The position numbers and the translations under genes were made by a program. A stretch of DNA of 64,000 nucleotides, taken from the NCBI GenBank assembly GCA_950295325.1, contig OX485807.1:39460440-39524439 (forward strand), in the 5' to 3' direction. This DNA is from Polytrichum commune. Lineage: Eukaryota; Streptophyta; Polytrichopsida; Polytrichales; Polytrichaceae. This document shows, in pieces, positions 1 to 64,000 of the stretch (the first letter of the stretch is position 1; each line of letters begins with the position of its first letter). The notes beneath the pieces were generated by a model, which saw nothing but the letters and a program-made list of their open reading frames with translations, was not told where the DNA came from and ran no database searches.

Positions 1-297
1 CAGATTGTAGGGTCCCTTGTCTATGCTTCCATAACGAATGAAATGTTCCAAGGAAGTGGCCTTGACACAAATTCCTGTGAGAAGGACCGCTTGAGGGACC
101 CTTACCTTATGCACTTGATGTAGGGGTGGTGGATTCAGGTTACAAAGGTCGATGATGGCCTCCAGTCCATGGGCATAAGATGATGACGAGGACAAGCGAC
201 AAACTTCCAAAAGGCATATTATCTCTCTCAATCTGATCCGAATTGATTCAACATTCTCCACTGCAATGTCTACTGCGCATTTATATGGTGGCAAAGA
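1..297 (-). CDS. Partial unidentified open frame at left window edge
   Basis: On the minus strand a frame is open without a stop from 297 down to base 1, about 99 codons, and it continues beyond the window. An in-frame TAG at 298-300 closes it upstream, so any true start or splice acceptor lies inside. The translation is mixed and non-repetitive (for example LEAIIDLCNLNPPPLHQVHK near the middle), which looks like a real exon rather than random AT-rich DNA. A GTAAGG at about 107-112 (minus) could be a splice donor, so the exon may end there. I do not recognise the family. It could be the inner part of a host gene or of a transposon gene. Confidence 0.3.
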
Positions 298-2796
298 CTA
301 AAGAAGTTCATACGCATGGGTTCTATTTACTGGCATGGTGAAGAAAATTTGTACCCTTATTACGTAGAAGTATTTCTAAGCTTGACACCTACATAAACGC
401 AAGTGCTTAGGATCTTTAAAATGAACCACAACGTACCTAGTTTTCTTGGTGAATTGTTGAATGCATATGTCACATGTCAACTTCGACAGGCGAGTTGCAC
501 GCTGGAACTAGGTGTTAAAATCTACTCTATCAGTTCCGGATCTACTATGATTGTGAACCATATCGTGAAGTTTTCTGTATCTTTCAGTTTATCTCTTACC
601 ATTACATATTAAGAACTGGTTATTTCTTCGTTGTGGGGATTCTAATTCATTTTCCACATCAAGTTGATCTTACCACTTCTTATTATCTGCATAATCTTGC
701 CGAACAGGGGCATGCCCCTGTTGAATCGATAAGTTATTGCACTTATAGAGTGTGAAATACTTCCACACAAAATAGCTACAGGTGTAGACATGTGGGCCAG
801 ATACTCCAACTGAATTTTTCTTCATTGTACAGACCCACATGGAGACATGGACAGTGAAGAATGCGAACATAATGAAGCGGAGCATAAGAAGAGCTCCAGC
901 AAAAAATTAATCCAAGAAATGTTGTACAGCGACATAGTTTGAAGCTGTTCAAAGCTTCCCTGGGGTAAGGATGGACCCTGTCATTGTGGAAATTGATCGC
1001 AAGCGCAATCATGTTGTTTGTCACCGAACGAGGTGTGCACACAATTTGTGTAAACATATCAGCTACAAGTTGTGTGTACACCTCGTCTGCCTTCAGAAGT
1101 AGCAGCACTTGCAGTAGTTTTCACTTATTAGATGTAGGAATGCTTTTTCGTCGAATTTGCAGCCTTAAAATACCCTTTGATACTTTAGCAGCTTCGAACG
1201 AAGTTCTAAAGATGGTGATCCCTGCGAGTTGCCACCCCGGGCGACCAAGAGGCTAGCGAATTGCGGCTAGTTATCAGACCTAAGCTCGGAATACTGAAAG
1301 CCGAGCAGTTCACATTCATGTGCACATTAAATGGAAACTAAATTCCATCCAAAAAGGGGTGATGAGGGCCTGACCTTTGATTGCGAGGAGGTGGCCGCAG
1401 TTGCAACGCCAGTCGCTCGCACTGCCCGGGGGCGATGAGATTCCATAGCGAGAGCAGTGCCTGTGGATAATTAGTGGAGATCAAAAGCAATGGCCAATTG
1501 ATGAAACCCGGTTCTTCTTGCAACAACGCCGGCGAGCTCGGTACCAAATTGGCTCTCCGTCTCGGCGTGAAGAAGTGGTGCAAAAAGAGACGTATTAAAG
1601 ATGGGATGAGTGATGCGGCTCTGTGAATACGTGACAGAGGCGGCTGATATTGAATTTCATCCATATATCTCAAAATACTTGAAGAGAGATGAATGTAAAC
1701 TTTGAGCAGGGATGCTAAAAGTATCCGAGCAGGACTCATCGATCACAGCCTAGAGATTGCGTGTTGTCGCTGCATCCCTTCCTCCGGTGACGGACCTTTG
1801 GTAGTCGCCAGCCTTCCTCCTGCAACTCCAACTCTAAATCCAAGTGATCAGGGCGAATCCTACGGACTCGGCACTTACATATTTAGATGCATGTGTTCGG
1901 CCAGATTGACAAGCCTCCATCGGAGGTAAGTAAGTAAGCGAGATGGATTATGGATGCGATGGTGTTCGTTTTGTCCCATGCTGTTTCGGAATAATTAACT
2001 CGATTAAAATCCGAGCCCTCACAGGAGTTTGGTGACCGGTGTTGCCATAAGTTGGGAGCAGACCTTGAATGACGAGGATATGTTGTTTTGGTGTTTTGTG
2101 GCTGGGACAAGCTGACTTGAATTTGAGGGGACAGTTTCTAGTTTTGTAAGTTTTGAGGAGAGAGAGAGAGAAAGAGATTCTTCACGTCGTGCTGCTGCGG
2201 ATGATGCATATCTTCAAAGGAATCTCCGCCAAGTGTATCAAGGTCATTCAGTTATTGGCTGGACACGGTCTGTGGAGATCTTCCCTTGTCTAAGAAACAA
2301 CGCAACTTGCAATTTGTAACATATTCTTAAGCTCCACATCCGAGGCGAGAGGGGTTCTCTAGAGTTTTCATGGCTGTTGGAACTTCTAGAGTCTAGTTAG
2401 GTTACGAGATTGGGCTATGCTTCAAATGTGAGTTGAAGCTAGAAGGTGGTGGCAATCGATACCAGGCTCGCAACAGCGCAGCACCCCGCCATAGCCGAGT
2501 CTTTGATGTCAGAAGAAGTGGAATTCTTATCTCAGGAACTCAATTTTGAGATCACCATTTCTCAAATTTTTCTTGATTCGCAAAGTATCAGTCAGCTGAC
2601 CTCTTGTTGTATTGAGGTTTTATGGCGACATTGCCCAAGCTCTAGACTTCTGTGACTTTTAAAATTATTAGTCATGTCCAAAACATTTGCTTTTGTGTTT
2701 AAACTCCTCAACGTTGTATGGCATTCCATGATGGAACCTCATCTGCTACTGCAAGAATATGGAAACATGAGGATGGGGATAGAGCAGACCTCATTA
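298..2796. other. Intergenic, no supported gene
   Basis: Short frames occur on both strands, but none shows a recognisable domain, a convincing splice pattern or a codon signal. A GA-rich run lies near 2,160-2,178. The stretch 1,380-1,860 is somewhat richer in GC than its surroundings, without an identifiable product. Confidence 0.5.
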
Positions 2797-3142
2797 AATT
2801 AGGCGTTCTATAAATAGATGTTTGAAAAACATAAATTAATTAGAGCAGCGTGCAAAAATTAAGGAAAAAAAAATTTCAAAAACGCCCAAGATGTGTCTCA
2901 ACGACAAGTCTACACAGTTCAACACGTAGTTCGCAATCCTGACGGTTGTCTTCAATGATCAAAGCCTTCTCAGTGTCAACACAATAAAACATGTCACAGA
3001 CAACGCCATATGAGACACACTTCAGTTGTCCAATTCTAAGCATTTTCCAAGCATTTTTTTTTAAGACACTTATTTTAGGCATCCCAAGGGCATGACGCAT
3101 ATAAATTAAGCTAATATATTTAATTTTTGCAAACGCCTAATT
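2797..3142. mobile_element. Possible MITE with short inverted ends
   Basis: AATTAGGCGTT at 2,797-2,807 is repeated in inverted orientation at 3,132-3,142, and just inside each end there is similar AT-rich sequence with GCAAAAATTAA. The ends are only about 11 bp and no target duplication is clear, so the call is tentative. The interior has a minus-strand frame (2,876-3,100) that I do not recognise. Confidence 0.3.
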
Positions 3143-6100
3143 GCATAAGGTATGGGATAGAGTCTTTCTTTGAATGTATAATTGCTATTACATTTCCTAT
3201 TTAAAGTCATTTTTTCCATTATTTGTGGCCATTCATAACTCAATTTCTATCACTTTGTTTTTACAGTAATAGAGTAAAAATTTGACTTGATTGAAAGTTG
3301 TTTAAAACAGTGGTTCAATGGATCCTCAACTTATTGAAACATGATGGAGTATCACGATGTGCTCAAGGTTTGAACATTAGAAACTTATATTGTTTAAGGC
3401 GTAGAATGATTTATGAGTGAATCTAATAAGTATTGTGGTGCTAACCTAAATTTTAATTGCAAAATATTTGACTCTATAGGTCTCTGAAATTAAGTGCACT
3501 TCCTCAACAAAACCAAACCCCTTCAATAATGTATAATAGGCCAAAAATGGATGTAGGAAAAGAAAGTGGCAATCACATAAATATAGGTCTCATATTGTCG
3601 CTACCCTTGCTAGCCCCCTTACCGAGCCACTCAGGACCGAGGCCCCACCGTTGGTGGGAGAAAGAGGCAGTGTGGCAATACCGTGGGCCACTTGGCACGT
3701 GGGCTGTGAGCCCGGAACCCGAGTTCTCCGGCAATTTTCTCACACCAAGTTCGTTTGAAAGGCAACCGGGAAATTGCAAAATTAAAAATTAAACCAAACT
3801 AAGTCATGATCGGTGAATCAATAATAAAAATAAATAAATAAACGACTTAGATTGATATCCTCAAGGTAGATCTTCACGCATCCTCATCCAAAAAGCACAA
3901 TTTAGATTGTTCACAATGGGCACCCATTTTAAGCTCACTTATGATAAGCTTAATCCAACTCCTTTGGGATATTCCGCTTACATTTTGAGGTGGCTCCAAA
4001 GAGTGTGAAGCCAATGATGTCAACTAGGTTTGTCCATGATATCTACATTTGTGTGTTCATTTGTTACTTTATTTTATATTGAGCAGTTGAAAATCACTTC
4101 TAATGTCTAGTTATTAAGGTAGGAATAATGTATAAGCAGGAACCTTGAGTAACCCAAAAACGACCCCTCTGTTCTATTTTGATGTATACGATTGTCATGT
4201 CCTTTAAATTGAAACGCTCGACCATAAATGGTCGTATGCACATCTTTGTAGATCACACCACTTTAGATATTAGGAGTGCATCTACATCTATTTATCTATT
4301 ATCACATCGTGAACAACTTAAGTAAGTGGGTGTCGATCCAATTAATTTCCTTCAAAAATTTCCTTCATTTGAAATCCGGGTTGTCCAAATTATAGACGCA
4401 TAAATACTTTTTTTGATTCCACAACACAATCAGCTCATGCATTGGCTACTTGTTTAATTGCCAAAGGACTTAGGGCCCCATCACCTTGCCAAAGACCCGG
4501 AACTCATGAGCATACACCCTAAAAATTTCTCAAATTCAACATGAGATAATAACTACTGTAGTGCAATATATAATGTTGGTACCATATATTGTTGTTTCTA
4601 CATTTGCATCCCCTACTTGTAAAATTTGAAATTTTGGAGCGTATCAAGTCCTCCAATGTATCACCACAATCATGTATCACAGTCTCATGTAGAACATACT
4701 AGTTTAGAGTGCTAGCCTTCTCCCACAAAAGGTAGTGGTGAAGTACTCCTATGTTAAGATGTGGAAACATCCGCCACAAAGCATTCACATGTATACAAAT
4801 ATAAACAATGATTACTTGAGGGATATAATTAATCCTCGAAACTGCATGTGGTCAAGACATAGACCTGAAACAAAGATCATGTCATGCCACATCTTCTTTT
4901 AAAATACACAATTAAGAAAAAAGTAAAGCCAAATTGGGCAATGACTACAAAGGTACACGACTCCTATTTATTGGTCGACTATCATTTGGATTATAAGAGG
5001 AATATGCAAGTCCCAATTGCTTCTAGAACGATATTTTCTCTAGAGGGCCATTGTAGTAAGCGGCGGGTGTTCACCTCCCAGTTTTTGGGTTTGAAGTGCC
5101 TTTTGCTTGGTCGAAATTGAAATTGTTTTGAGCGAAGTTGTTTGATGATGATAGTGGATTTTTCACTAACCCAAAAATATGATTTTTTTTATAATTAGCC
5201 TTGGTTCTTTTGTATGTTCATCAATAACATCCTAAGCTTCCATTAATTATTCATTAGGAAACATAAGCCAAGGTGTAGCACAGTCTGGTAGAGACTCCGA
5301 TTTTAATTGAGCTCCCATCATCTAGCATCCCATTATATTCCAAAGACCTACATTATGACTATTGCGTTGTTTAAAACACAATGTTATTTTGCACACAACT
5401 AAACAAATGTGCCTTCCAAGGTCTTCCTCAACAAAAATCAACAAATTATCACAACCTTCTGCGAAAGACTCTTTGGCCAAATTGTTCTTCGTGTCAAGAG
5501 TTTCTATCAGCCATTTGCAAGCGCATCAACATGACAGATTCATAAACATTTAGCTCTGAAATCCAACAATTATTTGAGATCATTTATAACATCTCCATAC
5601 ATTGAAGATATTTTCCAAAGTGTAGCAGCCCAAGATCCCATTTAAATGCAGACCTACGACCAAGGTTTGCCGGCACTGTATGAATCAACAAATTAGCAAA
5701 AAAAACTCTTCTGCAATTTGCAAATGCATCATCAATAGGTATGACAGATTGATAACACTTCGGCCTTCGGCTTCGAATGTGGATAATTTGTTTTGCCACA
5801 GGTCTAATACGGTTACTTATTTTAATTGGACACTGGAAAGACATGTGTTTCAAAGATGAATCCATAATGGACTCCTAGTTGGGTTAGATCAGTTTATCAA
5901 ACCACCAATTAGGTCTAAGTCCTTCAGAGTTTAGCTAAAAAGTGGCATTTTGATGTCTTCATCTTACACATTAGTCTTAAAGAAACAACCATGACCTCAT
6001 ATCGAATTTGCGTCTCATCATGATGGGATTAAAACCTCACCTGACTTAACCCTAAGATGAGACTACGTGGTAATTAATTAATTGCCAAACTAGACCAATT

Positions 6101-7016
6101 GCTTTTCTAGCACTACCAAACTTGATTCAGGCACCTAAACCCTAAACTTGATTTAGATAACTTGATCAAATGATTATACTGCCAAATATCTTATATGATT
6201 TGATTATCCTTGCAATCGATTGGGTTGGATACCGAAGAAAATGATGCAATTTTGGGCATCTTACACATGGCTATGAATGGAGACTCTTACACATTGCAGC
6301 AGGATACCATTTCTTTCTGTTCAATTGGATGCGAAGGTCTGAGGCATTGTTGTGTTTTTAAAAAGTTGAAATCAATTTACTGGTCTTTTCAGCATTTCAT
6401 GTAACTTTCCTCACAGAGATTTCTTAATCCTCAACTTCAATATCTGGGTGCAAAGTTCTTCTCTGCCATGACATAACTCTCTCAGAGGTCAATCATTTTT
6501 TGAAACTAGGATTGCTGAAATTCATAAGAAAGTAACTTGAAATTCTATCAGTTACTTGCATCATCACTTGTGCTGTAGTTATGTAGACATAGCCTCTTCA
6601 GTTCTTGAATGAATCAGAACTCAGCCTAATGCCCTTCAGTGCGTTTCTCAATGGAGGATGAGTTTTGTATGCACTTTGAAAGGGGATGATGATGAGTACT
6701 TTAGGTTTGCAAACCTTGTGCAAATTCATTCAACTTGAATTCTTCGGTTCTTTTTACAACAGTTAGCCTCATATTAGATGCCCATTGTTCTTTTCCTCGT
6801 TCTGACTCCTTTGAGAATGCGCTCGCATGTGATGTGATATAATGATGTCAGAGATGTCGTCTTCTTTGGGATTGTAAGCCTAATTTCATGTTTGCAACGT
6901 GATTTGTGATTGTTATATTGCAGAATTTTTGCTTTTTGTTTTTCAAAATTTCTCCATTATAGCTCCTGTCTGAGATGGAGACTTGCGAAATCAAATGAGA
7001 GGACGATGGAACCAGC
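3143..7016. other. Intergenic, no supported gene
   Basis: Mostly AT-rich. A GC-rich island at about 3,600-3,780 stands out but encodes nothing recognisable. I see no RNA gene, array or paired terminal repeat here. Confidence 0.45.
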
Positions 7017-7205
7017 TTGGGCAAATTTAGGGCGAGGCCGCAGGGAAAAATTGTCGCCGAGGTTCTCAAAAACATGAAGAAGAAATTAGGACACGATGGC
7101 ATTTTGCTCGACGACACCACGGAGCTTACTGACACTGATCGCTCACTCCAGGACGCATTTACAAGTTTCGAGAATCCATACATATTGATGCTCCCTCCGC
7201 GCCAG
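7017..7205 (+). CDS. Exon-like fragment, unknown function
   Basis: This frame reads 63 codons with ordinary composition (residues such as VAEVLKNMKKKLGHD and SFENPYILMLPP) and ends at a CAG/GTCTGT that could be a splice donor at 7,206. An upstream ATTATAG near 6,962 could be an acceptor, but an in-frame TGA lies between it and this frame. The surrounding DNA supplies no obvious partner exons, so it is either an isolated gene relic or an exon of a gene I cannot assemble. The short terminal segment vaguely recalls ubiquitin-like N-termini of Crinkler-type proteins, but this is not enough for a call. Confidence 0.25.
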
Positions 7206-7429
7206 GTCTGTAAAATCTGACCTTAAACCCTTTGATATGCGGGTTTTGTTCAGTTAATTTTCTTAATGGGACACCTGTATTCGATTGGTGTGTGGTTAGG
7301 TGAGGATCAAAGATCAAGTAGTACTCAACTTTATAGGTTCCTCCGTCACATCAGAAGCACTGGAGTTTTAAAAAAATAGCAAGAACAATTCGAGACCAAG
7401 TGAGAATTAGAGATTGAAATCCGACCTGC

Positions 7430-7730
7430 TCCTAACGGATACTCAGAGTTGCGGCAATCTTCTTTGGTGACAGAAACTCCATCACGAACATCCGCCGCAG
7501 TTGCTGGTAATAAGGGTTACTTGCGCTCATTGAGATGAACGATGTGCCATTGAAGGAGACATACTTGCTGACAATCCGCTCCGGTTGGAGAATGCGAGGT
7601 CATGTGTCTTCAGAATCTCCATGGCCATTTTAGAACTGGATACCACCACCCTTGGCTTCACCCCCATCCATAGGAATACCAATCCTCCATACTTCTCCCC
7701 TAGCTTTGCAAACATGACCTCAGAAGGATC
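7430..7730 (-). pseudogene. Cytochrome P450 N-terminal fragment (pseudogene)
   Basis: The minus strand encodes the segment following the membrane anchor of a plant CYP71-clan P450: an FAKLGEKYGGLVFLWMG stretch, then VVVSSSKMAMEILKTHDLAF and SNR. About 7,578 the frame shifts, and the expected continuation follows in another frame (KYVSFNGTSF, YYQQLRRM, EFLSPKKIA). It stops at a TAG near 7,430. The I-helix, ExxR and heme-binding cysteine regions are absent, so this is a truncated and frameshifted remnant of about 100 codons rather than a working monooxygenase. The sequence upstream of 7,730 does not look like a membrane anchor with a proline-rich hinge. The homology is confident; the subfamily is not. 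Confidence 0.75.
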
Positions 7731-9984
7731 CAACATCGAGAAGGAGAGCAAGCTTCCCACAAGCTTATTATTCTTCAATCCAATTGACATATTCATATTA
7801 AACAGATGTAATAGATGAGACAGAAAGCAACAGCCAGGATAGACAATGGAACCATTGAAATAATGCAGTCCTTGCATGTTAAGAACATATGTAAGAAAAT
7901 TCTCTGGCAAATGAGTCAAGGCTGTCTAAGTTAATTGGAGAAAGAGTAAGTTGATGCAAGACCTACTTCATCATGATAGTTGCTAAAGGTAGGCAGGCCC
8001 GGTTGCCTTTAGAACCTGCTGCAAGGAGGAGAGCTGCCTCACCCTAAGCATTGCCTACGCAAAGTGTAAATGTAGGAGGTTTCATGTACCTGTTAACAAT
8101 CAGAGCAATGTGAGCTCAATGTTGTACTCACATGCGAATTTAACTTTTAAATTCATTAAAGCCTTGACCTTGGAAAAGCGTCAATCTAAACAAAAAAGAT
8201 ATTAAACAGAGTGTAAGTGGAGTTTGGAGTTGAATTAAGTTTTAGATAAGAAGTGCGAGCTCAAGTGCTTGCTCACGTGTGTTTCATTTCTTCAAATTAA
8301 TTGAATCTTGACTACGGGAAATGCCCAAGTCAATCGAAAAGATAAAAATAGTGATGTTTGGTTAGTGTTGATTGCGAGTTAGTCGGGTTGATTTTATGGT
8401 TAGCTAGGTAGCTTGAAATTAGTTAGACTAAGGCTGGAATTTGCAAGTTAGGAACGGGGGTTTAGAGTTGGTATGAGGATCGTTGCTGTCCATTTTAGGG
8501 GGTTGGCTACTGGTCACCCTAGTGGTTTTCGGAGGCGGGGACTGTGGTTCGAAGGCGGAGAGGAGCGGCAGCTCGACGGGGGGGAAACCTGGAACTTGGG
8601 TCATGGCTGGTTCGGCGATGAGAGGTTTTTCTTGTGCCGGCAGGAGGATGACAGGGAGTTCACAAGGGATTCGAGCTGAAGGCCGCTAACTCAACCTGAA
8701 GGAAGAACCAGCAATGGGGGGCACAAACAGTGAGGAAGAATGGATTAGCAAGGGGGACCTTCCCCACAAACTACAAGCTCAAATGTGAACCAGAAAAGGT
8801 GGAAGGTGGTGTGGGATGCCGGACAATGCACTGCTCTTTGAATTGAGAAGAGAATAGCAAAAAGAAGTGACCGTCAGGGGGGAGAAAACTTCAAGATCCA
8901 GGTGAAGAAATCTAGTCTGAACTAAGAGGCAGGGAGGATTCGGCATGCCACATTGCCAAATTCTCAAGTATGACCCTTGGGTGGTCCTAGACTCTGCTCT
9001 GAGTCACGCATTGGTTTGGGTTTTTTTCTTCTCTTTATCCTCAATGCCGAAGTTGGCAGTTTTGGAGCGGGGAGCTGGGTATCAAAGCCGAAGGAGGATT
9101 CCCAGCACAAATGTGGTAGAGACGGGTACAGGCAAGGAGGGAAGAGGGTCGCTGCACCGAGGCGGTACATGGGTGCTTGCTCCAGGGAGCCTGGGAGCTA
9201 GCCATGAGGGCAGCACGGCCGTGACGGGCTGGGGACAGACATTGACGGGCACTTACAGGCTCACTCCAAAGTGAACAGCGTAGATTCAGTTAAAAAAGGC
9301 GGAGACTGAGAGCCTCTAAGGGGGTTCTGATGGAAGGCCAAATGATTACGCACCCGTGGGTTTAAGGATTATGTGTGGGGAGGTGTGCATTAAGGGTTTG
9401 GGGGTAGATGTTAGGTTAGCTAGTCATAGTTAGTGTAGGGATGGTGTTATGATTCGATGTGAGGGATAGACATTACATGTTTTAGGGGATCATTGTGTTG
9501 AGTAAATGTGAGGTACAAAGTATTTTGTTAATATTGTTGGCCTTGCACTACTTAAATAAAGAAGTGTGTGTTGGAACATTATTGTGGGGGCATTGGTAGT
9601 CGGGTTGAAGGCTGGAGAGGTTGGTGTTTGGGTGTCAACCATGAGCTCCCACTCGGACTAAGACGTTGAAGGATGGTAGTTTATTGTTGACAAGCAACAA
9701 ACTAATAATTAGCACCCTAAGAGGTTTCCTTGAATAGTCATATGCAATGACTTGCGAGCACCGAAACTGGTGGCTCCCGCAGGAGGTGTGGATAGAGAAG
9801 CTCGCCATTGCTCACATATTCCTCGCCTTCTTGTGGTTGCTGCCATTTCCGGCAATGTCCGGCTAATGTGACAATTGAGATGAAGAGCAATGCCGAGGAG
9901 ACAAATGAAACCCTAACCCTAGAGAAAGTGACGTGGCTGCCTCACATGCCTGCATTTTAGGAAAGACCTATAAACCTCCTCCTC
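7731..9984. other. Intergenic, no supported gene
   Basis: The part 8,460-9,290 is clearly more GC-rich than its surroundings and has overlapping open frames on both strands, but none resembles a known protein and the translations are Gly/Ser/Arg-rich in the way of non-coding GC-rich DNA. The rest is AT-rich without features. Confidence 0.45.
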
Positions 9985-10901
9985 GACATTCTTGACCATT
10001 TTCTAGCAAGGGTCACGAGTGCGAACCCTTCGCATTCCGCCATGCTAATGGTTAGCTCCCCAAACTGCGGATCTTATAGTTCATGGGAGGGAAACCAACC
10101 CTCTTACTTTACTTTCGGGACTCACCCCTTAATCGGTAACAATTCTTAGATGTGGACTTTCATCCATGGAAGTCCAATCTTATGTTGATCATCGCAATGC
10201 CGGAGCAAGACTATAACAATCTAAACCATACTAGGCAACTATGCCCTCACATTGGGCCAATACCCATGGAGACCGTGCCGTTCGGCCACACCACCTCACC
10301 CATATAAGCCTCTAGGACTTTTTACAGGGTCCCTACCCCACCAATAAATCTTTTGTCTCTCTACCAAGAGTTGGGGCCAAGTAGACATTTTCCTTTCCCT
10401 TAGCCGTTGGGGCTAGAAGCCCCCAACAGCTTCAAAACATCATAACTTTCTTGTATGATGTCTGATGCTAAAAGCGACCACTCCATCTTCATCTACACTT
10501 GCCTCACTTGGACCCCTCACTTGCCTCATTTGGCCAAGTATTGAGGAAGTTATGCATGTTCAAACTTTGGCAGTCTCGGGAGCCACTCCCAAGCCACTGT
10601 TGTACCAGGTGTGGTCCCAGGACAGCGCCCCATTCAAATTGCCATATCTTCTAGCTCACACCTCCAATTAAGATGTTCTTGCATTCTAGAATCAACACGC
10701 CATATGCTATGCATAGCTTATGACCTTACCCTTGTGACCCTTAATCTCCGTGAATGGGAGGCGTTCCCAACGCCCGAGGCCCTCACCCGCATTAGGATCA
10801 CTTGGGCCCTCTCACCAATGGCGCCACAAATTCCGAGTGTCACTCTGGGGTCCCCCTTGTGCCCACGGTGTTTCGGGCATCCTCATGGAGCGGTGCACAC
10901 A
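9985..10901 (-). repeat. Diverged solo LTR, same family as the 17.5-24.8 kb element
   Basis: Read on the minus strand, this segment aligns along almost its whole length with the 976-bp LTR found at 17,488-18,463. Shared blocks include the TGT..GCACC start (here at 10,901), the GGTTACCGATTAAGGGG region, the paired ATGGATGGAAG block and the CATGGTGTTTCGGGC block. It differs at many positions and its 3' terminus is truncated or rearranged near 9,985. No internal retroelement sequence is attached on either side, so it is a solo LTR or a truncated copy and is much older than the 17.5-kb element. I could not identify a target duplication. Confidence 0.8.
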
Positions 10902-11712
10902 TCAAACAAAGTCTTGCCTCCAAGATACACATGACATGTCTGTGAACTTCTTACCATAAATTAAATGGAATCTCTTACGGAACATCATAGTATAGCATGG
11001 TATGACGATCAATTTACCTTTTCCCTTTGTAAGATTCACATATCTTCAAGATAAGTGATTCTAATCATATAATAATTCGATGGGTAAAAACGTTATATCA
11101 AAGAAATAGTATAGGCCTTATGAAAAACACTCTAGTTTGGTTTAGTTTGCCCATAAAATCAAACATATTTAAGGAGAATAATTCAGATAGTATTTCAAAA
11201 TAAGTCAAACATCCTTGGGTCAAAGCACTTTGACCTTTCAGAGAATGTTTCCATTTTTCTACATTAAGAAATATAAAATTTATATTGCATGGTTTCACAA
11301 AAATAAAAATACCAAACTAGATACCTACTTAAAATGGGGCTCGTACACCCCTTTGAGCACGTCCCATACATGCACTTGTTTGTTGCACAACATAGATGGA
11401 GAGATCGAAATGAGCCCCTCATCATGGTTTAGGGAATGCCTTTCATACTTCCTTTAAGGATTGCTTTGAACGGATGAAATATGGATTTTCATGAATGAAA
11501 TTTGCCTCACTTGTTGAAATGACATGATAAAGTTTATTCCCATAAGGCAAAGACCGTAAAGTCTACCTAAGGTTTAGACAAATTTGTTGGTAATCTTGCA
11601 AAACATTATCTCAACCAACTTTTGATTTTGCTCTTGGGATATTTGTACACGTATATTACTTGTAATATTTTCATTAAAAATCCTAATAACCAGTACGCTA
11701 AGTTTTTTGTTA
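10902..11712. other. Intergenic, left flank of the giant transposon
   Basis: AT-rich DNA without a supported gene. It is the host side of the left junction of the 18.7-kb element. Its last bases, joined to the sequence after 30,439, would form the empty target site. Confidence 0.5.
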
Positions 11713-11722
11713 ACATGAGTAT
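11713..11722 (+). repeat. Left target-site duplication of giant transposon
   Basis: ACATGAGTAT lies directly outside the left terminus. The identical 10-mer lies directly outside the right terminus at 30,430-30,439. A 10-bp duplication fits the 8-11 bp range of Mutator-like (MULE) transposition. Confidence 0.85.
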
Positions 11723-11830
11723 GAGGGAAGCTAACACATGAGCAATGAGCCGTGAGCAGTGAGCGGTGAGCGGTAACACATGAGCAGTGAGCGGTAACAC
11801 ATCAGCAATGAGCAGTAACATGTGAGCAAT
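11723..11830 (+). repeat. Left terminus with TGAGCRG subterminal array
   Basis: From the terminus GAGGGAAGCTA the sequence runs into about a dozen close copies of TGAGCAG, TGAGCGG and TGAGCAA, partly arranged as a longer unit containing GGTAACACATGAGC. The inverted counterpart is at the right end. Just inside, ACCAAATTTAGTAATTGG here resembles the reverse strand of the right end (AAAATATTTGGTAATAGG), extending the terminal similarity beyond 100 bp. Such heptamers are plausible transposase or accessory-protein binding sites. Confidence 0.75.
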
Positions 11831-12053
11831 GATACCAAATTTAGTAATTGGGCACGGTTTTAGGTAATATTTTCTAAAATTGGCAATCATATTTTTGGAA
11901 TATAAAGTACTTGCATTCGGATTGAAGAAGAATGAAGGCAACTTATAACCATGGATACTTAGTCCATTGCTGGTTTTTATTATAGAAATCCACACTAATA
12001 CATGTCACTTATTCAAATTCTCAAACATGTAGTCAAATAGAACACTTGAAATA

Positions 12054-15000
12054 TTACTCACATTCTATAACATCTGCAAGTTCAAGTAATCGCATGACCT
12101 CGTTGTAGGAGTACGTTGGAGCATGAATGAACTTGTCACTATCATAATCCACTTTGCACAAAAATCTAAACACGTAATAAAGATGTTTGCAATACACCCA
12201 TTTCCCTTTCTTTCCCAAGGACTAAGATGACATTTTGGTGAAGTCAGGGCATGTGCAATGCGGCATATCGCCAATTGTGACACGATATGTGATGTCCTCC
12301 TTGGAGACGATGTTGATTAGCACTCCAAATCCTGGATATGGAATGGCAGTTATTCCAACCACATAATATCCGTCCATAAGCCCGGCGCTCTCCCATTTGT
12401 TTTTATGATCTACTGCTGGTGCTGCTAGATTGTGGCGCACTAACTTGCCAAACCTGGAAATTGGGTGGGCATCCGGATTTAGTGGCACATGAAAATCCGT
12501 CCGAGGGATTGGGAGCATCGCAATTGTTGAAAGCCTACGGCGAGGAGAGAGAGCCTCCCTCTGCTACAATTGGAACCCAGGCATTGCACAAAGTCCCTGT
12601 ATTGGCTTGCATTGCCCAACATCTTTTGGCAGAGTTGGCTGGCAATCGTGCAATATGCCAATGGGAAGAAGAACAATCAGTCTCTAACACTGATGTGGTA
12701 TGTGCCACACCATGCTCTGTAGAAACCAAAGATTCCTCTATGATTGCCCTTCTAACCCTAGTGTTAGGGCGAGGAATGGAGTAGTTCATTTTATCGGGTC
12801 GGTGTGAATCACAATCTGCACCCGGTGGCAGATCAAGCTTTCGTTTGGTGGATCCAAACAACTCAGACCCCTCCAAAGCACAATCCCTAGTATTGAGATC
12901 TTGCAACCCTGGATAGGACATCATGGCATCTGCCAATAGTTTCGGATCTCCGCACCTGGCAGCAGCTTTCAAAATCAATGACGCAAAATCAGGCCCTTTA
13001 CCAGTAGAACCACCTCTCAACCATGATCTGTAATTTGCAATCTGCATGAATGCACGGATCAAATCGTCCACTGTTGCTTCATACAAACAAGTCATCTTGT
13101 TTCCAGACTGCTGGAGCCATTTGTTGTGCACTGTTTCTGCAAGATTACACGTTGGCATTTCTGCACGTTCATCCATTGTCATATCCTGCAAAAATATTAC
13201 ACAAATTAGAATAGATGGTATATGTAAATATATATCATGGATTTCTAAAAAGTAAAATAACATCTGAAATACATAGTAATGAAGCACTTACAAGAATCAT
13301 ATGACCACCCCATTGCCTATAACGAAAGTGCCAAAACCCCAACCACTCGGACAAGCCGAGAATGCCTTCTTGTGTAGCAGCTCCGGATGACAACCACCAT
13401 GAACGAATGACATGATATCTAGTTTCAGCTTCATCAATTGGTTTTCGCGTCTTTATAATCGTTGCATAGTTGTTTGTGCTGAAACTGCAAAGATGTCTTG
13501 ATATACTTCTGCGTCACCTTATCCAAACTTTGTGACCAATGAAAAAGACAAATACGCTCACGACCCACCATTGGCAAACTTGGGTCACCTACACCATAAA
13601 TCTTTCTGACCGCATTCCAATTAGCCTGAGCGCTATCTGCCATGAAACCTTTGAAATTTACTTTTGACACTCCATTCTCCGACATGACAGAGTTCAAGTT
13701 TTCCCAAAAGAGCGTTTGAGCTACGCCATCTTCAGATTGCATGTCACAACACGCAATGGTCAACACCTTACAGTACTTGCTATCATACACATGACACGCA
13801 AGGGTGGTCCAGCCCTTCAGACGTTTGACGTGATCAAACATTATCCATGAATTCTCCATATCTCCTCCCACCTGCATACGTTTCACAAGATCCACACCAC
13901 TTCCCAGAAGATCTACTGACATTTTGAAGACAAATACATTGTCTTTGGATTGTCCCGGGAATCTACTATCATGGACATACTTGAAGCCTGAATGATCTTT
14001 GAGTGCCATGATACTATCCATTGTGCCCATTCCACTACGAACAAAGCGCTTTGAGCCCGATACAAAATTACGACAATTTGGAGAGGCAAGAGTATTGAAT
14101 TTATCCATGACGACCTCTAATGACGAACCTACTAGGTGATGTTCTTCACCATTTGATAGAGATTTTAGAAGGTAGTCTGCTAGGAATTTTTTGCTCGCTG
14201 CCATAACTATTGCAGAGTTTTTGGCAGTGGGTGTTTTCATGACCTCATTGGTAAGCCATATCAAGTGACTCACGACGTGTACCATTTGATACAGGGTGTT
14301 CATGAACACCTAAATGTATACAAGCTCTGGACATCCTTGGGGATGTGGAGTGAACATATAGTATGCGAGCATGACACAACGCAATACACGTTGGTGTTGA
14401 ACGACATACCTTACATTCCAATCTTGATTTTTCTGGGGCAACATCTCCCACAGAAAATGGGATAGGAGTCGATCCAATCCATTCAGTGCAGTTGTGAACA
14501 CCTCCATTGCGATCCAGATAATCACAGTATGTATTTATACACTGTAAACAACCGGCACATGAAGAACGTCTGAAAGAAAGTCCAAAATCGTTTTGGATAT
14601 TTGTTGTTTTGGTTGTGCACCAAGGATGTCCGTCGCACATCTTATCCATGCCATCCATGGAACGCCCATACGTATTAGAAACATCCATAGCTATTGGAGG
14701 CAAAATAAAGATAACATCACCATCAAAAGATGGTGGCAAGTACTTGACATCACGTACATCTATAGTGTCAAAATCAATTGCAGTAAGATCGGATTTAGAT
14801 CTTCTCCTAGACTTTGTCATTTTTAATGCATCGACAATATTAAAACCTGAAGAAGATGAAGAAGGATGAAGAGGTGGACGTTGAGACGAAACACCATGGC
14901 GAATCAATTTCATGTACGACGAATTGTGAGGGGTTTTATCAACATCCACAGAGACCAGAACCAGATTGGAAGGCTTAGTCTTATAAGGAAAAGGTGATGT

Positions 15001-15417
15001 ATCAGAAATATCAACAACAGGACAAACCTCTTCATCTGAATCCAACAACACAAGAACATCATCGTCACTTGGTTCTATCTTGACAGTAGCCATACTAGGC
15101 ACATTGACAGTAGATGCACCAGACTCATTTGTCAACAAAACAGTGGATGCTTGCATCTGAGACTCAGTAAGCCCTATAACTCTAAATGATCCTGGACCTA
15201 AAATCCAAAAGTATCCATCTTAACACATGTTTTTCGGAATCAAAATTGTCTCCAAGATATCGCCGTTCGTGGAATACATCTCTTGCTCCACGTACATAGA
15301 TCCTATCCGGATATTGAACCTCAAACTAAGCAACTCTTCTGAGACCTTCACATGATGATCATCCTCAAGAGGCAAAGTAAAGGGTACAAATGATCCAGAT
15401 GCTTTAATGGTAGCCAT
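12054..15417 (-). pseudogene. MULE-like transposase with zinc cluster and SWIM finger (decayed)
   Basis: The start is taken at the ATG reading MATIKASGSFVPFTLPLEDD (15,417). In order: an N-terminal globular part of about 65 residues; an in-frame TAA (15,220-15,222); an acidic linker with VLVLLDSDEE, a typical SUMO-interacting pattern; a Cys/His cluster (LECKVCRSTPTC, then ACIHLGVHEHPV); a MULE-type catalytic region with SWIMFDHVKRLKGW and GFMADSAQANWNAV supplying likely acidic residues, followed by ERICLFHWSQSLDKV; and a C-terminal SWIM finger (PHCTCPDF, later YCKHLYYVF; CxC..CxH). An intron at 13,186-13,291 has GT-AG ends. Frame changes occur near 14,250, 13,450 and 12,520, and an in-frame TAG at 12,222-12,224 splits the SWIM finger. 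The gene reads toward the left terminus about 330 bp away. The assignment to MULE rather than a related DDE group is inferred from layout and motifs. Confidence 0.72.
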
Positions 15418-16654
15418 TTTGAAGTAAGGGTATTGGAGAATGAGAGACATTGGAATGTGCAAATGAAAGACTATTTGTATTGGCAATATTGGACCTTCGC
15501 AAGAAACCCTAAATGAAAACAATAAAAAAATGAAGAAACCCTAATATCTAATAACAATGAAGGCGATCACATTCAAATGATAAAATAGATTACAATAAGC
15601 AAGTTTCCGCGTCGGAAAAAAACAACAAGGAAAATATACGGTGTCAGTATATTTCAAAATAAATATTCTAATCAATAGAATAGAACCACGCGTTAGTAAG
15701 ATTCAATATATATGTGTAGGAGTATGCACCAAACTTCGTATGAGTGTTTTAGAAAGTGAGTTGTATAGCGGTTAGCATTATTATCACAGATGCAAGAGGT
15801 AGATCAACATGAGACTTGGACACAATTGAGTGGAAGAAGGAAGAGACAAAAATGATTGTACTTCACAACAAAGAGAGTTCGAGAACGAGCAAGTAGTATG
15901 AGGAAAAAATCTAACATTGTAGTGCAGAAATATATAGATGATTTAGCAAAAACACAAAAGAGTATAGATTTGAATGATTTGGACGAAGAAAGTGAAGAGG
16001 CAAGAAAAGAGGTTGATGGGGATGTATACAACAATACTGCGGATAAGAATGGAGTCCACGATGATGCTGAAGAGAGGAAGGAAATGAGCAAATCAAGATG
16101 TATGAAAAAAATGACAACAACTGTCTGCACGGAAGCGAAGAAGATGAAGATGAAGATGAATATGGAGACGAAATTTATTGCATAAGTATCTTTTGAGCAT
16201 TTCATAGGAAATTACACATATTTGACATAACACAAATGCTATTGGAATTGCAATTTGATGAGAGTTATAGTTAGCCAAATGATAGAGCAAGCGCATTAGT
16301 TTGTTGAAAGTAGATAATTTTATTAAAAAATTATTAAGAAGGATCTACGCACACTTGCATAGGAAAGCCTTCTATGTATCCAACCTATGTAATTTCTTGC
16401 CTAACCACTAGCTCATTAGGGGATAGCACCAGTTAATGCAACCAACCGGATTCGAACCCCGGTAAGTGCAGACCGAAATATCAGTCTTTTTAGACTACTC
16501 GCATCCACAGGTGGATGTCTTAAATCCTTTTGCACACAGTTATATTCAATTCGCGAAGGTATATGATCGGTTCTAGCTAGTCTACTATAAGTAACGACAA
16601 ATACGTTTAAGAGTCTAGAAGGTATTAACAGGACTATAAATTTCATACCCTTTC
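15418..16654. promoter_or_regulatory. Divergent upstream region of the transposase gene
   Basis: This is the leader side of the left gene. It contains AT-rich DNA, an uncertain small open frame (15,856-16,185) and a tRNA-like B-box element near 16,440-16,465 (GGGTTCGAATCC on the minus strand) with no matching tRNA fold. No TATA box can be chosen with confidence. Confidence 0.35.
15856..16185 (+). CDS. Small Lys/Glu-rich open frame, hypothetical
   Basis: The 109-codon frame is highly charged, with an N-terminal basic stretch (KRVRERASSMRKKSN), an acidic centre (LDEESEEARKEVDGDV) and a low-complexity KMKMKMNMETK tail. It lies between the transposase start and the palindromic minisatellite, on the same strand as the ParB/methyltransferase gene. 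It has no recognisable domain, and purine-rich DNA readily gives open frames of this composition, so it may be spurious. If real it would be a third element gene or a lost exon. Confidence 0.25.
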   Translation: MYFTTKRVRERASSMRKKSNIVVQKYIDDLAKTQKSIDLNDLDEESEEARKEVDGDVYNNTADKNGVHDDAEERKEMSKSRCMKKMTTTVCTEAKKMKMKMNMETKFIA

Positions 16655-17487
16655 CCGGTGTATGAAAATAGAAACACGTATGAGGACCGCCAATACCCTA
16701 TCCGGTATGAGAGTGGAAATATGTAGGAGGGCCCCTAGGGTATTGGCGGTACCGCCACAACCCCCCGTGTATGATAGTGGATACACGTATGAAAGCCCCA
16801 TGGGTATTGGCGGTACCTGCTACTATCATTTTGGGTATGAGAGGGGAAATACGACGGAGATCCCGAAGGCTATTGGCGGTGCCGCCAATACCCCCTGGGT
16901 ATTAAAATCAAAACATGTATAAAGGCCCCAGCGGTATTGGTGGTGCCCCCAACACCCCTCCCCCACGGCCACCGTGGGTATGGAAATATATATACGTATG
17001 TGGTCTCACAGGTATTGGTGGCATCACCGATACCCACCGGGTATGAAAGAATAAATATGTTAGAGGTCTAAGGGGTATTGGCGGCACCGCCAATACCCCT
17101 TCGGGTATGAAGGAAGAAATACGTATGCGGTCCAAGGGGTATTGGCGGCACCGCCAATACCCCTTCGGGTATGAAGGAAGAAATACGTATGGGGTCTAAG
17201 GGGTATTGGCGGCACCGCCAATACCCCCTCGGGTATAAAGAAGGAAATACGTATGGGGTCTGATGGGTATTGGCGGCACCGCCAATACCCCCTCGGGTAT
17301 AAAGGAGGAAATACGTATGGGGTCTGATGGGTATTGGCGGCACCGCCAATACCCCCTCGGGTATAAAGGAAGAAATACGTATGGGGTCTAATGGGTATTG
17401 GCGGCACCGCCAATACCCCCTTGGGTATAAAGGAGGAAATACGTCTGTGGTCTAAGGAGTATTGGCGGCACCGCCAATACCCCCTCG
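16655..17487. repeat. GC-rich palindromic minisatellite, left part
   Basis: About 13 tandem units, the last seven highly regular at about 61-63 bp. Each unit has a near-perfect palindrome: GGTATTGGCGG, a 2-nt centre (CA, TG or TA), then CCGCCAATACC. This is followed by a spacer of the type GGGTATGAAGGAAGAAATAC. Units on the left are more diverged. The long minus-strand open frames here are by-products of the repeat period. The array is cut at 17,487 by the LTR element and resumes at 24,785. The stems could extrude as cruciforms or give hairpin RNA. Each arm also contains ATTGGCGG, which fits the E2F consensus WTTSSCSS in inverted pairs. Confidence 0.9.
17483..17487 (+). repeat. Left 5-bp target duplication of LTR element
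   Basis: CCTCG immediately precedes the left LTR. The same five bases follow the right LTR at 24,785-24,789. Confidence 0.92.
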
Positions 17488-18463
17488 TGTCGCGCACCTC
17501 TCCATGAGGAGTGCCCGAAACACCATGGGCACAAGGGGGACCCCGGAGTGACACCCGGGACTTGTGGCGCCGTTGGTGAGAGGGCCCAAGTGATCCTAGT
17601 GTGGGTGAGGGCCCCGGGCGTTGGGAACGCCTCCCACCCACAAAGACTAGGAGGCATGAGGGTGAGGCCATGAGCTATGCGTAGCTCATGGCGTGGTGAT
17701 TCTAGAATGCTCAAGATCACCTCAATCGGAGGTGTGAGCTAGGAGTTATGGCCATTTGAGTGGGGTGCTGTCCCGGGACAGCGCCCTGGTACAGCAGTGC
17801 CTGGGAGTGATTCCCGGGACTGCCAAGGTTCAAACAGGCATAACTTCCTCAAGCCTTGCCCGAATGGGGCAAGCAAGGAGTCCATCGGCATCTACGTGAA
17901 GCGTAGATGAGGATGGAGTGGTTGGTTGTTATGATCAGACATCATACAAGGAAGTTATGATGGTCTGAAGCTGCTGGGGGGGGTTCTAGGCCCAGCAGCT
18001 AAGGGAAAATGTCCACTTGGCCCCAACTCTTGGTAGAGAGACAAGAGGTTGGTTGGCGGTGGGGTAGGGGCTCCGTGTAGAGTCCTAGAGGCTTATATGG
18101 GTGAGGTGGTGTGGCCTCACCCACCCGAGGCCGAACGGCACGGCCTCCATGGGCATTGGCCCATTGTGAGGCCATAGTTGCCTAGTATGGTTCGGGTTGT
18201 TGTAGTGTTGCCCCGGCAACGCGATGATCAACATAGGATTGGACTTCCATGGATGGAAGTCCACATTGGGGAAATGGGTTACCGATTAAGGGGTGAGTCC
18301 CGAAAGCAAAGTAGGAGGGTTGGTTCCCTCCTATGAACTATTGGTCCGGGGTAAGAGGAGCTATCCATTAGCATGGCGGAATGCTAAGGGTTAGCCACTC
18401 GTAACCTTTGCTAGAATTCAAAATAACCAAGATGGTCAAGGGGGACTAGCAAGGGTTGCGACA
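17488..18463 (+). repeat. Left (5') LTR
   Basis: 976 bp from TGTCGC to GCGACA. It contains GGCTTATATGGG near 18,090, a candidate TATA region. It appears identical to the right LTR, with a constant offset of 6,321 bp along its whole length. Confidence 0.95.
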
Positions 18464-18465
18464 CT

Positions 18466-18477
18466 TGGTATCAGAGC
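18466..18477 (+). promoter_or_regulatory. Primer binding site (tRNA-iMet)
   Basis: TGGTATCAGAGC lies two bases after the left LTR. It is the standard plant retrotransposon primer site complementary to the 3' end of initiator methionine tRNA. Confidence 0.93.
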
Positions 18478-20080
18478 AGGGTTCCAAGTTTTGAGCTCGC
18501 ACTTTGAGGGAAACATGGGTATCAAAAATGCGGGTTATGATGGTGAGCCCGGGGTTTCCAAAAGGTTGTGAGGCTCAAATTGGAACAAGGATCATGTGCA
18601 AATGGAGTTTGACCATACCATTGATTTTAATGGTAATGGTGGGCATGAGGGTGGATTCGGTGAGGAAAATGGAGGTGTCCTTTGAAAAGGGCTCCCGCAA
18701 ACCTCAAATAGTATTTGGGGCCTAGAATACCGAATGCACCCAAAACCTTGGAGGGTGTTAATGTTGGATTGAAATTTCAATTCGAAATGCTTCGAAGGTT
18801 CGGATGTTGAAATGAACTTGGTGCTAATGAGGCACCCAGGGCCTCTTAAGGCCTATGTGCGCTATTCAAACGCACAAATGAAGGATACACCTAAAACGGA
18901 CGAGCTTTCTAAGAAATGCATCGTTTTAGGTGGGGTTTTAAAAGCGGGTGGTGGATGCCTTGTTTAAGTCCCCAAGGCTTCTTGAGGACATGGTGGGGAT
19001 CATCAAGTTTGCAAGATCATTGAATCCGATGGTCCCGAAGAAAAGTTTGGCGGCGCATCACCACAAGTGGCTTTAGCCAAAGTTGGTCCCAAAGAAATGA
19101 GTGCAAATTGTTTGGTTCATTTTACTTAGGCAAAATATGTTGGTGCTGCTAACAGAATGTTGAAAGGTGGCTTTATGCTTCCAAGGCAAATCATACTCAT
19201 GCCGCGGACGGAATGTTGGAAGGTGGGTTTGTCCTACCAAGGCAATTCATGTTCGTGCCGCATACGGAGTGTGGGAAGGTGGCTTTGTGCTATCAAGGGA
19301 AAACATGTTTGTTTTGTGGACAAATTATTGGAAATTGCTTTTGTGGCACTAAACCAACTCGTCCCACGGACGAAATGTTAAAAGTTGGCTTTGCGGACCG
19401 AGCCAAAACATATTGTTGCGGTGGAGGGAGAATTAGATGGTGGCTTTGTGGCCAAGGCTAGTAGCCTTAAGCCAAGGCCAAGTCATGTATACCTTGAGGC
19501 TCAAATGAATGGGAGATATGTCTCATGAGTTGTCAAAGAGGCAACGGACTCTTTCATGAGCCGAAAGCTCACAAGGGGGTTGGGGCTCGAGGACGGGTAG
19601 AGCCGGCAAGCCCACCAAAGTACGGTTTGCAAAGGGCGAACCGCATGAAGCAAAGGAGGCGGCGATGCATGTAACCTTTTGATGTGGGACATTGGATTTT
19701 TGTCAAAATTTCACACCATGTGAAATAGATGAAATGCATGTCATTGTGAAGGCCGCCTACTTTGAAACTCACATGATAGATGTGAGGTGCAAGCCGGTGA
19801 GCTTGCGGTGCATTATGATGTGTCATAATGGAAAAGAATTGAAGTTCAAATTGACAAGGACTCCTATGGTAGGAGGATCCAAGTTGAATTTGGTCTTATT
19901 GGACCAAATGAAAAATAGAAAACATAATGGTCGTGGTTCAATTATAGCAACTCCAAGGAATGTATGGGGAGGCTAGGAAAGATGGGCCTCCCCCAAACAA
20001 TATTGGTGTGATGTTGGTGAGATACAAGGATGTATTCACCAATGTGTTGCCAAAAAAAAAAATTACCGCCAAGGAGTGAA
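18478..20080 (+). pseudogene. Degraded gag/protease region of the LTR element
   Basis: The sequence has only short broken frames. A protease/pre-RT-like stretch is seen at 19,692-20,080, ending in VMLVRYKDVFTNVLP, which matches the conserved segment just before Gypsy reverse transcriptases. No zinc knuckle or clear aspartate triad can be read. The stretch 19,157-19,400 is a local tandem repeat. Confidence 0.55.
19157..19400 (+). repeat. About 55-bp tandem repeat in gag region
   Basis: Units beginning with GAATGTTGGAAGGTGGGTTT or close variants start near 19,157, 19,210, 19,265 and 19,370. Each carries an ACCAAGGCAA or ATCAAGGGAA block and a CATG block. The last unit is the most diverged. Confidence 0.7.
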
Positions 20081-22994
20081 AAATAACTTTGCTCAACGAG
20101 AGATTGAGTTCTTGAGGTATGTGGTGACAAAGGAAGTTGGTGGACGAACATGAAGAATGTCAAGGCAATCCAAAAGGAGAATTGGCCCTTGATTCAAAAG
20201 GGCTTAGGTCATTTGTTGGCCTAGCCAATTAGTACCACAACTTCATTCGAGAGTTTTCTAAGGTTGCTAGGACCTTATTCAACTTATTGAGGAAAATGGC
20301 TATCCCAAGAGTGGGATGAGCCTTGTCACCAAGCCTTTGGAGGGCTCAAAAACAAGTTCTCTTCGCCGCCCGTGCTTAAGTTCGCGGACTTTGACAAACC
20401 TTTTGAGGTGCATACGGGGGCGAGTGACTTTAGCATTGGTGGATGTTGAGGCAAAATGGATGGACATTGCATATAAGAGCATGAATCTCGATGGTTGTCC
20501 GACCTTGTCCAACTTATGCAAGAAATGGCTATCCCAAAAGTGGGATGAGCTTTGCCACCAAGTCTTGAAGGAGCTTAAGACCAAGTTTTCTTCGCCGCCC
20601 GTGCTCAAGTTTGCGAAATTTGACAAACCTTTTGAGGTGCATACGGGGGCGAGTAACTTTACCATTGGCGGATGTTGATCCAAGATGGATGCCCATTGCA
20701 TATGGGAGCATTAAGCTTAAAGGTTGTCAAACCTTGTGCGACTTGTGAAAGAAATGGCTATCCCAAGAGTGGGATGAGCCTTGCCACCAAGTCTTTGAGA
20801 AGCTTAAGAGCAAGTTCTCTTCGCCGCCCGTGCTCAAGTTCGCGGACTTTGACAAACCTTTTGAGGTGCATACGGGGGCGAGTGACTTTACCATTGGCGG
20901 ATGTTGAGGCAAGATGGATGGCCATGGCATATGAGAGCATGAAGCTCGATGGTTGTCCCACCTTGTGCGACTTGTGGAAGAAATGGCTATCCCAAGAGTG
21001 GGATGATGTTTGTCACGAGTCTTTGGGGAGCTTAACACCAAGTTTTCTTCGCCGCCCGTGCTCAAGTTCGCGGAGCTTGACAAACCTTTCGAGGTGCATA
21101 CGGGGGTGAGTGCCTTTGCCAATGGTGGATTATGTGTAAGATGGATGGCCATTGCATATGGGAGCATAAAGCTCGATGGTTGTCAAAGAAGACAACCAAC
21201 TCATGACAAAGAATTTCTTTGCTGTAGTGCATTGCTTGAAGATGTGGCGACATTATATGGGGTCGCACAAAACAAAGGTCTACATGGACAATGTGTCCTA
21301 AAAGTATTTTGACATACAAGCGTAAGTGAACGCCAAGTCATTGCGGAGGCATGATAGTTTGGCGCTTATGAAGGTGGATTTGATCCACAAACCGGACCGT
21401 TGAAATGTGGTGCCGGATGCGCGAAGTAGACCGGAAGAGTTCCAAGCAATGAGAACCATCCAAACCTTGTGGCTAATGTGTGCCGGCGAAGGAAACTTGT
21501 GATGCAAGATACGGGAGGGGTAAATTAACTACCCCAAAGCACAAAAGCTTTTAGGTGAGCTTCGCAAGAGCAAGGTGCTCAAAGAGATTAAGTTGGTGGA
21601 CGGATTGTTCAAGTGCAAACAAAGTCGGGTATATGTGCCACAAGGCAAGTTGAGGCTATCGGTTTTGAAGGAGGAATATTATAGTCCTATTGCCGGCCAT
21701 AGAGGAGAAAGAAAAAGCCGCCATAGAATGGTGTCAAAGAGGTACCATTGGCGGTGCATAAAGGAAGATATAACCCACTTTGTGAAGGCTTGAATCAAAG
21801 TGCCAAGTGAACCGAGCCTCTTACCAAAAGCAAGGCGGCTTCTTGTAACCGTTGCCTATCCCGTTGGCGCCATGGCATGGTATGTGCATGGACTTGATCA
21901 CAAGTTTGCCGGAGTCACATGGGTATGATGCCATCTTGTTGATGGTACAGCGGTTTGCCAAGTGGGCACACATGGTGCCGATTGTGGGAACCGCCACCGC
22001 GTTGGAGACCGCATAGCCTTTTCTCAAAGGATGGTTGAGGCACCACGGGTTGCCAAGAGTGATTGTGAGGGATCAAGATCCAAAGTTCACAAGTGCATTT
22101 TCAATGCATTTCTCTAAGGAGGTCGGAATGAAACTAAGGTTTAGCACGGCCTTGCATTCCCAAATGAATGGGAAAGCGGAGCATGTGAATGGAGTCTTGA
22201 AGCAATACTTGAGGAACTTGGTGGGGGCGGACCAAGGAGATTGGGCGGACTATGTGGGTCGAGCGGAGTGTAATTGCAATGTAGCCACGCACTTGGCTAC
22301 CAAGGGGTGGTCTTTCGTGGTGGCTTATGGAGTGGATGCGCTCCAACCTATTAACCTAGCTCTCGAGGGGGCACATTCAACACTAGAGTTCAACCAAGAT
22401 GGTAAGGACTTGGCCAAGGAGCAAAAACAAGTCTTGGAGATGACCAAGTTGTTGGTGGAGAAAGCCCGAAGGTGCTACGGAGTGCAAATCAATGCCGGAA
22501 GACGCGAAGTGGAGTATGAGGTGGGCCAATAAGGTGTTGTTGAATGTGGACAACTTCACCTTGCCCAAAGGCCTTACTCCAAAAGTTCATGTCCAAAATT
22601 GGAGCTTCGTTTTCCATTGTGGAACAAGTGTTCAAGGACATGTATAAGTTGGAATTACCGCCGGAGATCAAAGTGCATCCGACATTTCATGTCTCATTAC
22701 GAAAGTCATTTTAGGACGACACCTTGTGGCCCGATCACAAGCAAGTGATTAGGCCACCTCCCGACCTTGTGGAGGTCATTTGGAACATGAGGTAAGAGGG
22801 CATCCTCAAGTGTAGGAAGCCCAAGTGAAAATGAAAGAAAATGTACAAAGGAGTACTTGGTGAAATGGTGAGGATACCATGAGAAACAAACCGCTTGGGT
22901 GGCGGCAAGAGACATGGTGAACACCAATGAATTGGTGAAGCACTTTGAAGAAACTAAGGCTAAGGATTCCAATAAAATGAAGCGGAGGCATTGA
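20081..22994 (+). pseudogene. pol remnant: RNase H, integrase, chromodomain (RT core absent)
   Basis: After the pre-RT segment the sequence jumps directly to the end of the RT domain (LRSFVGLAN near 20,205). Next come an RNase H N-terminal part (SSPPVLKF, DFDKPFEVHTGAS) repeated four times, a partial RNase H end (PTHDKEF), an integrase zinc-binding part (GHRGERKSRHRM, about 21,690), an integrase core with VRDQDPKFTS and HSQMNGKAEHVN that keeps the second Asp and the Glu, and a chromodomain-like end (KEYLVKW, TAWVAARDMVNTNELVKHFE) near 22,839-22,990, interrupted by TGA. Many frame changes and stops separate these parts. The palm with the YxDD motif is not present. Confidence 0.85.
20290..21186 (+). 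repeat. Four-copy 229-bp tandem amplification of RNase H segment
   Basis: The landmark AAATGGCTATCCC occurs at about 20,293, 20,523, 20,751 and 20,980, a period of 228-230 bp. Each copy carries the CCGCCCGTGCT and GAGGTGCATACGGGGG blocks coding for SSPPV and FEVHTG. The copies differ by scattered substitutions, so the amplification predates the latest insertion. Confidence 0.92.
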
Positions 22995-23793
22995 TGAGGA
23001 CATCAATCTCCTTTAGTGGGGGAGAGACGCTAGTAGCACACTTAGCTTCGAGGTTAATTGCTCCACAACATGAACTTGTTCTTTGGCTTGAGGGAATAAA
23101 GTCCAAACTTTAGTGGTGCAAAGAGAAAAGTATGAGATGAGGTCCTAGTCTTGTACTTGTGCTTGGTTAATGGAAGAGGGGGAATAGATATGCCAAACTA
23201 GGTTGGGTAAGCCGAGTAATTGGGGGCCATGGCTTAGAGGGGCCTTGGATAAAACCAAGAAACTTCTTAGTTGTGGGCTTGTCCGGGCGGGGACAAGGTG
23301 ATGGCGCGTGCTCATAAAAGTGCTACCCGCGAGCTAACGAGAGTTGGCGCATGGGAGTCATGAACCCATGTCTCGAAAGAGCAAAGTGGGAACCGAGTCG
23401 GGCGGGACTTGGCATCACCCCCGTGCGATCAAGGCGTGGCTTAACAATGGAAAGCCATCTCGGAGTTGCAACCGAGACAACTTAGTGGAAGCGTTGAGGT
23501 CTCGCCTAGATGTGTCACGTTAGGCTAGTGGAGCCTAACGGGGGAGGCCCCAAAGGAGGGGCAACCCAAGTGAGTCCTAAAGTAGGTGGGTCTAGTATAG
23601 GTTAGGTCCTTGGATGAGAGATCCAAGGTCGCTAACGGACCACCTAGGAACGACACCTTTGGGACTATGCCAAATTTGAAGATGCATTGTGGGGGTCGCG
23701 CCCTAAGGTAAACACAATGCCGCACCATAGAGGATGGCAACTTGAGAATTGGTGTGCCGACTACGAGTGTAGTCGATGAGGGCATCGACTCCG
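22995..23793 (+). other. 3' untranslated spacer of the LTR element
   Basis: About 800 bp of non-coding DNA between the chromodomain remnant and the polypurine tract. A second purine run (AGTGGGGGAGAGA, near 23,015) could be a relic tract. No extra gene is recognised. Confidence 0.5.
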
Positions 23794-23808
23794 TTTGGTG
23801 GGGGTGAG
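23794..23808 (+). promoter_or_regulatory. Polypurine tract
   Basis: TTTGGTGGGGGTGAG abuts the right LTR start (TGTCGC at 23,809), the position expected for plus-strand priming. Confidence 0.8.
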
Positions 23809-24784
23809 TGTCGCGCACCTCTCCATGAGGAGTGCCCGAAACACCATGGGCACAAGGGGGACCCCGGAGTGACACCCGGGACTTGTGGCGCCGTTGGTGA
23901 GAGGGCCCAAGTGATCCTAGTGTGGGTGAGGGCCCCGGGCGTTGGGAACGCCTCCCACCCACAAAGACTAGGAGGCATGAGGGTGAGGCCATGAGCTATG
24001 CGTAGCTCATGGCGTGGTGATTCTAGAATGCTCAAGATCACCTCAATCGGAGGTGTGAGCTAGGAGTTATGGCCATTTGAGTGGGGTGCTGTCCCGGGAC
24101 AGCGCCCTGGTACAGCAGTGCCTGGGAGTGATTCCCGGGACTGCCAAGGTTCAAACAGGCATAACTTCCTCAAGCCTTGCCCGAATGGGGCAAGCAAGGA
24201 GTCCATCGGCATCTACGTGAAGCGTAGATGAGGATGGAGTGGTTGGTTGTTATGATCAGACATCATACAAGGAAGTTATGATGGTCTGAAGCTGCTGGGG
24301 GGGGTTCTAGGCCCAGCAGCTAAGGGAAAATGTCCACTTGGCCCCAACTCTTGGTAGAGAGACAAGAGGTTGGTTGGCGGTGGGGTAGGGGCTCCGTGTA
24401 GAGTCCTAGAGGCTTATATGGGTGAGGTGGTGTGGCCTCACCCACCCGAGGCCGAACGGCACGGCCTCCATGGGCATTGGCCCATTGTGAGGCCATAGTT
24501 GCCTAGTATGGTTCGGGTTGTTGTAGTGTTGCCCCGGCAACGCGATGATCAACATAGGATTGGACTTCCATGGATGGAAGTCCACATTGGGGAAATGGGT
24601 TACCGATTAAGGGGTGAGTCCCGAAAGCAAAGTAGGAGGGTTGGTTCCCTCCTATGAACTATTGGTCCGGGGTAAGAGGAGCTATCCATTAGCATGGCGG
24701 AATGCTAAGGGTTAGCCACTCGTAACCTTTGCTAGAATTCAAAATAACCAAGATGGTCAAGGGGGACTAGCAAGGGTTGCGACA
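23809..24784 (+). repeat. Right (3') LTR
   Basis: 976 bp, the same length and apparently the same sequence as the left LTR. It is followed by the CCTCG duplication and by the resumption of the palindromic minisatellite. Confidence 0.95.
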
Positions 24785-25484
24785 CCTCGGGTATGAAAGA
24801 GGAAGCATGTACAAGGGCTTGGGGATATTGACGGTGCCGCCAATACCCCTCAGGGTATGGGAGAGGTTATGCATTAGAAAATACCAAGGGTATTGGCGGT
24901 ACCGCTAATATCCCTAAGGCCTAAAGTTGCGATGTTTGTAAAGATATTGGCGGTGCCGCCGATACCATCCGGGTAGGAAACTGAAAGTATTTTTGGGTAA
25001 GCAATGTCCTCATCCAAATGTAAATTTTCATCCAATAAGATTCATTCGTAAAAAAAAATTGATAGACAAGGTAGAAAACCCTAAGTTCAGTTCATTTTCG
25101 GTGGCTGAACATTGAGAAGAGTGGCAAGCCGTGGTGGTAGTAGGGAGGTGGTGGAAGAAGATATTAGGTGTCGCGGATTGTCGGAAGGTCGGATGTAACA
25201 AAGTATGCGGTGATTATCTTCATTTGTGTATGTATGTATTGTGTATTCTGAAAATGCATATGAAAAGTTATTTTCAAGCTTAAGAACGTGTATTTGTAAT
25301 CTGTATAAGTATATGTTGTTATAATCTGTATAGACAAATGAGTTTGTAGTTGAGGGTATTGGCGGTGCCGCCAATACCCCTGTAAGAACGAAATATTGAA
25401 GGACTGAATGCTTTGATAACATAATGAAGAACCAATTCTACTATGTATCAACAGTGTGAGGATATTGGCGGCACAGCCAATATA
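24785..25484. repeat. Palindromic minisatellite, right part, with isolated palindromes
   Basis: After the LTR element the array resumes with three diverged units to about 24,975. Single palindromes stand at 25,354-25,380 (GGGTATTGGCGG and its inverse) and 25,461-25,484 (degenerate). Before the retrotransposon insertion this and the left part formed one array between the two divergent genes. Confidence 0.85.
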
Positions 25485-25625
25485 CCAAAGACTGTGTGTA
25501 TGTGTATGTTGGTGTGAATATGAGTGTATGAATGTCTGTGTTTTTGTATGTGTGTGTTTTGTGTGTGTGGTTATGTTTGTGTTGTTTGTGTTTATATGTG
25601 TGTGTGTATGTGTGTTTTTTTTTTT
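25485..25625 (+). repeat. GT-rich low-complexity tract
   Basis: Imperfect TGTGTG/TATG repeats end in a T run, about 500 bp upstream of the ParB/methyltransferase start. It may give Z-DNA-prone sequence. No coding potential is inferred. Confidence 0.7.
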
Positions 25626-26122
25626 AAAAGTCCAAAATTGGTAGATTTGGGTTTTAAGTGGTGAATTTTTAAAATTACAAGAACACCTTAGATTACGTTG
25701 AAAATAAATAAGTGTATACATTTAGATCATTCCAGTAGACATGATTGTTTGTGGAATTTAAAACTTGAATTTGGATTTTTAGGAATTTTCCAAAGTCTAC
25801 TTTTTTTGTGGGGTTGAAGATTTGTAATCTAATGTACCCCCTCGGTACATTCTAGAATTTGTTTTATGCAATGTTTTTTTCAACTAGGCAACTTTGAAGG
25901 TCCATAAAAATTGAAGATTGTGATGAAAAATTATAAAATAAATACGATCAGATTCATTTTGTTTGGCTCTACAACTTGTTTATATAATGTTTTTTTATAT
26001 GAGTTGATTTTTTATTTTTAGAAATTTGTTGAAGTTCTACATAAGAAGTTGTTTGTTGTTTTGAATTTAGTTGAGGTGATCAACAATTTGTGTTTTGACA
26101 AGTTTCTTCATCTTTATTGCAG

Positions 26123-29100
26123 ATGGAGACAAACGATATTTCTAAGCATTTGGCTTCTGATAACAAGCCAAATGATGATTTGTGTGAAGTCACTTCTTCT
26201 CATGTGAAAGCAAATGCTATTTTGAGTGATCATTCGTTTGATTCTAAGTCAGTGATTGAAAATCTGCAATTTCAACCTACTTCAAAATCAAGATTCTTCA
26301 TTCCGTTATGTCGTTTGCTTTCAATGCCTTTGGTTCGACCAACCTTGATGTCAGATGTTCTCAAGTTGGAACAGGGATTTATTCATGGGTATAAATCCGG
26401 AAGTGTCGTATTCTATATCTCAGTTGTAAACAATGAAATGAAAACTGAGGATGTGACCTCTGAATTGATAAATTCTTGGAATATACACTGGAAAAATGCA
26501 AGTGCAAAATTCGATGAGTTTCTAAAAGAAGATGAGGTTCTCGACAAATTTGTGGGCAAAATGTTTTGGGTGTGGGATGGGAATCATCGTTTGCAAGCAT
26601 GGAGGTCAGTTATCGATAAGCATCATTTAAAAGAGGCAACTTGGCACATTTCAGTGGTATCTATTTTATTGAATCCATCCCCTGATGTTGCGGTGCTGCT
26701 CACGGCAATGCACGATCTCAACAGGTAAGTTTTTACCGTGTAATTTATATTTTTTTTTTTCATTTCGCAAGTTTTTTGTTTGTTTCTTATTCGTTTCTTG
26801 TATTTCTTATTGAATTCGTTTTGGTTGTTTCAGTCATGTTGAACATTCTCATGTGAAGACCAACCTTGTGCATCAACTGTATCGTGTGCAAGCTATCGGA
26901 AGTTTACCCATTGAAAGCTTCAAAAATTTATTGACACTTAACCAATACAAAAAGTGCATCACAAAGACAATTGCAACGTGGTACTCGCTTACACGGGATC
27001 TCTTCTTAGATTATTTATATAATGTAAGTTTCATACCACTCTTCGCACTCTTCGTTTTTTTCATTAGCTTTCTTGTTTTAATCGTATTTTTGTGTTTAAC
27101 CGATTTAACATATTTCTGTGTTTAGCGTGATATTGCTGATGCAGAAGATTTGGCCAAGAAAAAATATTTTGAGGTTACTTAAGAGCATGAGAGGTTTGTT
27201 GAAGGAGTTACTGAATTTATGAATGTAGCAATGGATGCCAAACGTGTTAAACTAGACTCTAGTCTTGCAAAGCATTTACCCATTGCGGATCCCAGTTTGG
27301 GACATGGTTTCTTGGCTCAAATCAAACGGCATTATGATTTGTGTTATGAAGAACCTCAAATGAATCAAGAAAAGCTTCAGCATCTTGTGACATCGAAAGT
27401 AGATGCCGTGCAGAATGTTAAATGGTTGGAGCTGTGGAATTCAACTCCTGCATTTCGCATGTCTTTGAAATTTCCAAAAATGCCTATTTCCGATAAGGCT
27501 TTTGATTTGTGGTTACACAAAGCAACCTTGTGGAGTCAGGTAATAATATCTCGTTGAAGTCTGTTTTGATCTGAATAATTGTAAGTATTATTTTCATATT
27601 ATATGTATTCCATACTTTTGTTCTCACTTGTTTTTTCTTTTTCTTTCAACAGTTGGCTAAAGAAGCTCTTGTTCTCTATGATTCCATAATTTCTAAATTA
27701 AACATCATCATCAAGATCGCTCCTGAAACAGTAGAACCTTTGCCACTTTTTGCTGATTATGTTGAATCTTGGAGGGTTACTTGTTGGGAAACGACATTTT
27801 TCAAATTGTTCAAATCAAATGACGGCATTATTAAAAAACAAGACTTTTGATAAGCAGCCTGGAGGACTTCAAGCCATGAGGCGGGTTGTTTACAGGTATT
27901 TGTGATATTTGTCTTGACTGTATTTTATGTTTGACATTCTTCATTTTTTTCCAAATTCTGTAATTCTTTTTACTTGAATCTAATTTTTTGGGTTACACAG
28001 ATACTTTAAGCGTGTGTTGTTGCCTGCCAATGCTTTGGATAAGCTACCAACATTTTTTGACAGTTTCAAGGATGTTCAATCGGAGAATTCAATGTTCACT
28101 CCTGAAATATGCAAGGATTGGAATGAGGTCCATTGGTATGAATGCGGATGGTATTTGGATTGTCCTAAGAGTAAAACCCCACATTCCGAATTGGAATTGT
28201 GTAATCATCTTGAGCCAGCATTTGTTCCACCTACAGTGGAGGAAGATTTCCCACGTAGTGCACCTATTAAAGGCAAGAGGAAGAATAGTGTTCAAGTGCC
28301 CGAACAATCCAAAGACAATGGTCCAATGAATGATGAACCTTCTGGCAAGAAGCTGAAGGTTTCTAAACCTTCAACTTCATCAAGTACCAACCCTGGTTTT
28401 TCTACAATTTTGGAGCCTTTTACTTCTTTGAGAATCAAGACTAAAGTTTCTCAAACTACACAACGTAGTTAAGGTGTTTCAAAGGCAACACCAACAATTG
28501 ATTTGGTTATTGCAGATATTCCGGAGGGGCAGCTCCCTGTACCTAGAATTTCAACACCTTCTTGGAATGCAAAATCTGATAAATTTCTTCTTGTTCTTTT
28601 TTCATTTTGCATGCAATATCTTCACGACGATGGTGTTTTGTTGATATTTCATCCTGAAGATCCAAAGTGGACGAAAGAATTGTCTACATATTTTTTCAAT
28701 TATAATTTCAAGGTTGGTCATGGACCTTGGACTTGTGTGAACCCACTTCGTCTAGCCAATCCTCACAATCCAAACAAAACGGTTAGTTTCACATCTCTTT
28801 TCATCATAATTTATTCTTTTCAATGAATTTTGTTGTTTCTGAACATTATAGTTTGATTAGTTTGTTATTTTACTTATGTTACATTTGTTGTGCAGACCAT
28901 CAAGTTCACTGCTATCTTGCTTGTACGCTCTTTCAGTGATACTACTCGATTGAAACGCATGCCTTTGCCTTTTCAAATGAATATTGACAAAGATCTTTCG
29001 GAGAATGGTATGAGTCTGGATGATGATGTTTTATACAACTTCACGGATGCTAGTTCTCAACTAATGAGAGATGATGGTATCACACCTTGGAGAGGCCCGC

Positions 29101-29832
29101 GAGTAAAAAATCCATTGTTTTTCCAATGTTTGATTGATGCTTTCTCAAAATCCGAAGGCATTGTTGCAGACCTCACTGCTGGCACAAGTATACAACATTT
29201 TTTTTTTGCTTTGAAATTATTTTATTACGTCTTTTTTACAAACTAACATGTTCTCATTTATTTATGTTTTGATAATTGTTTCTTATATCTTTGATAGGAC
29301 CTTCCATACATGCTTGCCGCGCTTTGAAGCGTCACCTCTTGGCGTTGGAAGGTGATAAAGATGTTTTTGATTCCGTCTTGAAGCCTTTAATTCTACAATC
29401 CCCTTTGCCTATTGGCAAAGATATCAATTTGGAAGACTCGGATGATTCTCCAATTGTTAATCGTGAGGCCGTCAATTTATTTTGTGAGTAAGTTTTGTTT
29501 GTTTATCTTGTTTAAAACCTTCATATGGTTGATTGTGTAATTTTTACTTGCATTATATTGTATATGCATTTAGTTGGATTATTACGAATACTAACACATT
29601 TATGTTGTCATGTGCTAGTAATGTGATACCTCAATGTCGCCGACGTTGGCGACCTTTTTTTGAAGATCCAAATTTTGTAGCAAGTCCATCACCTCTACGA
29701 AGCCTCCCTATCTATGCCGAGACCATGGCTTCCGTTCTTGCTGCTCAATCTTCCCCTTCCTCTACCCATAGCAAATCTAAACGGTATGATCGTCGGGTTT
29801 TGGAGTTCATAGATTTAGAGGCCGAATCATAA
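26123..29832 (+). pseudogene. ParB-like / N4-N6 DNA methyltransferase-like fusion gene, 8 exons
   Basis: Exons inferred from GT-AG sites: 26,123-26,724; 26,834-27,023; 27,126-27,539; 27,653-27,895; 28,001-28,781; 28,896-29,187; 29,298-29,487; 29,619-29,832. They total 2,926 nt, one over a multiple of three. The ATG directly follows a TTATTGCAG acceptor, so a 5' untranslated exon is likely. Exon 1 carries a ParB/sulfiredoxin-like fold with FWVWDGNHRLQAW, the counterpart of the ParB GxRR/DGxHR box. After a Ser/Lys-rich linker, exon 5 has DLVIADIPEG (motif IV position) and exons 6/7 have ADLTAGT..PSIHACRAL (motif I), the IV-before-I order of beta-class amino-methyltransferases. In-frame TAA codons lie at 27,180 and 28,470, and one frame change lies near 27,830. 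The gene reads to the right terminus of the giant element. It is probably non-functional in this copy. Confidence 0.75.
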
Positions 29833-30225
29833 TCAACCTCCGTCACTTTAACTTAAACTAATAATTATTATTTTTTGGCACGTGTTCAACTCTCATATTT
29901 ACACTTGGTATCAATATTTTGAAATACATTAACTTATGATATACCTTGAAGGACTTACACATGTTTTGTGTCCAACTCTATCTTTTTTGCACTCTCTATA
30001 TTTATGTTGTATAATGACCAAATATAAAATTTAGTATCATTGCACCATGTTTTGTTTTATTGTTCAATGTGTTCATATTATGAATGTTAATGATCATCAT
30101 TATCATGAGCATCATTCACTTCAACTTTGTCCATTCCATTGTCATACGGCATGCAATACAACTATGAAAATTTATATATGATAAACATATATATGCCCCT
30201 AGTCATGTACATATTGGTCTTTTTC

Positions 30226-30429
30226 GTTGCTCACTACTCACAATCTAGCATTCATGTTGTTTGTCCTTCCCAATCTTCTTATTATTGAACCCTAAAAATT
30301 TATTTCTTTAGGCCACAGTTATAGGATACTAGGGGACCTATTACCAAATATTTTGTTTTCTTCACCGCTCACAAATTACTGCTCATCACTCACTGCTCAC
30401 TGCTCACCGCTCACAAGATAGCACTCCCC
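30226..30429 (-). repeat. Right terminus with TGAGCRG subterminal array
   Basis: On the reverse strand the end begins GGGGAGTGCTATC and runs into TGAGCGG, TGAGCAG and TGAGTGA copies at 30,364-30,415. A further partial pair lies near 30,228-30,245. It mirrors the left terminus. Confidence 0.75.
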
Positions 30430-30439
30430 ACATGAGTAT
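30430..30439 (+). repeat. Right target-site duplication of giant transposon
   Basis: ACATGAGTAT, identical to 11,713-11,722, directly follows the right terminus. Confidence 0.85.
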
Positions 30440-31081
30440 TAGGTATAGATGCTATCATTTATTGACTGTAATTTTATTGTAGTTTTTGACTTTTGAGGTA
30501 TAAATGCCACCCTATATTATATTACCCCCTTTCGGAAAGTATTGAAAGTGCACCATCTGTGGCAATTAGGTTGCCTTTGTGAATAGCTTGCCTCTTTACC
30601 CATGCAAATTATCTTGGATCAAAAATAGATTACAAAAACAACCTAATTGCACATATCAATATAGCTAACTAATCATATCTCAACATAGTGCACTGGTTGT
30701 ATTTTTATGAACACATGCTAGCAATGATGTGGAATCCATTGGCTAGGGTTTTGTAGAGTGAGATAAACTCATTCATTGGGAAGACGAAATTTGCATTGAA
30801 CTATTCTATAGCCTGAAGGATTTTTTTTTAATTGACTCTAAAAATGGCATCAGCAATCCCAAATTTATTCTAGTGGGGTATACTTGGAATTCATATGGCA
30901 TCTTATAAGGGGTTTATTTTTACTAGAGCCCTTGCAACCATGATGGATGAGTTTACCTCTCAGGGGGTTCACTGGCGAAAATCGTAGAACAACGTGTGAT
31001 AAAAAATAGGGTCTAATATATTCATTGTAGATAAATTTTGGAAAAAACCTACATATAATATAGGGGGTTTTAAAATAAATA

Positions 31082-31495
31082 TGTGGTTGATTTATCCTAA
31101 CTTAACCTCATTAGAGTAACATGGATTCTTTGTTGTTAACTCCAATGTTATATATGTATAGATGATGGATGAGTTTACCTACATGCACAAATTCCAAACC
31201 GACAATGGACTAGGCTATAGAGGAACTATTCAAGTATCCAAGTACTGGCGTGGATGTAAGCTCGTTAGCCTTATGTTGATCATGATTATCCATGGTGCAA
31301 CATAAGGTGTTATGACTTTTTATAGAGGAACTATGTAAAGTGAATGTAACCTCAGTTAGAGATTTGTGGTAGCAATATAAAGAGGGTTAGGGAAAATCAT
31401 GCCCTCTATAGATATGTAGTTGATTTATCCTAACTTAACCTCATTAGAGTAACATGGATTCTTTGTTGTTAACTCCAATGTTATATATGTATAGA
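31082..31495 (+). repeat. Direct repeat of about 80 bp, spaced about 330 bp
   Basis: TTGATTTATCCTAACTTAAC and the following about 60 bases up to TATATATGTATAGAT occur at about 31,087 and again at about 31,420 with virtually no differences. This may be a recent local duplication or short terminal direct repeats. Confidence 0.75.
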
Positions 31496-31889
31496 TATAT
31501 CTATATATACACACACATATAAACTTCTAGGGGTAACTAGCGTTTTCATCATCAACTAACATGGCCATCACGAATATGTGGATGTGCAAATTAGAACTTA
31601 CCTAGCCAAATATAGTCGTGAGCTCCACAAGCTTGAGCTTCATGGACCCTAACCATGTAAATTCTTGCATCATGAATGAAAGACATGCTTATGTGGTCTA
31701 TGGTTGGTTCGTTGTAAGTTGTTTCATAGGTTATGATAAATTCATTTGCATCTAGTAAGTCCTTAGACTAATAAATGACATTTTTCAGAGTCAAAAAGTA
31801 GGTTTCAAGCTATAAAATAGTTCATAGTGCGGTTTCATATTCTAAATAGTAGAGTTCAATGAATTGACTTCTAAAACTTTGTGTCATAT

Positions 31890-32251
31890 GTCATGTCCAC
31901 ATTAGGTGTAATACTAATTGTAAACCCCGGTGTAGTGTCATCAACACTATATGTAAACCTAACAATATTTTCCATTCCTTGTAATTTGTTTGGGATTATA
32001 GATTTACAATGTTGTAATTACCGTCACTTACTAAGTGATGTTTCATCCAAATTTCAATCATCCATGACAATATTTCATCATAGAAATGTTAGGATGCAAA
32101 TTAACTTTGTTTCAATAATTGGCATTTGGATGAATTGAAAGTAAGTTGGGATCACAATATTTGTAAACATATTCATATGAGAAAGTGTCAATTAAAAAGT
32201 TATCATAGTGACATAAAATACCATATAACACTAAACACAATAGTTAGTGTA
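31890..32251 (-). mobile_element. MITE family A copy (minus)
   Basis: The reverse complement matches the 46,679 copy over most of its length (GTAAACCTAACA, TCATCCATGACAATATTTC and ATGACACTAAA-type end blocks). The left end in this orientation is eroded. Confidence 0.7.
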
Positions 32252-32404
32252 CCTAAAATGTTGATGCTTAATCTAGAAATGCCCGGTATTATATGCAAAT
32301 GCTATGATTTTGGACATAATGAACATGTGTATTGATAGTGTGTGAATTATTTGAAGGCAAATTGATATTGTCAACTAATGGTATACATGTCCTGAATGCA
32401 GGCC

Positions 32405-32642
32405 GGGGATTCGTGGCACTCAAGTAAAATCATCCGTGCGGATGAAAAAAACACAGAAATAATCTAAATGGCTATTTTTGGGCAATTTGATTCCGGAAAT
32501 AGAGTCAAAGGCCTCGAATTAGTCTAGTGACGTCACATTCGAATGAATCGGCCCTCAACCCCATAGGGGGGCTTTTTTTATTGGAGCCACTTCATCCACG
32601 ATATCTTGGATGGATGATTTTACTTGAGTGCCATGAATCCCC
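32405..32642. mobile_element. MITE with 31-bp inverted ends
   Basis: The left end GGGGATTCGTGGCACTCAAG continues TAAAATCATCC. The right end is its inverse with one difference (GGGGATTCATGGCACTCAAG). The element is about 238 bp with no coding capacity. A target duplication is not clear. Confidence 0.75.
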
Positions 32643-33660
32643 AACCCTCAATGCATGTTCAATACATGTATTTTACATATTTATAAAAAAAATTCATTTA
32701 CAAAAACGTATTTGGATTCCATAATCATTTTAGTTATATTTTCATTTAAAAAAAATCCCAAAATTTTAACACTTATAAATATTTGATGACAAAATTGGAC
32801 CCACTGCATGTAAGGCAAGGTGTGTGGATTTCATGTGGTCACTTTGCTTGACAGGACAACTTGGCTTGATTGGTATATATATATGGCAAGGCTTGTAGCC
32901 AAGAACATATCCTAGAAAGACACAATGACATTGGTTGGACTATGTGCTAAACAATTACACTTTTTTCTTTTAATAGTAACATCATTGGGAGGGTCCATAT
33001 ATAATATTCACTCTGACCTCTAAATAGATTTTGCATATCAACTATTTTTTTTATTCTAAAATTTGAAATAATGGTCTTCATAATTCACGATTTGATCCAA
33101 CAATGAAAATTTCTCATGTGGATTTGAAAATACCTATAAATAAGGGCACATACCTCAAAAACTTGAAAACCGACCAACAAAAGGTGTCTATTTAAGCCCC
33201 ATTTACATTAAGGTATTCATATAAATATTTATTTCGTTGTCAAAGTGAAGGTTGTCTTTCTCATTATATATAGGACCCGCCAATTATGTTACTATTAAGC
33301 CTAGAAAAGTCAACAAATTCTCAACACATGATCCAATTTCTTTGAAACAATTGTCTATTTGGTGTCCATTCTTAGAGCTACAACTAACCACCCACCACTT
33401 AACCCATGGGCGAAAACAAAGTGGTCGATTTCTCATCAAAGGGCCGCATCATCAATTTTTGAACCTCTGCTAGAGACACTTCTTTCATGAGATGTTTAAG
33501 TCATAATATAATACATCTTTTGACTGTTGGGATTGGGCAAAAGATCTAATTCCTAGATTCTACACTGTTAAGAAAATTGGATGTTTAAGTTTTCAAAATG
33601 CAAATTGAATTTTAGGGATGCTTCGATCATATGCCTCGTGTAACTTTTTCCTTTGTAACT

Positions 33661-34033
33661 ACTCTAAATATGATATTTAGTGTCATATGGTATTTAATGT
33701 CACTGTGGTAACTTTTTAGATGACACTTCTTATGAATAAGTAAACAAATATTGTCATGGATGATGGATGACTTCATCCATTGGCCAGAACCCTACCTTCT
33801 CTTGTCATCAACTTGTGATGAAATATTGTCATGGATGATCAAAATTTGGATGAAAAATCACTTGGTAAGTGATAGTAATTGCAACAATGTAAATCTATAA
33901 TGCCCCAAATTTTTTACAAGAAATGACAAAGAATATTGGGTTAGCATTTAGTGTTGGTGACACTATACCGCAGTTTACAATTAGTATTAAGCAAGACAAT
34001 TAGAATTGGTGACAGTAAATATCATATTAAGGA
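33661..34033 (+). mobile_element. MITE family A copy
   Basis: It shares ATATTTAGTGTCATATGG, the GATGAAATATTGTCATGGAT block and GTTGGTGACACTA with the other copies. A short unrelated segment (about 33,760-33,805) interrupts similarity. Confidence 0.7.
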
Positions 34034-34647
34034 CACTTATCCACAAACAAATACATACTCTATCTTCACCATAGATGAAAACTTGGATGAACTTTTATGC
34101 TTACGTTGTACTTATTTTCAATGTTATCTTCTTTACATGCAAAAAATCATAACTATTCTAAATATGGTCCAATCAAGTTTGAAATTATGATTATAGCTTC
34201 AATATACATTTTCCTACTTATGTAGAGCTTAATTTTAGAATTGTGCTCCTTTAAGAAAACATAGAATACCTGTATGTATGCAGTGCTTTGACTTTTTGGA
34301 AATAGGCCCAGGCATTTACGGGTTAAAGAATAGGTATCCATTTACAGTAAGATGAGTAACCGAATTAGGCCCGTTTAATTTACCTCGTACCGAATTGATT
34401 AAGACCAAGAAAGCGACCACCACCGGCACCATCCGGTCACCCATGGCCATGCCTTCCCCGCCCTTCTTCTTTGTCCTCATTTCGCCCCCCCACTTACCTA
34501 TCCTCATCAAGTTCTTCCCTCTTTCCCCTCTGGATTATCATTCTCCGTCCCCGTCATTGCTCCTCCCATCTCGCTCACCGCATTGCATCCCCGTCATCGT
34601 TCCACCCGCCACCCACCGAACACGTAAAGCTTTGAAATTCTAAATTT

Positions 34648-34985
34648 GGTCCACTACCGCGGTTTTGCGAGGGAAATTTGCATACCATCCATTTGCAAGG
34701 GGGAGCTTCGTGATTGCACACCGTATTCTCGCAGTTAGGTTTTCTGATTCCGGCGTGTTTCTTAGCTTTCTTTCTGTGTTAGATGGAGTGGTAAGTTCGG
34801 TCCACTACCGCGGTTTTGCGAGGGAAATCTGTATCCGTGGTTTTACTTCTGGACCTTCGTGATTGCAAAAGTGCATTCTCGCAGTTAGGGTTTGCTGATT
34901 CCGGAAGTTCTTGACCTCGTTTTTTTTTTCTTTTTTTCTGTATTAGAAGGAGTAGGTTTGGGACCCTGCCGCGGTTTTGCAAGAG
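34648..34985 (+). repeat. About 150-bp tandem duplication upstream of the oxygenase gene
   Basis: GGTCCACTACCGCGGTTTTG starts copies at about 34,648 and 34,798. A partial third copy begins near 34,962. Each full copy also contains CTTCGTGATTGCA, TTCTCGCAGTTAGG and CTGATTCCGG blocks. It lies in the promoter or 5' leader of the gene starting at 35,129. Confidence 0.8.
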
Positions 34986-35128
34986 GCTTGGTGTGGTAGT
35001 ATGTGGTAGTTGGGGTTTGAGCGATTAAAAGGGGGGGATGAGGTGTTTCAATGTCCGGAGGTTTTAGGGTTGTTTTTGTGAAGTGTGAGAAGTCATTTTG
35101 TGGAGGCATTTAGTAGGGTTCTGGTGAA

Positions 35129-38100
35129 ATGAAAGAGCCGGCCCCTGTGTCTGGGGAAATCCCCGGGAGTAGGAAGAGGTTGAAACCCCCGGGCAGTAAT
35201 AACGGGCAGCCTGCGCCAGCACGGAGACGTGAGGATGAGATGATGGGGAGAGAAGGAGGCGGTGGTGGTGGCTCCATCCCACGGTTGCAGAGAACTCCTA
35301 ATGCCAACCACAGGAGTGAGAGTTATGAAGATATGGAGGATTTAGAGTACCCTGCCGCATTGTACAGTACCATGGAGCAGCACTTGCCTACCAATTACCT
35401 GGGTGCGTCTCGGGAGAAGAAGCTGGCGTTGCTCGAGAGGATATTGTCCAAGTATCGTCCCAACGGGGAGCGTGCTAAGGTTAGAGCACTACTGTAACCT
35501 TAAACTTCTCTCTGGTGCCAAGTTAGAGCTTCTCAAGCACAATATAGAATGGTTCAGAGGGGGAGAGAGAGAGAGGGGGGGGGGGGTTTAAATGCAGTGA
35601 CACTAATGCAGTGGAAGATTAATGTCTGTATCTATTCTGGTAACAAATTTAAGAAGTAAAGCCATTGTGTTTCACCATCAAAGTATACTCATGGAAGAGG
35701 CTCCATATGATCACTGTCACTCTTTACCCTAATTCTAGATACATGGATGAGGAGAGAAAGTTATGGGGCCAAGTCAGAGCTTCTCTGCCACAATACAGAA
35801 AGGTTTAGAGAGAGAAAGAGAGAGTGGGAATGCAGGTTAATGCAGTCCTTAACAGAAAGATTTAGAGTGAGAGGGAGAGAGAGAGGGAGGAGGTTAATGC
35901 CATCCTTGATGCAGTGACACTAAATGCAGTGGAAGATTTATGCGAATAATTCATTTAGATTACCAATTTAAAAAGCCATGGTCTTTCACCATCGAACCAT
36001 ACTCATGTGGAAGATATAGCCTTAATTCGGAGATTCTAGAACTTGACGGAAGAGAATATTGGACTTTGCGACATGAGGTTCTGGTACTCTCAGATATGAT
36101 CACTGTTACTCTTTACCCTAATTCGAGATACATGTATAAGGACAGAAAGTTATGGGGTTGGAGAGTGGAGTTACGTGCCTAAAGGTATACAGTAATCTCC
36201 TGCTTAAGTATGCACCCGTTTAAGTATGCATCCCGGTTAATTGCGCAATTTTTTTGACAAAAATTAGGGTTCATACTTTATTGTTTGAACATATTATGTA
36301 GAGTCATTTGCCACAAATGCATGAATTTTTTGCGCTTGACATTCAATGCCGGTTTGTTTATGTTTTGTTGAAACGTCTCAAACGATCGTTGTAATTCATC
36401 ATACATTTGTTTAGCTTCCGTTTGAACATCGGAGGAAAGCAATTGGTCATCGATGCCAAGGACAGTTCTCTGTAGAGCTTCAATGCCTTTGAAGGGGGAG
36501 CACTTTCAGATTCAACAATGATTTCACATCGTTGGGCTTTGGTCGAGCGGGTTGCCTTAGGTTTCATCCGTTTCCCGTTGCGATTCATTGAATATGAGGG
36601 TCTAGAAAGCGATGAGTAAAGTATGCACTTACCAACTAAGTGCGCACCAACAGCTCCAGTTCAAAGTGCATACTTAAGGGGGAGATTACTGTAGAGAGAG
36701 TGGGACAGTGGTCAATGCAGTCCTAAAATGACACTAAATGTAGTGAAAGATTTTTGTCAGTAATTCTGGTGACCAATTAAAAAAATCTGTGGTGTTTCAC
36801 CATCGAACCATACTCATGTGGAAGGGATGGCCGTTGTTCGGAGAGCTTAGACCCTGACGAAAGAGAACATTGAGAAACTTTGCGACATGAAATTCTGGTA
36901 CTCTTGCATATGATCACTCACACTCTTTACCCTAATCCTAGTTACATGTGTTATGGGGTTGGAGTAAGTCTTAGAGAGGCAACAGCATATTCTGGAATGT
37001 CGAGTTACGCACCTAGCGATTATTCACCGTGTGGGAGTCCATTTGAGTTGACTGTTCTAGGTGAAAGATTCAAGTTGCTGGTCTCTCTCTGATCATTTCA
37101 GAAGACCCGATATCAGGAATTGGACTGTATATATAGAAAGGAACGTGAGTAGCCAGAGTAGTTTTTTCCTTCTAGTCCCTTGCATGGCGTCTTCATCTGA
37201 TAATGCCTTCGTGTGCATTGGGAAACCCATTGAATGTGGAATTATGGTATGCTAAATGGTCTGAAGAAGACGGGGATCAGGTTATAGTGTTGGAAAACTT
37301 TGGTGCGTTTTGGGAAGGAAGAGGTTTGCTCCTACAATAAGAAGTTTTACTTTGTCCATCTACAAAGAAGAGTTCTATGTTTGTTAGTGTGTTTCAAAAG
37401 GATAATAAGGACCTCGGCAAAGCTCAAGATGGTGAATGATGAGGTAGTACCAACATCTTCCACCTGCAAAAGCAGTGAATTCACTGCATTCTTATCTTAA
37501 TCTCCCCAGTTTACAGATGCTCTGGGATTTCTTACTTCCCAAAACCTTCACTATTGTAAGAGGAAATCTTGTAAGAAATAGTGCCCAAGTACTATTGTTA
37601 ACCTCAAAGCCTTACTCTGTCGAGGTAGCAAAATTGGTTGAGTAGTTTTCTCCATCATTCTTTAATGTTGACTTGAATCTCCAAATGGAGTTTAATGTTA
37701 GAGAAAAGCATTTGATGACTTTGATACATCAAAGTCATTGTAAAGCCTCTATTTAAATTTGAAGAATCTATTCTTTCCTTTGGTGGTGGTTCTTTAATAA
37801 GACCTTCTTTCAACCTTCAAAAGGCAATGCTAATTATGGTTCTTGACATGTGTGCAGAAACATCGTGAGTATCGAGAGAGAATACGACACAATTATCAGG
37901 TTGGCATGGATTGTGTTGGAGGTTCAGTAATTTTTCTTCATGTAGTCCGCACCTCTCTGTTTGGTATCTCCATGTCTGTGGCATGCCCTTACTTTAGCTG
38001 TTAATCTTGTTGATGCAGCCACTGCATGAAGAACTGTACACCTTTGATCCAGACCGCTTCTTTGTGAACTCCTTCTTAGAGGCTATTAAAGATGGATCAG

Positions 38101-39937
38101 AGGCTGCACTTCGCCGCATCCTAATTGAACACTCTCCAGGGGTTTTCACTTTCAGTATGCTGAAGCCTACATTCTGCACAAGGATGTTGGAGGAGGTTTG
38201 CACCCTTCCTGAAATTTGTTTGTGCATTTGCTTCTTCTTTTCACCTCTAATCAGTCTAACAGAAGTCTTCTATCATCATTGCCTAAAATTTTAAAAATTA
38301 ACTGATAAGGCATCTGTCAGTACTTTGTTGTCCCTCAATTCTAATGATATTCTATCCTTCAAAATTACCACAAAACAATATTCAAGCATTAGTGTGGAGT
38401 TCTGAATTGTGACGTCTTGCAGTTTTGCATGGGGATAGTATAATATCAGTCCTTTCTTTGTACCTCTTAATTTACTGAGTCATTCTTGGTGTGTACCTTA
38501 CAGGTTGAGCATTTTGAGAGATGGGCCCAGGATTCCAGAGTGAAGGTTATGCGACCTAATACCATGAACAACTATGGAGCTGTACTAGATGATATTGGCA
38601 TGGAGAGCATGTTGCACCATCTCATGACTCGTTATCTCAACCCAATGGCTGCTGGTGCTTCCCTTCACTTTCTTTGTTGTTGTGTAGTCAACAATCCCTC
38701 TCATCCTTGCAACAGATAGCATGTATGTTCTTAATTCCTCTATTTTCTGAATGTTCGACGTGTTGGTAATGACAGCTTTGTTCATGAATGTTGGAGGATC
38801 TTCTCTCGACACACACCATGGTTTTGTGGTGGAGTATGCAATGGATCGTGATCTCGATCTAGGTGAGTGTGCATTGGAGCTTGCAATTTGTCAAATTGTA
38901 CAATGTCTGTGCCTTGTATTTTCATGTTGTGTTCCATTTTTTGGCTGCATGTTATATTCAATAGTAGACACTTTTGGTGGACAGTGTGAGGCACTAATAC
39001 TCAAGAAGTTAATCATCAATTAGAGTTAATGGTTCTGAGATGTAATGGTTCTGAGATGTGCGACATAAGCATTTGCCTTGGATTGTGTCTGGTTTTCCAA
39101 TCCTGGCACTTTCTTGTAAGCTGACCTCAAGATCTGAATCTGCTACTAATTATTTGATCAAAACAACAGGCTTCCATGTTGATGATTCTGAGGTCACACT
39201 CAATGTGTGCCTTGGTAAGGAGTTCGATGGAGGAGAGCTCTTCTTTCGAGGTGTTCGCTGTGACAAGCATGTGAATGGAGAGGCACGACCTGAGGTACTG
39301 AATGTCCAGTGTTGCAAATTTCTATTGCTAGAGTATGCGGTGGTGAGGAGGCATGGGCCTCAATCAATAGTCATGCAATGGTGTGTCTAGGATGGCCACA
39401 ACTTATGGTTGCAGAATCTAATATGCTTACGTTGAAGAAGCCTTCTGACGTATTCAAATCCAGTAACTAGAGTATTCTGGAGCATCCTTCATTTTTTTTG
39501 GATGTTTTTACCATGGCAGGAAGTACTGGAGTACTCGCATGTTCCTGGTCATGCCATACTGCATGCTGGCCGCCACCGACATGGTGCAAAGGCTATCACT
39601 TCTGGTCAACGCACCAACCTCATTCTCTGGTGTCGCAGGTAACTGTCAAATCTACTTTGGATGCTCTCCAAGTTTCCGTGTAGGAGGTTATTAAATTTCC
39701 TATTTATGTTGACATTTGTTACTTACCCTTCACTGGAGTCAGTGATTTTTTGGACTATGGACATGTACACATACTACATGCACAATTTACCAATCTCACC
39801 TCATGTGCAACAGCTCTGAGTTCCGGGAACTGAAGAAATATCAGCGTGATTTCTCAAGCTGGTGTGGAGAGTGCCTGTTACGGAAGAAGGAACGAGGGCG
39901 CCGCCTCTCAAGTGCGAAGCGTCAGCTGGCTTCATGA
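35129..39937 (+). CDS. PKHD-type 2-oxoglutarate/Fe(II) dioxygenase, 8 exons
   Basis: Exons: 35,129-35,479; 37,858-37,899; 38,019-38,195; 38,504-38,654; 38,776-38,862; 39,170-39,294; 39,520-39,638; 39,814-39,937. They sum to 1,176 nt, giving an uninterrupted 391-residue protein ending in TGA. The N-terminus is Gly/Arg-rich and probably disordered. The conserved part begins at YPAALYSTMEQHLP. The catalytic double-stranded beta-helix has the iron ligands H272-x-D274 (FHVDDSEVTLNVCLG), GGELFFRG, a distal His in HAGRHRHGA (probably H332) and R342 in TSGQR for 2-oxoglutarate binding. The C-terminus is basic (LLRKKERGRRLSSAKRQ). The closest match by memory is the Arabidopsis At1g22950-type family of uncharacterised oxygenases; the substrate is unknown. 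Intron 1 (2.4 kb) holds local repeats of an AATGCAGTGACACTAA/CATCGAACCATACTCATG block and a pogo-like MITE. Confidence 0.92.
36190..36691. mobile_element. pogo/Tigger-like MITE in intron 1
   Basis: CAGTAATCTCCTGCTTAAGT at the left is matched in inverted form at the right (CAGTAATCTCCCCCTTAAGT), about 27 bp of inverted ends. TA dinucleotides flank both sides (36,188-36,189 and 36,692-36,693), as expected for Tc1/mariner-superfamily insertion. At 502 bp it retains short frames on the minus strand that may be transposase leftovers, so it could be a deletion derivative. Confidence 0.85.
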
Positions 39938-40690
39938 TGTTGGCATGCCCAACCACTGGTTTGAAGAAGTGATTTTGTACATTGATTCCATTGTAAGCTG
40001 GAAACTGCAGGAGTAGATGCTTCTTTCACGGGGAGTTGTCCAGGTCTGTGGTTGAAAATGATCTTTGTACATTGAGTAGACTAGTTTTTTAGTTTTCAGC
40101 CCTTATACAATAAGATCGAATGCACTTCCTGTATTCTCATCTTTGAAGGCAGTTAAGTTTTGCCTTTTTTGTACTACATTTAATCAATCCATGCTTGTTC
40201 CATTTGCAAATTTTTCTAATGTTTTGCATGGACTCTTTTTCCCTCTGTAGTTTCACATCTGAGCTTACACAAGAGTATTGTGTAATGCCATGTTTTTACA
40301 TGAAGAGTTTGTTCACTTCCAACCTGTTCAATGTTAGTGACAATGTCCAACACAGATTGCTTAGTTTAATTTATGTGGTGCACATTATTTCAAAGTTTCC
40401 ACATTTTAAAATTACTGGAATTGCTTATGAGGCCAGGCAACCAATGCGGACATGACATTTTTAACAAAGTTTGGAAGATTGTTTTCTGCTGACCATGTAA
40501 ACTCATCCACTCAGACTTTGAAAACATAGGGACTATTTTATATCTAGAAGCTTACATTTCAACTCCAATAATGTCAAAGAGCCTGAATTCTCTAGAAAAA
40601 GAGATTTTTGGAGCTTAAGGGGTTCCTAATGATTCCACCTTGATCTGCAGCTGTGCAAAGCCTATCTAGCCGGATATGTGCACCTAACTA
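39938..40690. other. 3' region of the oxygenase gene and intergenic DNA
   Basis: The likely 3' untranslated region lies after TGA at 39,937. No second gene is supported before the Tc1 element. Confidence 0.45.
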
Positions 40691-41046
40691 CAGTGACTGT
40701 CAAAACTGAGTACGAGAAAGCCTAGTCTACCTTTAGCCATTTATATTTTATAATTTATTGCATTTAATGCCAAATCAGTTGACGGCTCAAGTATACATCC
40801 ATGTAAATGATGTGGCTACCAAATTACAAGTTCAGCAATGCAAGATAATTTGAGAAAGATCTAGATCAAAGTAAATTAGCTCCAAAATTTAGTTATGCTC
40901 ACACTTGGATTACGCAATGAATGCTACAAATCTGACATGTACAAGTGATTTTCTGGGTCCGATTTTTTGGGTGGGCATGTTCTTGGCCTTCACATTTATA
41001 ATTGTGTCCCCATTCAGTGCACATCATGTATGCCAAATTGAGCAAA

Positions 41047-42608
41047 ATGGTTTCATTGAGGTCTCTCTTTGCTGCTGGTAGAAAGCAAATAGAAGAAGCT
41101 ACTTTAGAGAAGTTGAGGAGGGGTGAAAGTACTAGAAATGTTGCTAGAGACTTACAGGTATCCCAAAGTTGGGTTGCACAATTTCGTAAGCAACATTTGA
41201 GTGAATTGAGTGATGTCAATCACAGTTTTGGTGGCAGGCCACAGGTGTACAGTGCAGCTGATCGTAGAGCTTGTGTGAGAGAAATCACTGTGGGTGGCTT
41301 AGAAACTGCACACAAAGTTGGAAATTACTTGAGAGAAGAGCTTCATGTTGGTATGAGCGATAGTACTGTGAGGAGAGTGTTACGAAAAGCAGGTTTGAAA
41401 TGTAAAGTGAAGCAAAAGAAACCAAAGCTCACACTTCTTCAAGTTAAGGGACGATTAGAATTTGCTAGACGTCATTGCCATTGGACTGATGATGATTGGG
41501 ATCGTGTAGTATTCTCCGATGAAACAAAAATCAACCGATTTTTCTCTAATGGTCGCAGTTGGTGTTGGTTTCGTGATGGACACAGTAGAAATGTTGGAAT
41601 GGTGCAACAAACTGTCAAGTTTGGAGGTGGGGGAGTGATGATGTGGGGTTGCATGACTCCGAGTGGCCCTGGTATGATGTGTAGGATTGAGGGAAGAATG
41701 GATCAGTACATGTATAAAGAAATTTTAGAGCGAGAGTTGATTCATACGCTGCATGCATACAATTTGGATCCTGCCAATTTGATTTTTCAACATGATAATG
41801 ACCCGAAACATACATCCAAGAGTGTGCGCTGTTGGCTGAATTCGTAAGAATTTACCGTTTTGAAGTGGCCGGCACAATCTCCAGACTTGAATCCGATCGA
41901 ACACTTGTGGACAACTTTAAAACGTCGACTAAACCAATCCCGGGTACACAACTCCCGTATTATATGGTCTTGATTATAATCACTTATAATGCGTTTTAGT
42001 CCAATATTGAGTGATACAATTTGTTTTAATGTAGGAAACCCTTGTAGCCCTTCTAACAAGGAATCCAAAAATGTAATTATATATAGGAAATGAATATATT
42101 TTGAAGCATATAATTGCATTAAAAACCTAATTATATGATTTTTTTTAATACAGGTACCATAGGTCAAACTACCCAACTTTTTGGACTTTTTAATAAAATT
42201 TTAACATTGTGAATGAATTATAATTTTAATGGGAGGCAACTATTCGTGGCTTATAATTTTAATGGGAGGCTTAATAAATATGCAACCCAACTTTTTTTTC
42301 ATCTCGTTTTATTTAATTTGGTCTTCACCCAACTTTTTGATCATTTTAATTTGATATAATTTGATATAATTTTGACAAAAGCCGTCCTCTAAGCCGTTTT
42401 AAGTACGATGCCCCCTGTGTATAATATGGGAGTTGCGTACCCGGGAAACCAATATGAGAGACCTCCCAAAGGAATGTTAGAATTGTGGGAGTGTGTTGAG
42501 GATTGTTGGGCTTCAATTACTCCCAATGAGTGTAAGAACTTGTATAGGAGCATGCCTAAGCGCATTGCAGCTGTTATAGCTGCTAAGGGTAGGTGGACAA
42601 ATTTTTAA
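41047..42608 (+). pseudogene. Tc1-family transposase (interrupted)
   Basis: The start chosen is ATG 41,047 (MVSLRSLFAAGRKQIEEATL). Two helix-turn-helix parts follow: IEEATLEKLRRGESTRNVAR with SQSWVAQFRKQ, then a second (MSDSTVRRVLRKAGLK) typical of the paired-like binding region. The catalytic core has VVFSDETKINRF (first Asp), IFQHDNDPKHTS (second Asp) and [11 protein letters not shown] (Glu), with 34 residues between the second Asp and the Glu. An in-frame TAA at 41,845-41,847 lies between the second Asp and the Glu. A 507-bp MITE splits the C-terminus after LKRRLNQ. The rest (ERPPKGMLELWECVEDCW, MPKRIAAVIAAKG) resumes at about 42,453 and ends at TAA 42,606-42,608. Apart from these two lesions the frame is continuous, so the element decayed recently. 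Confidence 0.9.
41939..42445. mobile_element. MITE inserted in the Tc1 transposase (8-bp TSD)
   Basis: The ends CCCGGGTACACAACTCCC (left) and CCCGGGTACGCAACTCCC (right, inverted) are flanked by AAACCAAT at 41,931-41,938 and 42,446-42,453. An 8-bp duplication suggests hAT or another 8-bp superfamily, though the CCCGGG terminus is not a standard hAT end. The 507-bp element has no coding capacity. Its removal with one duplication copy restores continuity of the Tc1 frame, which supports the boundaries. Confidence 0.9.
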
Positions 42609-42839
42609 CTTTGTTCCAGCTTGTGTGAGCAAAACTAAGTTTTGGATTGAACTTCACTTTACTTTTTGTTTGTACATGCATACTTGTGTGAAATAGGCCT
42701 CAATTCCCATGGAAGTATGACTGATTGCAATGGTAATCCTATGCAATTTATGGTTTCATTTTTGGTGCATCCAATTTCCTTACATTGTTTGTTGAATTTC
42801 AATATGTTGTGTTTGTACTCAGTTTTGGCAGTCACTGTA

Positions 42840-45800
42840 TACCCTTGAGCTCGACAATCTTGAGATATCTAACCCTGTAAAATCCTGCATCATGAATGAA
42901 GGGGCTCCACTAAGAACGCGACACTATGGCTGGCTAGATTTGGATCTAAGAATTGACACCCCCCAAAAACAAAAAAATGTTTCAAAGATATTGGATTGTG
43001 CGCTTAAACTTTGTTGATTGTTTTAGGTTGACGAGTTCATCAAATTTGACTGATCGATCAATCTAGTCGACGTGATTTGTCAACTTCTGTCAACTAATTT
43101 GAGAAAAATTACATTTTTTTCCCGCTCCCATGCCATCAATGGGGACAATTGACAGCCTCGTCGACAGTTACGTCTATTGATCCACCATTGAGCTCTGCAA
43201 GTGCTCACAATACTAATGCATGGAGAGAGTCATGTCTACATATATGTCTGATGATGTCATCTTGGTCATTAATTGGTGAGTATCACACACAAAGATGGCG
43301 CTTCTTGTGATATGTGTATGAATAATGCAAAGTTAAGAGATGCATGCACCATGCTACTAGTCTATTTAATTGATGCTTTGGCATCATGATGTACACCACA
43401 CTCATTATGAGGAATAATATGAAATTAATGAATTCTGTCTATTATTCACACCTTTTATAAGATGGTATAGTTGAAGGGCGCAAGCATAGTCAAATACATA
43501 ATTTTATTACCCTGCATAGGTTTAAGTGAAAGTGATTTAGAAATATATACTGACTTTAAATTTCGTGAAGGAAAAAATCAGAAATATTTGAAAAACACAT
43601 TGATCTATAAAGCCAAGTAATTTATGGTGATAATTTTTTTTCAAGAAAACTCTACATATTTTAGAAGATGATGCAAGCATTGCACAAGTAGATATATTGA
43701 ACACATAATTGTCTAATTTTTTTCTAAAACATGATAAAATTACATTAAATTGATGTTTTTTCTACAAAATTTTATAATGGTGCCCTCAAGTTTATAACAA
43801 ATTCAAGGAATATGAAAAAATAAATCCAACTTCAAAAAATTTGAGGTCATGAAATCTATGTCCAAAACCAGATTTAGTCATTACCTTTTGAGCAATACTT
43901 TTAATGATAAGTTTTCAATTGAAGATCTCATCTTGATATTCTATATTGAGTACCTAACACAACAATAGAGGGCTCGAAAAAAAATTCCAATTTAAACAAC
44001 ACTTTGCTACTTCTTTTAGGCGTTTGACCAAACACTTTATGATTTTGAATTTATTGGAGCACTTTTTTTGTATACTTGAATGTGCTTGCTCCCTGAAGAC
44101 ATTAGTAAATCATATAGTTTGTTTGAACTCTCAGTATTGGTGGTCCACAAAAGAGACATCTACACCAAATCCTTGTGCCTTGGTGTGGGAAATCATTCAT
44201 GTCTTTTGAGGGTTGAGACATCTAGTCGTATGCGCAACACACAAAAGGTCTTAGAGTCAATGTGTGTCATTATCCAAGTGCTAGTAATAACTTGTATTGA
44301 AAGTTACAGTGGGCCGCATTAAATCAATGAAGAAATTACTCTAGTCACAAATGGTAAAGTCCAATTGGAAAGAGTTATGCCCCCTTCCCACTTGACTTTA
44401 GTTGAACCTCACTTAGCCTAAAAGTTCATTTTAAAAACATGGCCTCCACACCATCAATGCTCTCTAGTCCCAAGCCTAGTTGGCCAAGGATATGGCATGG
44501 TTTCAAAATGGAGGTTTTGAACCTCAAGCACCAACCCTCCAATTAGTACCTAGAGATGAGGTAAGAATGTAGGACCTTTAAAGTGTCACCTCCAACCCTT
44601 GTGATAGGTTATGTTTATTTTAAGCTATGAGGGCATGAGGAGCTTCATTAACAAAAACCAATGATAAGGTAGATGAGTGGCAAGGCATTTGGCCTTGCTT
44701 AAAAAACTCTTCAACATGTCATCGCTTGGTAGATAAAACAACGAACATGTGTGAAGGCTGTTTTAACTAAAATCTACTTGAAATTCTCTGGAGCAAGTTC
44801 TTGTAAGTGCATTGGGATAGCCAGGTCCCTCAACCATAACCGAGAGAGCTTTACACCGATTTTTAGGAATGACTTTGATTATTTGGTAAAGCCATGTGGA
44901 GACGCATAACATCATCCAGTTGAGTATGAAGGGTGGGTGGGAGGGACCGGGAACTTGTTAGAAATTATTCGGAAAGTACATTAACTTTACTCTCTCACAA
45001 GGATAAATTCAACTTGATAAACTCGAGTGAAGCGGTGTCACTGATATTATTAAAATGAAATGGCTGATAGAAGTGGAATAATCGTTATGTGGGCCTTTCG
45101 TTAGTTAGATAGTCCGTTTGATATTATATTTTTAGAAATTTTCATTTCTAGGTTAGACAGGGTTGTTCCAGTCCACTTGTCCTATCCCATTCCATCCTAG
45201 TTTAGGGTGAGTTTTCGAAGAATATACCAAGATGTGTACAGTTCTAACACTGAGAAATATAATTTGTAATTCAGATGCCCCCATGAGATTCGGCTGCTCA
45301 TATTACCAACCATGTCATGACACATGCCACAAATGATCACAAGTCAAGAACTTGGACACCTCGGTGTCGATAATTATGAGTCAATTCTGAACAACCTGAA
45401 CGTAGACACGTACTCTCCATGCTTCTTTTTCGATCCAACTTAGACCAAAAAAGCCGCAACCGCGCCATGTTGAAGGACAACCAGCGGTGCGCTGTAGCAT
45501 TCGGTCATGCCATGAAGAGGAGTATATTATAATACTTGAGTACTACTGATGTCATCCTGTTTGGACACTTCACATAATTACCTAGGTGTTGAAAGTCATG
45601 GAAAATAAAATCCATGGAAAATTGTGTGACAAGTACTATACTGATCTGCAATGTGTATGGATTTGCAGCATCACAAGTCTTTCGGACACAAAAAAATCTC
45701 ATTAACATACATACATACATGTACTATTCTCCCTCTTTAGTACAACACGTTTGGGAAACACACAAAAAGTTGTATTATCAAGGTGTCGTCTTCTCATTGA

Positions 45801-46678
45801 TATGACAAATGGTGTAAAGTTGTCGTATTGTTGAGGGAGTACAAAATCATAAGTAATATGAGCTTCAAATATATATATATATAACAAGTTTAAGCAATAT
45901 AGATGGTATGAAATAATAACTTATAACTTCAAACAAATACAACTATTCTCAAGAACTCTTGAAATAGGTGTCCAAAGATCTCTGGTGTTGCCTACCCAAG
46001 TTAGCAATTGTTATCTTATCCAAATTCCTTACTAACTTTTGAAAAGAAAAAAAAAAAAAAATCATTAACACAAAAATATAAAGAGTTCTCTAATAAGAAA
46101 CTAGACAATAATGATGCATGACGTTTAACATCACTAAACTTTACTATAGGTGGAGCAACATCATCCATGTCCATTCTACACTAATAACCCTAATCATCAT
46201 TTAGTTCTCAATGAGAAGCGAAGTTCCCAAGTAGTTCCCAAGTGAAAATGGATGTATTTTAAATGTGCATAACATAGATGAAATAAATTTCAACATTAAA
46301 TACCTCTTTAATATGACAAAACAAAGATTCTAAATGTCGCATTATCGAGTGTCGTAGTCGTCTAAAAGAGGGAGGTTTGAACTAAAAAGTTTGGTCTCGC
46401 AAAAATGTGTCACAATATCGAGGGTGTTGTATTAACAAGTGTCGTATTAACAAGGTTAGACTCTATTGACATTGAAAAGGGTGACTAAATTTCAATGGCT
46501 GTCAGAATCCAAATGGCATTTTAATCCATTTACACCCAATAATGGTGAGCAAGTCTTAATCTGATTTCACGTCCTGCGTGCTTCATCAAGCTAATTAATG
46601 ATTGATCATGTTAAATTCCATCTTATGTTTTGTGGGTTGCAAGCTACCTATAGAGGGCGCTCTATTTTATCTTTACTA
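42840..46678. other. Intergenic, no supported gene
   Basis: AT-rich DNA. A block at about 42,866 (CTAACCCTGTAAAATCCTGC, then ATCATGAATGAA) resembles one at about 31,650, so it is probably another dispersed repeat. No gene is recognised. Confidence 0.45.
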
Positions 46679-47054
46679 CACTAAATATTGTATTTAGTGT
46701 CATATGGGATTTCATGTCACTGTGACACTTGTTATGAATAAGTCTACAAGTATTGGCATCCCAACTTACATTCGATTCATCGAAATGTCAATTATTGACA
46801 CAAAGTTTGGTCTATTTTGCGTCCTAACATTTGTGTAATGAAATATTGTCATGGAGGATTGAAATATGGATGAAAAATCACTTAGTATGTGTCAGTAATA
46901 GCAACATTGTAACTCTATAATGCCCAATTTATTTTATGAGGAATGACAAATAATGTTAGGTTTACATCTAGTGTTTGTGACACTACACGTGTGGTTTACA
47001 ATTAAAATTGAGCAAGACAATTGGAATTGGTGACATTGATTACAATATTTAGTG
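46679..47054 (+). mobile_element. MITE family A copy, best preserved ends
   Basis: It starts CACTAAATATTGTA and ends with the inverse, TACAATATTTAGTG, 376 bp in all. The CACTA..TAGTG termini recall the CACTA superfamily, but the flanks are TA-rich and no clear 3-bp duplication is seen, so the superfamily is unresolved. No coding capacity. Confidence 0.8.
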
Positions 47055-48411
47055 TAGTGCCAGAATATGAATTCCACTTGAGATGCAAGGGATCTCATCC
47101 AATGTAGGAATGACACGTGGCATGATATAAAAGAAATTCATTATTTACTGTCAGAATAGAGAACCCTCTACTGTGGTTATGTAACTTAGTTGAAACCTTG
47201 AAATCCACTACATGAACTCGTGGCCCCTTGAAAGTCGTTGAGGTTCTAACTTTCCAGGCATGCAAACAAACACCTGAAGTTCATGCTGTACGCGTGATAT
47301 TAAATAGAAAGGTACGTCGACTAAGTTTGTTATTGTTGCACGCCAATGACTATACATGGCTCCAATATTCAAAACCTCCTTGCTGGACCAACGATTCGTA
47401 GTTGACACCATAACCTAGCTCGTAGTTAGTAATTACTGTCTGTGATCATGTCGTAATGAAGAGAAAATTTATAGAAAGAGGGTGCACTTGATATTTGACT
47501 TTCTTCAGATCAGGTTGAAAATTTAAAGAAAGCTGACCTGTAAAATGATCTCCATCTAGTATAAATACCAGTGGAGCACACAAGGTTTTATAACATTGAG
47601 CACAGTCTCATGTGCACGTATGAATGCATTTTGGAGATTATTATTCAGGTACTCATAGTTTATAGTTGTTCAGGACATTGAAGATTCAATTTGATGCTCA
47701 TAGATGTGTAAAGCAAATAAGCTCATAGTCATGTCAAATCATCACTCGAAGTCTCATTGACGGGGGATTTGATTCAACTCAACGCAGCCCAATAACCTTA
47801 TTTGTTCATTATTTATCAATCGGCTATACATATTCCATGCAACACTTTAATTTGGTTACTCCTTGTACTCTTCCTTGAAACAAGAAATGTTGTGAAATAT
47901 GGTTCGGTTGAATTGCCTGAATTTTTGTTAATTTTGAATCGACAATATTTTAGAAAAATGGACCAGCGCATCTATTACTATATTACCTGCCAGATCTCCG
48001 CGTTCATTAAGATTCCCTTCGATTAGTTGCTTAAGGGTTTGTAAAGATGTGTAGAGATTACCAATTGAAGTGTGAGCATAGATGTGACTGGCAGTAGGTC
48101 AGGGAGAAATTTGGGATGAAAAATTGCTACAATGCACTGATCAGGAGATACACAACATTTAAAAACGTGTTTGCGAGGATGTCGTCATGCAAAAGTATAG
48201 TTGAAATGCCATATGTTCCTATGTTCGGCTGACGATTCTATCTCAGTATCAGGATTCATTTTAAGAAGCATCATGGTCAGGAGCTAATTTAGCAGTTGTG
48301 CTTCAATTAATTTTGGAATAAAATATTGCAATGCAGGCCCCAAGATCATCAAGCTCCCAAGTATAACCACATTGCAGCACTTCATCAGAGCTTTCACCAG
48401 CAGTAATAGTC
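47055..48411 (+). promoter_or_regulatory. Upstream region of GH17 gene: candidate TATA box and leader intron
   Basis: TATAAATACC at about 47,560 lies in a context typical of plant core promoters. About 85 bases further, a CAG/GTACTC (about 47,649) could be a donor, paired with TGCAATGCAG at about 48,336 as acceptor. That would give a roughly 690-bp leader intron and a short second leader part before the ATG. This is inferred only from sequence signals. Confidence 0.4.
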
Positions 48412-49470
48412 ATGGCATGGCCTAATTCGATAACCGTTTCTGTCACGAGTTTCGTCGTAATTATTGTTGCAGCACTCACCAACATAATGCCAGCTCGAGC
48501 CGCAATTGGAGTGAACTACGGGCTCAATGGAGACAACTTGCCGGCAGCCACGGACGTTGTGACGCTGCTGCAAGGGCGTGGGGTGAAGCACGTGAAGATC
48601 TTTGACGCGAATAGTGACGTGTTGAATGCGTTTGCGAACTCAGGGATCGACGTGTTTGTGAATATCCCGAACGACCAAGTCGCGAGCATGGCCGACGATC
48701 AGTCGGCGGCGACAACGTGGGTGTCGAGCAACGTCCAGGCGTACGCGTCCACAACGATCACGTACATCGGCGTGGGCAACGAGTACCTGGGAAACTCAGC
48801 ATACGATTCGTCGAAGTTGATGCCCGCGATCGAGAATGTGCAAACGGCCGTCCAGAACGCGGGCTTGGCCAGCAGCGTGAAGGTCGTCACACCGCACCAG
48901 ACAGGGATCCTGGCCACGTCGTACCCGCCATCAAATGGTGCGTTCCAGGACGCATACGCGACGATTCTAAAGTCATACCTTGATTTCTGCGTGCAGCACG
49001 GGTCTCCGATGACGGTGAACGTCTACCCCTACTTCTCGTACGCTGGTGATACCAGCGAGATCAATTTGGATTATGCGCTCTTCAACGCCGGCGCGCCAAC
49101 GGTGACCGACTCCGGCAACGGAAAGACATACACCAACTTGTTCGACGCAATGGTGGACGCGGTTGTCGCGGCCATGGGCCGTCTCGGCTCCTACGACAGC
49201 GTGCCGATCGTGATCACCGAGTCGGGCTGGCCGTCCGGGCCGAGCGGCAGCACCGCAGCGAGTGTCGCGAACGCCCAAACATATAACAACAACCTCGTGA
49301 AGCATGTTTTGAGCGGGGCGGGCACGCCCGCGCGCCCCAATGTCAACATGGACACCTACATCTTCGCGCTATTCAACGAGGACCAAAAGACGGGTGCGCC
49401 CACCGAGAAATACTTTGGCCTCTACAACCCGGACGAGACGCCGGTTTATGATATCAACTTCTCTCCCTAG
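48412..49470 (+). CDS. GH17 glucan endo-1,3-beta-glucosidase, secreted
   Basis: A 352-residue protein that hydrolyses beta-1,3-glucan (callose or fungal wall glucan) in the apoplast. Residues 1-30 form a signal peptide (hydrophobic core FVVIIVAALT, cleavage probably after ARA). The mature GH17 barrel starts at IGVNYGLNGDNLP. The proton donor is probably E124 in VGNEYLG and the nucleophile E270 in VITESGWPS. The conserved FALFNEDQKTG and YFGLYNPDETPVYDI close the domain. There is no C-terminal CBM43 or clear GPI-anchor signal, so it is the short soluble type. The coding region is one exon and is much richer in GC than its surroundings. It ends at TAG. The gene looks intact. Confidence 0.95.
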   Translation: MAWPNSITVSVTSFVVIIVAALTNIMPARAAIGVNYGLNGDNLPAATDVVTLLQGRGVKHVKIFDANSDVLNAFANSGIDVFVNIPNDQVASMADDQSAATTWVSSNVQAYASTTITYIGVGNEYLGNSAYDSSKLMPAIENVQTAVQNAGLASSVKVVTPHQTGILATSYPPSNGAFQDAYATILKSYLDFCVQHGSPMTVNVYPYFSYAGDTSEINLDYALFNAGAPTVTDSGNGKTYTNLFDAMVDAVVAAMGRLGSYDSVPIVITESGWPSGPSGSTAASVANAQTYNNNLVKHVLSGAGTPARPNVNMDTYIFALFNEDQKTGAPTEKYFGLYNPDETPVYDINFSP

Positions 49471-51676
49471 ATAGAGATCTCTAGGAGGAGAGCAGAAATC
49501 CTGCCTGTACCAACTGGCCATTGCGACTAGAGACTACAATATCTGTTTACATGCTCATGGTTACTGATGCAAATTGGAGTAAATGTCACAAGTAACTATG
49601 AGGAAACAACTTTGCTTGTGAACAAAATTTTATTACTATGCCAAGCTATTACACTTACTGAGTACCTTACGGAATAGTTCCTATCATTACTTTGGTACAC
49701 TACTTGATCACTATGCTATCCATTGCCGTATCTAACATTAGGTTGTACCTACAACTCGTCCTTACGCTTGTACACTACATACGCTTGTACACTACATACA
49801 CACGTACAAGATACTCTATGTGAGAGCTTCTCATGAACATATGATAACTTTGTTGAACATGCTCTCTAGAATGTTCCATCAGAGAATGATTGGATGAATG
49901 TAAAACATCTCAACCATTAGTTACAACTCTAGACCTACCAAACTTCTTAAAGATAAATTGTGATCATGCGCTAAGTAAATCAATCTAACAACTTATATTG
50001 CAAGCTTGGTAATTACAAGAAGGCTACATAAGGGTGATGAGAGCACAAACACTGTAAGCTCCAATGAAGACATAGAAGATATGGTGAAAGTTAATGCGAG
50101 TGCACATGTACAACTTACTCATAAATTGATTGCTTGTGTAGTGGTTGTTCACAACATGCCCATTATGTTGTAGATGTGAATATATGTAATGATAAATAAG
50201 TGATAGCTAACTTACAGTAGTTGCCAGTGTATAACATATTGACATATTAAGGTGCACACAAGGGCAGCATGTAGGCTACAAGCTCTACCGATTTATTTTT
50301 CTTTTATTTGGAAGTGAGCCCCCAAGTTGGGTTAGGCTTGGCATTTATATATTGAGAATCATGTCGTGAATTATCGATTGCACTTATGACGCACTATGAA
50401 ATGAATTGTTGATCTCTGAAAGATAAAATTAGATGCGTTTCATCACACCCTCAAAAGCAGGGTAACCACAATATTACAAATAATATTAAATATGCAAAAA
50501 GGTACCCAATCAATTGGGCCCCATGCATCTGTATGTCATAAGATACACATACACCAATAAGGTGAAGGCAACACTAGCCAATGAATAGTTGCCAGGTAAC
50601 ATCGATGGAATTTATCCCAATAAAATGTAAATAAAGTAACACCATTAAAATTACACATCAGAAGAATACAGGTAAATTGAAGAAAATGGCCACTGTAAAT
50701 ATAAGAGGATAATGTAGTATGGTAAGTAGCCGGCATTAAGGAATTGAAGCGGTAAGCTGTAAAGAAATACCAAGTAAAATGTTGCAGAAAGACAACACAT
50801 ACTCATAAAGAATGTTTTCAATTCTACCAACAATAGTCCACCAAAAGGCCACTGATTTTGTCTTTATTGGTTTCATGAGTGACGTGTTGATCGGTATCAA
50901 CACCGCCTAAAATCAACATCCTAACATTGATATACTACTCAGAAGTGATCCCCAAACACAGTGCACATATCAAAACTAGTAGTGTTGATAACTACCCTTA
51001 GACATAACAGTGTAAAATTAAAGACTGCACTCCCTAAACCCTAAATCCTCAGAGACTTTCAATTACAGCACACTAATTCAACACCCAAAGGTGAGCAATC
51101 AGCCAAGCATTTGCAGAACCCCAATATGCAGATTCAAATATACCATTGGAATTCTTGTACATACTTGTTGACATATATCCATTTCCTCTGACTGTGCTCC
51201 TCTCGAAATCCATTCACTTTGGGAACATGTTTGGCTGCTGGTTTCACTAACTTCATTCCTGTTGAAGTATACAATTTCTTCTTTACCATATGTAGGTGTT
51301 GGAGATCATAGACTTTGACCTATCTATAAACGCCATTCCTATCAAAAGAACAGATGCTTTAATATCACGAGCCACCAATGCATGTAAAGACCCAGAGTTT
51401 GTATACGGTCTTGCCATGACCGAAATCATCCTACGAGGGTCATGGGAAGGAGAAATTAGATCATGTGAAGACCCAGAATCTGAGTACCTACTTCACTTAT
51501 TTTATCTTTATGAATGACTTTCAGAGTCAAGATTAGTGAGATGTTGATGCAGATACTATTGAAGATCCCAGCATATGTGCGAGTTAATCATTCTTAAGTT
51601 CCTCGCATAATATATCAAATTCATCCACTTGACTATCAAAAACAGAGGCATAGTTGCAATGCTGCATCGCTTATTA
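49471..51676. other. Intergenic, no supported gene
   Basis: The GH17 3' end is followed by AT-rich DNA. An unidentified 73-codon frame at 51,296-51,517 follows a possible acceptor (ATATGTAG) but has no partner exons and no recognised family. Confidence 0.4.
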
Positions 51677-51758
51677 AAGCTGGGAATCTATGTATTGCTG
51701 CATCGTGTCGACCTTTAATAAATGATGCAGGTTGCAGCAATACATAGATTCCCAACTT
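51677..51758. ncRNA. 25-bp near-perfect hairpin, miRNA-precursor-like foldback
   Basis: The left arm TGGGAATCTATGTATTGCTG (within 51,677-51,701) pairs with the right arm 51,734-51,758 over 25 positions with a single mismatch, leaving a 32-nt loop. Length and loop suit a plant miRNA or young foldback locus, but no known mature miRNA is recognised and expression is unknown. It could equally be a small palindromic duplication. Confidence 0.35.
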
Positions 51759-52923
51759 ACAGACATGCTTGAATTCAGGATTGGCTAACTAGATATAGAG
51801 ATTACTGAGAAATTGATGTCAAGTGAAGAAGCTGTCTGGAAAAGTAAACAGGACAAGCGTGATCTCTACATGTCTAAATTTTCACACCATTGCAACCACT
51901 TACATATACAATAAACCTTCTATAGAGCTGTCACAAACAACCATCACACAAAAGCTCCTATCAGAAGTTAAGATCTCAAGAACACAAAATAGGAGACAAG
52001 AAATCGGACTTTATCTCAGATTGTGAATTTGACAACAGTGTCTGCCAGTTTAAATTGACAAATTCTGTGTAGAATCAAATACTGACATACAATTCCCACG
52101 TCAAGAATTTCGAACCTATTAAGTACTAAGGAATAGGAAGAAACACAACATGTCAAATCTATAAAGGATGGTGCGCACACACATCAATATGGAGTGTCCA
52201 TCCAAAATCTGAGCAAGCGTAAGCAACCCACTCACGAACATGTATTGTAACATGAAAGCCCGAGGAAAACTGCTTGCTGCATATAATAACCAGAACTCTG
52301 CTAATCATGAAACAGAATCAAAACATCGGCTGTATCCATTTCCACAACCACAACCTTAGTCGCAAGAATTTCATCACATAAGGTTACACATCTTGTTCAA
52401 GATCCACAAAGTTTTATAATTCAATTTTGAACCTAAACAAGACGACTGATGGATGGCCTAAAACAGATCGATCCTTCTACGGCGCCAGGCGCAGCTACCT
52501 TCAATCAGCCGGCCGCCAAAAGACTCTGGGCTCCTGCATCGTCAATGATCGCCTACCAAAACCGCGTCAAATGATATATATACAATAATAAGGGACCTTT
52601 GATATGTAACCACCACATGGCATGTATGTATAACATGCCCGGGAGAATCAGTCTGGTATCTACTTTCAATGCATCTCCCCTCGCAGTAGTACCGCCAAAT
52701 TACATCTCGCATTCCTTCCACCTTCTCAACTTCCATCTTCGAAAGCTAATAACAAATACTCCAAAAAACCTCCAAAATCCAACATCCATCAACAGCAACG
52801 AACCTCCGACACAAAAGTATATAAGGTCCAAGATCCTCGCTCGCTCGCCTGAAGAGAGAGCGGCTCCGAAAGAAACCTTTCTTAATTGAGGTATCCAAAA
52901 TTAAGTACCGTGATTAAGTGTTA
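51759..52923. other. Intergenic, no supported gene
   Basis: Includes the probable 3' untranslated side of the minus-strand BRCT gene. No other feature is supported. Confidence 0.4.
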
Positions 52924-53202
52924 CTAAACTTTCGCGAGAAAGTCTTTTTTTAAGAAGTCGTTCAGACCGTATATAGGAATTTTGAGCTTTGCCGCTGTCT
53001 TCATCTTGGTGACACCTGGTCGAGCCCCAGCAAGGATGAAGGTGGTCTGCTGGCTGATATCTCTTCGGAGGGTGCACCCGTGCTTAATCACCAGCAACTG
53101 CACGTCGAGGCGAGACTTGTTCAGGAATTTCCCGGTCACAACTACTCTGCACCCCTTCAACCGGTGCCTGCGACCACTGGAAGTGTCTGTTTTCGAAGCC
53201 AT
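52924..53202 (-). CDS. Single-BRCT-domain small protein
   Basis: A 92-residue protein in one exon. After a basic start (ASKTDTSSGRRHR) almost all of it is one BRCT fold: LKGCRVVVTGKF (strand 1), a helix with VQLLVIKHGCTL, strand SQQTTFILAG, then TKMKTAAKLKIPIYGLNDFL with helix 2 and strand 4. It most resembles the single BRCT domains of replication factor C large subunit and NAD-dependent ligases. The usual Trp of helix 3 is replaced in GLNDFLKK. BRCT domains bind DNA ends or phosphopeptides in repair. Such a free-standing domain could be a small nuclear adaptor, a truncated gene or one exon of a larger gene, but the ATG and the TAG stop frame the domain neatly. Confidence 0.72.
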   Translation of the reverse strand: MASKTDTSSGRRHRLKGCRVVVTGKFLNKSRLDVQLLVIKHGCTLRRDISQQTTFILAGARPGVTKMKTAAKLKIPIYGLNDFLKKDFLAKV

Positions 53203-53289
53203 GATGCAGACTAGCTGAGAAACTAAACTTATGCAAATACAAAACAGGACAGAGCTAGAGTGGCCCTGACCAATGAATCTCTGAAGAAT

Positions 53290-53930
53290 GTGAGAAGCCT
53301 ACAGCGATGGATCCACACAGTACGGAAATTTCCAACACCAAAACAAAGCGACAGACAGGCAGACAGAGAGTGGCCCTTCAATGAATCTTAGACCAATTAA
53401 TGTGAGAAGTCCACAACGATGGATCCACACAGTAAGGATATTACAACACAAAAACAGACATTGGACAGTACCAATTAAGTACTTCTGATGAATTCTCCAA
53501 ACAATGCGAGATTCAGCCTACAACGATGGATCCACACAACTAGGAATCACAAACACGACAAACAGACACGGGACAGTGAGTGCTTCTGATGAGTCTCCGA
53601 AGAACTTAAAAACCTCCGCAAGGGTGGATCCTGCACACAACGAAGATTCACACAGACAGAGAGTTGCTAAGCCTAGCTAGTATCTCAATTGTGAATACTA
53701 CTAGCTGAGAGAGAGTCTCCGAGTACACAAGTTGAGAGAAGGTAAATTAATTAAGGTAGAAAGTGCTGACGCAACCAGATGACAGATGTGTGTCTAGTAG
53801 TCGATCGAAAGGTAAAGACGAAGGCTGCCGCAAGGATGTATCCGTGACACAGACAGAGACGAAGTCCAGCCAATATATCTAAATCGTAAATACTAGTAGC
53901 TGAGAGCGAGTCTCCAAGTACCACAACAAG
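53290..53930. repeat. Degenerate tandem repeats upstream of the BRCT gene
   Basis: ACGATGGATCCACACA or variants recur at about 53,305, 53,418, 53,525 and 53,622 (period about 97-113), with a further relic at about 53,835. A second motif, CTGAGAGAGAGTCTCC, recurs about 198 bp apart (53,702 and 53,900). This covers the promoter and leader of the minus-strand gene. Confidence 0.75.
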
Positions 53931-55186
53931 ATTGAGAAGTACAGTTAGCTAGAAAGACTCGAGAGAGCGCGAGACAGAACTCGATGGATGTTGCAGGAAT
54001 ATATATTCTTCGAGAGCGAGGGCGAGAGCGAGAGAAATCGCATGGACGGAGAGGCGCGTGGCAGATTTACAAGAATTGGTTGCATTGTCCGGGGAGATTT
54101 TTGGGGTATAATCGGCCCGAGATTGTTTTCCAAGTCCAACCGGTTCCAAGTTGCGATCTTTCAGATTTTCCTTTTCTAAATTTGAGGTGATTTTCTTTAC
54201 ATTCCTCTAGAACGATCGGGAATTTCCTCGCAGCCTTGGATTGAAACCGGTGGTTCCTCAAACTAAACCGGTTCATCTGCAACTTAGCGGTCGGTTCTCC
54301 TCGTTCATTGATTGATTGATGAGGTGATCTAGCGTGAGCCGCCGTCACGGGGGAATTGGCGACGTTATAATTACTGGCAGCGCATCTTAACAACCTGGGG
54401 CCCATATCTCCGTCAGGGTAACTGAGATTCTTTTACCAGATAACTTTTGGGCCATCACCATTCAGGTATGTAGTGATAATTTTACTTCACTTCAGCTTTA
54501 ATTATGTCTAGGCAAGTTTGAATGATCTAAGTACAGTAACTCTATGTAAAGAAGGTTAGTAAAGATGTGAGGAGTTTCTTAATCGGAAACCCAATTTTCT
54601 ATATGCTGTAGGTTGATAGCAGGTTGTGCCCACTAATTGATTAAGTTTAAACGTTTATGAAAAATTAGAATAATGTGTCTACATATAATTATTTATCTAG
54701 GCAGATAACCTATCCTTAAACATACAAATCTATAAATTTTAACTTAGTTTCCATTCATTCATGACGGTTAAGTACACGATGTTAAGTACACCTTTAGAGT
54801 TTAAGTTGAGCCTTTTTAGTGTGTTAATTAAGCCTTCTTTTATTGTTTTTTTTCTCATGTTTAGTGGAGGTTGTTTGAGAATTTGCGAGCATGGCTAAGA
54901 GGGAAGGGCAATTGAATCATTTGTTCCATTCCGTTGACAAGGATGAGAGATAACTGAGTGTTGAGAAACTTCCTAATGTTTCCAAAAGAATAGGGCTTGA
55001 AAACTATAAGTTGTTATCCACCCAACCTGCTATCACCCTAGAGTAGTTTTGATTGGGGGTGGTGTGTGGTTAGTAGGTGAGGATCAAAGTGAACAAATGT
55101 CATGGTAAACTTGGTGACACAAGTTTTTGAAAGAGATTGGACCACGTTTCAAATTATGTTAGATTCTACTCCACACTCAAATGGTA
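53931..55186. other. Intergenic, no supported gene
   Basis: Overlapping frames around 53,950-54,400 come from GA-rich DNA and show no recognised domain. The remainder is AT-rich. Confidence 0.4.
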
Positions 55187-55579
55187 AACTAAATATTGTA
55201 TTTAGTGTCATGTGGTATTTTATGCCACTGTGGTAACTCTTCTAGTGACACTTCTTATGTACAAGTAGTGTTTACAGTAGTGTCATCCCAACTAATTTTT
55301 TAATTTATCCAAATAACAATTATCAAAACAAAGTTTGATGTATTCTACATCCTAAGAATCATGTGATGAAATATTATCATAGATGATTGGAATTTGGATG
55401 AAAATCATGTAGTAAGTGACAGTATCTACAACATTGTACATCTATAACGCCCAAAAAATTTACAAGGAATGACAAGTAATGTTAGGTTTACATTAGTGTT
55501 GGTGACACTACGCAAGCAGTTAATAATTAGTATTGAGCAAAACAAATAGAATTGGTGACACTAAAGACAATATTCAGTG
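55187..55579 (+). mobile_element. MITE family A copy
   Basis: Starts AACTAAATATTGTATTTAGT and ends CAATATTCAGTG. It shares the internal GATGAAATATTATCAT and GGTGACACTA blocks with the copies at 31.9, 33.7 and 46.7 kb. 393 bp. Confidence 0.78.
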
Positions 55580-56820
55580 TAGTGAACACAATTGGGAGGA
55601 CCGATGTATTGGTGACTTAATGGTCCATGACTTCCCATTGTGGTACCACTTAATTTTGGCTGATGTTAGATGATTTCTTCCCTACAAAAACCCCACCTAG
55701 GTTACACATTCATCTGCAATCAAAATAACCATAAACATGAACCCTTGAACATGGAGATCTACCCATAGACACATGAGCTGTGTAATATGGAGATGATTAA
55801 AATGTTTAAAAAACAATGACAAAGTGGAAAACGGTCATGTTAAATTTGTTGTGTTGAGAGCTCATGGGAGGGTGTTGGCTCCAACCAATGGTTGCCACTC
55901 CAATGCAAACTTTGCACGAACAACAATGATGATTATTTTCATAGAACTAAAATATTTGATGATGTTCAAGTAGAAATGCCATGTGTGCCCACATCAACCA
56001 TTCAGTTTAACATTTCGACATTTTCTAATTTTTAAGGAACTCTTTGCAAAATATGGGATATTTTGCATCACTCCAAATGCAAGGTGGCTAGCCTTTTTTG
56101 GTTTGCACATTTTGGCATGAGAATATTTTGTGGAGGTGCTCAATTATTGATTTGTTACCATCTGGTAGATCGATCACACAACTATTCTGCTCATTTTCCA
56201 AGTGAATTTGATTGGTCAAAGGTCTTTCTGGGGGGATTAAACATGGCAATCTCTCGTGCATCCCTCCCTTCAATTTTTAAAATCTAGAAATACGGAAGGT
56301 TGTTCATGCCCACTTTTTTCCCCTTGAGATAGTTCATTTCCCATGTTTCATGATCTTAGGGATAAAACCTTTTCATGGAAATTCCACAACCAACATTGAG
56401 TGAAAATGCACTTTAAATAACCCTTTCCTTACACTTGGTAAGTTAGGGGTTAAGAAATCAACAAACATGCACACTGATAACCATAACCAAAGCAAGGGAG
56501 GTTGGTTTGATTTTCACACCAATTTCGTTGGTGATTCATTGTATATTAGCTATTACAAATCTAGAAGTTTCCTAGTTGTGTTGACAGGCTAGTAAATTGT
56601 AGAAGTTGGAGAAGATGAAAAATGAACCAAATAACAACCACTGTACCTTATATGCTATAGACCAAATTTGTAGAACGATGCATTGTACCCCCTTTAAGGC
56701 AAGGCTACACTAACTATTTATTTAGTGTGGCTTTGCGTTTGCATTTCATAATTTTTCTTGCACTAGATGGAAACTTTCTAGAGAGAGTATTATATGATTC
56801 TTGGACCTGCCCCCCCCCCC
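55580..56820. other. Intergenic, no supported gene
   Basis: Short frames on both strands, none recognisable. A C9-10 run lies near 56,811-56,820. Confidence 0.4.
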
Positions 56821-57330
56821 TTTGGGTGGACTTTTCAAACGATGTACGAACTAATGTGGTGCAAAAGGGGGTATTATTCAAGGCATTAGTTTACATACTA
56901 CACATAAGGGAGAGGTATTCTTCTTCTTTATTGTGTACATTTAAAATTTTATTAATAAGTTTGAAGTGAAGGTAGATGTACAAAAGGGGGCCTAAGGTTT
57001 ATTAGAGAAAACTTTGACTATAGGTGTGCTAGTTTCATCCGATTTATCATTTTCATCCGAATGACATGTGTGCTCCGCCTCCTTGTGGCCCCCTTGGCCC
57101 AAGGGGTGGACTCTTCATACAACATACAAACTGACATGAATGTAAGAAGGGGTATTATTTAAAGCAATAACGTACATAGAATACATAAAAGAGAGGTACT
57201 ATTATTCTTTAATGTGAACATTTCGAAAAGGTTATTAAGAATTTTGAGGTAAACTTAAATGTACAAAAGGGGGCCTTGAGGTTTAATGAATAAGTTGACA
57301 ATAGACGTGTTGGTTTCATCCAATTCACAT
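56821..57330 (+). repeat. Two-copy tandem duplication, about 240-285 bp
   Basis: Blocks such as GGGTGGACTTTTCAAACGAT, GGGAGAGGTATT, TGTACAAAAGGGGGCCT and TTTCATCC(GA)ATT occur first at 56,822-57,060 and again, diverged, at 57,103-57,330. Confidence 0.7.
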
Positions 57331-60203
57331 TTTAATCCACTATTATCAAATGCTAATAGTCCTCAATGATTACCATGTCCATTCTTGTTAGGGGTTTACA
57401 TATTGGCTTCTAGGGTTTTTGCAAATTTGAGGCTATTGGAGTGCTCATGGGCTGCCTTGAGTTTTTCTCTTCAAATTGTGGCTAAGATAATATGATTTTG
57501 TATTTGTTTGATGCAATGCTTGAGTTACATGTTGTGGTTGAAAAAATGTTCAATGATTTTCTCTTTAGAAAGTGAAATTTGATTTCATATGTAGTAAAGG
57601 CGTATTTAATTCATGATTCATATCTCGTATATGAAGTGGAAGCATTTATCACATTAAAGTGAAAAGCATAACATAAATACATCAATCCATTTTCTAGCCT
57701 ACAGTCAGTACGTATATATTGATTTTCCTCTATAAACTTCTCAAATATATAAGGGGTTTAATTTAATAATGACCCATGCACATCATTTACATATCCAATG
57801 AAGAGTCCACCCCCAAGGTGCCAATGTTTTAGACAAACTAGATTATATGTTTAGTGAAGCGATCAAGCCCACCGTGATTAGGTTACTCCTGTCATATTAG
57901 AGACTTACATGCAACAAAGTGAAGGTGCCTCACATTCATTGGGTGTTATATAATCCTTAGTAAAATATCACTTGTATTATAATAGAGCTATCGACATGAA
58001 CCAAAGCGGGACTAAAGCTCTTAGGGCCACTTCACACACGAGACTGAGAGCCTGTGACCATTACACTTAAAGCACTCTCATTGGTGGAAAAGGTGGAGCC
58101 AGTCCAAGTTCGCTTCACACTACGCTTGAGGGAACCAACAGAGTGTGTGAATGCAAGATGGATGTAAAGTCTACATGGATTCCTACATGGCATTGAATGG
58201 TTCATGTTTCATGGTCACTTGGATTATTTTCAAAAACCACCTCTTGAAGGTAGGCCTAACACAAAATCGGGAGACCATGGCACTTTGAACATTCACAACT
58301 GTTGATTTATTCTATTGTATCATGTGTGAAGACCCGCATGAATAAACATTCATTGAAATAGCATTTGGTTGAGGGCCTGATCACATATGACTTCACACTA
58401 CACTTGAGGATTTGTGACCACACTACATGATTTTGGAGGTGTGTTGGGACGGCCTTTGAACACTTTCTTTTGGGCTCTCACAATTTCATGGTCACAACTC
58501 TTGGCTCGTGTGTGAAGTGGCCCTTATACAAACCATAGTGCTTTGGAAAAGAGTGTGCAATATTTGTTTAGGAAGTCTAAAAGTTCAACATAGGGCCAGG
58601 ATTATGAGGGGTAGGATCTTTCATATGTAATTTTACAAATATCTGATGCATTAGTAAGAGTTGATGAATAGTTTTGTCATGTTCTGAGATGTGTGTGGAG
58701 AATTTGTCTACAACCCCTTCATTGCATGTTTGTTGGCTTTGCCTTGCTCTTGAGGATTTTTGGCCTATGACTTTGTCTCTAAATGAATGTGTGAATGAAT
58801 GTTATCTAGAAGCACGCATGGAGATTAAGTTTTTTTTTTCATTTCTATTTCCCTTCATACAATACAACAATCCCTAACATTTCTCTAATTTACTCATTAG
58901 CAATGCCTCATGTTATGTGTAACCTCACCCTCATCCCTCGGAATCTTCAAGCCCTATGGTAGCAACTCCCTATTTTATACGTAGAGTCCTAGGAATCAAA
59001 ATGAACATGAGGGTTGGTTTTGCACTTTTTAAGAAGGGTTGGTATAGAATGAAAAATGGTTTGAGGCTAGACTTTTGTTAGATTAAAATGCCACAAACTC
59101 ATTGAATCCTTATAAATACTAAAGTTGAGGCATTCAAATTTATACTAGGGGAATGCACTAAATGTAACGCTTGTTAATCACGTGATTACATGGGGGTTAT
59201 TTGTAAAACATTTAGGGTTAAGGGTAGCCCTATGTTTACCCAAAATTCTAAATTTTTATATTTGAGACTACTCCACCATTGCTTATAAAACCTAGGGTGA
59301 CCTAATTATTTGCACCCTATGTTCATATGAATGTTGAAAAGTCCTACAAATAACATCCAAAATTGAATTCACCAATGAACACTAGAATGGGTAATTTTGC
59401 AATCAAATTGTGCATATGCCAACCAATAGAAGAGACATTGAGCACAATACAATACAAAACTGCATGTATAACAATGCATAGAAAAAATTCAAATATAAAA
59501 GAATGCATTACAAATCATTTACAAGGGGTTTAGGGTTTTAAGGCACCATATTGATCTTATGTTTGAAACATAGACATCGAGGTACAAAAATCCTCCCTTG
59601 TGCACATAACGTGTTCTTTGAAATCAAATAAGGATTTCAAAGCAACTCTACCACCCACCAACCCTACGAAGCATCGTCATGAAGTCTAAATCAAACTTTG
59701 CACATCTACATAACCCCATAATTATAATGCATTAGTGCCCACAATTTCAATGTAAAAATTCAAAAGCAAACATTATGCAAAAAAAATTGGAAGGTTTGGA
59801 GTTTCTCTTTACCTTATATGAGTAGCGTTGGAGTCACCCCCACGTCCAAAGAGTCGGAGTTGAAACCCCGATCCAACATCACATTCTCCTCTATTATGGA
59901 TCAAAGGGCGGTGTAGTTGAATGTGAGAAATATCTAAGAATATTCTATAGAATATTGTCATTCTCACATAACATTGTTATGGATTTGAATAATGTTATGT
60001 AACTTAGTAATACACGACTACACATTAATAATTGTCCCTTTAAAAATGCTTAGACAATTAATAAATTATATCTTGAACTACGCATCAATCCTCCTTTGAT
60101 TGAAGGGGATAAGACCCTTCATATAAATCCCTTATACACAAAAATCTCATAATCCAAAATGGACTATACATACAAATCATAGCCTACAATATAATATCCT
60201 ATC
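57331..60203. other. Intergenic, no supported gene
   Basis: AT-rich. CACTTCACACTACACTTGAG-like phrases recur at about 58,020-58,520, suggesting an old internally repetitive non-coding element. Confidence 0.4.
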
Positions 60204-60256
60204 GTATGTATGTATGTATGTATGTATGTATGTATGTATGTATGTGTGTGTGTATG
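60204..60256 (+). repeat. GTAT microsatellite
   Basis: About ten GTAT units followed by GTGTGTGT. Overlapping frames reading MYVCMYVC are artefacts of it. Confidence 0.95.
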
Positions 60257-63200
60257 GAAATTTTGAACTCTTGGAGGAATATCTTCCAATTATGTATACA
60301 AAACATACAAAAATTATTGGGAAAAGAAATGGTGTTTCCGGGATATATGTTCATAAGTCACTTTGTATTGACAAATTCAATGTGGCACGGGGGAGTGACA
60401 ACTACCGTAGAGGGTTATCTATATTGGTAAAAAAAATCATGTCTTTAAGTTTTGCCATGTGTCAATCTTACATTGGTTGAGATCCTCTTGAATCCCACAT
60501 GGAAACTACACTCTAGCACTTGTAAAGATAAATTAGAGCACCCTCTAAAGTGTTTCCTTATGGATTAGCATATATGACCTTCAAGGGGTACAAGGTACAT
60601 TAGGATGGAAATAAAATCTTCTTGTGAGAAACCTTACAAGGCCCTCAATCTATACTTATCTTTCCCCACAAAATTCATAAAACCCTACTTATTTGTCAAA
60701 AACTAACAATACCCCTCCCATATGTATACTTTGTAGAAACCAACTTTAATCAAATACCCTTTTACACTCCCATGTCGTAATGTAAGAACTACAATGAGTG
60801 CTTGGGTGGTAACCCTTAGGGGGAAAATAAAATAAAAAATGAGGAAAGATCTTGACAAGTCTAAGCCTGACCAAGTTAGGACATCTTCAAAAGTTAATGA
60901 TCGATTTATGGTACATATAGTGGAATATAATCCAAAGAAGTACAATCTATTAGAAAATCAACATAAATATAAGATACTAGAAAATTTGTTTTGAGAAAGT
61001 GTTAGATATATTTCAAGACTATATGGCATCAAATATATGGAATAACCAATGAATATGTGTAATACTTCATCCAAAAAAAAACCCCTAAATCCTATATGTA
61101 CCCAAAAAACACCCCTTTATCACATATGATTCATAACCCTACCAAGAGTTTGCCCCCCTTGGCTTGGAGACTACATGTGCACACCCAACCCCACCTTGAC
61201 TAGGGCATTGAGGCAATTACATGTGGTAGCCAATTTGAGCAGAACGGGTCTCACATTCACCGGTTGACCTTTTTTAAGGAGGAACACCTCCTCAAGCTCA
61301 TGGGGAAGTTCTTGACTCATGTGAATCACCCTCCATGCTTAAACAAGTCTAGAGAGCTCAACATTCTTAAATGTAGACTCCCAACTTGTTTCAAACAAAT
61401 TGAGTTAAATCCTTGATGATTGGATTTAAGAGTGTATTATTCTTGAAAAATGGTTATTTAATGAAGTAAAGGTGTTCCCTAATATATCTTGGGGTATGCA
61501 TATTCAATTCATGTTATCATTGACATTCTAGGCCAAACTTTTATAGAAGAGTTGAGGAAAGGGATATGTATATAGGGTGACTATCAAATCTACATAGAAG
61601 AGAATTTATTGAGAAAATCGATAAGTTTGTGGTACCCATAACTTCATACTCTTAAAAAACTTGCAAATCGTGAGATCTCCATGGAAATTCTTAAAGGTAT
61701 GATAAACTTATCATGGTGAGCTTTGAGTTTCTATGCCAATTATCTCATAAGCCCAATGTCAACTACAACTTGTAATCATATAAATCCTCAAGCCTCTGAT
61801 GCTACTTTTACTAATAAGACCACTTTCAATACTTGAAGTTGCAATCTCTAAGGTAACCACACCTATTATGGACACTTTGACAAGTTTGAGTGATCCAATA
61901 TCTATGTTGATTATCACATTGGATTAGCCTTTCAACATGGATTCAAAAGCCATTCAACTTGTTTGAATCTTCCGTAATTTCTAACCAAAACTATCCATTA
62001 CCCATAGTGGCCACATAGGGGCATCCATTCGTGCTACCCATCTTGGCCATCCCCCATGTTTTGCAAGTAATTAAGATTTTGTCTAACACCTTGTGATTGT
62101 GAGAATGTGGGACCATTATATAGTTCTCACATTCTTACTGTATATAATTTATTGAAGTGTGCATTTGGCAAATCCATAGCCTTACCTATGTTGGAGTCTC
62201 CACTCACTTATTTGCATAGATCCCCAACAAAAAAAAATTGGATTTGTGGAAAGTAGTAATCTTCATACATTTCGGCAATTTTGGGAGCTAAATAAATTAG
62301 GTTTTTGGAAAACATGTTGACAAAATTCCAAAAAAATGGAATCTATTTTAAGTATCATTTTTTTGCCAGACTTGCTTAGACTAATTATGCCTAGCAAATG
62401 ACCTAACTTCATAGGCACAATAGTCTAGGCATAAAAACCATCAAAATGGATATGATAAAGAATGTGATTAATTTGAGGATATATTGGTGATATCATAGGC
62501 ATTAGAGCAAAATACCACTACAAGTTACCTATTTGGCTTCATCGATTGATCATCTTTGGCTTATTGGTCCACCCACTGAAAGGTAGGCAATACCCATCAC
62601 CCATACTCAAGAGTAGGGGCTCTTGGCAAGTTGTTAGCAAACTTTGTTGACATAATTTGTGTAACATTTATGAACCCTAATATATTATTTCTTTATTATT
62701 CAAATCGTGTGTTGATGAAGAACATAAGTTAGTACATGATATTCGAAATGTAATATGAAGCAAATGAAGAGTCTATGTTGCTTGCCTTCTACATGATGTT
62801 CCAACAAGCTACCACCCATTATATTTCACCCAACCATTTGCATACAATAAATCAAAGTCCATTATGCACAAAATGCAACAATGCTCTCCAACTCGTCCTC
62901 CTTGACCATGCTTGACTCTTGAGCAAAAGTTGGGAAGGCTTGAGAAAAATATTGCATAGAGCTCTCTAAGGCATGTGAACAATGTTTTCTTTTTATGAGT
63001 GTCATATGACGTGCATTTTTTCAAGTTGCATGTCAAGTGATATGCACCTTTTTTCCTACATGTGACAACTTAACATTTAAATTAAACTAATAAATTGAAA
63101 TTGAAATGATCATATTCCAGATTTTTATACACGTATTTGAATAGAAAATATACTATAATTAAGTTTATGTACCAAAACATGCATGAACTCGTATCATATC

Positions 63201-64000
63201 ATATCTTTAACCTTTAAAATATCATGTTGAATGTTTTCAAGTTCCACATCAAAGCACATAATTACATAAGAATTGCATTTCTATTATAAGGTGATTACAT
63301 TAGACACAACTAGGTCTGGTTTCAATGTAATAAATGTATAAGCCACCCTGTGAAAATTAGCTTTGATAAAATTGAGACCTAAGAGTTTGTACAATATCCT
63401 ACATAATGTCAAGTTATGAGTAAATTTACCTACTTTATTAAGTTGAGAGTAAACACATTTTCGTTCGAATACCTCTATAGAAAAGCAAATGAGTGTATTA
63501 AGCATTTGATTACCTTAAAAAATCAATTAAAATTTCCTAGAAGATTGCCAAATATGTGTGTGTCCAAATCCCATGTAACTCTCTTTCTCACATGTCACAT
63601 GATATGCACAATTTGTTTTTGCATGTCCATTGACGTGCAACCATTTTACTTTTTTTATGTGTGCATGCATGTCAAATGGCCTGCAACATGCAAACGATTT
63701 GTCAAAAATAAACACTGCATGTGAGATTTCCTTAATGGACATCTCTTCACACATTTCATGATCAGCAAAAACATATCATACAGAGTGATGAATTTCAGAC
63801 AATGTCTCTCTAGAAAATTTGAACATAGGAAGCAATTCCCAGCTATGAGAGCAGATTATATGCAAATTAAGTCCTTCTAAGGGTTCATAGTCTCTCCTCT
63901 CTGCAGATATTCAGGAGTTTTAATAAAGAACACGAACATGACTTGGATTTTGAAATGAATGAGGACGTCGCCAACTCCAACATGCCACAATTCTTCCTCA
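60257..64000. other. Intergenic, no supported gene
   Basis: AT-rich DNA without a supported gene, array or paired terminal repeat. The last 150 bases might begin a leader or exon that continues outside the window. Confidence 0.4.

Follow-up and report, generated by a model that had tools for sequence, protein, structure and literature searches.

A probable two-gene Mutator-like transposon family with a ParB-like and methyltransferase-like accessory gene in the moss Polytrichum commune

What is the 18.7 kb of DNA that lies between two exact copies of a 10-mer in the genome of Polytrichum commune, and do the two genes found therein belong together? The window, that is, the whole stretch of 64,000 bp which we analysed, had been described in an earlier note as containing an 18.7-kb DNA transposon with a transposase gene and a ParB/DNA-methyltransferase-like gene. 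We find that the feature is very probably a degenerate member of a Mutator-like (MULE) DNA transposon family with two genes; this assessment refers to the element and to the presence of both genes, and leaves the role of the second gene aside. The family has 10-bp duplications, conserved heptamer-array termini, a MULE/IS256-type transposase and a co-travelling ParB-like/methyltransferase-like gene. In the window the following features are seen.

11713..11722, plus strand: left 10-bp target-site duplication ACATGAGTAT, exact repeat; at the equivalent ends of seven other elements the 10-bp duplications are also exact, but differ in sequence
11723..11832, plus strand: left terminus GAGGGAAGCTAACAC..., then TGAGCRG heptamer array; same terminus with other flanks in copies L044-L047, L054 and L056
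12057..15417, minus strand: transposase gene of MULE type, D-D-E motifs, SWIM finger (from motifs, and from the fold in relatives); broken in the window copy
16741..17479, no strand: palindrome array TATTGGCGGYRCCGCCAATA, left half, period of about 64 bp
17488..24784, no strand: nested LTR retroelement, foreign to the transposon (LTRs 17488-18464 and 23808-24784; CCTCG duplication; absent from the C1:16.41 Mb copy)
24826..25482, no strand: palindrome array TATTGGCGGYRCCGCCAATA, right half, split off by the nested retroelement
26123..29829, plus strand: accessory gene, about nine exons by eye, with ParB-like N-terminal part, middle region and beta-class N6/N4 DNA-methyltransferase-like C-terminal part
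26123..26725, plus strand: ParB-like exon (IPLCRL...; VWDGNHRLQAW)
28473..29422, plus strand: methyltransferase-like part (motif IV-like IADIPEG, motif I-like VADLTAGTG; PF01555 below cutoff)
30362..30429, minus strand: right terminus and heptamer array (minus-strand sequence GGGGAGTGCTATC...); other copies share this terminus
30430..30439, plus strand: right 10-bp target-site duplication ACATGAGTAT, exact repeat

Ends and size of the element

On the plus strand of the 64-kb window ACATGAGTAT has no third copy, and its two reverse-strand copies (35999 and 36810) lie outside the element. Directly inside the pair the inverted ends match at 24 of 35 positions. We surveyed the 3,796 exact 10-mer pairs in the window spaced by 2-30 kb (10-mers with fewer than three different bases excluded), and only three pairs reached this value: the ACATGAGTAT pair and two others with 28/35, which stem from a common palindromic 10-mer within inverted LTR copies. 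The best of 40 dinucleotide shuffles gave 22 matches, short of the observed 24. The exact repeat touching imperfect inverted termini, as the earlier note had put it, thus stands. The same applies to the inverted heptamer arrays said to continue from the termini: with up to two mismatches TGAGCRGTGAGCRG matches 11 times in 64 kb against 0.69 expected, six times at 11739-11815, four times at 30379-30413 and once at 30227-30240. Likewise, the two genes face outward as claimed, with the transposase gene on the minus strand at the left and the accessory gene on the plus strand at the right. In the C1:16.41 Mb copy the element end is the same ...CACTCCCC, followed by a different flank.

The transposon and its ends are therefore as proposed, but the size is not, as 7.3 kb belong to the nested LTR retroelement. 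Its LTRs are identical (100% over 978 bp), and it is younger than its host transposon. We thus reject the reading of a single uninterrupted element of 18.7 kb; without the retroelement the host element measures about 11.4 kb.

We also considered whether the TATTGGCGGYRCCGCCAATA palindromes are a parS-like site of the whole family. With two mismatches allowed, the parts analysed of the divergent elements at C3:16.43, C5:18.22 and C4:30.64 (where about 1 kb of spacer lies outside that part) and of the C5:25.12 copy contain no match, and a family-wide site is therefore rejected. In the C5:25.12 copy (L015) roughly 1.2 kb is all that separates the transposase start from the ParB exon, so that the spacer there has probably been deleted.

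The two genes

The window copy of the transposase gene carries in-frame stops and several frame breaks and lacks about 220-240 bp at 12579/12580 compared with six other copies. A DDE core of the MuDR/IS256 type is present in the fold of its relatives, with ISCth4 as the best fold match, and MULE transposases are akin to IS256. The SWIM finger (PF04434) scores 22.8 bits in relative P0071 against a cutoff of 19.6, and 14.7 bits in the window, where it is interrupted by a stop; three of 64 relatives match at E ≤ 1, many relatives stopping short of this region. The Pfam family Transposase_mut matches two of the 64 (best E 0.034). Thus, the description of the left gene as SWIM/MULE-like agrees with the fold and with the SWIM finger of full-length relatives, and is hardly supported by the Pfam Mutator models. 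We assign the transposase to the MULE/IS256 type.

The accessory gene of the window is broken as well, by stops and one frame break, and about 260 bp are missing at 28470/28471 compared with the C1:16.41 Mb copy. The window, Ceratodon and Selaginella proteins have IPLCR...DGNHR in common, a DG-x-HR box with a preceding IPL motif, which we take to be ParB-type motifs. In the ParB-exon alignment the D of the box is replaced by E in two of eight rows, and V for I is also seen in the IPL motif. For the ParB part there was no match to a Pfam ParB profile or to the PDB; the best match to a ParB-type profile was phrog_1033 (ParB-like) with E 0.044 for the Selaginella relative, and the best Pfam match of the window part is MSL3_chromo-like (E 0.010-0.015, below its own cutoff). 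Three profiles were searched against PDB sequences and yielded no relevant match, and the structure model of the accessory protein (pLDDT 31.9) is too poor for fold comparison.

In the methyltransferase-like part PF01555 scores 20.4 bits for the window against a cutoff of 26.7, 30.4 and 35.0 bits for relatives P0078 and P0080, and has no match in the Selaginella relative. The catalytic motif IV of N6/N4 methyltransferases has the consensus [DNS]PP[YFW], and the flipped base normally stacks on the aromatic residue. This residue is replaced in the element copies, which do not have the consensus and read D/N/E-x-P-E/D-G: DIPEG in the window and L053, NIPEG in L040, DLPEG in L062 and EYPDG in L063. 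The SAM-motif region is kept in the window, C1:16.41 and C4:13.14, with DLTAST or weaker forms in divergent copies. A ParB/DNA-methyltransferase-like gene is thus present as noted earlier, with the reservation that "ParB" comes from motifs only and that motif IV is non-canonical in the copies. Judged by its sequence, we describe the gene as resembling ParB joined to a beta-class N6/N4 DNA methyltransferase. Scans of viral contigs with the transposase and accessory-gene alignments gave 82 and 166 pattern stretches, respectively, none of which was confirmed.

Other copies in the genome

When the ParB exon and the next exon were used as a joint query, at least 255 exon-level matches were found in the same genome, a lower bound as 144 of 1,886 first-look candidates were scored; since the matches are exon-level, the elements are fewer. 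A transposase gene in outward orientation lies upstream of the ParB exon in nine of 13 other sampled copies and was not found beside the remaining four, whereas eight unrelated 3-kb loci gave no transposase match. The co-occurrence of both genes, which had been set beforehand as a test, is therefore seen in other copies; the transposase and the accessory gene travel together, and a single-copy coincidence is rejected.

Both ends were examined in ten elements including the window. The 10-bp duplications are exact and different in eight and match in nine of ten bases in one (C4:13.14, right end), and one element has ends without a recognisable duplication (6/10 bases). Hence, the 10-mers stand at element boundaries and equivalent termini elsewhere, too. 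The C5:18.22 duplication ranks third by ungapped score (11/30) and was picked by eye from the termini, and is therefore weaker than the other seven exact ones. The terminal inverted repeats of divergent elements match at 23/30 and 24/30 positions, and at 11/30 ungapped in a third.

An outward accessory gene beside the transposase is also kept in three subfamily copies with only 44-49% identity in the ParB exon. Close-family copies show only a slight reduction of dN/dS (median 0.62, 45 pairs), and the motif-I exon has two close pairs with dN/dS >2, with very few changes behind them. Comparisons across subfamilies are mostly at or near saturation; usable values are 0.16-0.61 for the methyltransferase exons and 0.22-0.48 for the ParB exon.

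Possible roles and known systems

We suggest that the transposase would bind the terminal heptamer arrays via its zinc domain and that DDE cut-and-paste with a 10-bp stagger would move the element. The accessory protein might bind the element's own DNA, at the terminal heptamers or, in one subfamily, at the palindrome array next to the gene that encodes it, and might then alter the chromatin or methylation of the element, which could thereby escape silencing or be marked for transposition. We propose this role tentatively. Owing to the element-specific palindromes and heptamers, own-DNA binding or marking is directly testable.

Does the accessory protein methylate? An active enzyme that methylates the element at N6 of adenine or N4 of cytosine would fit the kept SAM-motif region and the Ceratodon relatives, which match PF01555 and retain DTPF/DQPY. 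However, the element copies and also the Selaginella protein have the altered motif IV in place of the general aromatic one, and on this sequence evidence we find an active methyltransferase doubtful. Because of the altered motif, DNA or SAM binding without methylation is a serious possibility. More doubtful still is a land-plant MULE lineage with its own epigenetic factor, in which a putative ParB-CTPase-like clamp with a methyltransferase-derived domain would load at element-specific arrays (the terminal heptamers and, in one subfamily, the palindromic array beside the gene), spread, write N6/N4 marks or sense SAM non-catalytically, and counter silencing or hold the ends together. If true, this would be a ParB-like system in eukaryotic transposons.

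The accessory gene could instead be a functionless passenger, captured from the host or from bacteria by an ordinary MULE. The acquisition of host gene fragments is a known tendency of MULEs (PMC6446971), and the decay and mild dN/dS of the close family as well as the altered motif IV point the same way. Yet its retention beside the transposase across subfamilies, together with the between-subfamily dN/dS, makes the gene too long-kept and too constrained for a passenger, which we consider improbable. Equally improbable is a transposase of another SWIM-bearing superfamily (Zisupton/KDZ). The SWIM finger would be compatible with it, and a D-D-E core with a C..H insert occurs in several such superfamilies. 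Zisupton target-site duplications, however, are 8 bp long as opposed to 10 bp in eight elements here, the best fold match is ISCth4, and the Pfam matches listed for the 64 relatives include no KDZ family, although this absence is not decisive. We therefore retain the MULE assignment.

MULEs produce 8-11 bp duplications, have a SWIM finger in many groups and extra ORFs in several (parts of PMC6446971). The element shares these traits with MuDR, Jittery, VANDAL and others, as well as the IS256-like DDE core, here by fold. It differs in that its transposase is nearly invisible to the Pfam Mutator models and in its ParB-like/methyltransferase accessory gene, which is absent from the consulted part of Table 1 of PMC6446971; the words moss and Selaginella are absent from the main text of that paper.

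VANDAL is also a MULE with an accessory protein, which there controls the element's own silencing. This anti-silencing protein, VANC, is not known to be a ParB-like or methyltransferase protein. Parts of PMC12730594 describe this regulation of VANDAL's own epigenetic silencing as well as TET/JBP dioxygenases encoded by fungal DNA transposons and SET methyltransferases encoded by Phytophthora HarbingerS/MuDR elements. There, too, a transposase is paired with a chromatin- or DNA-modifying enzyme, but this enzyme is a dioxygenase or a histone methyltransferase. Pairing of a transposase with a protein acting on DNA or chromatin thus recurs in several lineages (TET/JBP in fungi, SET in Phytophthora, anti-silencing in VANDAL), and a ParB-like/methyltransferase-like gene kept by a MULE transposase across deep subfamily divergence is a different solution, otherwise described in phages. 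Phage and prophage ParB-CTPase-fold proteins fused to an N6_N4 methyltransferase (parts of PMC12704722) likewise unite a ParB-like part and PF01555 in one protein, but are prokaryotic. In tblastn searches against phages the Selaginella ParB part gave chance-level matches only (15 records, best E about 1) and the Ceratodon methyltransferase part weak methylase matches (469 records, E 1e-3 or worse among the eight listed).

Known relatives of the accessory gene are plant proteins: Ceratodon purpureus M758_1G295400 (38% identical across 60% of the query), to which Ceratodon KC19_7G101700 is 57% identical, and Selaginella SELMODRAFT_404703 (31% over 24% of the query). Unlike the element copies, the Ceratodon relatives have a near-canonical motif IV. 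The many ParB-methyltransferase genes are also of concern for annotation, since those listed in the gene sets of mosses may in fact come from transposons, which bears on claims of 6mA or 4mC in plants.

Termini and contents of the window element

The earlier note described an 18.7-kb DNA transposon at 11713-30439 in which an exact 10-bp repeat touches imperfect inverted termini with heptamer arrays and two genes face outward to the ends. We read the following features in the window.

Features of the window element
11713-11722 and 30430-30439: ACATGAGTAT, exact 10-bp duplication
~12057-15417, minus strand: left gene, MULE-type transposase; gene model read by eye
17488-24784: nested LTR retroelement, separate and younger, with identical LTRs and CCTCG bounds
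26123-29829, plus strand: right (accessory) gene, several introns; gene model read by eye

The inverted ends agree at 24 of 35 positions. Among the 3,796 exact 10-mer pairs in the window this level is reached only by the ACATGAGTAT pair and two others, which belong to a common palindromic 10-mer inside inverted LTR copies, and by none of 40 dinucleotide shuffles. Both ends carry TGAGCRG heptamers, and the doubled heptamer motif has 11 matches in the 64 kb versus 0.69 expected; the arrays at the two ends account for ten of them, and the other is at 30227. Thus, the rarity of the end match and the heptamer enrichment confirm the repeat-bounded inverted ends, and the by-eye models bear out the outward orientation of the genes. 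The element is real but its length has to be corrected, as 17488-24784 is a retroelement of its own, with LTRs 100% identical over 978 bp and an insertion bounded by CCTCG. The transposon copy at C1:16.41 (contig:Mb of the same assembly) is without it, and the host element minus this insertion measures about 11.4 kb.

Both genes are broken in the window copy. In-frame stops and frame breaks interrupt the left gene, which also lacks 220-240 bp at 12579/12580 that six other copies have. The right gene contains stops and one frame break, and about 260 bp found in the C1:16.41 copy are missing from it at 28470/28471. The nested retroelement contains a 229-bp unit four times in tandem (20271-21184). 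An inverted relative of its LTR (82% identical), which looks like a solo LTR, lies just left of the transposon at 10001-10904. The window also contains dispersed copies of a repeat of about 350 bp in both orientations (31910-32253, 33814-34019, 46722-47059, 55183-55584); they are about 78-84% alike and possibly form a MITE-type family.

Copies, gene pairing and duplications in the genome

We searched the 407.8-Mb assembly (64 contigs; the window is C5:39460440-39524439) with two joined exons of the ParB-like part and found at least 255 exon-level matches at E<=0.001, a count which is a lower bound. Among the matches listed, the window comes with nine other copies whose best rows are 74-92% identical, several of them appearing in more than one row; beyond these, large subfamilies stand at 56-39% identity.

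The pairing of the two genes recurs elsewhere. In the DNA read around 13 other ParB copies, a transposase gene lies upstream and outward of the ParB exon in nine (C4:13.14, C5:32.97, C2:20.33, C1:54.05, C4:56.16, C5:25.12 and the divergent C3:16.43, C5:18.22 and C4:30.64), versus none of eight unrelated 3-kb control loci. All three divergent elements having the transposase also have methyltransferase exons downstream. No transposase was found in the 8 kb read at C1:16.41, in the 4 kb read at each of C1:62.55 and C1:33.86, or, as a relative, in the 9 kb upstream of the ParB exon at C1:71.83 (C1:71820400-71829399). This last stretch holds other long ORFs (511 and 326 aa), so the ParB gene there may sit in a different setting.

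Other copies also carry different 10-bp duplications, as had been predicted. Ten elements, counting that of the window, were examined at both ends, and in eight of them the duplication is exact.

10-bp duplications of the other elements
Four other elements: GGTATGCGAC, GTAGATTATA, GCATTAGGGG, GGTGCCCCAC, exact
Divergent subfamilies: GGCGATAATG, GAAATACCTA, GTTCATTTGA, exact (GGCGATAATG picked by termini, the third by ungapped score)
C4:13.14: GGTTGCCCCT and GGCTGCCCCT, 9/10

At C2:20.33 both ends are present and the flanks agree at 6/10 only; at C1:16.41 and C1:62.55 the right end alone is in view. All eight elements with exact duplications have GAGC-type heptamers at both ends. The element is mobile, makes 10-bp duplications, has conserved termini and carries two genes.

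The accessory gene

A first protein search with the right gene retrieved just two proteins, M758_1G295400 of Ceratodon purpureus (38% identical over 60% of the query) and SELMODRAFT_404703 of Selaginella; the nearest named relatives come from a moss and a lycophyte, which makes a bryophyte-like host likely. A second search with an alignment query, scoring only the 7,998 candidates with most words in common, gave M758_1G295400, Ceratodon KC19_7G101700 and one further protein. The gene had been proposed to be a ParB/DNA-methyltransferase fusion. The N-terminal part contains the motifs IPLCR and WDGNHR, which we read as ParB-like; PF01555 (N6_N4_Mtase) is above cutoff in both Ceratodon proteins. 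No Pfam or PDB profile confirmed the ParB identity, and PF01555 reaches 20.4 bits in the window copy, below the cutoff of 26.7, with no match in the Selaginella protein. In favour of ParB, the best match is that of the Selaginella relative to phrog_1033 'ParB-like partition protein' (E 0.044); the window's best Pfam match in this part is MSL3_chromo-like (E 0.010-0.015, below cutoff). The predicted structure of P0078, a Ceratodon relative, was of unusable quality (pLDDT 31.9).

The catalytic motif IV has the consensus [DNS]PP[YFW]. It reads DIPEG, NIPEG, DLPEG or EYPDG among the five element copies read, unlike the near-canonical DTPF or DQPY of the Ceratodon ParB-methyltransferase proteins P0078 and P0080. 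The aromatic residue is missing in all five, which makes catalysis by the element copies doubtful.

For the ParB exon, median dN/dS is 0.62 in the close family (45 pairs), 0.40 between close family and divergent set (range 0.22-0.48; 12 usable of 90 pairs) and 0.29 among the divergent copies themselves (14 of 36 pairs usable). Between subfamilies, where dS of the methyltransferase exons is near saturation (1.6-3.1), the motif-IV exon gives 0.16-0.38 (6 usable pairs) and the motif-I exon 0.31-0.61 (5 usable pairs). Three close pairs give 0.61-0.82 for motif IV, and two exceed 2 for motif I on very few changes. The transposase exon shows 0.30-0.70 in the close family (10 pairs) and is saturated between subfamilies. 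This pattern suggests constraint during family diversification and decay of recent copies.

Possible mechanism and internal repeats

We suggest that the transposase would bind the terminal heptamers and move the element by DDE cut-and-paste. The accessory protein might perhaps bind element DNA and shift its epigenetic state. Parallels for such a role are the VANDAL anti-silencing proteins and the TET/JBP and SET genes carried in transposons (PMC12730594). ParB-fold/N6_N4 fusions occur in phages (PMC12704722), and MULE features and additional ORFs are described in PMC6446971. Among the open-licence papers listed, at most 25 per query of up to 8,443 found, no title or abstract start describes a eukaryotic transposon with a ParB/methyltransferase gene, which is weak evidence of absence.

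With 3 mismatches allowed, the palindrome TATTGGCGGYRCCGCCAATA has 15 occurrences in the window versus 0.01 expected, always between the two genes. The whole assembly has 57 exact sites and none for the reversed control. Of the 50 listed among these 57, 40 fall in nine elements that also have a ParB match and 10 in six places without one among the matches listed (C3:11033096, C4:11338607, C4:44796454, C4:46598251, C4:48349022, C5:38790099), possibly other or truncated elements. The parts read of three divergent elements and of the C5:25.12 copy, whose spacer seems deleted, showed no palindromes. We therefore reject them as a family-wide binding site; they are a subfamily feature and a candidate binding site there. 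The conserved repeats of the family are the terminal heptamers. Repeats upstream of the ParB gene differ between two divergent elements: one stretch (L058) has a 117-bp tandem unit at 1693-2305, the other (L061) a repetitive ORF at 4973-5890.
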